NCBI RefSeq assembly: GCF_003288845.1 | Contig: NZ_NHYN01000015.1 | Coordinates: 1-42,957, forward strand | Reading direction: 5' to 3' | Length of the DNA: 42,957 nucleotides | DNA from: Helicobacter monodelphidis | GTDB lineage: Bacteria > Campylobacterota > Campylobacteria > Campylobacterales > Helicobacteraceae | Shown here: one piece after another, positions 1-42,957 of the stretch | Numbering within the stretch: position 1 is the stretch's first letter | Layout of the letters: each line of letters begins with the position of its first letter | Program-made: the position numbers and the translations under genes | The notes under the pieces: model-generated | The model's input: the letters and a program-made list of their open reading frames with translations, nothing else | The model's database searches: none | What the model was told of the DNA's origin: nothing

Positions 1-454
1 CAATAGTATAGGAATGGCAAAAAATGAAAGTGGCAAAAATATGTTTTTTATAGAGAGTTTTTAAGGGTTGAGTGTATTATTATAAAGGTTATAGACTCTA
101 TTTTAGTCTTTAAATGAAACTTAAATTGTCACAAAATTGGCACACTTTTATTAAAGCCTTTTACAGACTCCTATAATAGGCACTTTAAAGGAATAACACT
201 AAATCTGTTACCTACACTTGTAATATTTGTCAACTTATATTAATTATTATCTTATGGCTTTAAAATTTTAAAGATAGCCTATATATTGATGATATGAATT
301 TCGACTCATCGTAAATCTTGCAACTATTACCCATTTCATTAAAAAACTCTCTATTAAGCTGATAGGGGCATTGTATTCCAAAATATCTAGAAACCAGAAA
401 GAAAAATAGAAAATTCTAGGAGCAATCATCAAGGCAAAGAGCTACTGAGAAGCA
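1..454. other. intergenic stretch, no gene recognised
   Basis: No open frame of useful length, RNA gene or convincing repeat is visible. It is very AT-rich with a few promoter-like hexamers (for example TATAAT at about 173-178), but nothing downstream on the plus strand uses them. It lies just past the 3' end of the minus-strand tRNA cluster. Confidence 0.5.
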
Positions 455-542
455 TGGCCGGGAGAGAGGGATTCGAACCCCCGGAGGTGTTACCCTCAAC
501 GGTTTTCAAGACCGCCGCTTTCGACCACTCAGCCATCTCCCG
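455..542 (-). tRNA. tRNA-Ser (UGA)
   Basis: Reverse-strand cloverleaf. The acceptor stem CGGGAGA pairs with TCTCCCG, the anticodon is TGA in the loop between GGT and ACC arms, there is a long variable arm typical of tRNA-Ser, and a T-loop TTCGAAT. The 3' CCA is encoded (455-457 on the plus strand as TGG). It is the last gene of a four-tRNA cluster. Confidence 0.93.
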
Positions 543-568
543 CACTACAAACAATATCAAATAATCAC

Positions 569-643
569 TGGAGGCGACACCCAGATTCGAACTGGGGAAT
601 CAAGGCTTTGCAGGCCCACGCCTTACCACTTGGCTATGTCGCC
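569..643 (-). tRNA. tRNA-Cys (GCA)
   Basis: Reverse-strand cloverleaf with acceptor GGCGACA/TGTCGCC, anticodon GCA, T-loop TTCGAAT and encoded CCA. It lies 26 bases upstream, in transcription order, of tRNA-Ser and belongs to the same cluster. Confidence 0.93.
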
Positions 644-654
644 CTCTAAAATAA

Positions 655-741
655 TGGTGCCCAAGGCCGGACTTGAACCGGCACGGACACAATGTCCGAG
701 GGATTTTAAGTCCCTTGTGTCTACCATTCCACCACTCGGGC
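655..741 (-). tRNA. tRNA-Leu (UAA)
   Basis: Reverse-strand cloverleaf with acceptor GCCCGAG/CTTGGGC (one G-U pair), anticodon TAA, a long variable arm as expected for Leu, T-loop TTCAAGT and encoded CCA. It is the second gene of the cluster in transcription order. Confidence 0.93.
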
Positions 742-801
742 ATAAAACTTTCTAAAAACACAATCTACCTCATTGAATCTTTGGAAAGTTTTGATGATTT
801 T

Positions 802-876
802 TGGAGCGGGAGACGGGGATCGAACCCGCGGCCCCAACCTTGGCAAGGTTGTGCTCTACCACTGAGCTACTCCCGC
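802..876 (-). tRNA. tRNA-Gly (GCC)
   Basis: Reverse-strand cloverleaf with acceptor GCGGGAG/CTCCCGC, anticodon GCC, T-loop TTCGATC and encoded CCA. It is the first gene of the Gly-Leu-Cys-Ser tRNA transcription unit. Confidence 0.93.
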
Positions 877-912
877 TTAAAAATTTGAATCTGGAACAAC
901 TAAAGAATCGGG

Positions 913-918
913 ATTCTA
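913..918 (-). promoter_or_regulatory. probable -10 element of the tRNA cluster
   Basis: On the minus strand it reads TGC-TAGAAT, an extended -10 (TGn before the hexamer), about 37 bases upstream of the tRNA-Gly 5' end. No good -35 is seen, which is usual for Helicobacter sigma-80 promoters. Confidence 0.4.
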
Positions 919-965
919 GCATAAAAATTCTTAAAGAAATATTATACAAAAAAATAAAAATATAC

Positions 966-3900
966 TTATTGATTCTTTTTTGCTTTCAAGAAGAAAGAGA
1001 GTAGGCAAGGAATAACAAAAATTGTAATAACAGTTGAAAATCCCAATCCACCAAGAATCACAGCACCAAGTCCACGATAAATTTCACTTCCAGCACCTGG
1101 TGCAACAACCAAAGGCAACATTCCAAATAAAGAAGTCAAAGTACTCATATAAATAGGGCGAATCCTTACGCGTACCGCATCAATAATGCCCTCTTTAACT
1201 GCCATTCCATATAGTCGCACATTATGCAAAGACTGATAAACAATCAAAATCGCATTATTGACAACAATCCCTACCAGAATAATAAAGCCAAGCATTGTTA
1301 AGACATCAAGAGATTGTGGCACAAGAAAATAATTTACAAGCCAAATTCCTAACACACCTCCTGCAACCGCTAAAGGAACGGTAAATAATATAATTAATGG
1401 ATAAATAAAATGTTCATATAAAGCTGCCATCAAGAGATAAATAATCAACACGGCAAGCAAAAATCCATATTGCAAAGCAAGGCGAATCTTTGTCAGTTTA
1501 TCCGCATTTCCGCTTAAATGAATCTGGTTATCACCTAAGGCATTCTCCGCCTTTAAAGAATCTAGCACTTCTGTTTGAATAATCTCCATTGCTTGTTCTA
1601 ATGGTATATGCTCTGGAGGAGACACGATCAATGTAATTGTACGGTTGCGTTCAAAATGCCGAATTTCAGAAGTTCCATATTCCAAACGTTGCATAGAGAG
1701 GCTGGAAATAGGGACAATACCGCCATCAGGTGTGTAAATGGAAGCATTATACAATTCCTCTGGGCTTTTTAGAATCTCTGAATGTGCCTTAAGAATCAAA
1801 TCAATACTTTGTCGCCCTTCTTCTTTATATTCAGAAATTTTACGCCCATCCATCAGCACATCTAAAGCGATTCCGAACTCTTTTGCACTCAAACCAACAG
1901 CTTTCAATCGCTCACTAATCGGATAAAAATTAATCTCTGGATACAAGACTTCAAGGCTTGGAGTTGCACGAATCTGCGTTCCTTCTCCTAAAAATTTCTG
2001 GATATTCTCTTGCAATACCTGTGCAGTTGTGATGATAGATTCTAAATTGTAACCACTAATATCCACATCAATTTCTCGTCCTCCACCACCTCTTGCAAAT
2101 ACACCCGGCTGACTCACAGAGCCACTCATACCTGGAATATTCGCCATACTTTCACGCAATAAAGGAATTAATGTAGCCGGACGACTAGGGTCACTACTAC
2201 GAACAGTAAAACGCATCGTGCTTTCACTTCCAATAAAATAAAGTTGGCTGATGGCAGGGATTGTTGCATTTCCCTCAAAGCCTTCTTTTTCGAAATAATC
2301 CTTTGTGTAATCAAAAATCATTCTTCCTACATTCAAACGTTCTTCATAAGAAGTGCCAGGCGGTGGATTCAACCTTGCAACAAGTAAGTTTTGATTACCC
2401 TTAGGCAAATATTCCATTTTAGGAAAAAGCAAATAACTCAAAATACAAGAAAAAAGTGTGAATGCAACAATAGTTAATAAACGCGAAAAAAGATTCTTCA
2501 TTGCTAATCGTACAAAAAACATAATCATCTCTACAAGCATATTTCCAAAAGATATGATTTTATCAGAAATAATTTTACCGATTGTTTTTGATTTTTCTTT
2601 TTTATTTTTTATTTTATCCAGCATCAGAAGTGTTTGATAACTTAATGTTGGAATCACAATAATAGAAACAAACAGCGAGAAGCATACTGCTGCACTTGCA
2701 GTAATCGCAATATCCCTAAAAAGTTGTCCTGCTTCATCTTTTATTGTAATCACAGGAATAAAAATAGCAATAGTAGTGAGAACAGAGGCAATTAATCCTC
2801 CCAACACTTCTTTTGTACCATCTCGCACAGCTTCCAAAGAATTTTTACCTAAACTTTTATGTCTCTCAATATTTTCAAGTACAACAATCGCTGAATCAAC
2901 AAGCATACCCACCGCAAAAGAAACCCCCGCCATAGAAATTACATTCAGGGTGCGTCCCAAAGATGCCATCACCATAAATGTGCCAAAGATACTCAAAGGC
3001 ATTGCGATAGCAATTGTTAAAGTAGAAGTCAATGAACGTAAAAAAACAAATAAAACCAAACAAGCAAGAATTGCACCCGTCAAGATATTACTTTGAACAA
3101 GATTAATTGCCTCAACAATATAATCTCTCTGGTCACTCATCCATTCCAGATAAAGCCCATTGTTCTTTAAAATCCCATTATTAAGTTTATGGAAAACCTC
3201 TTCAACAGCATTTGTCAACTCAAGTGTATTTGCATCGCTTGTCGGTTTAATACCCACACCAAGACTTGTTTGAAAATTATGCAAAGTTACAGTACTAGGA
3301 CTCTCAAAACCAGCACGAACAATCGCAATATCACTGATTTTAATGCGTCGACGTCCATCGCCCCAAACAATTGTTTCAGCGACAGCCTCTGGTGTCTTAT
3401 ATTCTGCTACGCTACGAACACGATACGCCTTTTGCCCATAGTTCATTGTTCCAGCTGCAATATTGATATTTGCATTCTCAAGGGCATTGATTACATCTGA
3501 AATTCTTAAATCATAGGCTGCAAGTTTTTGAGAATCAAGGATAATATGCATCTCACGGTCTTCACCACCGGGCATATCTACTTCTGCAACACCCGGAATA
3601 CGTTCAAAGTAGGCGGCAATTTCTTCATTAAAAAAAGTGCGGTACTCACGCACATTTTCATCAGAATTAATCGTTTTTAATATCATATAAACAACAGCTT
3701 CAACATCTTCTCCTGTTGCACGAATAATTGGGCGGTCGATATCATCAGGATAGCCCTTCACTTCGCTAAGTTTATTGCTTACATCCAACATTGCTTGATT
3801 TAAAGGTGTAGAGATAGAGAATTCTAAAGTTAAACGTCCACTACCATTGCGCGAACGCGACTCCATACTCTCCAAACCATCTAAACCTTTTAAGACATTC

Positions 3901-4097
3901 TCTTGCCGTTCAATAATTTCGCGTTCAATTTCATAAGGAGTTGCACCGCTCCAACTTGTAGAAATGCTGATGATAGGACGCGTTACCTTAGGAGTAAGTT
4001 GATAAGGCATTGTCATTAATGCCATAAAACCGAATAATACAAGCAATATCATACCCACAATCACAACAACAGGACGGCGAATATATTCTTCAATCAT
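966..4097 (-). CDS. RND multidrug efflux pump, inner-membrane subunit (AcrB/HAE family)
   Basis: The 1043-residue protein has the length and layout of AcrB-type pumps: an N-terminal TM anchor (about residues 9-29), a large periplasmic porter domain, a TM block near residues 340-480, a second periplasmic half and a final TM block. The TM4 proton-relay motif reads GMLVDSAIVVLENIER, with D401 kept and Ser at the second Asp of AcrB. The TM10 segment has VGIVVNNAILIV where AcrB has Lys. It should export toxic amphiphiles using the proton gradient. No periplasmic adaptor gene is adjacent, so the partner must come from elsewhere (a TolC-like gene lies at 23.6 kb). The gene starts 12 bases after pdxJ and is probably co-transcribed with it. 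Confidence 0.9.
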   Translation of the reverse strand: MIEEYIRRPVVVIVGMILLVLFGFMALMTMPYQLTPKVTRPIISISTSWSGATPYEIEREIIERQENVLKGLDGLESMESRSRNGSGRLTLEFSISTPLNQAMLDVSNKLSEVKGYPDDIDRPIIRATGEDVEAVVYMILKTINSDENVREYRTFFNEEIAAYFERIPGVAEVDMPGGEDREMHIILDSQKLAAYDLRISDVINALENANINIAAGTMNYGQKAYRVRSVAEYKTPEAVAETIVWGDGRRRIKISDIAIVRAGFESPSTVTLHNFQTSLGVGIKPTSDANTLELTNAVEEVFHKLNNGILKNNGLYLEWMSDQRDYIVEAINLVQSNILTGAILACLVLFVFLRSLTSTLTIAIAMPLSIFGTFMVMASLGRTLNVISMAGVSFAVGMLVDSAIVVLENIERHKSLGKNSLEAVRDGTKEVLGGLIASVLTTIAIFIPVITIKDEAGQLFRDIAITASAAVCFSLFVSIIVIPTLSYQTLLMLDKIKNKKEKSKTIGKIISDKIISFGNMLVEMIMFFVRLAMKNLFSRLLTIVAFTLFSCILSYLLFPKMEYLPKGNQNLLVARLNPPPGTSYEERLNVGRMIFDYTKDYFEKEGFEGNATIPAISQLYFIGSESTMRFTVRSSDPSRPATLIPLLRESMANIPGMSGSVSQPGVFARGGGGREIDVDISGYNLESIITTAQVLQENIQKFLGEGTQIRATPSLEVLYPEINFYPISERLKAVGLSAKEFGIALDVLMDGRKISEYKEEGRQSIDLILKAHSEILKSPEELYNASIYTPDGGIVPISSLSMQRLEYGTSEIRHFERNRTITLIVSPPEHIPLEQAMEIIQTEVLDSLKAENALGDNQIHLSGNADKLTKIRLALQYGFLLAVLIIYLLMAALYEHFIYPLIILFTVPLAVAGGVLGIWLVNYFLVPQSLDVLTMLGFIILVGIVVNNAILIVYQSLHNVRLYGMAVKEGIIDAVRVRIRPIYMSTLTSLFGMLPLVVAPGAGSEIYRGLGAVILGGLGFSTVITIFVIPCLLSFFLKAKKNQ

Positions 4098-4109
4098 TTA
4101 ACATTCTTG

Positions 4110-4904
4110 CTAATAAAATTTTGGATATTTAAACTGCTCAATAATCTCTTCTGTTGCTCTTTGCAACCCCACAAAAACTGCTCTTGAAATAATGCTATGC
4201 CCTATATTTAATTCTTGAATTTCAGCAATTGAAATAATCGGTTTCAAATTTTCTTTATTCAATCCATGCCCCGCTGCAACAAACAAGCCAATATCCTTTG
4301 CCTCCCTAGCCATTTGTGCAAGATTTTTAATTTCTTGCGTTAAAAGCGTATGCAACTCTTGTCGCGATAGTTCAAACTCCCTAATGCTATGTTTTGTTAA
4401 GGCAAGATTGCTGTGTAGCATCAAAAAAAGATTAGCGTATCGTCCTGTGTGAAACTCAACCTTTGGACACTGAATTTGCTTGGCTAATTGCAACATCTCT
4501 GAATGTGGGTCAATAAACAATGAAGGTAGAATATCGGCTTGCTTAATTATTTGAATAATTTTTGCAATTTGGTCTGTTTTAACCTTAAGATTTAAGCCAC
4601 CCTCTGTCGTAATTTCCTCTCTTTTTTCAGGGACAAGTGTGATAGAGTGTGGACGTAAAGAACAAAGATATTCTATGATATCTGGCTGAATTGAAGATTC
4701 TACGTTGACGGGCAGAGGGGAACATTCAATAATTTTTGCAACATCAACATCATCAATATGTCGCCTATCTTCACGCAAATGAATTGTGATTTGATTAGCA
4801 CCTGCATTCCTTAAGTACGCTATAGCTTCAAGTGGTTCTGGCTCATTGATTCTCCTTGCCTCCCTTAAAGTTGCGATATGGTCGATATTCACACCCAAAC
4901 GCAT
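4110..4904 (-). CDS. pdxJ: pyridoxine 5'-phosphate synthase
   Basis: PdxJ condenses 1-deoxyxylulose 5-phosphate with 3-amino-2-oxopropyl phosphate to form pyridoxine 5'-phosphate, the last step of DXP-dependent vitamin B6 synthesis. The protein opens with MRLGVNIDHIATLREAR, the typical PdxJ N-terminus, and continues with ITIHLREDRRHI and PVNVE on a TIM-barrel pattern. I chose the ATG at 4904 because AAGGGGAA lies just upstream and because a longer reading to 4940 would add 12 residues absent from the family. The resulting 264 residues fit the family. It lies 10 bases after the alcohol dehydrogenase stop. Confidence 0.95.
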   Translation of the reverse strand: MRLGVNIDHIATLREARRINEPEPLEAIAYLRNAGANQITIHLREDRRHIDDVDVAKIIECSPLPVNVESSIQPDIIEYLCSLRPHSITLVPEKREEITTEGGLNLKVKTDQIAKIIQIIKQADILPSLFIDPHSEMLQLAKQIQCPKVEFHTGRYANLFLMLHSNLALTKHSIREFELSRQELHTLLTQEIKNLAQMAREAKDIGLFVAAGHGLNKENLKPIISIAEIQELNIGHSIISRAVFVGLQRATEEIIEQFKYPKFY

Positions 4905-4914
4905 AGTTCCCCTT

Positions 4915-6006
4915 TCAGTTTTGTAAACTTGCCATATCAATCACATAACGGAATTTTGCCTTTCCATTCGTGAGATTCTCATACGCCTGGTTAATATCAT
5001 TTACTCCAATAATTTCTGTCTCTGGATAAATCCTGTGCTTTAAAGAAAAATCAAGCATTTCTTGTGTCTCTTTCATTCCACCAATCAAAGAACCATAAAC
5101 CTTTTTACCTGCGGCAAAAACAAGACGCGTTAAATCAATATGAGTTTTAAGCTCCACTGGCGGAAGTCCAACAATCGCCATTTCACCACCAAATTCTAGT
5201 AAATCAATGTAGCTATTCACATCATAGCCTGTTGGAATGGTAGAAATAAGAAAATTGAAACGTTCCTTGCATTCTTGTGTGCTTACATAAAGTGCTTTTG
5301 CACCAAGCTGAATTGCCTCATCTCTTTTTTTGTCATTGCGTGCAAAAACACTCACTTCAGCACCCATCTGTAACGCATATTTCATCGCCATCACACCAAG
5401 TCCTCCAAATCCTGCAACGGCAACTTTATCGCCCTTTTTAACTCCGCTGAATTTTAAAGGAGAATAGGTTGTAATCCCTGCACAAAGCAAAGGAGCAACT
5501 TTCTCCAAAGGTGCATTTTGGGGAACATTCACAGCAAATTTTTCATGGACCACAATATTATTAGAATAACCGCCATAAGTTGGTTCATTATCATGAAAAC
5601 AATCTTTACAATCATAGGTAAAAATTGTTTTTGCATTCTGACAAAATTGCTCCTGACTTCTCTTACAAGCCTCGCATTCACCACAACTATTCACCATACA
5701 ACCCACGCCCGCATAATCACCAACTTTAAATTTACTCACCTGACTACCCACTGCAACAACTTTTCCTGCAATCTCGTGTCCTGGCACCATTGGATAAATA
5801 CCCTGACGCCATTCACTACGTGCAGAATGGATATCACTATGACAAATTCCAGCAAATAAAATTTCAATCAAAATATCATTTTCACCCAAGGCATGACGCG
5901 AAAATAAAAATGGCTTAAAAGTGTCGTTTTTATGGTTAACAGCGTAGCCTTTTGCGGTGATTCTTCTCCCTTCTTTTACTTCTTGTAAATTATCCTGCAA
6001 TAACAT
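4915..6006 (-). CDS. NADP-dependent zinc alcohol dehydrogenase, cinnamyl-alcohol dehydrogenase (YahK/HP1104-like) type
   Basis: Medium-chain dehydrogenase of 363 residues. Visible motifs are the catalytic zinc site (AGICHSDIHS, then GHEIAGKVVAVG), a structural zinc cluster (CGECEACKRSQEQFC) and the nucleotide-binding GFGGLGVMAMKYA. It probably interconverts aldehydes and alcohols in the cytoplasm; H. pylori has a well-known relative. Start: ATG at 6006 with AAGGAG seven bases upstream. Promoter TTGCAT-N17-TATAAT lies just before it, so this looks like the first gene of the unit ADH-pdxJ-RND pump. Confidence 0.93.
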   Translation of the reverse strand: MLLQDNLQEVKEGRRITAKGYAVNHKNDTFKPFLFSRHALGENDILIEILFAGICHSDIHSARSEWRQGIYPMVPGHEIAGKVVAVGSQVSKFKVGDYAGVGCMVNSCGECEACKRSQEQFCQNAKTIFTYDCKDCFHDNEPTYGGYSNNIVVHEKFAVNVPQNAPLEKVAPLLCAGITTYSPLKFSGVKKGDKVAVAGFGGLGVMAMKYALQMGAEVSVFARNDKKRDEAIQLGAKALYVSTQECKERFNFLISTIPTGYDVNSYIDLLEFGGEMAIVGLPPVELKTHIDLTRLVFAAGKKVYGSLIGGMKETQEMLDFSLKHRIYPETEIIGVNDINQAYENLTNGKAKFRYVIDMASLQN

Positions 6007-6032
6007 TTTAGCTCCTTTTGGGTTTTTTGAAA

Positions 6033-6061
6033 ATTATACAAAATCATCACTAAGAATGCAA
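6033..6061 (-). promoter_or_regulatory. sigma-70-type promoter of the alcohol dehydrogenase unit
   Basis: Minus-strand TTGCAT (6056-6061), a 17-base spacer and TATAAT (6033-6038) preceded by TG. Transcription would start near 6026, about 20 bases before the ATG. Confidence 0.6.
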
Positions 6062-6083
6062 GAATTAGTATCCGAGTACCCAC

Positions 6084-7565
6084 TTACATTGAGTCTTGAT
6101 GGTTTATTTTAAAGGCATATAAATCACGATTTTCAATTTGCAATTCTTTGATATGTTGCTCTAATTTATTTAGATTTTCCTTCAATAATTGATTCTCAAC
6201 ATTTAAACGATCAATTAAAGTTGCATTTTCACTTGACTCTATCTCAAGCTCCTCCTTTTCTTGAATTAACTGTTGTAACTCCTCTTGAACAGCCTGCTTT
6301 GCTTTTTGTGCAAAATCTTCTAATTCTTCTTTTGCTTTTTCTTTGTAAAGATTAAATTCATTCACTTTTTCACTCAAACTACCTCTTAAACTTGATATAG
6401 TTTGCTCCATCTTAGCAATTTGTTCATACAATTTTTTATATTCCTTTTCTTTTAAAGTCAATTCTTCTTTAAGATTTGCAATTTGTGTTTCTTTTTTCGA
6501 AATTTCAAGAATATCGCGTGCGATAAGCATACTTGCAAGATTTAAAGTATCCTCATCGCGATATTTCTGTTTCACCAAATCAAGAGATTCTTTCAAGCTC
6601 AACCCCTCATCAATCTGTGTACGAATATAAGTATATGCCTCTTTCGCATTCTCTTTTGCTTTTTGCAATCGCATATGGAATTTTTCTAATTCTTTAGCAT
6701 TATAATATTCAAAGCCCTTTTCAAAATACTCATCAAAAGAATCTTCTAACTGCATTCTGAATTGCGTTGTTGATGCCTGCATTAACTTTTGCTCTAAAGA
6801 TTCTACCGCTAAAGAATCTCTTGTTTTTGCTTTTTGTGCCCTTAATTCTTCTTTTGCCTTTTCTTTGATGGCTAATCGATTTTGCTTTGCTTGCACAATA
6901 TCTGCCGCTGCAACAATATTGTCAATACTTGCACCAACACCGGTTACATAAGTATATAAAAATTGACAATGGGGTAATTTTTGTGCGATTTCTAAACATA
7001 AACCACTCAAAATAAAATTAATATCGCGACTATTTTTGATACCATCTTTCAAATTATAGGCATTTCTTGCCGTATAAATACCTATACGTTCACCCTCGTC
7101 AAAATAACCTCGACGACTATAATTTAAGATTAATTCAAAACCCTGAATCCTCCTAAAATCTAAGAAGGAACGTGTCGTGCAATGAAAGAAAATATCTTGC
7201 AATATCTCTTGACACTCAGAATCACATTCTTGCATATCAAAACGCAATGTCGCAATTTCTACTTCCTGCATAGAAGTTAACCCCCGACCCTTCAAAGCAG
7301 TCGCAAGACGAAAATCAAATTGTGCAATATCTTGTTTAAAAATCTGTGCCAACCTTTCTAAAATATCGGCAGCTTGTTGCTTTGTCTCATAAATACTATT
7401 TGTTTCCTCCCATGTAAGATGATATTTTTCAAAAAACTCTTCATATTCTTGATTATCACCATTCCAAAACACCCTCAAAGCAGAAATGGGTGTTTGCCAC
7501 AAGTCAATCAAACGCACAGATTCTTCAGATTCTCTACTAATGTTAATACGAATAGTATTCATCAT
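6084..7565 (-). CDS. coiled-coil protein of unknown function
   Basis: I do not recognise a named family. The N-terminal 230 residues look globular; from about residue 235 to 485 the sequence is almost entirely charged heptad-like coiled coil, with long runs of Glu, Lys, Gln and Leu. There is no signal peptide or membrane segment, so it is probably cytoplasmic and possibly a structural or scaffolding protein. The frame can be extended upstream to a GTG at 7619, but that start has no ribosome site. AAGGA stands just before two consecutive ATGs (7565 and 7562), and I prefer one of these. It stands alone between the dehydrogenase and the phosphatase. Confidence 0.75.
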   Translation of the reverse strand: MMNTIRINISRESEESVRLIDLWQTPISALRVFWNGDNQEYEEFFEKYHLTWEETNSIYETKQQAADILERLAQIFKQDIAQFDFRLATALKGRGLTSMQEVEIATLRFDMQECDSECQEILQDIFFHCTTRSFLDFRRIQGFELILNYSRRGYFDEGERIGIYTARNAYNLKDGIKNSRDINFILSGLCLEIAQKLPHCQFLYTYVTGVGASIDNIVAAADIVQAKQNRLAIKEKAKEELRAQKAKTRDSLAVESLEQKLMQASTTQFRMQLEDSFDEYFEKGFEYYNAKELEKFHMRLQKAKENAKEAYTYIRTQIDEGLSLKESLDLVKQKYRDEDTLNLASMLIARDILEISKKETQIANLKEELTLKEKEYKKLYEQIAKMEQTISSLRGSLSEKVNEFNLYKEKAKEELEDFAQKAKQAVQEELQQLIQEKEELEIESSENATLIDRLNVENQLLKENLNKLEQHIKELQIENRDLYAFKINHQDSM

Positions 7566-7640
7566 TTTCCTTATTGAAGCATTATTTGTTTCTAATTCTT
7601 TTAGAACAATTATACTCACAAAATCTTAATTAGCAACTTG

Positions 7641-9338
7641 CTATAATTCTACATCTAACGCTCGAATAATTCCAAAAAAGACTTCCGTATTATCCATAAC
7701 GCCCTTAAAATATTCACTTCCAACGCCATCAGCCATCAAAATCACATCATCTGCTGCATGCACTTCCTCCAATTCTGATTCTGGAATATTACCCTTATAC
7801 TCTTCACCATTTGAATGAGGATTTGCAATATATTTATGTCCTTCCCTTTTAGTTGGGCTAACAGGAATCTCACGCAAATGATAATTTGCCTTGTAATCAG
7901 GGTGGTTTGCATATTGCACAGCTAAGGTTACCTCTGGGTTTGGATTGTCTGGGTATCCATCTCCATTTTTATCCTCAAAAGTTGGAAAAACAGCACGACC
8001 ATAAACCCTTACCGCCTCACGTCCGGTCTTGCCATCCTTTTCATGATATGTTCCAGTAATACTAGCCCCATGTGCATGGTCAGCTACGACAATCACAAGC
8101 GTATTTTTATCATTTTTTGCAAATTCCATTGCCTTAGCAACAGCTTTATCTAATTCAATTGTATCATATGTCGCACGTTGCCAGTCCATATTATGTAACT
8201 GTTTATCAATGCTTGCAGCTTCAACAAGCAAAAAAAACCCGTTTGGGCTTTGGCTTAATTTCTGCAGTGCAATTTCTGTCATTTCAACTAAACTAGGTTG
8301 ATTATCAAAATCTTTTAACACTTTATCATTTTTGAGAATCTCTCTATCCAGAAAAACATTTAGATTACCATAATGAAAAAATCCGGCTAATTTATCTGAA
8401 TACTTACTTTTAGATAATAATTCTTTTTGATTAAAAACAACATTATAACCCTTATCTTTAAGTTCCTGAATCAAATTGCGTTCATCGTCACGTCTGGAAT
8501 TTGCTTGACTTTTTGGGATAAAATATCTAAGCCCACCACCTAACAAAACATCAGGAGCAGATTCCAATAAATCAAGAGCAATACGATTTGAATTAAACCT
8601 TTGCCTTGTATGGGAAATAAACGCTGCTGGAGTCGCATCTGTAACACTTGCAGTTGTAACAATCCCTATCTGCATTTTCTTAGAACGTTTAAGAATTTCG
8701 GTTAAGTTCTCAACTTTTGGATCATCAAATGGATCTTTTGTCGCGTTTTCATATATGCCAATAGCACCAACAACACTCTTATGCCCCGTCGCATACGCTG
8801 AAGCACTATTAGCTGAATCTGTAGTTAGAGAATCATAACCTGAAGTCGTGATTAAAGCCATTCTATCAAGATTCTCCATTGCTAACACATCTTTATATTT
8901 ACCCTCAACAATCCCTTTAGAAAGAATTCTAGCCATTTGCTTAGCCTGCAAACTCATACCATCGCCAATCAATAAAATAACATTTTTTGCATTCTTAGAG
9001 ATTTGTGGTTGCACAACTTCATAATGAACAAGCGACTCTACCTGTCCACTTTGTGCTTTAATGACAAATTCACCTTCTTTTTCAAAAGAAACCTCGTTAA
9101 TGCGGTAGGATAAAATACCATTTTCCTCCCAAATATACGGAGTTTTCCGAAAAAATTCTTCCGCTTTTACTCCATTAATACTAACTGCTAATGGGTTTTT
9201 AGGAGCATTTTTCATTTCAACTAAAAAATCAAACTTTTGCCCAACTAGGAATTTAGCTTGATTGATAGGTAAAATCCGCATTTCCCATGCAAAACACAAA
9301 CCACCAAACACACAAAATGCAAAGATTATTCTCAACAT
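7641..9338 (-). CDS. secreted alkaline phosphatase (PhoA family) with extra N-terminal domain
   Basis: It has a Sec signal peptide (MLRIIFAFCVFGGLCFA) and is predicted periplasmic. The phosphatase core begins near residue 118. IGDGM carries the metal-binding Asp, TTDSANSAS carries the nucleophile Ser175 (compare Asp-Ser-Ala of E. coli PhoA), and TDATPAAF, DKQLHNMD, VVADHAHG and a late HAADD supply further metal ligands. It removes phosphate from monoesters. Oddities are an N-terminal region of about 90 residues before the core, probably a beta-sandwich, and a calcium-loop-like DKNGDGYPDN in the middle. Start ATG 9338 has AGGAGG seven bases upstream. Confidence 0.9.
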   Translation of the reverse strand: MLRIIFAFCVFGGLCFAWEMRILPINQAKFLVGQKFDFLVEMKNAPKNPLAVSINGVKAEEFFRKTPYIWEENGILSYRINEVSFEKEGEFVIKAQSGQVESLVHYEVVQPQISKNAKNVILLIGDGMSLQAKQMARILSKGIVEGKYKDVLAMENLDRMALITTSGYDSLTTDSANSASAYATGHKSVVGAIGIYENATKDPFDDPKVENLTEILKRSKKMQIGIVTTASVTDATPAAFISHTRQRFNSNRIALDLLESAPDVLLGGGLRYFIPKSQANSRRDDERNLIQELKDKGYNVVFNQKELLSKSKYSDKLAGFFHYGNLNVFLDREILKNDKVLKDFDNQPSLVEMTEIALQKLSQSPNGFFLLVEAASIDKQLHNMDWQRATYDTIELDKAVAKAMEFAKNDKNTLVIVVADHAHGASITGTYHEKDGKTGREAVRVYGRAVFPTFEDKNGDGYPDNPNPEVTLAVQYANHPDYKANYHLREIPVSPTKREGHKYIANPHSNGEEYKGNIPESELEEVHAADDVILMADGVGSEYFKGVMDNTEVFFGIIRALDVEL

Positions 9339-9368
9339 TGATTGCCTCCTGCTGAATCATAATCGAAA

Positions 9369-9374
9369 ATTATA
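9369..9374 (-). promoter_or_regulatory. -10 element of the alkaline phosphatase gene
   Basis: Minus-strand TATAAT about 31 bases before the start codon; no clear -35 or phosphate-box sequence is seen. Confidence 0.45.
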
Positions 9375-9504
9375 AGGGTATTTTGTAAATTTCTATTATG
9401 GTTTTTTGTTAAGTTTTTGTCAAAATTCCATTCCAAAAAATTTGCCATAATCGCTTATCTTCAAGATTTAATAGAGTAGAATTTGCAAAAATATCATCTC
9501 CTTA

Positions 9505-10322
9505 TAGGGTATAGTTTAGCGATTTTTACGATTCTTATTTGGGGTAGCAATTTATATCTACAAAAGCCTTGTTAGCTAATTTTTATGTAGATGAAATTCT
9601 CTTCATACATTTTTAATTGCTATTATCTGCCTTTCTAGAATTTTACTCCTATTTGCATTTACTGGATTAAGCGGTAGTTATTTATAGAAAATATTGCCCT
9701 AAATTACAACCACTTCAAATGTAACATTGCTTGGTATATTCTATGCTAAAAGACTAAAAAATTCTTAAGATTCGTCTTTGCCTTCACTAGGGCAATGCTC
9801 GTCATTTTAATGAGAATTTCTCTTTTGGGGTTTATCTACTTGGGGATTTGCTTTGTATTCTTGCTAGTTTTGTTCTGGATTTAAGGGAAATCATCCCATT
9901 ACCATTACGCACATAATTTTTTCTGTATAGTATCGCATTCACATCATTGGTTATCCCATATAAAATCGGTTATCATTTAATTTTATAAATATTAAATGAT
10001 AAAAAATAATAACTAAGTTAAGCGAGGCTAAATTTGTCAAAAGGCGTTTCAATAAGAGAAAGACCGAAATGCTTTAGGGAATTATACCTAAAAATCAAAA
10101 CTCTAATAATAGAATTTGGATTAATGTTTCCAGTGCATAGAAAATCTTTTAAATCTCATTTTTCTAGGGATTTTTGCATCTGCATTATGTTGTTTGTCTT
10201 GGAATGCCTGCTTAAAAATATTGAGGATTTTAGGATAAGTGTGCTTATATCTTATTCCTATTGTTGGGATTTTTATGGCATACATTACATTTCAAGAACC
10301 TATTAATATCTATTTAGTTTGA
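9505..10322 (+). pseudogene. degenerate EamA/DMT-family transporter
   Basis: No frame stays open, but the three plus frames taken in turn give an EamA-type permease in order. Near the N-terminus is LAIFTILIWGSN (about 9514). ENIALNY followed in another frame by TTTSNVTLLGI matches the usual ALNYTSASNAAL region near 9690-9740. FGVYLLGDLLCILASF lies near 9820, then IFLGIFASALCCLSWNACLK (10156-10215) and YLIPIVGIFMAYITFQEP near 10250. At least six frameshifts or stops separate these parts. Family knowledge says these are drug or metabolite exporters; this copy is dead. A 90-residue open frame inside it (10034-10306) is an accident of the decay. Confidence 0.75.
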
Positions 10323-10397
10323 GGTAGAATTTTTATATTGATCAGATTATTTTTAAGCAAAAAATAAGATTAAAAAATAGTAATATTACAACATTGC

Positions 10398-10426
10398 TTG
10401 ACAAACTTGCCTATGAGGTTTAAAAT
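10398..10426 (+). promoter_or_regulatory. consensus-like promoter of the prepilin peptidase operon
   Basis: TTGACA (10398-10403), exactly 17 bases, then TAAAAT (10421-10426). The predicted start is near 10433, about 20 bases before the TTG start codon. This is unusually close to sigma-70 consensus for this type of genome. Confidence 0.7.
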
Positions 10427-10453
10427 TCTATATATCGACTAAAGGAAATTATC

Positions 10454-11170
10454 TTGTGGTTTGAATGGATATTAGTTATTATCTTTGGGCTTTGCTTTGG
10501 CTCTTTTGCAAATGTAATCATTACGCGCGTTCCACATCGCCAAAGCATTTTCTGTCCTCCTTCACACTGTGAAAAATGCCAAACATCTCTGCAACCTCAT
10601 CACCTTATCCCCCTTTTTTCTTATCTTTTACTTTTCGGACGTTGTGCATTTTGTCATCAACGTATTTCTTGGATTTACCCTTTTACAGAATGCTGTATTA
10701 TGATTTTAGCCTGTATTTCTTTTTATTTTTATAGTTTTTCAGTCAATACAATTTTAATTTTTTTATTTTTTACATCTTTCTTTATCGCCACCCTCATTGA
10801 CGCATTCCATCAAGAAGTTCATGCCGAAATTTTATTTTTTGTCTTATTGCTTTCATGTATTTTTTTATATTTCAATTCTGAATTCTTTTTAAATTCTCTA
10901 ATAGAACCTTTGGCTATTATTGGCTTTATTTGTTTACTTAGTATCTTTTTGCAAGCTATTTTGCATAAAAAAGTTATAGGTGAGGGGGATATTGTTGTCC
11001 TGGCCGCCACTGCTATACTTATTAATAATTTATATTTATTTAATCTAATTTTACTGTCTAGCTCTTGTTTGGCTCTTATTTGGTTACTCATAAAAAAACA
11101 GCAAAAAATTGCCCTGCTCCCCTTCTTGTTTTTTCCAACCTTTTATTTATTTTTTGGGCAATCTCAATGA
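10454..11170 (+). CDS. prepilin peptidase (A24 family, PilD/ComC type)
   Basis: Inner-membrane aspartic peptidase that cleaves, and often N-methylates, prepilin-like leader sequences. The N-terminus has FGSFANVIITRVP and a four-cysteine zinc-type segment (C34, C39-C42, C64-C67). The two catalytic aspartates are in ATLIDAFHQ (D116) and the GxGD motif GEGD before IVVLAA. There are about seven TM segments in 238 residues. The start is TTG at 10454 with AAAGGA upstream. It overlaps the next gene by ATGA. It probably matures pseudopilins of a DNA-uptake or type II-like system, but no such substrate is in the window. Confidence 0.88.
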   Translation: MWFEWILVIIFGLCFGSFANVIITRVPHRQSIFCPPSHCEKCQTSLQPHHLIPLFSYLLLFGRCAFCHQRISWIYPFTECCIMILACISFYFYSFSVNTILIFLFFTSFFIATLIDAFHQEVHAEILFFVLLLSCIFLYFNSEFFLNSLIEPLAIIGFICLLSIFLQAILHKKVIGEGDIVVLAATAILINNLYLFNLILLSSSCLALIWLLIKKQQKIALLPFLFFPTFYLFFGQSQ

Positions 11171-12231
11171 GAATCGTTAATAATTTTATTCTTATCAACT
11201 TAGCAAAAATTTTCTTTCCCATATTTTTTGTAATATTTTTTATCTCCTCTGTTATTTTATTTATTCGCGTTGCAAGCGTAACAGCTGTTATAAAAATGAG
11301 TTTTTTAGAATTTTTTGAACTTTATTTCTATACATTACCTGTTATGTTATTTTTCGCCCTACCTATCACATTCTTTGTTGCAGCAGTAATAACTCTTTCA
11401 CGTCTTTCTCAAGAATATGAATTGCCTGTACTATTTTCCTTAGGGCTTTCATCGCACTATCTTTTGCGATTTTTCTTTCCTTTATCTCTTATACTTTCTG
11501 CCACACTTTTTATCTTTTCCTTTATTCTTATTCCAGCTTCAAATCAATTTTACCAACAATTTTTGAATGAAAAAAGAAAAAATATTGATATTAACTTAAA
11601 GCCATCAGAATTTTCACAAAAACTAGGCTCTTGGCTCGTCTATATTAATTCTTTTGAAAATAATCGCTATGGAGAAGTGGTTTTATTTTCTAAACAAAGT
11701 TTGCAGGGAGAAGTTTTTATTGTCGCTGATAGTGCTGAACTCATCAATAACCATTCTATTTTTGAAATCAGTGTTTCTAATGGAAGTGCATATTTAGGTA
11801 AAGAAAAAATGATTGAACGAATTGATTATGAAAAACTCATTACGCGTTTAAATATCTCAACAAATTATCAACACAATAGCATTTGGGATTATTGGGCGAG
11901 TATGAATAATGCATATATTGAAAGAGATACACTTGAAAATGACCGCAAAGCCAGGGAAGGTGCAAAAGTTTTGCGTAATTTTGCAACATATATTCTTGTT
12001 TCTCTATTTCCAATATTATCCATTCCTCTCATCCCTTTATTTGGTGTAATGCACCCACGTTTTATGCATCCCTATACATACTTTTTTATTATTTTTTCAG
12101 TTGCTTTCTTTTATGGTTGTGTCCATATCGTTTCAACATATTTCCCTATACATGGAATTCTTCCAACAATTTTCTTATGGAGCATTGGAAGTTATTTATT
12201 ATTTCGCCAATTCATCGCAAGGTTTTTTTAA
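11167..12231 (+). CDS. LptF/LptG-family lipopolysaccharide export permease
   Basis: It has two groups of three TM segments (about residues 10-120 and 270-350) around a periplasmic beta-jellyroll-like domain, the YjgP/YjgQ layout. These permeases extract LPS from the inner membrane with the LptB ATPase. I place the start at the ATG at 11167, which overlaps the upstream TGA, giving 354 residues; the frame can be read from 11065 but that would lie inside the peptidase gene. Whether it is LptF or LptG cannot be settled here. It is followed directly by truA with no gap. Confidence 0.85.
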   Translation: MRIVNNFILINLAKIFFPIFFVIFFISSVILFIRVASVTAVIKMSFLEFFELYFYTLPVMLFFALPITFFVAAVITLSRLSQEYELPVLFSLGLSSHYLLRFFFPLSLILSATLFIFSFILIPASNQFYQQFLNEKRKNIDINLKPSEFSQKLGSWLVYINSFENNRYGEVVLFSKQSLQGEVFIVADSAELINNHSIFEISVSNGSAYLGKEKMIERIDYEKLITRLNISTNYQHNSIWDYWASMNNAYIERDTLENDRKAREGAKVLRNFATYILVSLFPILSIPLIPLFGVMHPRFMHPYTYFFIIFSVAFFYGCVHIVSTYFPIHGILPTIFLWSIGSYLLFRQFIARFF

Positions 12232-12966
12232 TTGGCAGAAGTTCGATTGAAAGCGATCATACAATATGACGGCAGTGCTTTTTATGGTTCACAATTTCAA
12301 AAGCATCATCAAAGCGTTTTAGGTAATCTCCAAAAAGCTTTTAAGAGTGCGGGGGTTTTTGGAAAAATTCAAGCCGCTAGCCGAACAGACAAAGGCGTAC
12401 ATGCACTAGGGAATGTTCTTAGTGTTACATCACCCTACATTCCATCTTGCCTTACCAGCTTAAAATCAGAATTAAATAAAAAAATTGCTCCTTTTATTTA
12501 TATTCAATCTCTAGATATTGTTGAGCCTAACTTTAACCCCCGTTTTAAAGTGAAAGAGCGATTTTATCGCTATATCATTAGCCCACCACCACTTTCGCCC
12601 TTTACATCTCGCTATACATTTTTCTACCACATCCAGTCTTTTCAGACAATGAAATTAGGCCTGAATCTCTTTAATGGGGAACACGATTTTTATTTATTTT
12701 CAAAATCTACGCCCTCTCTTTGCACAACAAGAAAACTTGAGACACAACTTTATACCCATAAAAATCACACAATTTTTTGTTTTAAATCTCAAGGTTTTTT
12801 GCATTCTCAAATTCGTTTCATTATGGGAGCATTGATTCTACTTGACCAAAACAAACTTACCCAAGAACATATTATAGAGCAACTCCAAACAAAACGTACA
12901 CATTCAAGATTCTTAGCTCCACCACAAGGTTTGTATCTCGCAAGGATTGTTTATGAAAAAAACTAG
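12232..12966 (+). CDS. truA: tRNA pseudouridine(38-40) synthase
   Basis: It converts uridines 38-40 in the anticodon arm of tRNA to pseudouridine. The N-terminus carries QYDGSAFYGSQFQ and the catalytic motif SRTDKGVHALGN with D53. Length 244 fits. The start is TTG at 12232, directly after the TAA of the LptF/G gene, so translation is probably coupled. It is the last gene of the operon. Confidence 0.95.
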   Translation: MAEVRLKAIIQYDGSAFYGSQFQKHHQSVLGNLQKAFKSAGVFGKIQAASRTDKGVHALGNVLSVTSPYIPSCLTSLKSELNKKIAPFIYIQSLDIVEPNFNPRFKVKERFYRYIISPPPLSPFTSRYTFFYHIQSFQTMKLGLNLFNGEHDFYLFSKSTPSLCTTRKLETQLYTHKNHTIFCFKSQGFLHSQIRFIMGALILLDQNKLTQEHIIEQLQTKRTHSRFLAPPQGLYLARIVYEKN

Positions 12967-12974
12967 GGTATTGA

Positions 12975-13221
12975 TTTCCATCACAAGAGCTATATTTCAT
13001 AGCGATGATTTTTATCAATCATCCATTTTGTGATTTATTCTTACAAAACAAGAATCACAACCTCACAAGCAACAATCACCAAACAAACAGGAAGAGCAAC
13101 CCCACCCATAAATATTACCCATACCCAAAAACCCCTTACAGGCAAAAGTTGACTATTGTCTTAACAAAAAGCCAACATTTACTTCCTGTGTAAAAGCACA
13201 TTTCTGGCATCTAATCTTCAT
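12975..13221 (-). pseudogene. remnant of a small CxxC two-TM protein
   Basis: Minus strand. A good ribosome site (AGGGAG) precedes ATG 13221 and an opening MKIRCQKCAFTQEVNVGFF. A frameshift follows, then RGFWVWVIFMGGVALP and VCLVIVACEVVIL in the next frame, then stops, then ITKWMIDKNH. From memory, small proteins with an N-terminal CxxC, a glycine-rich double membrane segment and a C-terminal CxxC occur in related genomes; here the second CxxC is gone. This explains most of the truA-glnA gap. A 62-residue plus-strand frame at 13005 is only a shadow of it. Confidence 0.5.
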
Positions 13222-13386
13222 CAATCTCCCTTTTGGGTTTAAATGTAGGAATATCAAGCACTAGAAGGTTTAGTCCCTTTCTAGAATAACTAATTCCACA
13301 CACCAAATCAAGTCTTATTACCCCTAATAAACTCTATCTTCACTTGTGCACTGACTATCTATTTCTCACTTGTTACTTTCTTAGAG

Positions 13387-14841
13387 CTAACAACTATAAG
13401 TTGTGATGAATTCAAAAGGGTGTGGTCGTGCTTCCCACGGCCAAATTTCTGTCTCAAATTTAAATGCCTTATAAGTCTGAATAAATTCTTCCGAAAAAAC
13501 GCCACCTTGCTTAAGATATTCTTTATCTAGCAACATTTCCTCAATAGCCGATCTAAGCGTATGTGGAAGTTGCTTAATACCTTTTTCTCGAATTTCATCA
13601 AGTGTTAATTCGAATAAATTAATATTCATAGGTGCACCTGGGTCAATCTTATTCTTAATGCCATCAAGCCCTGCCATCAAAAGGCTGGAAAATGCTAAAT
13701 AAGGGTTAGCAGAACTATCAGGAAAACGAAACTCCATTCGTTTTGCTTTCTCGCCACTGTTGTACGGAATACGAATACTTGCACTGCGATTTTGAGCAGA
13801 ATAACTTAAAATACTCGGTGCTTCGAATCCGGGAATTAGCCTTTTGTAAGAATTTGTAGAAGCATTTGTAAATGCAGCAACACTTCTTGCATGCTTTAAT
13901 ACACCACCCAAATAATGCAAAGCCATCGAACTCAAACCCTCATATTCATCACCTGCAAAAAGATTTCTACCTCCTTTCCAAATACTAGTGTGCACATGCA
14001 TTCCGTTTCCATTATCTCCATAAAGAGGCTTGGGCATAAAAGTCGCAGTCTTACCATTCAAGTGTGCAACCATTTTCACAACATACTTTAGTTTCTGAAC
14101 ATTATCTGCTGCTTCTAACATATCTCCAAACTTTACACCAATTTCACCCTGCCCTTGTGCAACCTCATGATGAACAATAAAAGTTTCCAAACCAACTTGC
14201 TCTAAAACTTGCACCATCTCCGCACGAATATCCATCAGAGAATCGACAGGCGGAACAGGAAAATAACCACCCTTTGTACCTGGACGATGCCCAATATTTG
14301 AGCCTTTGCCCAACATATCCACCTCATAAGATGTGGAACGATTCCATTCTCCTTCCTCTGTGTCAACCTCATAATATTGGCAGTTAATCTCATCTTTCAT
14401 CTTAATGGAGTCAAAAATAAAAAACTCATTTTCAGGACCAAAATAAGCAACATCACCGATTCCACTTTCTTGAATATATTTCATCGCACGTTTTACAATA
14501 CTACGCGGACACTTCTCATAAGGCTCATCTTTATAAATATCCCAAATATCACAAAAAACAACAGCGGTTGTATCAGCAGTAAATGGATCAATAAAATAAC
14601 GCACTGGGTCTGGGATAAGGATCATATCTGACTTATCGACAGGTTGCCAAAAAGGAAAAGAGCTACCATCAAAAGCAATCCCTTCAAAACTACCCTCATC
14701 AATCGCCGAAAAACTAAAAGAAACATGATGCCAAATTCCTTTAATATCTGTAAAACGAAAATCTACAAATCTAACCTCATGCTCCTTGCAAAAAGCAAAA
14801 AATTCCGCCACTGCCTTCTTATCAATTTCATGTTTTTTCAT
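13387..14841 (-). CDS. glnA: glutamine synthetase, class I
   Basis: It makes glutamine from glutamate, ammonia and ATP, the main ammonia-assimilation step. Standard motifs are seen: [50 protein letters not shown] and [17 protein letters not shown]. At the site where enterobacterial enzymes carry the adenylylated Tyr, this protein has Phe410 (INLFELT), so it should not be controlled by adenylylation; H. pylori GlnA is reported to share this feature. Start ATG 14841 with AAGGA upstream and promoter TTACAT-N17-TACAAT. It is convergent with truA and divergent from tRNA-Leu. Confidence 0.97.
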
Positions 14842-14880
14842 TAAAATAATCCTTGTTCTAATGTTAGATTCTATGGGTTT

Positions 14881-14909
14881 ATTGTATCACAAAACATGCA
14901 ACAATGTAA
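14881..14909 (-). promoter_or_regulatory. promoter of glnA
   Basis: Minus strand: TTACAT (14904-14909), 17 bases, TACAAT (14881-14886) with the extended TGA just before the hexamer. No NtrC or sigma-54 type site was noticed. Confidence 0.6.
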
Positions 14910-14947
14910 AACTTTATGCTCTTCAGAATAAAATAAGAATTATTGAG

Positions 14948-14953
14948 TATAAT
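14948..14953 (+). promoter_or_regulatory. -10 element of tRNA-Leu(UAG)
   Basis: TATAAT 29 bases before the tRNA 5' end; the upstream -35 region is weak. Confidence 0.5.
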
Positions 14954-14982
14954 TCTCTCCGTCTTAATTTCTGACTATTTAC

Positions 14983-15067
14983 GCGGAAGTGGCGAAACTG
15001 GCAGACGCACTAGACTTAGGATCTAGCGCCGCAAGGCATGGAGGTTCAAGTCCTCTCTTCCGCACCA
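14983..15067 (+). tRNA. tRNA-Leu (UAG)
   Basis: Plus-strand cloverleaf with acceptor GCGGAAG/CTTCCGC, anticodon TAG, long variable arm, T-loop TTCAAGT and encoded CCA (15065-15067). The yaaA stop codon on the other strand begins at the very next base. Confidence 0.94.
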
Positions 15068-15829
15068 TCACTCTTGTTCTATCTCGTAGTCAATCAAAAT
15101 GACTCCCTCTTTTTCATTGACACCCTTTTGACGCACACCCGGTATCTCAAATGAAAGCAAATCCCACCCTTTTGCACTTGTTACTAAAAATTTTCTCGCA
15201 ACAAGGTGCAAAAAATAACCTCGGTAAGCTTTTGCATAATGGCTCAGTTTTTTTCCATTCTTATAAAAAACAGGGCAATAAATCTTACCTTTAGGTTGAT
15301 AAAGTTTTTTATAAAAATCAGCTCTTAAATCCAAAATATCCTCTTTTTCGCACCAATTATCCAATTCTTCCGCAAACTGTGCATAATATTCCTTAAGATT
15401 TCCAATAAATTTCCCTTGTTGAAGGCGATAATAAGGAATAAAATCCCCACCTTTTAGGGGACCAAAAAGGTTCGAAAAAATAACGACACGTTCAAGTAAT
15501 AGATTCTGAATATCTTTCATCTGATTTTCAAAATCCAAATATTCATATGCCACACCACTATAAAGCCGAATAGCCTCAATAACTGGTGAATCTAGTAAAT
15601 TTTGTGACAATTTTAAAACATCAAGGTCAATTTCTTTATAGCCAAATAATTCTAAAATTTCACTCTCTTGTGCTGTCTTCAGAAAATCCATGTATTGGCG
15701 AATGATTTGCTCACGCAACTCTTTATTACTCCCAAGAAAGGTAAAACTTTGAAAATCCAAACAACATTTTGTTTTTGTTTTATAATCTAAAAAAAACTTA
15801 CCCTCACTTGGGCTAAAAAGTACAATCAT
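15068..15829 (-). CDS. yaaA: peroxide stress protein YaaA (UPF0246/DUF328)
   Basis: Opens with MIVLFSPSEGK, the family's signature start, and has SGVAYEYLDF and later LSHYAKAYRGYFLHLVA and KGWDLLSFEI. In E. coli YaaA lowers free iron and limits damage under peroxide stress; the molecular activity is poorly known. Length 253 is normal. It overlaps the upstream two-TM gene by four bases and is the last gene of a minus-strand group of four, ending against the tRNA-Leu 3' end. Confidence 0.9.
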   Translation of the reverse strand: MIVLFSPSEGKFFLDYKTKTKCCLDFQSFTFLGSNKELREQIIRQYMDFLKTAQESEILELFGYKEIDLDVLKLSQNLLDSPVIEAIRLYSGVAYEYLDFENQMKDIQNLLLERVVIFSNLFGPLKGGDFIPYYRLQQGKFIGNLKEYYAQFAEELDNWCEKEDILDLRADFYKKLYQPKGKIYCPVFYKNGKKLSHYAKAYRGYFLHLVARKFLVTSAKGWDLLSFEIPGVRQKGVNEKEGVILIDYEIEQE

Positions 15830-16197
15830 TCTATTTCTCCTGTATTAGAGTATTGAAAATGAGGTACTTCAATAATTAAAGAAGATTTTGCAAAAAAATA
15901 AAAATAAATAAGATAAAAAATTGCACCAACGCCAAAGCAAGATAATCCCATTAAAAAATAACCAATATGGAATAATTTTTTAGTTATATAAAGCCTTTCA
16001 TCTTGTTTATCTAAAGAGTAGCCACTATGGTGTAAAAAATTCTCTAAATTTTTATAATATTCTCCTTCAGAGGAGCATTGTGCAAACACTGACAATTGAA
16101 GTTTTATTTGTTGCCTATTGCGTTCCCGCAAACGACGCTCATAAAAAATAGCATAAATTCCCAAAAAAAATGAGATAGGAATAATTATAAAAAACAT
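15826..16197 (-). CDS. small two-TM membrane protein, unknown function
   Basis: 123 residues with one hydrophobic segment at the N-terminus (FFIIIPISFFLGIYAIFY) and another near residues 73-98 (GYFLMGLSCFGVGAIFYLIY). Between them is a charged loop of about 50 residues. I do not recognise a family. It starts one base after the Fic gene stop and overlaps yaaA by four bases, so all three are translated from one message. Confidence 0.65.
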   Translation of the reverse strand: MFFIIIPISFFLGIYAIFYERRLRERNRQQIKLQLSVFAQCSSEGEYYKNLENFLHHSGYSLDKQDERLYITKKLFHIGYFLMGLSCFGVGAIFYLIYFYFFAKSSLIIEVPHFQYSNTGEIE

Positions 16198-17052
16198 TTA
16201 TCCCTCCTTTTTCAGTTGTTTCTTTAAAAGATTCTCCAATTTTTGGCAATCACCTTGATGTGCTGCCGAAAAAGCACTTGAAATTAATCTGGTCGATTCT
16301 GTGCTCCATTCAAGCCTATATCCACAGAATTCAACAAGCTCTGATAAAAAAATGCGAAAAACCCTACCGTTACCCTCCCTAAATGGATGTAGGGCATATA
16401 AATCTGCTGCAAAAAAAGTTATTTTTCGTATAAATTCTTCTTGGTTAGAATCCTTAAAAAAATCATCATTTTTTAATATTCCAAACAGAACAACTGCCTC
16501 CTTTGGCAACAAAGAACCCATACAAAAAACATCATCACCTTTTCCAAACTGCCCTAATAAATCCATCTCATAGCGATCTTTTCCAGCCCAATGATAAACA
16601 TCACGAAACAATGCAAAATGGATTTGTTTAAGGTATTGATAGCTAAAATCTGCCACCACAGGCTGCATCCTAAAAGCCAATTCCCGTTTCAATGTCAATG
16701 CTTTCTCTTTTTGCTGAAGTTCAATAAGGCTTGATACTTGAAATGTACAAGTTCGTAACAAATCTTGAGTAAAAGAATTATCTTTCGCACAAAACAAAGG
16801 TTGCAAAATTAAAAGATAATTCTGCAATTTTTGATTTTGCATAAAAGCCTCTAATCGCCTAGTAATAACAGCTTGAAGTACGCTCGGGGTACGCACAATA
16901 TCAACCATCTCACGAATATCTTGTGCACTCGCATAAAGTCCATCAATAGCGTGATTAACAATCACTAACCGCAAGAGATTAAATTCCTCTTGCAACAGAG
17001 TATATTCTTTTAGTAATGATAGACTCTCTTTTAGACTATAACAATCCTGCAT
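16198..17052 (-). CDS. Fic-domain protein (probable AMP-transferase)
   Basis: The Fic core motif HPFREGNGRVFR is complete at residues 222-233, including catalytic His222 and the phosphate-binding GNGR. FRDVYHWAGKDR (about 149-160) is the usual upstream helix. Known relatives attach AMP or other nucleotide parts to protein hydroxyls. The N-terminal 100 residues are an extra helical region. No small antitoxin gene is next to it. Near the C-terminus CQKLEN (269-274) resembles the inhibitory S/T-xxx-E-G/N motif with Cys in the first place, so self-inhibition of class III type is possible but not certain. It is in an operon with the YdcH-like protein, the two-TM protein and yaaA. Confidence 0.88.
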   Translation of the reverse strand: MQDCYSLKESLSLLKEYTLLQEEFNLLRLVIVNHAIDGLYASAQDIREMVDIVRTPSVLQAVITRRLEAFMQNQKLQNYLLILQPLFCAKDNSFTQDLLRTCTFQVSSLIELQQKEKALTLKRELAFRMQPVVADFSYQYLKQIHFALFRDVYHWAGKDRYEMDLLGQFGKGDDVFCMGSLLPKEAVVLFGILKNDDFFKDSNQEEFIRKITFFAADLYALHPFREGNGRVFRIFLSELVEFCGYRLEWSTESTRLISSAFSAAHQGDCQKLENLLKKQLKKEG

Positions 17053-17079
17053 TTATGCCCCAAACACAAATTAAATACG

Positions 17080-17313
17080 CTATTTTTTAGAATCTCTCTC
17101 CTTAATAAACTCGCGCACCATGGAATACGCTTCGTCTTTCAGTGCTAATTTTTTCTTTTTGAGGGTCTCTAAAGCATAGCTATCCATTGGGGTTCTCCCC
17201 TCTTCAGCATCCTTAATTTGCTGGTCTAAATCATTATGCTCATCAAAAATTTTCGCAAAATGCGCATCTTTTTGTTTTAGCTCACTAATTTCATCGCGAT
17301 ATTCATGCAACAT
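17080..17313 (-). CDS. YdcH-like DUF465 protein
   Basis: A 77-residue highly charged helical protein opening MLHEYRDEISELKQKDAHF, with a central FDEHNDLDQQIKDAEEG and an alanine/lysine-rich end; this matches small DUF465 proteins of unknown function. The longer frame back to 17406 is rejected because AAAGGAG sits just upstream of ATG 17313 and the extra 31 residues would overlap the promoter. A TATAAT (minus strand, 17344-17349) lies 31 bases upstream, making this the first gene of the four-gene group ending in yaaA. Confidence 0.85.
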   Translation of the reverse strand: MLHEYRDEISELKQKDAHFAKIFDEHNDLDQQIKDAEEGRTPMDSYALETLKKKKLALKDEAYSMVREFIKERDSKK

Positions 17314-17343
17314 TATTTCTCCTTTAATTGAATTCATGACCTC

Positions 17344-17349
17344 ATTATA
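17344..17349 (-). promoter_or_regulatory. -10 element of the DUF465-Fic-yaaA operon
   Basis: Minus-strand TATAAT, about 31 bases upstream of the DUF465 start. The -35 region is weak. Confidence 0.5.
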
Positions 17350-17444
17350 ACAAAAAAATATAAATCGTAGTTGATTTCCACAAATTGATAGAATAAACAA
17401 TGGCACTTGGGTATTTTTGAAACTTAATACAAAAATCTTATTAT

Positions 17445-18131
17445 TTATTTAAATTTTTTACTTTTAGAAATCTTATACAAACAGGACATTCTTTCTTCAA
17501 AATAAAATTTATTCAAACTTAAACATTCTTTCTTGTCCACTTTATAAAAAATATGATTTTTTAAATACCGTTTAATCAAATCACGCGAAACAGAACGTTC
17601 CCTTGCATATTTATCCAAAATATAAAAGGGAATCTTAATAGGTTTTTGAACAAACCGATTCGCCAACATTTCATATAAACTTGCTCTAGCATTGTAACAA
17701 AAGCGTCCAAAAACAAAGGGTAAACGATGACGTTTAAACCATTCCTCCCCCAAATCAATATGCTCCTTCCCTTGAGAATAATACTGCAAAGCACGATCAC
17801 CAATCAAAACGCGTCCCTTTACCCCTAAAACTTCTAGAAGTGCATTGGAAGTTGCGGATTGATAGTCTTTGCCTTCCTCATCAGGAATCGCAATCACACT
17901 CAAAACCGATCCTCTGGCGACAATCCCAGCCTTTGTAACCTTTTTTCCTTTACCTGCAATTGCAGAGATAAAAGAAGCCTCGATGCGTCGCCGCTTAAAT
18001 TCTTGATTCAAGCGGCTAGGATAACTTTTTCGACACTCCATAAACTTCTTTGAAGCATTCATTAAGGGCTGTTTTTTAATAAAAACATCGAAGGGCAAGA
18101 GATTGATATAATCAATTCTACCTATTTTCAT
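17445..18131 (-). CDS. mqnA: chorismate dehydratase, futalosine pathway of menaquinone synthesis
   Basis: MqnA removes water from chorismate to give 3-enolpyruvoylbenzoate, the first step of the futalosine menaquinone route used by Helicobacter and Campylobacter. The N-terminus MKIGRIDYINLLPFDVF is typical, followed by the periplasmic-binding-protein-like fold with FISAIAGKG and ATSNALLEVLG. The start at ATG 18131 has AAGGA at the right distance; a longer frame to 18194 lacks a site and adds residues absent from the family. Result: 228 residues. Confidence 0.9.
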   Translation of the reverse strand: MKIGRIDYINLLPFDVFIKKQPLMNASKKFMECRKSYPSRLNQEFKRRRIEASFISAIAGKGKKVTKAGIVARGSVLSVIAIPDEEGKDYQSATSNALLEVLGVKGRVLIGDRALQYYSQGKEHIDLGEEWFKRHRLPFVFGRFCYNARASLYEMLANRFVQKPIKIPFYILDKYARERSVSRDLIKRYLKNHIFYKVDKKECLSLNKFYFEERMSCLYKISKSKKFK

Positions 18132-18199
18132 ATCGATCCTTATAACCTCTGAAAATGTTACATATTCCTTTAAGTCCTCAATCTCAAACAACACTTAAG

Positions 18200-18439
18200 T
18201 TAGAAACTTCCACCAGCAACTTGCCTTTTATTTGGATTATCAGCAGCTCTTGCAATCAAACATTGCAATAAAGCCTCTGCATCATTGTTATCATCAACCT
18301 TACGACCAACCCATCTTTTAAGCTGTGCAATCGTTCTTTTTTCGGCTTTAGGTGCAGAATATTTCTCTTCTAACGCAGAACAATTTGCCATCAAAGAGAA
18401 AGGTACTACTAGAAAAAAAACTAAACATATTTTATTCAT
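18200..18439 (-). CDS. small secreted protein of unknown function
   Basis: 79 residues with a clear Sec signal peptide (MNKICLVFFLVVPFSLMA) and a mature part of about 60 residues with two Cys and a basic helix (TIAQLKRWVGRK). I do not recognise the family. It begins eight bases after the porin gene stop and probably shares its message, so it may be a periplasmic partner of the outer membrane. Confidence 0.7.
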   Translation of the reverse strand: MNKICLVFFLVVPFSLMANCSALEEKYSAPKAEKRTIAQLKRWVGRKVDDNNDAEALLQCLIARAADNPNKRQVAGGSF

Positions 18440-18447
18440 ACTTCCTC

Positions 18448-19860
18448 CTAAAACTTCACATTATACATTAGCATAAATACTTCATTCGTACGGTCAACAG
18501 GCAATGCACCCCCGAATGGTAACCCATTATTAGAATATTTATTATGAATATTCGTATAACTTGCCCTCAAAAATTGATAAAAATCAAGTTGATAAATTAG
18601 ATAAATATCATGCACATTTCCACGTGTATTTCTAAAATCTAATGGATCATTAATGCTAGCACGACTGAGTGCATACCAATATTGACTCCCATGGAAAAAT
18701 TCATAACCCAATTTAAAATCAAAAGGTAAATCATATCTTGCACCTACATGAACTGCGTACGCACTTTCTTCGTTAAATCTTAAAGCATTCGCAACGGCTT
18801 GTGCTTGTGCCATTTCAGCACCACCCAAACCAGAAGAAACGATCTGGTCTAGTTGCTCCCTACCGCCTACTGCACCATTTGTTATTTTACGTACAACATC
18901 ATCTTGATTTGCAGCAGAACCCTTAAAAAATCCACCCGCAATAAACCAATTCAGTGGCAACCCAAAGAAACGATTATTCTCAAAATATGCATTTGCAACT
19001 TGTGCATTACCCAAATTTACAGGACCTAAATTTAAAGCCCCTGTCTCGATAGGTAATGTATGATTTAAAATCTGCACATAACTTAGAATTGCAAGGTTAT
19101 CCCCCATAAATCCAAGTGGTAACTTACCCTCTGCCCCCACAAACAACAAATCTGCATCATTATCTTTTTGATTAAAGGTAAAATAATTTCCACCACTATT
19201 TCCACCTTGATAAATCTTAGAATAACCAACTCTAAAGGCTAATGCTGATGTATCAAAATATTTCGGTGCATAAGTAAATACAAGTGCATCGCCTAATACG
19301 TTCACAAGCAACGCCGGATAAGTCGACATCCTTGCAGAATTATTACGTAAATTACTTCCTGGTCCGTCTGTTCCTGGTTGCCGTCCAATTGTCGCTGTTA
19401 AGCCCTCAAGAATCATATAGTCTACAAAAGCTCTCTCTAAATACACAACAGGTCCGCTCTCAAACCCCCTGCCTGCTTCAAGCTCTGATGGGAGTCCATT
19501 CCACCCCATATCTCCCCAACTTTTTGCAATCGATAATCTTCCGGTAAAATTTAAACGTTCTGTTCTTGCAGCCATATTTAAATGCACTTCACTAGCAATT
19601 TTTCCGTTATTATGGTAGGCAGTATCTTTGTCTTTAAAATTCAAATTTGAAGCACTTGTTGAAACCTCTAAACCAAATTTAACCTTGTTTAGTGTAGAAG
19701 AAAGCTCATTTTGGTCAATTCTCTCTTCCATTTCTCCTAATGAATCCTGCATACTCTCAATTTTTTTCTTAAGATCTGCAATTTGTGCATCTCTAGGGTC
19801 AGCACCATACAATAAGGTTGCAAATACCATAGGCAACGCAAAATATCTTTTAAAAGCCAT
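18448..19860 (-). CDS. outer-membrane porin-like beta-barrel (DUF3373 type)
   Basis: Signal peptide MAFKRYFALPMVFATLLYG, then a short coiled coil with the register of porin N-terminal trimer stalks (DLKKKIESMQDSLGEMEERI, residues about 29-48). A long alternating beta pattern follows, with aromatic residues at strand ends, and the protein finishes in Phe (YNVKF) as BAM-targeted barrels do. It is probably a channel in the outer membrane; the substrate is unknown. It has its own TATAAT promoter. Confidence 0.8.
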   Translation of the reverse strand: MAFKRYFALPMVFATLLYGADPRDAQIADLKKKIESMQDSLGEMEERIDQNELSSTLNKVKFGLEVSTSASNLNFKDKDTAYHNNGKIASEVHLNMAARTERLNFTGRLSIAKSWGDMGWNGLPSELEAGRGFESGPVVYLERAFVDYMILEGLTATIGRQPGTDGPGSNLRNNSARMSTYPALLVNVLGDALVFTYAPKYFDTSALAFRVGYSKIYQGGNSGGNYFTFNQKDNDADLLFVGAEGKLPLGFMGDNLAILSYVQILNHTLPIETGALNLGPVNLGNAQVANAYFENNRFFGLPLNWFIAGGFFKGSAANQDDVVRKITNGAVGGREQLDQIVSSGLGGAEMAQAQAVANALRFNEESAYAVHVGARYDLPFDFKLGYEFFHGSQYWYALSRASINDPLDFRNTRGNVHDIYLIYQLDFYQFLRASYTNIHNKYSNNGLPFGGALPVDRTNEVFMLMYNVKF

Positions 19861-19891
19861 CTACACTCCTTGTTCTTAAAAATCAGCCTAC

Positions 19892-19897
19892 ATTATA
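19892..19897 (-). promoter_or_regulatory. -10 element of the porin gene
   Basis: Minus-strand TATAAT about 32 bases before the porin start; the ribosome site AAGGAG follows near 19867. Confidence 0.55.
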
Positions 19898-19932
19898 ACA
19901 TTTTTTAATCACGATTACCATAAACAGAATGA

Positions 19933-21696
19933 TTATACTTTTGTAGGATTAAAATCCTTTGGAAGCATATCTGGCATAAATTCAACAATCCGGTTGCGTC
20001 CACCCTCCTTTGCTCGGTAGAGTGCAATATCTGCATATTTAATCGCCAATGCAATACTTTGTGCTTTATTAGGGAACAAACAGATTCCTATACTAAGCGT
20101 CTTGCCAAATTTTTCACCATTATCGCTCTCAAAAATAATCTCTTCAAAATGTTTCTTAATGTTTTGTGCTACATGCATAGAACCTTCTTTATTAGAGTTA
20201 AACAATAAGATTAAAAACTCTTCACCACCATAACGCACTGCTATATCACTCTCACGAATATTTTGCGTAAAAACTCGTGCTAATTCAACAAGCACCTTAT
20301 CGCCAATATTATGCCCATAAGTATCATTCACTTTCTTGAAAAAATCAATATCCACCATCAAAACACCATAACTAACATTAATGCGTTTAGCTTGAGAAGT
20401 TGCAGAAGCACTATATTCTTCTAAAAAGGTACGATTATAGAGTTGTGTCAATGGATCCTTGCGTGAATTCTCCTTTAATATATCTGTCAAATAACGTGCC
20501 TGTAATGATGCTCTTGCAGCATCAAAATAGTTGCAAAATGTGGTCAAATGCTGTATAAAATCCTCTTGCACACTAGAATCTTCGAAAATAAAAATCAAAT
20601 TCCAACGAATTTTATTTGAAATTTCAAATAAACCAATAATACAAGATTCTGTGGGAGAAATTGACTCTTTAAAAAATTTAGTTACGCCATATTCAGATTC
20701 ATAAAGTAACTGCTTACTGCTTATCGATTTTTTATTTATAATTTGCTGATATTTTTCAAAAATTCCCACTGCGTTCAAAGGATGCACTAACCGTTGCTTC
20801 TCGCCTATAATTTCAATAATTATAAATTCATAAATATGAAACTGGTTAAATAGGGAAATAATCATTTGCTCTATATCATTACGGTCATCAAGATGCTCAA
20901 TACCTTTTTTAAACTCATATAAGTCAACAAGATCGCTCATCACTTCCTCAATACGTTCCAACAGGCTCTGACTATAATATTCTTTTTTATAATTGATAAG
21001 AATCGGGATTCTTGCTTCAATACTTTTTGCAATGGTAGACACACCTTCATTTATTCCATTAATCCAATGTGCAATATCACCCACCTCATCTTGCAGTTTA
21101 GTCTGAATACGTTTTTCATAAAACCCTTTTTGTGTATCTAAAACAATTTCTTGCAAATCGTCATAAAATTTACGATAAGGTGCAAAAAGTTGCCGTAAAA
21201 TAAAAAGGGTAGCACCAATAAAAAATAAAACTAAAAAAATAACTAGCACAATCATCTCTAACCACTGCGAACGGATTTCACTCACATCAAATTCAACAGA
21301 GATAACAAATTGTACCTCATTAGATTCTGAAAGGTGTGGCAAACTTACACTCACATAAATTTGAGAAAAATGTTCAATGACTCGACTTTGTCGCTTCTTT
21401 GTCGCAAAAACCTTTTTAAGGAGTGGGTTTTTATCTTTTTCTTCAATCGTATCAATCCAAATACCCCTTATTTTAGGGTTTTCTAAAAGACGATTTAAGT
21501 ATTCTTGTAATTGAATATTTGTGGAAGCATTCAACTCTTTGTGAACAATCTCTGCTATTGTAAACGCACTTTGTTTAGCATTTCGTATGCCTACTTCCCG
21601 GATACTCAATGCAATGGTTGTTAAAACAAAAAAACTAAACAAAACTAAAGTGGTAATGAGAATGAAAAAGAATTTATACCCAACTTTTTTAAACAC
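19933..21696 (-). CDS. membrane-bound diguanylate cyclase (GGDEF domain)
   Basis: 587 residues. TM1 at about 9-31 and TM2 at about 147-168 flank a periplasmic sensor domain of about 115 residues; a HAMP-like linker follows TM2. A middle cytoplasmic region of about 200 residues, perhaps GAF-like, precedes the GGDEF domain (about 420-575). The active-site motif is GGEEF (490-494) and an RxxD inhibitory site (RESD, 481-484) stands exactly five residues before it, so the enzyme should make cyclic di-GMP and be product-inhibited. It lies 18 bases after glmS. Confidence 0.9.
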   Translation of the reverse strand: MFKKVGYKFFFILITTLVLFSFFVLTTIALSIREVGIRNAKQSAFTIAEIVHKELNASTNIQLQEYLNRLLENPKIRGIWIDTIEEKDKNPLLKKVFATKKRQSRVIEHFSQIYVSVSLPHLSESNEVQFVISVEFDVSEIRSQWLEMIVLVIFLVLFFIGATLFILRQLFAPYRKFYDDLQEIVLDTQKGFYEKRIQTKLQDEVGDIAHWINGINEGVSTIAKSIEARIPILINYKKEYYSQSLLERIEEVMSDLVDLYEFKKGIEHLDDRNDIEQMIISLFNQFHIYEFIIIEIIGEKQRLVHPLNAVGIFEKYQQIINKKSISSKQLLYESEYGVTKFFKESISPTESCIIGLFEISNKIRWNLIFIFEDSSVQEDFIQHLTTFCNYFDAARASLQARYLTDILKENSRKDPLTQLYNRTFLEEYSASATSQAKRINVSYGVLMVDIDFFKKVNDTYGHNIGDKVLVELARVFTQNIRESDIAVRYGGEEFLILLFNSNKEGSMHVAQNIKKHFEEIIFESDNGEKFGKTLSIGICLFPNKAQSIALAIKYADIALYRAKEGGRNRIVEFMPDMLPKDFNPTKV

Positions 21697-21714
21697 TCAT
21701 TCTCCTTTTAAGGC

Positions 21715-23502
21715 CTATTCTACTGTTACACTTTTCGCCAAATTGCGGGGCATATCCACATCATTTCCCAATCGTATAGAAACCTCCAAAGCAAAAAGCT
21801 GCAATGCCACCATCATTTCAAAAAATTCTTCCATATAGCTTTCTCTTTGTTCCAACAAAAGCATATCATCAGCCAAATCAAATTCTGTAGCACTCATCAC
21901 ACAAATTGTTGCATCTCTTGCAGCCAACTCTTCAACATTGCTTTTGATTTTTTCATACAATAAATGTTGTGGCATTAATGCAATGGTAAATAACTCACTA
22001 TCAGCAAGAGCAATTGGGCCATGCTTCATTTCTCCGCTAGGATAGCCCTCCGCATGAAGATAGCTAATCTCCTTTAACTTTAATGCACCCTCTAAAGCTA
22101 AAGGATAAAAAATATCCCGACCAATAAAAAAGAATCCATGCCCGTGTAAGTAACGTTTACAAATTCGACGCAAACGATCATGTAAGTGTTCATTCACCTC
22201 TGTAGCTTGCACAGATTTAATCATAGAAGTAATTTGTGCCTTACTTTGCTGAGAACCTAACACACCTCTTTTTTGCCCCATAGAACACGCAAGAAGCCAT
22301 AACACCATCACCTGCGTTGCAAACGCTTTAGTGCTTGCCACACCTTTTTCAATTCCTGCTCGCGTAAGAATGCTGACTTCTGCTTCTCGGACAATAGAAC
22401 TATTATCAACATTACAAATAGCTAGACTTTTTAATCCTGCCTGTCTGGCTTGTCTCAATGCCTCCAAAGTATCAGCCGTCTCACCACTTTGAGAAATCAC
22501 AACAAAAAGCTCATTGCATCCAAAAATAGGTTCTCTATACCGCAATTCACTTGCAATTGCAACATTACATTTGATTTTTGCCAATCGTTCAAATAAATAA
22601 CTCGCCACAAGCGCCGCATGATAACTTGTCCCACAAGCACAAAGAACAATATGTTCAATACCCTCAAAAAAAGAAGGGTTTAGCTCTTCAAAATGAATGC
22701 TATCGCCCTGAATTCTGCCCATCATTGTTTCTAGCAAAACCTTATGTTGCTCATAAATTTCTTTTTCCATAAAGTAACGATAACCCTCTTTTTGGGCGTA
22801 AAGCTTATTCATATTAAAAGGGCGAACAAAAGGTAATTCATCAAATTTTTGCTGGTCCATCACACCTATACTTCCATCTTCTAAATAACAAACATTTTGC
22901 ACAAATCCAATCAATGGGGCATCAGAAGAAGAAAAATAAACACCATCTTTACCCTTACCAATAATCAAAGGAGAACCCTTTTTCGCATAAAAAATCTGCC
23001 CTTCTGCCTGTTTTGTAATTAATAAAATTGCATAAGCTCCTTGCAAATTCTGAATAGTTGCTTTAAAGGCTTCCAAAGGTTCTTTGTGTTGACTAAGTAA
23101 CTCTTCAAAAAGTCGAACAATCACTTCTGTATCTGTTTGAGAGCGAAAAACATTACCTTTTTTTTCTAAATCTTTTTTAATATCTTTATAATTCTCAATA
23201 ATCCCATTATGTACAACACTTGAAAATTCTGCTGTATGCGGATGTGCATTTGCTTCTGTTGGTTTACCATGTGTCGCCCATCTTGTATGCCCAATACCCG
23301 CACCAAAACCGATAGACTCAAAATCTTTAGAACAATTTTCAAGATTAACAAGCTTTCCCACAGAGCGAAAAATTTGCAAATCCTGCCCTTTTAAAACAGC
23401 AATTCCTGCCGAATCATACCCTCTATATTCAAGTTCTTTCAAACCACTTAATAAAAAATTTCTTTTCTCTTTTTCACCGATATATCCAACAATGCCACAC
23501 AT
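21715..23502 (-). CDS. glmS: glutamine-fructose-6-phosphate aminotransferase (isomerizing)
   Basis: It makes glucosamine 6-phosphate for peptidoglycan and LPS. The N-terminal glutaminase domain begins MCGIVGYIGEKEK with catalytic Cys after the start Met and has RWATHGKPTEANAHPH. Two SIS sugar-isomerase domains follow (CGTSYHAAL and SQSGETADTLEALR; later EGYPSGEMKHGPIAL), ending in the typical LAKSVTVE. Length 595 is normal. Start ATG 23502 with AGGAG upstream. No glmS ribozyme is visible; a 19-bp palindrome stands directly upstream. Confidence 0.97.
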   Translation of the reverse strand: MCGIVGYIGEKEKRNFLLSGLKELEYRGYDSAGIAVLKGQDLQIFRSVGKLVNLENCSKDFESIGFGAGIGHTRWATHGKPTEANAHPHTAEFSSVVHNGIIENYKDIKKDLEKKGNVFRSQTDTEVIVRLFEELLSQHKEPLEAFKATIQNLQGAYAILLITKQAEGQIFYAKKGSPLIIGKGKDGVYFSSSDAPLIGFVQNVCYLEDGSIGVMDQQKFDELPFVRPFNMNKLYAQKEGYRYFMEKEIYEQHKVLLETMMGRIQGDSIHFEELNPSFFEGIEHIVLCACGTSYHAALVASYLFERLAKIKCNVAIASELRYREPIFGCNELFVVISQSGETADTLEALRQARQAGLKSLAICNVDNSSIVREAEVSILTRAGIEKGVASTKAFATQVMVLWLLACSMGQKRGVLGSQQSKAQITSMIKSVQATEVNEHLHDRLRRICKRYLHGHGFFFIGRDIFYPLALEGALKLKEISYLHAEGYPSGEMKHGPIALADSELFTIALMPQHLLYEKIKSNVEELAARDATICVMSATEFDLADDMLLLEQRESYMEEFFEMMVALQLFALEVSIRLGNDVDMPRNLAKSVTVE

Positions 23503-23519
23503 GCAAAACTCCTAAAAAA

Positions 23520-23538
23520 TTTTGCCATTATGGCAAAA
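23520..23538. promoter_or_regulatory. perfect 19-bp palindrome between glmS and the TolC-like gene
   Basis: TTTTGCCAT-T-ATGGCAAAA: two 9-base arms around one base, 18 bases upstream of the glmS start. On the minus strand it contains CATAAT, a possible glmS -10, so a protein bound here could block glmS transcription. No regulator is identified. Confidence 0.5.
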
Positions 23539-23579
23539 AATTGCTTTATTTTGATTAATTTTAGCAATTTTTCCATAAA

Positions 23580-23609
23580 TTGAAGGAATTAACCATAGAA
23601 TGCTATAAT
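23580..23609 (+). promoter_or_regulatory. promoter of the TolC-like gene
   Basis: TTGAAG (23580-23585), 18 bases, TATAAT (23604-23609). The predicted start near 23617 lies downstream of the TTG at 23580 that would extend the reading frame, supporting the ATG at 23640. Confidence 0.6.
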
Positions 23610-23639
23610 AGCCGAAAAAATCTTGGGGATTTCATTGCA

Positions 23640-24878
23640 ATGCAAAAGTTTCTTTTTGTTATCAGCTTTTTTATTGTTAACTTATGTCCCACGCCATTGT
23701 GTGCGTTGAATATTCAAGAAGCCATTTCTCTTGCTCTCACCAAAAGCCACACACTAAAAGAACAAGAGTACCTCCTAGAAGAAGTTGAATATAATCTTAA
23801 AATTGCTGAAGGTCAGCTATATTATCCGACCCTTGATGCAAATATACAAGTTCAAAATACAGAAGATTCAAATTCTATCAGAGGTGGCAATATTGCTACA
23901 TTGCAATTGCGTTATAATTTATTTAATGGCTTTGCAGATATAAATAATTTAGAAAGTCAGACTTCCCTTTTAAATGTCCAACAGTACACATTGAAAGCGA
24001 CAAAGCAAGATTTGATTTTAGCAATCAAAACTGCTTATATCCAGCTTTTACAACAAAAACACCAACTAATTGTGGCAGAAGAATCCGTTAAACTCTTAGA
24101 GCAACAACATAAAGAGACTGCAGAATTTTATCGCGTAGGCATCGTACCCAAAAATGATGTCCTCAAGGTTGAAGTGCAGTTAAGCAACGCAAAACAAAAC
24201 CTTCTTTCTGCAAAAAGCACTCTCACTTATATGCAAAAGGACTTGGAACGTTATATTGGTGAAAAGTTCCACATTAATGACTTAGAAGAAGTACGTTTTC
24301 ATCTCTCCATTAAAACTTTTGAATCTTTGCAAGATATTATGCTCTATTCTCGTTCAGAACTCAAAGCATTAGAACAACAACTAGAGTCCAAAAGATATAT
24401 CATAGAAGGTGCTAAAAGCGATTATTATCCTAGCATAGATATTGTTGGTGAACAAAGTTTTTCCCAGAAAAATACCAATACACAAAGCCAAACGAGTGCA
24501 AAATTAGAAATATCAATGAACCTATTTAGCGGTTTTTCTACAACCAATGATATTCAAGCTAAACGTTCTAATATGCTTTCTCTTAACTCACAAATTGCTG
24601 CACTCAAAGAAGAATTAGACTTGCAACTTTTGAGTGCTTATGAATCCTACACGCTCGCAATCAGTGCTTATGATGTTGCCAAAGAAGCTTTAGAACAGGC
24701 GGAAGAAAACTACCGCATTGCCTCTAATCGCTACAAAGAAAGAATCGAAACGACAAGCAACTTTTTAGATGCGGAACTCTTGCTTACACAAGCAAAAACT
24801 AATCTTTTAATTAACCGATACGGAATCTCTCAAGCTATCGCAAGAATTATTCGCATCACTGAATTAGAAGAAAAATAA
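23640..24878 (+). CDS. TolC-family outer-membrane efflux protein
   Basis: After a signal peptide (about 22 residues, ending near PLCA) the protein has the two-fold OEP repeat: long amphipathic helices with LNIQEAISLALTKSHTL at the start of repeat one and the usual LRYNLFNGF / ISMNLFSGFSTTNDIQ strand-turn motifs. It forms the trimeric channel through which RND or ABC exporters release substrates. 412 residues. The adaptor and pump are not next to it; the RND pump at 1-4 kb is a possible partner. It is convergent with the SurA-like gene. Confidence 0.85.
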   Translation: MQKFLFVISFFIVNLCPTPLCALNIQEAISLALTKSHTLKEQEYLLEEVEYNLKIAEGQLYYPTLDANIQVQNTEDSNSIRGGNIATLQLRYNLFNGFADINNLESQTSLLNVQQYTLKATKQDLILAIKTAYIQLLQQKHQLIVAEESVKLLEQQHKETAEFYRVGIVPKNDVLKVEVQLSNAKQNLLSAKSTLTYMQKDLERYIGEKFHINDLEEVRFHLSIKTFESLQDIMLYSRSELKALEQQLESKRYIIEGAKSDYYPSIDIVGEQSFSQKNTNTQSQTSAKLEISMNLFSGFSTTNDIQAKRSNMLSLNSQIAALKEELDLQLLSAYESYTLAISAYDVAKEALEQAEENYRIASNRYKERIETTSNFLDAELLLTQAKTNLLINRYGISQAIARIIRITELEEK

Positions 24879-24934
24879 ACAGCAATGTGAAAAATTATGC
24901 AAAATCTAATAAAAAATCACATAAAAATCCTAAA

Positions 24935-25783
24935 CTACTCGAGGCGTAAAACTTTTATTTTTGCCACAGCACGTAACTTATCAAAATACCCCTTAATCAC
25001 AGTATTTTCTCTCTCCATCATAATACGTGCAAAAATATCTCTTTTTGCTTCCTCAAAAGGAATTTGCACCCCACCACTTTTAGAGCTAACCAAAAAGGTC
25101 GCATATTCACCGCCAATATTAAAAATGGGTGTAAAACTCCCTACATTCACATTCATCAATAAAGCCGTCAATTGAGGATTAAGTTTAGCAGTTTCTACAA
25201 CTTCAGGAGCACTCAACACACCATCTGGTGCAACTGGAATACTACTGATAGAACGTTTTGCATTCACGAGCTGTTCTAAAAGTGGCTGAGAACTTGCTGA
25301 ATATCGCACAATGGAAATATGCGTTGGAACAATAAAATCATTATGATGTTGGTCATAATAACTTTTTAGTTCACTTTCGTCAGCAAGCTCAATATTTTCT
25401 GTAACAATCATTGAATAAAGTTTTTTCTGTAAAACACGTTTTTTAACTTCATCGCGATAATGAGAATACGCAACACCTCTTGCTAAAATTATACTTTTTA
25501 GCTGGTCGACACTTTGGTTTGATCTTTGTGCAATCCTTTGTAATTCTTCATCAATTTCAATCTCTGTAATCTGGATATTAAATTTCTTAGCTTCCTCTTC
25601 GTGTAATTTTTCGCTAATTAAAAGCTCCATTGCCTCCTCACGGCTAACCTTTGCACCCTGCATAACTTGATAAAGTTGAAATAAAGTTACAGGCTCATTA
25701 TTAACAAAAAAAGCAATTCCATTGACAAAATTTGCAGCAGACAATCCACAACATAAGCATAAATTTAGCAAAAATAACCGCAT
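24935..25783 (-). CDS. SurA-like periplasmic chaperone/peptidyl-prolyl isomerase family protein
   Basis: Signal peptide (MRLFLLNLCLCCGLSAA), then the SurA N-terminal pattern: NGIAFFVNNEPVTLFQL, SREEAMELLISEKL and long helices, with a C-terminal region where a PpiC domain would lie but is weakly matched. It probably escorts outer-membrane proteins through the periplasm. I place the start at ATG 25783 (AAGGA five bases upstream) rather than the longer frame to 25840, because a TATAAT at 25818-25823 lies inside that extension. 282 residues. Confidence 0.75.
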   Translation of the reverse strand: MRLFLLNLCLCCGLSAANFVNGIAFFVNNEPVTLFQLYQVMQGAKVSREEAMELLISEKLHEEEAKKFNIQITEIEIDEELQRIAQRSNQSVDQLKSIILARGVAYSHYRDEVKKRVLQKKLYSMIVTENIELADESELKSYYDQHHNDFIVPTHISIVRYSASSQPLLEQLVNAKRSISSIPVAPDGVLSAPEVVETAKLNPQLTALLMNVNVGSFTPIFNIGGEYATFLVSSKSGGVQIPFEEAKRDIFARIMMERENTVIKGYFDKLRAVAKIKVLRLE

Positions 25784-25817
25784 TCTATTCCTTAAAGTCT
25801 TGAATTCTTCAGTCATT

Positions 25818-25823
25818 ATTATA
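25818..25823 (-). promoter_or_regulatory. -10 element of the SurA-like gene
   Basis: Minus-strand TATAAT about 35 bases before the chosen start codon. Confidence 0.45.
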
Positions 25824-25877
25824 ACAAATTTTGTATTCAAAATACGATTTCTTCTACCTTCACCAATGTTTATTTGA

Positions 25878-25910
25878 TTTTATTCATACTTAAAATTTTT
25901 ATGAATAAAA
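25878..25910. promoter_or_regulatory. 10-bp inverted repeat, possible operator at the island edge
   Basis: TTTTATTCAT (25878-25887), 13 bases, ATGAATAAAA (25901-25910): a perfect dyad. It overlaps a plausible -10 (TAAAAT, 25906-25911) for the short frame at 25940. Spaced AT-rich dyads of this kind are bound by metal regulators such as NikR or Fur in Helicobacter, but this does not match either consensus exactly. Confidence 0.45.
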
Positions 25911-25939
25911 TAGCACGATACAACACAAAGGAATTTAGA

Positions 25940-26044
25940 ATGAATCTACATAAAGAACATATCGGACAATTACGACAACTAATGCACCATTATAAGAATC
26001 AGTCGCAACCCTCATCATCACACAATATGTGTATTACCCAATAA
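25940..26044 (+). CDS. 34-residue open frame, probably the truncated start of a lost gene
   Basis: ATG 25940 follows AAAGGAAT and encodes MNLHKEHIGQLRQLMHHY before a low-complexity end and a stop. The strong promoter/operator context and ribosome site, followed by a sudden end, look like the first codons of a gene whose rest was removed when the accessory region formed. No family recognised. The rest of the 25784-26100 gap holds only the promoter elements listed separately. Confidence 0.35.
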   Translation: MNLHKEHIGQLRQLMHHYKNQSQPSSSHNMCITQ

Positions 26045-26100
26045 TTAAAGTATAAATAATATTTCACCACAAAAAGTAAGAGGCGAAGCAAAGGGATTAT

Positions 26101-26679
26101 ATGAAAAAGAGTAGTGTATTTTATGTACTAATATGTATAACACATTTCCTTTATGCCCAAGAAATAGAAAACATTAAGGTAGAAAAATTTAGAAAAGAAG
26201 ATTTGCCTTTGTTTTATAGGTTAGATTATATACCACTAAAAAACAGAAACATAACAATAGAGGTATTACAAATGGGGTTAGAAAATAGCACAAAATCACA
26301 ATGTGTAAACCAAAAAACAAAAGAGCAAATGCAAAAATATCTTTATCTGCATATACCACATTTGCATCATAGTTTTGAAGATACTACATTGGTGGGCGAA
26401 TGTGATTATAAAGGTAAGGTAAAAATGCTTGGTAGAATTTGGGATTTTGAAAGTATGGGTGGCAAAACAACACTAAAGACAAACATTAGCTCCCAAGAGC
26501 AAATAAAAGATTCTATGAAAAAATGGTATCTATGTCCTCGCAGTGATGATAGTGGCGATATGTGTTATATAGAGTTAGCTTGTTTATTACCAGAATGCTA
26601 CCCTAGAGCTATATATTATATTACTGAAATGCAAGAGAAATATGAAAATAAGCTACAACATTGCAAACATTGTAGATAA
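26101..26679 (+). CDS. secreted protein of unknown function, possible immunity protein
   Basis: Signal peptide MKKSSVFYVLICITHFLYA, then a 170-residue mature domain with six or more cysteines, ending in HCKHC. I do not recognise the family. The periplasmic location, the position just before T6SS toxin remnants, and its last codons, which are shared with the Tai4-like gene as part of a 78-bp repeat, suggest an immunity protein whose toxin is missing. Ribosome site AAAGGGA precedes the ATG. Confidence 0.6.
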   Translation: MKKSSVFYVLICITHFLYAQEIENIKVEKFRKEDLPLFYRLDYIPLKNRNITIEVLQMGLENSTKSQCVNQKTKEQMQKYLYLHIPHLHHSFEDTTLVGECDYKGKVKMLGRIWDFESMGGKTTLKTNISSQEQIKDSMKKWYLCPRSDDSGDMCYIELACLLPECYPRAIYYITEMQEKYENKLQHCKHCR

Positions 26680-26740
26680 CTTAGGAATCACAAATGAGTC
26701 ATTTACCACATAGAATCAAAAAGTATAGAATCTCAAACAC
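26663..26740 (+). repeat. 78-bp direct repeat, copy A
   Basis: From the last codons of the secreted protein at 26101 through the first 15 codons of the frame at 26694. It is matched at 27491-27568 with four differences in 78. Confidence 0.9.
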
Positions 26741-26936
26741 CAACACCACCTACACCCTCTCACACTCTTGTGATACCCACTATCTAAATGAGAATCTAAA
26801 GAGTGAGATAGGCTATATACTAGAACTTAGAGAATCTAACCTCTCTATAAAAGATACAAAGAGTAATAAAGATATAGCCTTTATTCTTGCAGAAGAGATT
26901 CCACAAGAATCTAAAAAGGCAAAAATGGTATTATAA
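26694..26936 (+). CDS. 80-residue protein, N-terminal piece of an unknown cassette gene
   Basis: Begins MSHLPHRIKKYRISNTN, a start also found at 27522, where it breaks off after 15 codons. It has no signal peptide or TM segment. Its last codons run into the amidase remnant in another frame, so it is probably the 5' part of a longer gene joined to a foreign 3' end. No known family. It shows that this leader recurs after immunity genes in this region. Confidence 0.4.
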   Translation: MSHLPHRIKKYRISNTNTTYTLSHSCDTHYLNENLKSEIGYILELRESNLSIKDTKSNKDIAFILAEEIPQESKKAKMVL

Positions 26937-27079
26937 CTATGCAAATAGAAGGTTGGGGTGATGCTTGGGGACACATAACATTATGGGATAATGATAGTTT
27001 TATAGACAAAAGCAGTCATTTACCTGATAGTAGAGAGTCTATTTTTGTTAAAAAGCTTTATTTTTGGGGGATTGAGTAA
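26915..27079 (+). pseudogene. C-terminal remnant of a Tae4-like T6SS peptidoglycan amidase
   Basis: The open frame reads GKNGIITMQIEGWGDAWGHITLWD and then a tail ending FWGIE. Tae4 amidases have the same order: a G-K-x-G-I-I strand, then a catalytic His in G-H-hydrophobic-x-L-W, then a Ser/Asp-rich tail ending with an aromatic. The stop precedes and partly overlaps the ATG of the Tai4-like gene (TAATG), as in real tae4-tai4 pairs. The N-terminal half with the catalytic Cys is missing and is replaced by the unrelated frame at 26694. Confidence 0.6.
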
Positions 27080-27507
27080 TGAAAAATTTTTTTGTTATAT
27101 TGTTATTGATTGCACCAATTTCATCTTTAGGACGAAGTTATTGTTATGATGAGACCAAAGCATATTCAGAATCTATATCTTTTGAAAGATATAGATTCAC
27201 AAAAGATCCTGTTAAATACTACAAAAGATGGGCTTTAATGTATTGTTTGGGTTACACTTCCAATGAGCGAAAAATGCACCACATGCCTAAATGTAAAGAA
27301 AGAAAAGAAATAGAAAATCCAAGCCATATAGACAATATGGTAAAGACATGTGGCATTGAACCACTAGAAGAAATTAAAACATATTTAGACAAAGAATATT
27401 TGCCTTTCGACTCTTTGGGGAAAGTGAATAATTGTTTTTATGGGGTATATGAGAATAAGGAATTTCAAGAACGACTTGAAACAATAGTTAGCAAACATTG
27501 CAAATAA
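27079..27507 (+). CDS. Tai4-like T6SS amidase immunity protein
   Basis: Periplasmic by its signal peptide (about 18 residues). Two family hallmarks are visible: YYKRWALMYCLGY, which compares with YxxWAxxxCIA of Tai4, and a C-terminal NCFYGVYENKEFQERLETI, which compares with the C-hydrophobic-xxY-x-S-x-E-L pattern. Tai4 dimers plug the Tae4 active site. The gene is intact while its amidase is reduced to a tail, so it is now an orphan immunity gene. The last codons begin repeat copy B. Confidence 0.65.
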   Translation: MKNFFVILLLIAPISSLGRSYCYDETKAYSESISFERYRFTKDPVKYYKRWALMYCLGYTSNERKMHHMPKCKERKEIENPSHIDNMVKTCGIEPLEEIKTYLDKEYLPFDSLGKVNNCFYGVYENKEFQERLETIVSKHCK

Positions 27508-27568
27508 CTTAGGAATCACAAATGAGCCACTTACCACATAGAATCAAAAAGTATAGAATCTCAAACAC
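27491..27568 (+). repeat. 78-bp direct repeat, copy B
   Basis: Partner of 26663-26740, at the same place relative to the immunity gene stop. The leader frame it carries (ATG 27522) stops at 27584, just where a vgrG tail begins. Confidence 0.9.
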
Positions 27569-27579
27569 TTTCTTTTTAA

Positions 27580-27792
27580 GCTAGAAATGTTGCCAATATA
27601 GAATCTGATTCATTAGGTATCATTGCACAAAGCACTATACAAACAATAGCTGATAATGAAATCACCCATAAAGTAGGCGAAACCCAAATCATAGCCAAAG
27701 GAGACTCTGTCATCATAAAAGCAGGTGGAGTAGAAGCAATATTAGATGCTAATGGACTTGTAGTCAAAGGTGGAGAGGTGAAGAGTGAGTGA
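27580..27792 (+). pseudogene. vgrG 3'-end fragment 1
   Basis: Open frame of 70 codons without a start, ending NEITHKVGETQIIAKGDS and GGVEAILDANGLVVKGGEV, nearly identical to the ends of the two other vgrG pieces. It corresponds to the last beta-helix repeats of the VgrG needle tip. It abuts the broken leader of repeat copy B. The short frame beginning with the GTG at 27784 overlaps its stop, as a real gene does at 40771. Confidence 0.8.
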
Positions 27793-27857
27793 GAGAGAGA
27801 AAAACAAGATAGGGATTAGGGGAGTATGTAAGCTATAATACAGATTCTAAAGGAGCG

Positions 27858-28235
27858 ATGATGAAGCAAGATTCTCATAAAACTACTAAAAGGTTTGACC
27901 CATTACTATTTAATGGCTTGGGAAGTGAGAGGGAGCGAAAATGGAATAATATTGTTAATGTTATTATGTATGATATTAGTATTATTATTGGTGTAATTTC
28001 TTTTGTATTTTTCAATGTTTTTGTGATTCAAAAATCAAATAATAATATTTGGATATTTTTATATATTATTTATATAATTACTTTTATAATTTATTGTATT
28101 TTATGGTTTTATTTAAAAGATAAAAATGCTTTAACAACCTATCTTTTAAATACTCTAAGTATGTTAGATTCTACGATTAGCACGATAGCAACAAATGCAG
28201 CACCAATGTATATAAAGATTATTATTTACTTTTAA
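27858..28235 (+). CDS. two-TM protein, possible N-terminal part of a pore-forming toxin
   Basis: 125 residues with two strong TM segments (about 37-57 and 66-85) and AAGGAG before two ATGs. No family recognised. At its end (MLDSTISTIATNAAP) the frame stops, and another frame continues with a glycine-rich hydrophobic hairpin, so it may be one toxin split by a frameshift. Alternatively it is a small membrane immunity protein. It lies directly after a vgrG tail, where a T6SS toxin is expected. Confidence 0.5.
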   Translation: MMKQDSHKTTKRFDPLLFNGLGSERERKWNNIVNVIMYDISIIIGVISFVFFNVFVIQKSNNNIWIFLYIIYIITFIIYCILWFYLKDKNALTTYLLNTLSMLDSTISTIATNAAPMYIKIIIYF

Positions 28236-28617
28236 AGACGGGATAAAAGGGGCAGCATTAAATATAAGCAATGAAGAATTAAGTGTAAGTGAAAAGATAG
28301 TATTAGGTGGGGTTACTATTGGTATAGGTGTAATTGGAACTCTTGCTGGACTTAAAATTATAGGCAGTCTCATTGTATCTTATCTAGCAACTTGGATTTT
28401 AAGCAATGTATATATTTATCTGCGTGATAATAGTTTAGAACAAATTTGGCAAGATATGAAAGACTTAGCAAATGATACTTGGAAACGCACAATATCTCTT
28501 ATAGAATCTGATACAAGAAGTTTAGAGGATATAAAAGAAAGTTTAACAAATAAAGTAGCAGATGAGATATTGATATTAATAGCAGAAATCCAAAAACTAA
28601 TATCAAAATTCATATAG
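28216..28617 (+). pseudogene. startless frame with glycine-rich membrane hairpin
   Basis: Frame shifted by one relative to the gene at 27858 and overlapping its end. It encodes a membrane hairpin (GGVTIGIGVIGTLAGLKIIG, then SLIVSYLATWIL) and a helical C-terminus with LEQIWQDMKDLANDTWKR. Such hairpins occur in pore-forming toxins. There is no start codon near its beginning; it is probably the second half of the protein begun at 27858. Confidence 0.45.
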
Positions 28618-28631
28618 AATAAGGAGATATT

Positions 28632-29297
28632 GTGCGATACAAAGTTATTCAAGATTTCAAAACTAATTGTGTGGAGTTGTTTCCAAACTATAATTTCACT
28701 CTAGGAAAATACCGAACACAAATTGAGTTACTTTTAAAGTTTCCATATATCACAAAAATAGATATTTTAGATTTTTTTGAGCTTAGTGGACTGTGTTATT
28801 ATTGTGATTCTTATGGCTATGGAGATAGATTTGAATGCGATGAACTTTTTTGGGAGATTCCAGAAGTCGATTTAAACTTGTATAAGCCAACTCTTGCAAG
28901 CGAATATATCCATATCATTGGGCAACTCTTCTTAGCAGGATATATTGATTTTTTGTGTGAATGGGACGATGATAGAAGCAGAATAGATTATCCTACTAAT
29001 TTATCCTATTACAAAGAAGACAAATATCAAGCTTGGATATATTTTAGGGATAATTTCTTTTATAAAGAAAAATTTTTAAGAAAATTTGATGATAATTATC
29101 ATACAATAGATTATGCTTCTTGGGACAATCCAGAATCTTGGAGTGAATACAATATTTTAGTCGCAAGGACAGAAAAAGGCACAAAATACTTCAATGAGAT
29201 TCTATCCCCTAGATTCTATAAGAAATATAAAGATTTAAGTGTAGAGATAGATGATAAAGGGAATATTATAAGGTGGATTGGGGAGATAAATAGATGA
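28632..29297 (+). CDS. acidic protein of unknown function, probable cytoplasmic immunity factor
   Basis: 221 residues, no signal peptide, rich in Asp, Glu, Tyr and Trp (for example FLCEWDDDRSRIDYP). Start GTG 28632 with AAGGAG directly upstream, 14 bases after the membrane-hairpin frame; its TGA overlaps the ATG of the next vgrG fragment. No family recognised. Position between a toxin-like frame and a vgrG tail supports an immunity role; this is inference. Confidence 0.6.
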   Translation: MRYKVIQDFKTNCVELFPNYNFTLGKYRTQIELLLKFPYITKIDILDFFELSGLCYYCDSYGYGDRFECDELFWEIPEVDLNLYKPTLASEYIHIIGQLFLAGYIDFLCEWDDDRSRIDYPTNLSYYKEDKYQAWIYFRDNFFYKEKFLRKFDDNYHTIDYASWDNPESWSEYNILVARTEKGTKYFNEILSPRFYKKYKDLSVEIDDKGNIIRWIGEINR

Positions 29298-29941
29298 GTG
29301 TAACACCTAAGGGAGATGAGCATAAGACAAGCTTAATTGCAAGGAGTATCAATAATCCTTAACAAGAAATACTAGGTATGAAAGATGTGAGAGTAGGAGC
29401 AGAATATCTGACCAATGTAGCACTCTCTAAAGATACCATAGTAGGAGGAAGCCATACTCTTAATATAGGGATAGATAATAAACTAAGAGTATTAAAGAAT
29501 AGTAGTGAATATATAGGTGGGGACAAAGAGACTACTATACAAGGCAATACAATAGAATCTATTCATGGAGAGAGAATAGAGAATGTGAGAGGTAATAAGG
29601 TAGAGGTAGTGGAGGGAAGTTTGGATATAAGTGTCAATAAAGATATAAATACCTTTATCCAATCAAACTACACCCTAACAGGCAATGGTGCTGTTGATAT
29701 ACGCTCCGATACAAACACTCACATACAAAGCAAAGAACAATTATCTATAAGTGCAGATAATACAGAACAACTCTTTGAATCTGATTGTAATGTAAGTGCA
29801 GGAAATCAAATTATACACCAAGTGGGCGAAACCCAAATCATAGCCAAAGGAGACTCTGTCATCATAAAAGCAGGTGGTGTAGAAGTAGTGATAGATAGTA
29901 ATGGACTTGTAGTCAAGGGTGGAGAGGTGAAGAGTGGGTAA
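29294..29941 (+). pseudogene. vgrG 3' fragment 2 with internal deletion and stop
   Basis: Begins MSVTPKGDEHKTSLIARSIN and reaches a TAA at 29360, then continues in the same frame as QEILGMKDVRVGAEYLTN to the common end GGEVKSG. Compared with fragment 3, 388 bases (39813-40200 there) are missing and the junction created the stop. The part from the ATG at 29378 (187 codons) is still open. Needle-tip repeats are visible (HTLNIG, ETTIQGNTIESIHGERIENV), with a divergent central stretch. Confidence 0.8.
29361..29592 (+). repeat. vgrG tail repeat, 232-bp conserved block (copy in fragment 2)
   Basis: Matches 40201-40432 base for base in length with scattered substitutions; similarity is lost right after GAATGTGAGAGG and returns near the 3' end. 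Confidence 0.85.
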
Positions 29942-30025
29942 ACTTAAAAAGCCTATCAAGATGCTACAAAATGGCATATATCATCAAATGATTAAATAAC
30001 AATATACTAAAGCAGAAAGGTAACA

Positions 30026-30754
30026 ATGGATAATAGACAAATACACACTTTTACAAGAGAGAAAGCGAGAGGGATTCTATTGATTTTTACAACACTAAGC
30101 CTATGTGTGAATCTAGCCTTTGCACAAAGCCCAAATGAAGCAAAGCCTAGCTTTGATTGTGCTAAGGCGAAGAGTAAGATAGAAAAGATGATTTGTAGCG
30201 ATAGTGAATTATCTAGGCTAGATTCTGCAATGGCAAAGGAGTATGCAAAGCTTAGAAAAAGCCTTGATAAAGTAGCTAGAAAAGAGCTTCTTAATACTCA
30301 AAGAGCGTGGATAAAGGCGTATCAAGATTGCAGAGATGATAAAGAGTGTATCGCTAAAAGTCTGCAGGATAGAATTAGATTCTTAGAGCGTTATATCGAT
30401 ACGAAGAGCAATGCGTGGGCTGGAATCTGGAGCTTATCATATAATCTTTATGAAGGGGAATTTGATATTGGATATTGTGATAAAAGTGGTGATTGTGAGG
30501 TTGCGTATTATGCGGAGCTTAAACAAAGCGAGTTTAATGATTTGCATATTTGCGAGTCTAATATGACACTAAAAAGAGGGGTAAAAAATGTAGCGACACT
30601 ATATTTTGAGGGTAGCGATAACAAATGCCAAATTGAAGCACAAATAAATGGCAATACAATGAAGCTTATCACGCAAACACCAAGTGATTGTGATTTTGGT
30701 TGTGGCGTAGGTGCAGAGCCTGTCATCAATAAGCCATATCGTAGGAAAAAATAA
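30026..30754 (+). CDS. LprI/DUF1311-domain periplasmic protein 1 (lysozyme-inhibitor-like)
   Basis: Signal peptide (ending near LAFA) followed by the DUF1311 pattern: SFDCAKAKSKIEKMICSD, LSRLDSAMAKEYAKL, then QRAWIKAYQDCRDDKEC and DRIRFLERY. This family includes the mycobacterial lysozyme inhibitor LprI. A further 100-residue C-terminal part has six Cys. Located in a T6SS toxin region just before a lysozyme-like effector, it is a good candidate immunity protein. A 64-base stretch (30096-30159) is identical to the next DUF1311 gene. Confidence 0.75.
   Translation: MDNRQIHTFTREKARGILLIFTTLSLCVNLAFAQSPNEAKPSFDCAKAKSKIEKMICSDSELSRLDSAMAKEYAKLRKSLDKVARKELLNTQRAWIKAYQDCRDDKECIAKSLQDRIRFLERYIDTKSNAWAGIWSLSYNLYEGEFDIGYCDKSGDCEVAYYAELKQSEFNDLHICESNMTLKRGVKNVATLYFEGSDNKCQIEAQINGNTMKLITQTPSDCDFGCGVGAEPVINKPYRRKK
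30096..30159 (+). repeat. 64-bp identical leader repeat, copy 1
   Basis: Encodes the end of the signal peptide and the start of the DUF1311 domain; identical to 30926-30989. Confidence 0.9.
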
Positions 30755-30867
30755 TGCTTTATGATACGCAAATTTTAAGTTATAATGATTATCTCAAAGA
30801 ATGTGCTAGAGTTTTAATTGCTTTTGAATATCTAAATCACAAAACAAGATATTTTAGAAATACTTAA
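30754..30867 (+). CDS. 37-residue open frame, possible cassette remnant
   Basis: Its ATG shares a base with the preceding TAA. It begins MLYDTQILSYNDYL, vaguely like the start of the muramidase at 31609 (MLKTTNQSYNDF), which also follows a DUF1311 gene. It may be the ruined start of a second toxin of that kind. The similarity is short and could be chance. Confidence 0.25.
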   Translation: MLYDTQILSYNDYLKECARVLIAFEYLNHKTRYFRNT

Positions 30868-30897
30868 GAAAATTACTACTACAAACAAGGAGATTGT

Positions 30898-31608
30898 ATG
30901 AGATACTTTATGATTGTTGCGATATTAAGCCTATGTGTGAATCTAGCCTTTGCACAAAGCCCAAATGAAGCAAAGCCTAGCTTTGATTGCACTAAAGCCA
31001 CCACAAAGATAGAAAAGATGATTTGTAGCGATAGTGAATTAGCGAGGCTAGATAGATTGTATTCTAAGCTTTATTTTACCACACTCAAAGCTATCCTAAA
31101 GGATACGCCACAAGGGAAAGAGACAAGAGAGAATCTCAAGGCTTTTAATAGGCAAGTGATGGAAGCTAGAAACTCAAAAGCTTGTTATTATTCATCTTTG
31201 AGAAATACAGAATATATCGAGAATAAAGAGCTTCCTATTTGCATAAAAGATATTTATTTGGAAGCCTTAGTGTATATCGCCTATAATATGCTAGGGGAGC
31301 AAAAGTTATTAGAGTTTATAGAAAAGGATTATCCAGATGGCAATCCTTATTATAGTAGCGGGAGATATGACATCATAGCAAATCTTGCTTATTATAATCT
31401 CTATGATAGATTTTTTGATGCTAAACATAAAAATATTATTTTAGAATTTTTTAATTTTAGTGCAGAAAGATTTAATTGGGTTACCACAGGTGGAATGTCT
31501 GTAGATTCAGATTATAATGAGGTTGCGCTAGAGCATAGAGAATATTACAATAAACTTGACAAAGCTTTTAGAGTGGATACGAAGCTCAACAAACTACTAG
31601 GAAAATAA
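30898..31608 (+). CDS. LprI/DUF1311-domain periplasmic protein 2, shared leader with divergent C-terminus
   Basis: Signal peptide and FDCTKATTKIEKMICSD match the previous gene almost exactly, but after about residue 55 the sequence is unrelated and longer on helices. The stop directly precedes the ATG of the muramidase gene (no bases between), so the two are translationally linked. Likely an immunity protein for a peptidoglycan-cutting toxin; which toxin is unproven. AAGGAG lies before the start. Confidence 0.7.
   Translation: MRYFMIVAILSLCVNLAFAQSPNEAKPSFDCTKATTKIEKMICSDSELARLDRLYSKLYFTTLKAILKDTPQGKETRENLKAFNRQVMEARNSKACYYSSLRNTEYIENKELPICIKDIYLEALVYIAYNMLGEQKLLEFIEKDYPDGNPYYSSGRYDIIANLAYYNLYDRFFDAKHKNIILEFFNFSAERFNWVTTGGMSVDSDYNEVALEHREYYNKLDKAFRVDTKLNKLLGK
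30926..30989 (+). repeat. 64-bp identical leader repeat, copy 2
   Basis: Partner of 30096-30159, 830 bases downstream. Confidence 0.9.
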
Positions 31609-32184
31609 ATGCTAAAAACGACTAATCAAAGCTATAATGATTTTGAAATAAGATTGCTTACTTTGGTAAGGTTAGTGGAAGGAGCAAGGAAATATATTTA
31701 TACTGATAGTAAAACGATTGCAACCATTGGTATAGGATTCAATATTGAAGTAATAGAATGGAGAAAAGTAATTTTAATGTATAAATGCGGTATTCTTACA
31801 CCAAGCATGCTAGAAACTCAAACAAATCTTAATACAGAACCGCAAGTAAAACGCTATATCAATTCATTACTCACCCATGCAAGCCAGTCAATGCAAACTC
31901 TTATCAATACAGCCTCTCAAGAAATAAAAAACAAGATTGATGAATATAAAAGGGATAATAATCTGCAAGCCAATAGTTCTCAAGAATCCCCTAGACGCAA
32001 TGTGGTGATAATTCAAAATTTACAAAATGATATAAACACTATTTTGCAAAACAATATCGCTATTTATAATAATAATGCAGAAAATCGAAATAATCAACTA
32101 GTCAAACACAAGCAATCAATCCGCAAGAATTTATCCCTTTGCTTTCAATTTATTATCAAAGCCCAGCAAGATTTACTCAATTAG
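31609..32184 (+). CDS. T4-lysozyme-like (GH24) muramidase domain, N-terminal part of a T6SS effector
   Basis: The start reads LVRLVEGARKYIYTDSK then TIATIGIGFN. Glu24, Asp33 and Thr39 have exactly the spacing of the T4 lysozyme catalytic set Glu11, Asp20, Thr26, inside the same E-G-(x)n-Y-x-D...T-I-G-I-G pattern. It would cut the glycan backbone of peptidoglycan in the periplasm of a rival cell. No signal peptide, as expected for T6SS cargo. The true frame shifts by -1 between about 32092 and 32139; the frame shown ends in junk residues at 32184, and the protein continues in the gene starting at 32139. Confidence 0.7.
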   Translation: MLKTTNQSYNDFEIRLLTLVRLVEGARKYIYTDSKTIATIGIGFNIEVIEWRKVILMYKCGILTPSMLETQTNLNTEPQVKRYINSLLTHASQSMQTLINTASQEIKNKIDEYKRDNNLQANSSQESPRRNVVIIQNLQNDINTILQNNIAIYNNNAENRNNQLVKHKQSIRKNLSLCFQFIIKAQQDLLN

Positions 32185-34154
32185 ACAAATCGACATCAAC
32201 CAAAGACCTTATTTTGTTAAAAAAAGCCTTGCAAAAAAAGAATAGGTTTTTAGCATGGTTTTCTATACGATATTATGCTGATATATGCAGATATTATATT
32301 CATAAACGAACATATACCTACTATCGTCGCAGAATTCAAGAAGCCGCCATGTTTAGATTAAACAACAAAGATGAAAATAATAATATAGAATATTTTTCTA
32401 CAAGTATAGATATATTTTCTTATCTTAATTTTAATTTCAAAGAAGCAAATACTGCTAGAGGATTAAATTTACCTAATCGCTATACTTATCTATCTTTTTT
32501 GCAAACTTATAGTGAATGCACAGCGATTGATAGAATTGCTACAACACTATCAGGCGAATACAATAAATACCACACTACCGCAGAAAATTATTATTCGTAT
32601 GTGAGCAATGAGGAATTTACAAATATCACCACTACCCTCTCCCCCTACCTCGACTATATCAACTTCACCTTTGCTAAAGGCACTATATCTCAATACGCAC
32701 TAGAGAATATCTATGTCTTAGCAGATACGAGAGATTGTGAAAACCTAACTATCGCCCTTCAAGAAAGAGGTGATACAAGAAAACTTACAGCACTTCTTAT
32801 CATTTGCCTTAAGTCAAATAGGGATTCTAGCAATAACACTCCCACTTATAGCTTCAAACAACCAAGTAATACATTCTTAAGTATTGTCGTATTTGAAGGG
32901 GCAAAGCTTGATGTCAGTGGTATAGATACACGCAATAGCGAAATACTCTATGCAAAGAGTGATACAACAAATAATATCATAGTTCATCTCTTGCTTGGCT
33001 CAAAACAATCAATGAAAAAAGAAAACGATAATACACTTAAAGCCATAGGTGATATGGGTGATACCAAAGAAACATATATATTTGAGAAAGCTCCTCATAG
33101 TGATGATAATTCTCATCTCATATCCCCGATACTTAGAATCTATAATGACAAAATAAATAATACCAATGATTTCATAGAAATACATAACTTTGCCAAAGAT
33201 GAGATAGGAGAGGATAATATCAACTATATCTTAGGTAGTGATTGCAAACAAAGATACTTTGGAATAAGCCTCCACCTAGCAGATGATACCACTCCGCATA
33301 ATACAGATTGTTCTCATGAGGGTAACTTTGAAGTTATCGTGCAAAATCTCAATCTCTATGGGTTAAATAAAGATGACAAACTCTATCTCTATGATTGTGA
33401 AAACAAACAACAACTAGAGCGAATCATCAAAGATGATTATAGTGCTACTTTTTCTCTCACACTCAATCTCCCACAACAAGATGAAGTCTCTCAAAGAAAT
33501 CTAAGCTCTCACATAGTGATAGATTCTGAAGCTATAAAGAATGATAATGAAAGCATAGCAGAATGCACACATAATGCTAATGCAAATTTCCAAATCAACA
33601 AGTTAGCTAAACTTGCTAAACGATACATCATAACTGATGCTAAGCTTAAAACGAGCAAAACACCCTTGCAAACAAAACCAACAACACTTCGTGTCAAAGA
33701 AATAGTATATGAAGCAGGCAAGGCTATGTATTATAAACCTAATGATGAAGTCATGCTTAAAGCTAAGCATAATAAAGATAATCCAAGCAAAGAAGATAAA
33801 GATGAAACCAAGTGGGCTTATATCCTTACAGATTCTCAAAATCCACCACAAAATCCAAGTAGTCATAAAATGTTTAAGATAGATAAAGGCATTACAGGAG
33901 AAACCTATCAAGTAAAGATTCTAAAAGAATACTTTAATATAACTAAGACAAACTATCTCTATATCTATGCCTATATGGGTAGTCCTAGCCCTAAAGTATG
34001 TCAATGTCTTAGGATAGCCTATCCTTTATCTTTAAAATATAGTCATAACAATACATTTCATATCATAGAATATGGAGAAATACAAGGACAATACAATATA
34101 CAAGCTCTTCGTATCGACAAGAATATACACGATAGAATCTATTATATAGACTAG
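32139..34154 (+). CDS. large C-terminal part of the muramidase effector, second frame
   Basis: This frame opens at 32092, and INPQEFIPLLSIYYQSPARF matches the last helices of the lysozyme domain, so it continues the protein started at 31609 after a one-base loss. About 550 residues of mostly unknown domains follow, then a beta-rich segment (KEIVYEAGKAMYYKPND to KWAYILTDS, about 510-590), and a connector with CLRIAYPLSLKY and IIEYGE near the end. The same connector occurs in the next effector at 36.3 kb. A second one-base loss ends this frame at 34154, while the correct sequence runs on in frame to 34351. Confidence 0.6.
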   Translation: MLSIYYQSPARFTQLDKSTSTKDLILLKKALQKKNRFLAWFSIRYYADICRYYIHKRTYTYYRRRIQEAAMFRLNNKDENNNIEYFSTSIDIFSYLNFNFKEANTARGLNLPNRYTYLSFLQTYSECTAIDRIATTLSGEYNKYHTTAENYYSYVSNEEFTNITTTLSPYLDYINFTFAKGTISQYALENIYVLADTRDCENLTIALQERGDTRKLTALLIICLKSNRDSSNNTPTYSFKQPSNTFLSIVVFEGAKLDVSGIDTRNSEILYAKSDTTNNIIVHLLLGSKQSMKKENDNTLKAIGDMGDTKETYIFEKAPHSDDNSHLISPILRIYNDKINNTNDFIEIHNFAKDEIGEDNINYILGSDCKQRYFGISLHLADDTTPHNTDCSHEGNFEVIVQNLNLYGLNKDDKLYLYDCENKQQLERIIKDDYSATFSLTLNLPQQDEVSQRNLSSHIVIDSEAIKNDNESIAECTHNANANFQINKLAKLAKRYIITDAKLKTSKTPLQTKPTTLRVKEIVYEAGKAMYYKPNDEVMLKAKHNKDNPSKEDKDETKWAYILTDSQNPPQNPSSHKMFKIDKGITGETYQVKILKEYFNITKTNYLYIYAYMGSPSPKVCQCLRIAYPLSLKYSHNNTFHIIEYGEIQGQYNIQALRIDKNIHDRIYYID

Positions 34155-34351
34155 ACAAAAGAAAAGGTATAGGAGGGTATTCTTATACTCTCTATCAAGA
34201 CAAAGATTTAAAACAACCACTAGCATACAATCTATCAACTTCAAGCAAGATAAACCTTCCTAATATCTATAGAGAATTATTAATTTCACAAGATTATCAG
34301 GATAAATTAGCAAATGCCATTAAAAATTCTATCAATAAATATTTCGCCTAA
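34151..34351 (+). pseudogene. C-terminal tail of the muramidase effector, third frame
   Basis: Open frame reading LDKRKGIGGYSYTLYQDKDL to KNSINKYFA, ending 11 bases before the next gene. It has no start of its own and joins naturally to the end of the preceding frame (RIYYID). Confidence 0.55.
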
Positions 34352-34362
34352 AAGGAGATCTT

Positions 34363-34968
34363 ATGAAAAATCTACTCGCATTGTTTGCAATTCTATTTCT
34401 ATGTCATAGTGTGCTATACGCTACAGAATCTAAGCTCACACAAAGCGATATAGATTATCTTATCGCGAACCTTAGCGCAAAAGAGCGAGAATGCGCCAAT
34501 CGCATTATTGATTTGGATACTTGCAGCTCAAGCTTCCACGCACTTAAGAAATCCTATCAATGCTATAAGTCAAACGATACCAAAGAATGCGAGAGTGCGA
34601 AAAATACCACGCTTCACACGCAATATCGCGTAGATTCTGCTGGATATGTGCCTGAAGAGGAGGAAGGCTGGTATGACCCGCATTTTAGATTTATCGAGGA
34701 TATACTCAATCTTAGTTTTATCTTTATTACTAAGAGTGAGGGGCGCGAGAGTATGCGATATTTTGTGAGGACAAATTGGGCGTTGCCAAAGGGCGATAAT
34801 AATGAAAATAGAGATGGCAAAATGATAGTATCGCTCCTTGCGGATTATGTCAATAGCGGTTATTTGGATACTATCTGCGTGGCTAAAAATGAGATAGCAC
34901 AGAATCCAAACGCATTCCCACAAGGGCTTAAAAACATAATCTCTCGCAATGCAGGGCATTGTAAGTAA
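34363..34968 (+). CDS. secreted protein of unknown function, candidate immunity protein for the muramidase effector
   Basis: Signal peptide MKNLLALFAILFLCHSVLYA, then 180 residues of mainly helix with six Cys. AAAGGAG precedes the ATG, only 11 bases after the effector tail. No family recognised. Codon use is different from its neighbours, with many GCG, CGC and GAG codons and clearly higher GC. Confidence 0.6.
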   Translation: MKNLLALFAILFLCHSVLYATESKLTQSDIDYLIANLSAKERECANRIIDLDTCSSSFHALKKSYQCYKSNDTKECESAKNTTLHTQYRVDSAGYVPEEEEGWYDPHFRFIEDILNLSFIFITKSEGRESMRYFVRTNWALPKGDNNENRDGKMIVSLLADYVNSGYLDTICVAKNEIAQNPNAFPQGLKNIISRNAGHCK

Positions 34969-34990
34969 TGCCTTCTTAAGGAGGCTATCG

Positions 34991-35578
34991 ATGAATATTT
35001 TAACTAGAATCTTTATCATATTTCTTTTGGCTATCAGCGTATCTCACGCAAAAGATAAAGATTTAATCGCTTCGCAGATTTTAAAATCTCTCATTGCCAC
35101 AACTTGCGGACTAGATGATATGCAAGCAGACTTTTATCAAAGCAAATGCGAGCACTACACTTCGCTTCTTAATGAAGCTTATGAGGGGCGATTGTTGCGC
35201 GATGAGGCTAGGCATAAGGCGGTGCGAGATAAGCTTAATGCGTTAATCGATGATGAATTTGAGCTTGAGCAATTAGCTCCACATTTTGCGACTATCAAGG
35301 CACTTGGGCTAGTATTTGCAAAGGATTTTAGAGCATTTGCGACTATCAAAGATATGCTTTTTGCAGAGCATACGGAGGGTGTGGCGTATTTTGAGGATAT
35401 GCGCCATCATTTGCCCTTTGCCCTGCTGGGAATCTACGCCCTTAGCTTGGATAATCAAGCAAGTAGCAAAGATTTGGAATTATTGCATAGCGAGGTTGCG
35501 CGACACAAGGGAAAAATATCAAATGATGAGTATAGTTTTTATGAATTATTGATAAAATATAAGGAAAGCAAATATTAA
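34991..35578 (+). CDS. secreted helical protein of unknown function
   Basis: Signal peptide MNILTRIFIIFLLAISVSHA. The start at ATG 34991 is chosen over the longer frame to 34949 because AAGGAGG lies six bases upstream and the signal peptide begins there. The mature part is helical with two close Cys and a long acidic region. Same higher-GC style as the gene before it; the two probably arrived together. No family recognised. Confidence 0.6.
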   Translation: MNILTRIFIIFLLAISVSHAKDKDLIASQILKSLIATTCGLDDMQADFYQSKCEHYTSLLNEAYEGRLLRDEARHKAVRDKLNALIDDEFELEQLAPHFATIKALGLVFAKDFRAFATIKDMLFAEHTEGVAYFEDMRHHLPFALLGIYALSLDNQASSKDLELLHSEVARHKGKISNDEYSFYELLIKYKESKY

Positions 35579-35606
35579 TTTTTAAGTCTTTATTTAAGGG
35601 GATTCT

Positions 35607-35978
35607 ATGAAAAGATTAGCATTAAGTTTGTGTGTGGGATTTATCGCATTAGGATTTATAGCGTGTGATAAGGATTCACACAACGCCACAGAAACACAAA
35701 AGGTAGAATCTAATAATGCGATTTCCCAAACCACAACGCTAGATTCTATAGAATCTATAAATATGAAACCTAAAAGTGCAGAATCTCGCAATACTACTTC
35801 AAAGCTAGAAACTGCACAGATAGAAATTGTTGATGGCAAAGATTCTCAATGTAATATCAATGGCGAATCTACGCTTTATAATGAATGGGCAAGACGCTAT
35901 AGTGGCTATACTTGGAGCGATAATGGTGCGATAAACAAAGCATACTCATTTACACTTCCTATGCTATTATCGATATGA
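35607..35978 (+). CDS. lipoprotein, N-terminal part (frameshifted)
   Basis: Signal peptide with a lipobox-like GFIAC (MKRLALSLCVGFIALGFIAC), a Ser/Thr/Asn-rich spacer, then CNINGESTLYNEWARRYSGY. The frame ends at 35978, but the natural continuation (YAIIDMIAKCDMVGLQ) lies in the next frame, so one base seems lost around 35955. Probably a membrane-anchored periplasmic immunity-type protein. Confidence 0.5.
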   Translation: MKRLALSLCVGFIALGFIACDKDSHNATETQKVESNNAISQTTTLDSIESINMKPKSAESRNTTSKLETAQIEIVDGKDSQCNINGESTLYNEWARRYSGYTWSDNGAINKAYSFTLPMLLSI

Positions 35979-36313
35979 TTGCCAAATGCGATATGGTAGG
36001 ATTGCAACAGATATTTGATGAGTTAGAAACTCGCGACCATAAAATGAAGTTTTTTAATGGTATCATTGGTTCTCCAACATTTGAAGACGAATCTATCAAA
36101 AGGGCTTTGCCACAAGTGTTGGAATTTCTCTTAAAGAACAATATAAGCTCGGCTACAAATGGCTGGGTAAGCGATGAAAATAGTGATAATGAATACAAAC
36201 CCCTTGAATACGCCACCAAAAAACTCAATGAAGCTAAAGCTAAAAATGACAAAGAAGCGATAGCAAACTATGAGAAAATTATAGAGATTTTGAGGGAATA
36301 TGAGGCAAAATGA
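35975..36313 (+). CDS. C-terminal part of the lipoprotein, ankyrin-like
   Basis: MIAKCDMVGLQQIFDELETR and KRALPQVLEFLLKNNIS show ankyrin-like helix pairs. It has no ribosome site of its own and fits as the second half of the protein begun at 35607, giving a lipoprotein of about 235 residues. Ankyrin lipoproteins are found as immunity partners in some T6SS loci. Confidence 0.45.
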   Translation: MIAKCDMVGLQQIFDELETRDHKMKFFNGIIGSPTFEDESIKRALPQVLEFLLKNNISSATNGWVSDENSDNEYKPLEYATKKLNEAKAKNDKEAIANYEKIIEILREYEAK

Positions 36314-36317
36314 TAAA

Positions 36318-36433
36318 AGAATTTTGTTTGCATACCCAAAGATTCTATCTTGTAAGAATAATCCTAGCTCTAAAATATATCAATGTCTTAGGGTAGCCTT
36401 CCTATATCTTTAAGATTTAATGGCAAAGAATTA
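36318..36433 (+). pseudogene. connector-domain start of the second effector, shifted frame
   Basis: Frame with NNPSSKIYQCLRVAF, then after a one-base loss LPISLRFNGKELMIVEYGE leading into the frame at 36434. The same connector (KVCQCLRIAYPLSL ... IIEYGE) is near the end of the muramidase effector, so this is the broken upstream part of the toxin that follows. Confidence 0.55.
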
Positions 36434-37555
36434 ATGATAGTAGAGTATGGGGAGAGAAAGAGAGATAAAGTGTTTAAGTTAGATTCTCTAAGCCTTAGTA
36501 ATCCAAAAGAAATGATTAAAGAATCTAAAGAGTATAGAATAGAAATAGATTCTCTCCCACCCATACCTTTAGCACAACAACACTATACACTCAATGTATT
36601 AGATTCTAAAAATGATATTGTAGCTACTATCACAAACCACAATACACAAAATATCATTAATCCCGAAATACTTCTTGATGATAGATTCTCTCAATTTGCT
36701 GATATACTATTACAATACAAACAAAGCTTTGGGTTTGATAGGGTGAGATTGGAGGTGGAGGGTGGCACAGGACTAATGGTGCTAGAGGTTGTGAGGAAAT
36801 GGGAGTATAGTCCAAACAATGAAGATTTTAAGTATTGGGCTACTATAAGTGAGTTTAGTTTAAAGTTAGATGATGAAATAGTTAAAGATTCAGAAGGTAA
36901 AGATATAAAAGGCTATATTATAGAACCAGCGGGTTATAATCCAAAGAAAAGCAGGACAGCAGAAGAGCAACAAAAAATAGCTGGTGGAGACATAAGGATA
37001 CCAGCGGGAGAATATGAGGTATTTTGGAAAAAATCAAATATTGATAGTCCAGCCCTGATGGCAGAAAATCCGAACAATAAAGAAAGATATTTGGACGATT
37101 TGCAAAAGACAATGAAAAATTTAAATATAAACATAGAGCAGTTATATTGCAATATTGCAACTTGCAAACACAATAAAGATAATAGGAAAACTTTTGGGAC
37201 AAAACATATTCATATCGTCCCACAACTCAAACCTAAAAATAGTAAAAATAGTGTGATAGGGACAAGCAGAAATGGAATTTTAATTCATTATGGTGATACA
37301 GGCGAGTGGAGTACAGGTTGTCTTTTGCCAACAAATGAGTTGAAATGGAAAAAAGAAAGATGGATAGCAAAAGATAGGAATAGCACAGTCAATGCCGTTG
37401 CAAAATTGTATATAACTCTTATTGAACATGATACAGAATCTTTTAAAAACTATGCTCTTGGCACAAACAATCCATCAAAAAGCACAATTAAGAATTTTAT
37501 TATCAAGATTCAAGAAAAAGATAAAATTGAGTCTTACCCACCAGAAAAGGAGTAA
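36434..37555 (+). CDS. T6SS effector with DUF5675 / L,D-transpeptidase-like C-terminus
   Basis: 373 residues, but the true protein began further upstream (see the shifted piece before it). The first 130 residues resemble spacer regions of polymorphic toxins; then GYIIEPAGYNP, DIRIPAGEYEVF and NGILIHYGDTGEWSTGCLLP follow. The last carries His and Cys in the arrangement of DUF5675 and of L,D-transpeptidases (H-x-G ... S-x-G-C). It could act on peptidoglycan peptides; the enzymatic assignment is inference. The immunity-like gene starts two bases after the stop. Confidence 0.6.
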   Translation: MIVEYGERKRDKVFKLDSLSLSNPKEMIKESKEYRIEIDSLPPIPLAQQHYTLNVLDSKNDIVATITNHNTQNIINPEILLDDRFSQFADILLQYKQSFGFDRVRLEVEGGTGLMVLEVVRKWEYSPNNEDFKYWATISEFSLKLDDEIVKDSEGKDIKGYIIEPAGYNPKKSRTAEEQQKIAGGDIRIPAGEYEVFWKKSNIDSPALMAENPNNKERYLDDLQKTMKNLNINIEQLYCNIATCKHNKDNRKTFGTKHIHIVPQLKPKNSKNSVIGTSRNGILIHYGDTGEWSTGCLLPTNELKWKKERWIAKDRNSTVNAVAKLYITLIEHDTESFKNYALGTNNPSKSTIKNFIIKIQEKDKIESYPPEKE

Positions 37556-37557
37556 CA

Positions 37558-38406
37558 ATGCGTTTAGTGGTTTCTATATTTTTTATTGTTAGTATTATGT
37601 ATGCTAGTGTGTATCAGGCACACTTTCAAGATATGCTATCAAGTCAAATTTCTTATAATAGCACCTTATATAAAGACAAAGAAACAGAGGGAAAAATATA
37701 TTATGGAGGGAAAGTAACACTAAGTGGAATACTTGAATGGCAAATGTATCAAGATGAAGTCGATTTTTATTGGCGTTTGGTATTTTTTCCAGATATTCCA
37801 AATGATTTACCTAGACTTTTTGCAAATGATAATACAGCTATTAATACAGCTATATTTTTAAATGATACACTCAAAAAAGATGTCTCATTTCAAAAAAATA
37901 GTTTCTTGCAAATCTATAATATTTTACCAAATCAATTAAATCCAATAGATGAATATATCTTAGGTGGGATAGCAATACGCGCAATATTAACTTTGGAAAA
38001 TTACTATATTACTCACAAATCTTTAGATAGTGAAGCTGATACGCCATATTATGCGACCATTGCCAATGATGTAAAGGTTTTAAGCAGTATAAGAAAGTGG
38101 TATATAGCTAAGCAATTTCTTCCAAGCGAATATATATTATCCTACGCTTCCAAAGATTCTTATATCAACCTACGAGAATCCCCAAATGGTAAGATACTAA
38201 GAGCGATACAAAAAGATGAAATGGGAGACTTGTGTAAATCAATAGAAAGTGCAGAGAACAAGGGTTTGATTTTAGAATTAGGGCGGGATACTAAAAATCC
38301 TAAATGGCTAAAAGTCGCCTATATCCCACCAGAATCTAAAGACACAAGCAAGACAATCTATGGCGTGATACATGAAAGCCAAGTGAGCTATGGCTGTGCG
38401 AGATAA
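37558..38406 (+). CDS. secreted protein with C-terminal SH3-like domain, probable immunity protein
   Basis: Signal peptide MRLVVSIFFIVSIMYA; unknown N-terminal domain; from about residue 198 a bacterial SH3-like domain: SYINLRESPNGKILRAI, then WLKVAY, then IYGVIHESQVSYG. SH3b domains often bind peptidoglycan peptides or shield them. It follows the effector by two bases and is probably its immunity factor. Confidence 0.65.
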   Translation: MRLVVSIFFIVSIMYASVYQAHFQDMLSSQISYNSTLYKDKETEGKIYYGGKVTLSGILEWQMYQDEVDFYWRLVFFPDIPNDLPRLFANDNTAINTAIFLNDTLKKDVSFQKNSFLQIYNILPNQLNPIDEYILGGIAIRAILTLENYYITHKSLDSEADTPYYATIANDVKVLSSIRKWYIAKQFLPSEYILSYASKDSYINLRESPNGKILRAIQKDEMGDLCKSIESAENKGLILELGRDTKNPKWLKVAYIPPESKDTSKTIYGVIHESQVSYGCAR

Positions 38407-38483
38407 GAGAAATGATAAAGGAATGCGATGAAAAACTTTATCATCAAAATCACAGAGCAAATCACAAAAGACAAGGAGTGATT

Positions 38484-38594
38484 ATGAAATCTTTATTATT
38501 ATGTTTATTATGTGTTATAGTTGTAAATCTTTATGCTAGAGATGATAGCTTTATGTATAGAAATATAGAATTTTATGAGAAAAAATCTTTTTAA
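38484..38594 (+). pseudogene. signal-peptide start of the second SH3-like protein, cut by an in-frame stop
   Basis: ATG 38484 with AAGGAG upstream encodes MKSLLLCLLCVIVVNLYA and 19 more residues, then TAA at 38592. The frame is the same as that of the gene at 38622, so a single nonsense change separates leader and body; without it the protein would run from 38484 to 39638. Confidence 0.6.
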
Positions 38595-38621
38595 AAAGAT
38601 AGTAATACTGCCAATTCTAAC

Positions 38622-39638
38622 ATGGGAGAAAAATATTCTATTTTTGATAGTGGCTGGGTAGAAAGATATGGTATCAACAAGGAAATAAAGGTAATATATT
38701 TACGAGCATATACTATGAATTCTAGTTTATCTCAAAAGCAAAATTTGCAAAAAGTAATACCCAGATATATTAAAAATATTTATCCACATGAAATAAACTA
38801 TATCACTTTATTTGAACCTATCAATCAGCCTTATATTTATCAAATGGTGAAAGGATTTTTATATATTACAAAAAAACCTTGCGGGATTCATTCTTTTGCT
38901 ATAAATTGCTCTAATGTTGATTATGGTGTAGCTTTTTATATTACCCATGATGATGAAATGCAGGGTGGAGACACTGATAAAGGATTCTTAACTCTGCATA
39001 TCAATAATGGCATGAATCATATTTTACCCATAGAATACAACAAGATTGAAGCCATATATCCAAACATAAAAGAGTGGCTACAAGACAAATCTTATCTTAT
39101 TTTGCCTATAAAGATACAAATAAGGACGGCTGCAAGGATAGATAAACCTATTTCAATGCAGATTATCACAATATCAAAAGCACTCGCAACCACCCATAAA
39201 GAAGATGAAGAGATTGCAAAGGAACGCAAAAATATATGTGCAGAATATAAAGCACAATATCAACCAAAATATTGTTCTGATAATCCAAGTGATGATAGAA
39301 TCTACACTTATTCAAAAGATATGTATGTAAATGTGAGAGAAAAGCCAAATAATGAATCTCACATTATCAAACAAATAGCAATACAATATCCTAATGCTAA
39401 GCTTGCAGATTCTATGTATTGGGAATATGACAAGTTAGAAGATAAATATATTCCAAGCGAATCTTGGATTAATCAAAGACAAATATATCTTGACAATAAT
39501 ACACAAGTAAAATTTATAGAAAAACTCTACACAAAAGGTTTGCCAATAAATGGCTGGTATCAAGTATATTTTACAGAAAAAATAGGCAAGAGGGTAGAAG
39601 GATATATCCACAAATCTCAACTTTCTTGGGGATTTTGA
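38622..39638 (+). CDS. second SH3-like immunity-type protein, body (leader lost by stop codon)
   Basis: 338 residues; the C-terminal third is SH3-like (KDMYVNVREKPNNESHIIKQ, later GWYQVYF and VEGYIHKSQLSWGF), as in the gene at 37558, but the N-terminal parts are unrelated. The ATG at 38622 lacks a ribosome site and is probably an internal Met. Without its signal peptide the product would stay in the cytoplasm. The stop TGA directly abuts the ATG of vgrG fragment 3. It lacks a neighbouring toxin, so it may be an orphan immunity gene. Confidence 0.6.
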   Translation: MGEKYSIFDSGWVERYGINKEIKVIYLRAYTMNSSLSQKQNLQKVIPRYIKNIYPHEINYITLFEPINQPYIYQMVKGFLYITKKPCGIHSFAINCSNVDYGVAFYITHDDEMQGGDTDKGFLTLHINNGMNHILPIEYNKIEAIYPNIKEWLQDKSYLILPIKIQIRTAARIDKPISMQIITISKALATTHKEDEEIAKERKNICAEYKAQYQPKYCSDNPSDDRIYTYSKDMYVNVREKPNNESHIIKQIAIQYPNAKLADSMYWEYDKLEDKYIPSESWINQRQIYLDNNTQVKFIEKLYTKGLPINGWYQVYFTEKIGKRVEGYIHKSQLSWGF

Positions 39639-40778
39639 ATGAGTTTTCATGCTCTAAGAGTAGGAGATGAAGTGATTATAAGCTATTTAGAAAATGATAT
39701 AGATAAGCCCTATATTAGTTCTAGTTTGTATAATGTGAGTAATCCTCCTCTTATAAATCCTAAGGGAGATGAGCATAAGACAAGTTTGAGTGCAAGGACT
39801 ATCAATAATCCTACTTCATCACTGCAATCTCATAATACACAAGAGAATAATACTTCATCATTAAACAATAGTGGAGATTCTCATACTACTCAAATATCAT
39901 TGCAAGAATCTCAAGATTCGTGGCAATCTATAAATAATACAACTTCCACAAAAGAAGAGATAAATAATAAGACAGATTCTAATACCCCTACATCATCTCT
40001 CACATCATCTCATAATTACACCATAGAATCTGGTATCAATGAACTTACTCTCTCTAATATCAAAGACAAAGAACAAATCTATCTTCATGCACAAAGAGAT
40101 TATGATGAGATAATAGAGCATAACTTTACTCAAAGGATTAAACATAATAAAGACTCTCAAGTCAAAGGCAACTACACAGAATCTATCAACAAATATCATA
40201 AACAAGAAATACTAGGAGTAAAAGATATAAGAGTAGGAGCAGAATATCTCACCAATGTAGCACTCTCTAAAGATACCATAGTAGGAGGAAGTCATACTCT
40301 TAATATAGGAATAGATAATAAATTAAGAGTAGCAAAGAATAGTAGTGAATATGTAGGAGGGGATAAAGAGACTACTATACAAGGCAATACAATAGAATCT
40401 ATTCATGGAGAAAGAATAGAGAATGTGAGAGGAGAATCACAGATTCACATACAAGGAAGTTTCACACAGAATGTGGAAAAGGAAATATTTATAGATGTGC
40501 AACAAAATCTTTCAACTAATGTCAAAGACAATACAGCCTTTAGCTCAAAATCTATGCAGCACAATGTAGAGGAGCAATATTCGCTTCAAGCTGACAATGC
40601 TACGCTAGAATTACAAAGTGATTGTATCACACAAGCAGGAAATGAAATCACCCATAAAGTAGGCGAAGCTACTATCACAATTTCAGGTGATAAAATAGTC
40701 TTAAAGGCTGGAGGAGTAGAAGCAATATTAGATGCTAATGGTTTAGTAGTCAAAGGTGGAGAGGTGAAAAGTGAGTGA
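39639..40778 (+). CDS. vgrG 3' fragment 3 (end of OB domain, linker and needle)
   Basis: Begins HALRVGDEVIISYLEND then ISSSLYNVSNPPLINPKG, the end of the gp5-like OB fold of VgrG (compare RVGQEVLVSFLDGDPDRP), then a Ser/Thr/Asn-rich linker of about 65 residues and a beta-helix needle ending in GLVVKGGEVKSE. The whole gp27-like and most of the gp5-like part is absent, so it cannot form a complete spike alone. The first ATG follows the previous gene's TGA directly. The 3' end overlaps the GTG of the next gene by eight bases. Confidence 0.8.
   Translation: MSFHALRVGDEVIISYLENDIDKPYISSSLYNVSNPPLINPKGDEHKTSLSARTINNPTSSLQSHNTQENNTSSLNNSGDSHTTQISLQESQDSWQSINNTTSTKEEINNKTDSNTPTSSLTSSHNYTIESGINELTLSNIKDKEQIYLHAQRDYDEIIEHNFTQRIKHNKDSQVKGNYTESINKYHKQEILGVKDIRVGAEYLTNVALSKDTIVGGSHTLNIGIDNKLRVAKNSSEYVGGDKETTIQGNTIESIHGERIENVRGESQIHIQGSFTQNVEKEIFIDVQQNLSTNVKDNTAFSSKSMQHNVEEQYSLQADNATLELQSDCITQAGNEITHKVGEATITISGDKIVLKAGGVEAILDANGLVVKGGEVKSE
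40201..40432 (+). repeat. vgrG tail repeat, 232-bp conserved block (copy in fragment 3)
   Basis: Partner of 29361-29592; see that entry. Confidence 0.85.
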
Positions 40779-41445
40779 GATAATAAAAGATAATGATAGG
40801 GAATCTCAAAAAGACAAAGCAAATGCAGATTCAACAAAGCTAGATTCTGATGATGATAAGATTATTTGGGAGTTGAGAAAAAAGAAAGGTATAAGTTTTT
40901 TAAAAATATGGTTTTATATCTCTCGAATTGTGTTTATAATATTTTATATCTATGTATTATTTAAATACGCTTCTTTTCGTTGGGGTATGATAATGGTAAT
41001 ATTATTTCTTTCTCTTGTAATATCTTTACTTTTAAGAGGTATATTTGTATCGATAAATTTTAAAAGAATATATATTACAAAAGACAAACTTATTATTGAG
41101 AGAAATAGAGGAGATGATATTGTATTGACTTTAGGGACTTTTTGCACATATGAAAGTAATGATAATTTACAAGGTGCACTTTTTGTGAATGATACAATAG
41201 TTTTTTTAGATTTTAATGGAATGATTAAATATGATATTTTTCAACACGAATTTGAAGATAATGTTTTAAAAGAATTTCAAGTAATTATCAAGCAACACTA
41301 TACAAAATATTTATTAAACTTAGCACAAGAAAATTATTTAGAGCTTAAGAAAAAAGTATATCTTATAGTCATTCCTTTTAACGAAATAGATAAACTTAGG
41401 GAGGAAAGAGATGTCAAATCAAACTTGCAAGATAAAGCAATGTGA
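40771..41445 (+). CDS. two-TM protein, member 1 of a tandem family
   Basis: GTG start inside the last codons of the vgrG tail (eight-base overlap), so translation is coupled to it. Acidic disordered N-terminus containing TKLDSDDDKIIWEL, two TM segments (about 45-62 and 70-90), then a cytoplasmic or periplasmic beta-rich domain with IYITKDKLIIE. Two more members follow. Family unknown; the position after a vgrG tail and tandem duplication suggest immunity or toxin-adaptor roles. Confidence 0.6.
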   Translation: MSEIIKDNDRESQKDKANADSTKLDSDDDKIIWELRKKKGISFLKIWFYISRIVFIIFYIYVLFKYASFRWGMIMVILFLSLVISLLLRGIFVSINFKRIYITKDKLIIERNRGDDIVLTLGTFCTYESNDNLQGALFVNDTIVFLDFNGMIKYDIFQHEFEDNVLKEFQVIIKQHYTKYLLNLAQENYLELKKKVYLIVIPFNEIDKLREERDVKSNLQDKAM

Positions 41446-41515
41446 TACTGCGATATACAAAAGTTTATGTATTTGCTCTCCTGCATTTGAGAGGATTCCT
41501 ATAGAAGAGAATTAG
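41411..41515 (+). CDS. 34-residue Cys-rich open frame
   Basis: ATG 41411 with GGAGG at about seven bases upstream, overlapping the end of member 1. Encodes MSNQTCKIKQCDTAIYKSLC and a short tail, with four Cys in the first 22 residues. Either a real tiny protein or the start of a cassette gene that was lost. Confidence 0.35.
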   Translation: MSNQTCKIKQCDTAIYKSLCICSPAFERIPIEEN

Positions 41516-41538
41516 GATTTATAAACAAGGAGTAATGA

Positions 41539-42252
41539 ATGAATGAAAATAAACAAGAGTTAGAATCTAAAGATATAAAATCTAGCACTAATCCTAAAGA
41601 AATAAAACAAGATTTTAACAATACAGAATCTATCAATCAAGATTCCAAAAAACTAGATTCTAATGATGATGAGATAGTTTGGGAATCAAAAAAGTCAAAA
41701 ATTGGTTTAATCTTATATTGTGGGATTAGAATTATAGCTACACTATTTATCTCATATTTCGTTATCCCAAAAATCTTCACCATAGATAATTCTTTTGGTA
41801 AATTTCTTGGTATAGCAGTGTTCATTCTTTATTATCTTCTTGTAATTAAAGATGTTTTCTTTGGTTTTAATTATAAGGGGTTATATCTAACAAAAGATAA
41901 GATAGTTGTTACATATCACTTTACCAAAGATACTATTTGGAAATTTGGAAGTTTTTATGTTTATTATTATATACCAGCCAATTCACCATTTGTAGTGATT
42001 AGTTGTGATTATGGTTTTACGACTTGGAATCGTAATAATACCCTTTATGTGCCAGATATACTTATAGGTAATATAGATGTAGGTCCTTTTTTTGAGAAAA
42101 TCTATGAACTTATGAAACCACATTTGATAGAATATATGCTTAGTTTAGATGATGAAGAATATATCAAGGCTAGAAAACCCTTAAAAAATATAGAAAAGCT
42201 CACATATCTTGATGAAATAGATTCTTTAAGAAAAGAGGCAAAAAATGACTGA
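41539..42252 (+). CDS. two-TM protein, member 2 of the tandem family
   Basis: 237 residues: Ser/Asn/Lys-rich N-terminus with KKLDSNDDEIVWESKK, two TM segments (about 53-75 and 83-106), YLTKDKIVVTYHFTKD, and a helical C-terminus (FFEKIYELMKPHLIEYML). AAGGAG precedes the ATG. The last part (42097-42206) is identical in DNA to member 3. Family unknown. Confidence 0.6.
   Translation: MNENKQELESKDIKSSTNPKEIKQDFNNTESINQDSKKLDSNDDEIVWESKKSKIGLILYCGIRIIATLFISYFVIPKIFTIDNSFGKFLGIAVFILYYLLVIKDVFFGFNYKGLYLTKDKIVVTYHFTKDTIWKFGSFYVYYYIPANSPFVVISCDYGFTTWNRNNTLYVPDILIGNIDVGPFFEKIYELMKPHLIEYMLSLDDEEYIKARKPLKNIEKLTYLDEIDSLRKEAKND
42097..42206 (+). repeat. 110-bp identical repeat in members 2 and 3, copy 1
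   Basis: Identical base for base to 42848-42957, which ends at the window edge, so the repeat may be longer. Confidence 0.95.
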
Positions 42253-42957
42253 TGAAGAGAATATTGATAGAGGCTTACGCATAGAATCTCAAATAATTTC
42301 TAAAGATAATGCAAAATCCAATAAAATAGAATCTCAAAATAATACAGAATCTAAAAAGCAAGATTTCATCAATCAAGATTTTATCAAGCTAGATTCTAAT
42401 GATGATGAGATTATTTGGGAGTTGAATAAATCAAATAGTATAGGTGCAAGATTTGAAAGAATATTATATTATATTGTAAATATCGCAATGTTATGGTTTG
42501 TTATATATATAATGTTTCCATTAGTTTTACCCTTAGATAATTCCTTTGGCAAATTTCTTGCTATTATAGTTTGCATTCTTAGTATTGTTTTGGACCTTAA
42601 AAATATATTTATTGCTTTGAATTATAAGGGACTTTGTGTTACCAAAGATAAGCTCATCATCAAACACTATTTGACTAAAAACATCACTCTGCCACTAGGA
42701 AAATTTTACACATATAGTAAAATCAAAGTTCTTGGTATTTTGAGTTTGTTTGGCGATATTGTATATTTTGAAGGATTAGAGATTCAAACAGGAATTTTTT
42801 CTATCCCCGATATGCTTATAGATATGGAGCACTATCCTTTTTTTCATAAAATCTATGAACTTATGAAACCACATTTGATAGAATATATGCTTAGTTTAGA
42901 TGATGAAGAATATATCAAGGCTAGAAAACCCTTAAAAAATATAGAAAAGCTCACATA
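42245..42957 (+). CDS. two-TM protein, member 3 of the tandem family (cut by window end)
   Basis: ATG 42245 overlaps the stop of member 2 by eight bases. Long Asn/Ser/Gln-rich N-terminus, IKLDSNDDEIIWELNK, two TM segments, VTKDKLIIKHYLTK, then the same C-terminus as member 2. No stop is reached before the window ends. Confidence 0.6.
   Translation, partial: MTDEENIDRGLRIESQIISKDNAKSNKIESQNNTESKKQDFINQDFIKLDSNDDEIIWELNKSNSIGARFERILYYIVNIAMLWFVIYIMFPLVLPLDNSFGKFLAIIVCILSIVLDLKNIFIALNYKGLCVTKDKLIIKHYLTKNITLPLGKFYTYSKIKVLGILSLFGDIVYFEGLEIQTGIFSIPDMLIDMEHYPFFHKIYELMKPHLIEYMLSLDDEEYIKARKPLKNIEKLT
42848..42957 (+). repeat. 110-bp identical repeat in members 2 and 3, copy 2
   Basis: Partner of 42097-42206, 751 bases downstream. 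Confidence 0.95.

Follow-up and report, generated by a model that had tools for sequence, protein, structure and literature searches.

Campylobacter belongs to the same class of bacteria as the Helicobacteraceae. According to the parts available to us of two papers on its DNA uptake (PMC8468864, PMC8627207), Campylobacter jejuni imports DNA with methylated RAATTY through a type II/type IV pilus-like system, and one C. coli genome contains 28,482 RAATTY sites. In the available parts of other relevant papers, the accumulation of uptake sequences by molecular drive was modelled for Haemophilus (PMC7811141), the kingDUS dialect, with 5918 copies in 2.4 Mb, was in 2013 called the densest (PMC3630211), and the cyanobacterial HIP1 is described as a very abundant palindrome with a conserved centre and variable ends (PMC4390886).

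The word AGAATCT described here shares features with each of these systems. Like the CtsM-RAATTY system of C. jejuni and C. coli, it represents an AT-rich palindrome that is present in very high number alongside a type II/type IV pilus-like machine, but the motif is a different one, and its methylation and uptake are putative. Like the DUS of Neisseriaceae and the USS of Pasteurellaceae, it runs to thousands of copies, distributed symmetrically over the strands and placed within as well as between genes, and is shared by relatives with shifts in its flanks, whereas it differs from their longer asymmetric motifs in being a clumped palindrome of 7 bp. With 16,584 copies in 2.7 Mb, the densest genome (G042) surpasses the density published for kingDUS, although a 7-mer and a longer motif are not directly comparable. 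Abundance, a conserved centre and variable ends are also shared with HIP1; in contrast to HIP1, AGAWTCT is AT-rich and W-centred, has no methyltransferase link that we could find, forms in-frame arrays in proteins and is missing from the genomes that lack the pilus-like platform. A literature search of partial coverage, with most subscription papers outside it, returned no report describing the word, or any uptake sequence, from these bacteria. Among the matches listed, papers containing the string AGAATCT had unrelated-looking titles, and the strings are probably primers; the available part of a study on prokaryotic motifs includes Helicobacter hepaticus for its Shine-Dalgarno pattern only.

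The window, that is, the whole analysed stretch of 42,957 bases from Helicobacter monodelphidis, contains 80 copies of AGAATCT on both strands, compared with 10.7 expected from dinucleotide shuffles (none of 100 shuffles reached 80), and the word has the highest z-score of all 7-mers in the window under an order-2 Markov model (80 vs. 14.4). The initial annotation had listed eight copies between 41562 and 42397 and a chance expectation of well under one. All eight are at the exact positions given (Table 1), and the expectation from the shuffles is 0.21 per 836 bases. The corresponding Poisson probabilities, 7e-11 against the shuffles and 1.8e-6 against the genome mean of 0.94 copies per kb, are both optimistic, as the region was chosen for its cluster. 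The annotation's statement that copies are commoner in the accessory than in the core half was borne out as well, with 58 copies at positions 26001-42957 (8.2 times the local order-2 expectation) and 22 at positions 1-26000 (3.1 times), as was the suspected genome-wide over-representation: the host genome (1.985 Mb in 131 contigs) has 910 forward and 956 reverse copies, 1866 in total, vs. 186 + 189 = 375 for the reversed word, so that it displays the genome-wide excess of a short word far above chance that characterises uptake sequences. The reversed word served as the main control; beyond the family it is an imperfect one, since some genera hardly contain it. Close examination of the host genome covered the window and about 158 kb picked by place. 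Dispersed long repeats were considered and rejected: because the flanks of the 80 window copies carry almost no information (at most about 0.12 bit per position), the copies are not pieces of one element.

Table 1. Copies of AGAATCT in the local cluster and motif-bearing genes of the window (+, forward; -, reverse strand).
Feature	Position	Strand	Remarks
AGAATCT copy 1	41562..41568	+	N-terminal tail of gene at 41539; reads LESK
AGAATCT copy 2	41625..41631	+	N-terminal tail of gene at 41539; reads TESI
AGAATCT copy 3	41655..41661	-	N-terminal tail of gene at 41539; reads LDSN
AGAATCT copy 4	42219..42225	-	Close to C-terminus of gene at 41539; reads IDSL
AGAATCT copy 5	42283..42289	+	N-terminal tail of paralogue from 42245
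AGAATCT copy 6	42328..42334	+	N-terminal tail of paralogue from 42245
AGAATCT copy 7	42346..42352	+	N-terminal tail of paralogue from 42245
AGAATCT copy 8	42391..42397	-	N-terminal tail of paralogue from 42245
ORF, 123 aa	35607..35978	+	Five motif copies in one array (13.4 per kb)
ORF, 373 aa	36434..37555	+	Six motif copies, four in N-terminal array; DUF5675 domain at residues 277-322
VgrG-like protein	39639..40778	+	Gp5 trimerisation domain, weak phage_base_V match; six motif copies
ORF, 237 aa	41539..42252	+	No assigned family; N-terminal tail of about 48 residues
Paralogue of ORF at 41539	42245..42957	+	Cut at window end

Seven of the eight local copies thus belong to the N-terminal tails of the two paralogous genes, which stand in tandem, and one lies near the C-terminus of the first. 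A homologue from Helicobacter didelphidarum (L001) is near-identical to the first paralogue over the first 48 residues and only 38% identical over the whole protein; the QDFN of the window protein is QDSN there, with one extra motif copy. Conserved motif-bearing ends on a divergent body suggest an exchange by recombination. The same H. didelphidarum locus (L001 431-4554) holds several tandem paralogues with common N-terminal tails (..LDSNDDEIIWE..) and divergent bodies. Both window paralogues lie downstream of the VgrG-like gene, which suggests that the motif-rich half is a type VI secretion island. This probable island (26101-42957) continues after the VgrG-like gene with small ORFs in tandem paralogous copies, which may be effector-immunity cargo, and LprI-like and DUF5675 proteins are also found in it.

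The top enriched words of five genomes define the true motif as the W-centred palindrome GAWTC, in which A...T flanks are preferred, G...C flanks are tolerated and the centre must be A or T. AGAWTCT is thus a perfect palindrome with a W centre, as is typical of the HIP1 class. AGASTCT is not raised in four samples and is raised 1.5-fold in the host genome, and since GASTC shows no rise, the proposed GANTC-type (CcrM-like) mark had to be abandoned in favour of GAWTC as the core. Against a background from which the motif was masked, 160 kb of G042 contains 1028 copies of the two W-centred words vs. 17.4 expected (59-fold), while AGACTCT stands at 0.82 times this background. Variants of the word at positions 3-5 are not raised and are partly depleted in G042, whereas those at the outer positions 1 and 7 are often raised. 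One such variant, AGAATCG, is raised in G118 (1441 vs. 168 for its control) and in G120 (2024 vs. 298; presumably a Wolinella-like organism), the two genomes with the highest GC content of those sampled (45% and 48%, respectively), and has a ratio below 2 in the other 28 of 30 genomes. This flank shift resembles uptake dialects, and relatives sharing a motif or dialects of it are a further property of uptake sequences found here. In some genomes GATC or AGATCT is strongly avoided locally, as if under restriction, namely GATC in G086 (12 vs. 142, L090) and G091 (66 vs. 229, L084) and AGATCT in G042 (2 vs. 173, L022-L031).

Codon-pair or dipeptide bias had been offered in the initial annotation in the form of Glu/Asp-Ser pairs. 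The commonest reading frame of the motif does give ES and DS, and among the enriched dipeptides of the G042 sample DS ranks top (2.63) and ES fourth (2.12). However, in 183 kb of the host genome AGAATCT occurs 8, 20, and 54 times in the three frames (synonymous-null means 3.0, 7.2, and 20.3) and AGATTCT 9, 25, and 45 times (1.7, 7.3, and 17.5), so that instead of an excess in one codon phase, or counts in line with a codon-aware model, all six frame and orientation classes exceed the null, with a total of 161 vs. a mean of 57.1 (the highest of 300 runs gave 76). The smallest class, AGAATCT in frame 0, is not significant alone, as single null runs reach 11. Intergenic DNA is enriched most (40 vs. 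7.2 expected), and its motif density is higher than that of coding DNA in four of five samples, namely the host genome (1.77 vs. 1.00 per kb), G042 (10.76 vs. 5.49 per kb), G050 and, only just, G036; the exception is the small 20 kb sample of G118. These densities stem from a simple longest-ORF caller that retains some spurious ORFs. As all six classes exceed the null and intergenic DNA is richest, codon bias is refuted and we consider it a highly improbable source of the excess, which is present at the DNA level, in coding and intergenic sequence and beyond codons, as in uptake sequences. The enriched dipeptides look like the result of the motif rather than its cause.

To trace the motif, we scanned 121 genomes of the family and 348 of the order. 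All 87 family genomes outside the genus g2 exceed the reversed-word control, 80 of them at least 2-fold (the weaker seven are G090, G091, G092, G104, G106, G107, and G109), while all 34 genomes of g2, which we take, in part from the distribution of CagX described below, to be the gastric Helicobacter group, remain below 1.4-fold. Copy number varies more than 40-fold within this one family, up to the 8238 + 8346 copies of G042, which correspond to about 6 per kb and about 4% of its bases. Throughout the family scan, the counts on the two strands of a genome are equal. Outside the family only G121, from a second family, stands out with 1412 copies in 1.7 Mb, and the next densest genome noted, G194, has about 0.42 per kb; ratios are unreliable in this part of the scan, where the reversed control is very rare in some genera. 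AGAATCT seems to be strongly depleted in several genomes of g23, a genus of family f11 (G243: 12 + 20 vs. 115 + 125 for the reversed word). In a LysS tree of 30 genomes, with ratio classes of our own choice (<1.3, 1.3-2.2, >2.2), genomes with the excess lie to either side of the midpoint root, and on these grounds the excess is probably ancestral, with a loss in g2 and much weakening in g11 and part of g8. Six g11 genomes, sampled over 240 kb, have a GAWTC ratio of 1.01, i.e. no excess, and 72 copies of AGAATCT vs. 52. Part of the G050 operon for ribosomal proteins has few motif copies; contig C2 of the same genome was rejected as a plasmid for a mobile-DNA comparison, as its genes look chromosomal.

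The motif excess and a gene of the DNA-uptake machinery divide the family alike between g2 and the other genomes. A PF00482 platform gene of the type IV pilus/type II-like kind that Campylobacter uses for DNA uptake is present in 86 of the 87 non-g2 genomes (G043, with a completeness of 67%, is the one without a match). It has no match in any of the 34 g2 genomes, the same 34 that lack the motif excess. This link in g2 is one shared loss, a single evolutionary event, and is weak as statistics. CagX/VirB9 genes occur in all 34 g2 genomes, as would be expected if these had switched to ComB-type uptake, but also in 33 of the 87 others, and the family does not separate ComB from other type IV systems. 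In the host genome, platform, secretin, and ATPase genes form one operon (L091 6421-10690), the latter two being named from their sequences and a tblastn comparison. The machinery is not sufficient for the motif, because g11 retains all three genes, linked and near full length in six of seven genomes (G109 is cut by a contig end), yet the six sampled genomes show no GAWTC excess. Operon linkage was likewise rejected as a predictor, since g3, g4, and g10 are unlinked and motif-rich and g11 is linked and motif-poor. Four PF00482 matches instead of two, probably reflecting a second pilus or type II-like system, were found in G102, G103, G104, and G106-G109.

No PF01555 or PF02086 enzyme is common to all motif genomes (of 121 genomes, 4 lack PF01555 and 14 lack PF02086), so that no single shared methyltransferase was found in these two families, and G099, which lacks both, still has 649 copies of AGAATCT vs. 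192 of the control. The host genome encodes PF01555, PF02086, PF02384, and PF07669 methyltransferases, the last two of which are present in all five genomes checked. D12-class methyltransferase genes occur within about 4 kb of the platform gene at L130 (G090:C42), at L127 (G108:C13), and on G071:C3.

The motif also forms arrays in protein-coding sequence. The G042 sample has 42 arrays with at least four copies each, which are distributed over 30 of 129 ORFs and hold 257 of the 744 ORF copies. A Pfam scan of ten array-bearing ORFs (seven from G042, two from G036, one from the window) identified RNase J, glutamyl-tRNA reductase (HemA), UbiD, MBOAT, and phospholipase A1 in G042 and FtsK and LpxK in G036, and left three without a family, including the window ORF. 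In G042, arrays fill in-frame insertions in lysyl-tRNA synthetase (LysS), RNase J, HemA, and UbiD. LysS provides the plainest example: its stretch before the conserved GR(V/I/L)(K/R)(F/L) segment comprises 38-45 residues in 25 of 30 genomes, 54-57 in G086, G064, and G050, 99 in G046, and 173 in G042, where the insertion, with about 19 copies of the motif, encodes words such as NIESN and QDSK. Loop length follows motif density (Spearman 0.64, n = 30, uncorrected for ancestry). Such arrays fit an accumulation wherever the protein tolerates them and are poorly explained by base-change bias alone.

Even spacing of uptake sequences has been reported for Haemophilus. It is a frequent rather than a strict property of such sequences, and the gaps of our motif are instead clumped (coefficient of variation 1.12-1.49 in three genomes). 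In the host genome, 14.5% of the gaps are shorter than 50 bp vs. 4.8% expected. Many of the short gaps have lengths divisible by three, as would follow if the arrays have to preserve the reading frame. Site-level conservation is weak, slightly above control words: between relatives of 95%-98% identity, 103 of 115 motif sites are kept in the one 20 kb stretch compared, vs. 0.80-0.86 for control words of the same composition.

Taken together, we infer that AGAATCT is the commonest form of a GAWTC palindrome serving as a self-DNA uptake tag in most Helicobacteraceae, to which we assign a probability of about 0.5. The uptake signal, one of several options in the initial annotation, now leads because the motif and the competence machinery are linked family-wide, while recognition by the machine, biased uptake, and drive are the putative parts of this reading. 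A Campylobacter-like type IV pilus/type II-like machine would bind or import DNA bearing the tag, tagged fragments would recombine into the chromosomes of kin, and chance variants that acquire one more tag, through a base change or an in-frame duplication within a loop or tail, would be transmitted more and pile up where the protein tolerates them. Against this reading stand the clumped gaps, the g11 genomes with machinery but little motif, and the weak site conservation. The denser half of the window also counts against it, as this half is an accessory type VI-like island that is richer, not poorer, in the motif, whereas uptake sequences are rare in newly acquired segments according to the available part of the Haemophilus study (PMC7811141).

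Among the rivals of an uptake signal, the foremost is a HIP1-like palindrome with a link to a methyltransferase: a methylation target (e.g. GA*WTC) that would accrue through methylation-directed biased repair or a methylation-linked role and have no part in uptake. Campylobacterota are not known to have MutS/MutL repair, which we count against this explanation, and base-change bias by itself does not produce long in-frame insertions like the array in LysS. The palindromic core and the strict W centre of the motif would suit it, and so would the pattern of fixed inner positions 3-5 and variable outer positions 1 and 7, which also holds for HIP1 in the available part of PMC4390886; m6A methyltransferases for GAWTC are known elsewhere, as stated in the accessible part of PMC6700114. 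Although other enzyme classes could take the place of PF01555 and PF02086, the lack of a common enzyme from these families in the motif genomes leaves this explanation unlikely, at roughly half the weight of the uptake tag. A combination of both, in which AGAWTCT is methylated by an enzyme specific for it and only DNA so marked is accepted by the uptake machine, has a precedent in the closest relative with known uptake discrimination, C. jejuni, whose type II/type IV pilus machine works with CtsM-methylated RAATTY in the accessible parts of the two papers (PMC8627207, PMC8468864), and the host genome has four methyltransferase families to offer. Still, enzyme content varies widely among motif genomes and no single candidate was found, making the combination distinctly improbable. 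Chi and FtsK-orienting sites are not strand-symmetric. A site bound by a nucleoid, replication, or recombination protein, on the model of Chi or segregation sites, would be short, abundant, and genome-wide, as our word is, but the equal counts on both strands eliminate a strand-biased site of this kind, the segregation site put forward at the outset is unlikely for a strand-symmetric word with 1866 copies genome-wide, and a more than 40-fold range in number within one family and clumping in protein loops reduce the chances of the whole class to slim.

Returning to the self-DNA uptake tag, a bolder version of it, which we advance tentatively and would rate a little below even odds, sees an ancestral tag of the Helicobacteraceae that was lost together with the pilus-like machine of g2 and elsewhere entered a runaway drive. 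The tag would have come to occupy about 4% of some genomes and forced in-frame Glu-Ser/Asp-Ser arrays into the loops of essential enzymes, a transmission bias at the DNA level that reshapes the proteome.

If the uptake reading holds, the enterohepatic Helicobacter species and their relatives would have a candidate self-DNA tag, and the lack of the motif in gastric-type genomes would be explained. A practical rule for the genetics of these organisms would follow, namely, to add the tag to donor DNA. As the genomes of one family extend from those with no excess to those with 6 copies per kb, they offer a natural series on the question of whether such words are adaptive or selfish, and the arrays in housekeeping enzymes would show with unusual clarity how a transmission bias acting on DNA can write protein sequence.
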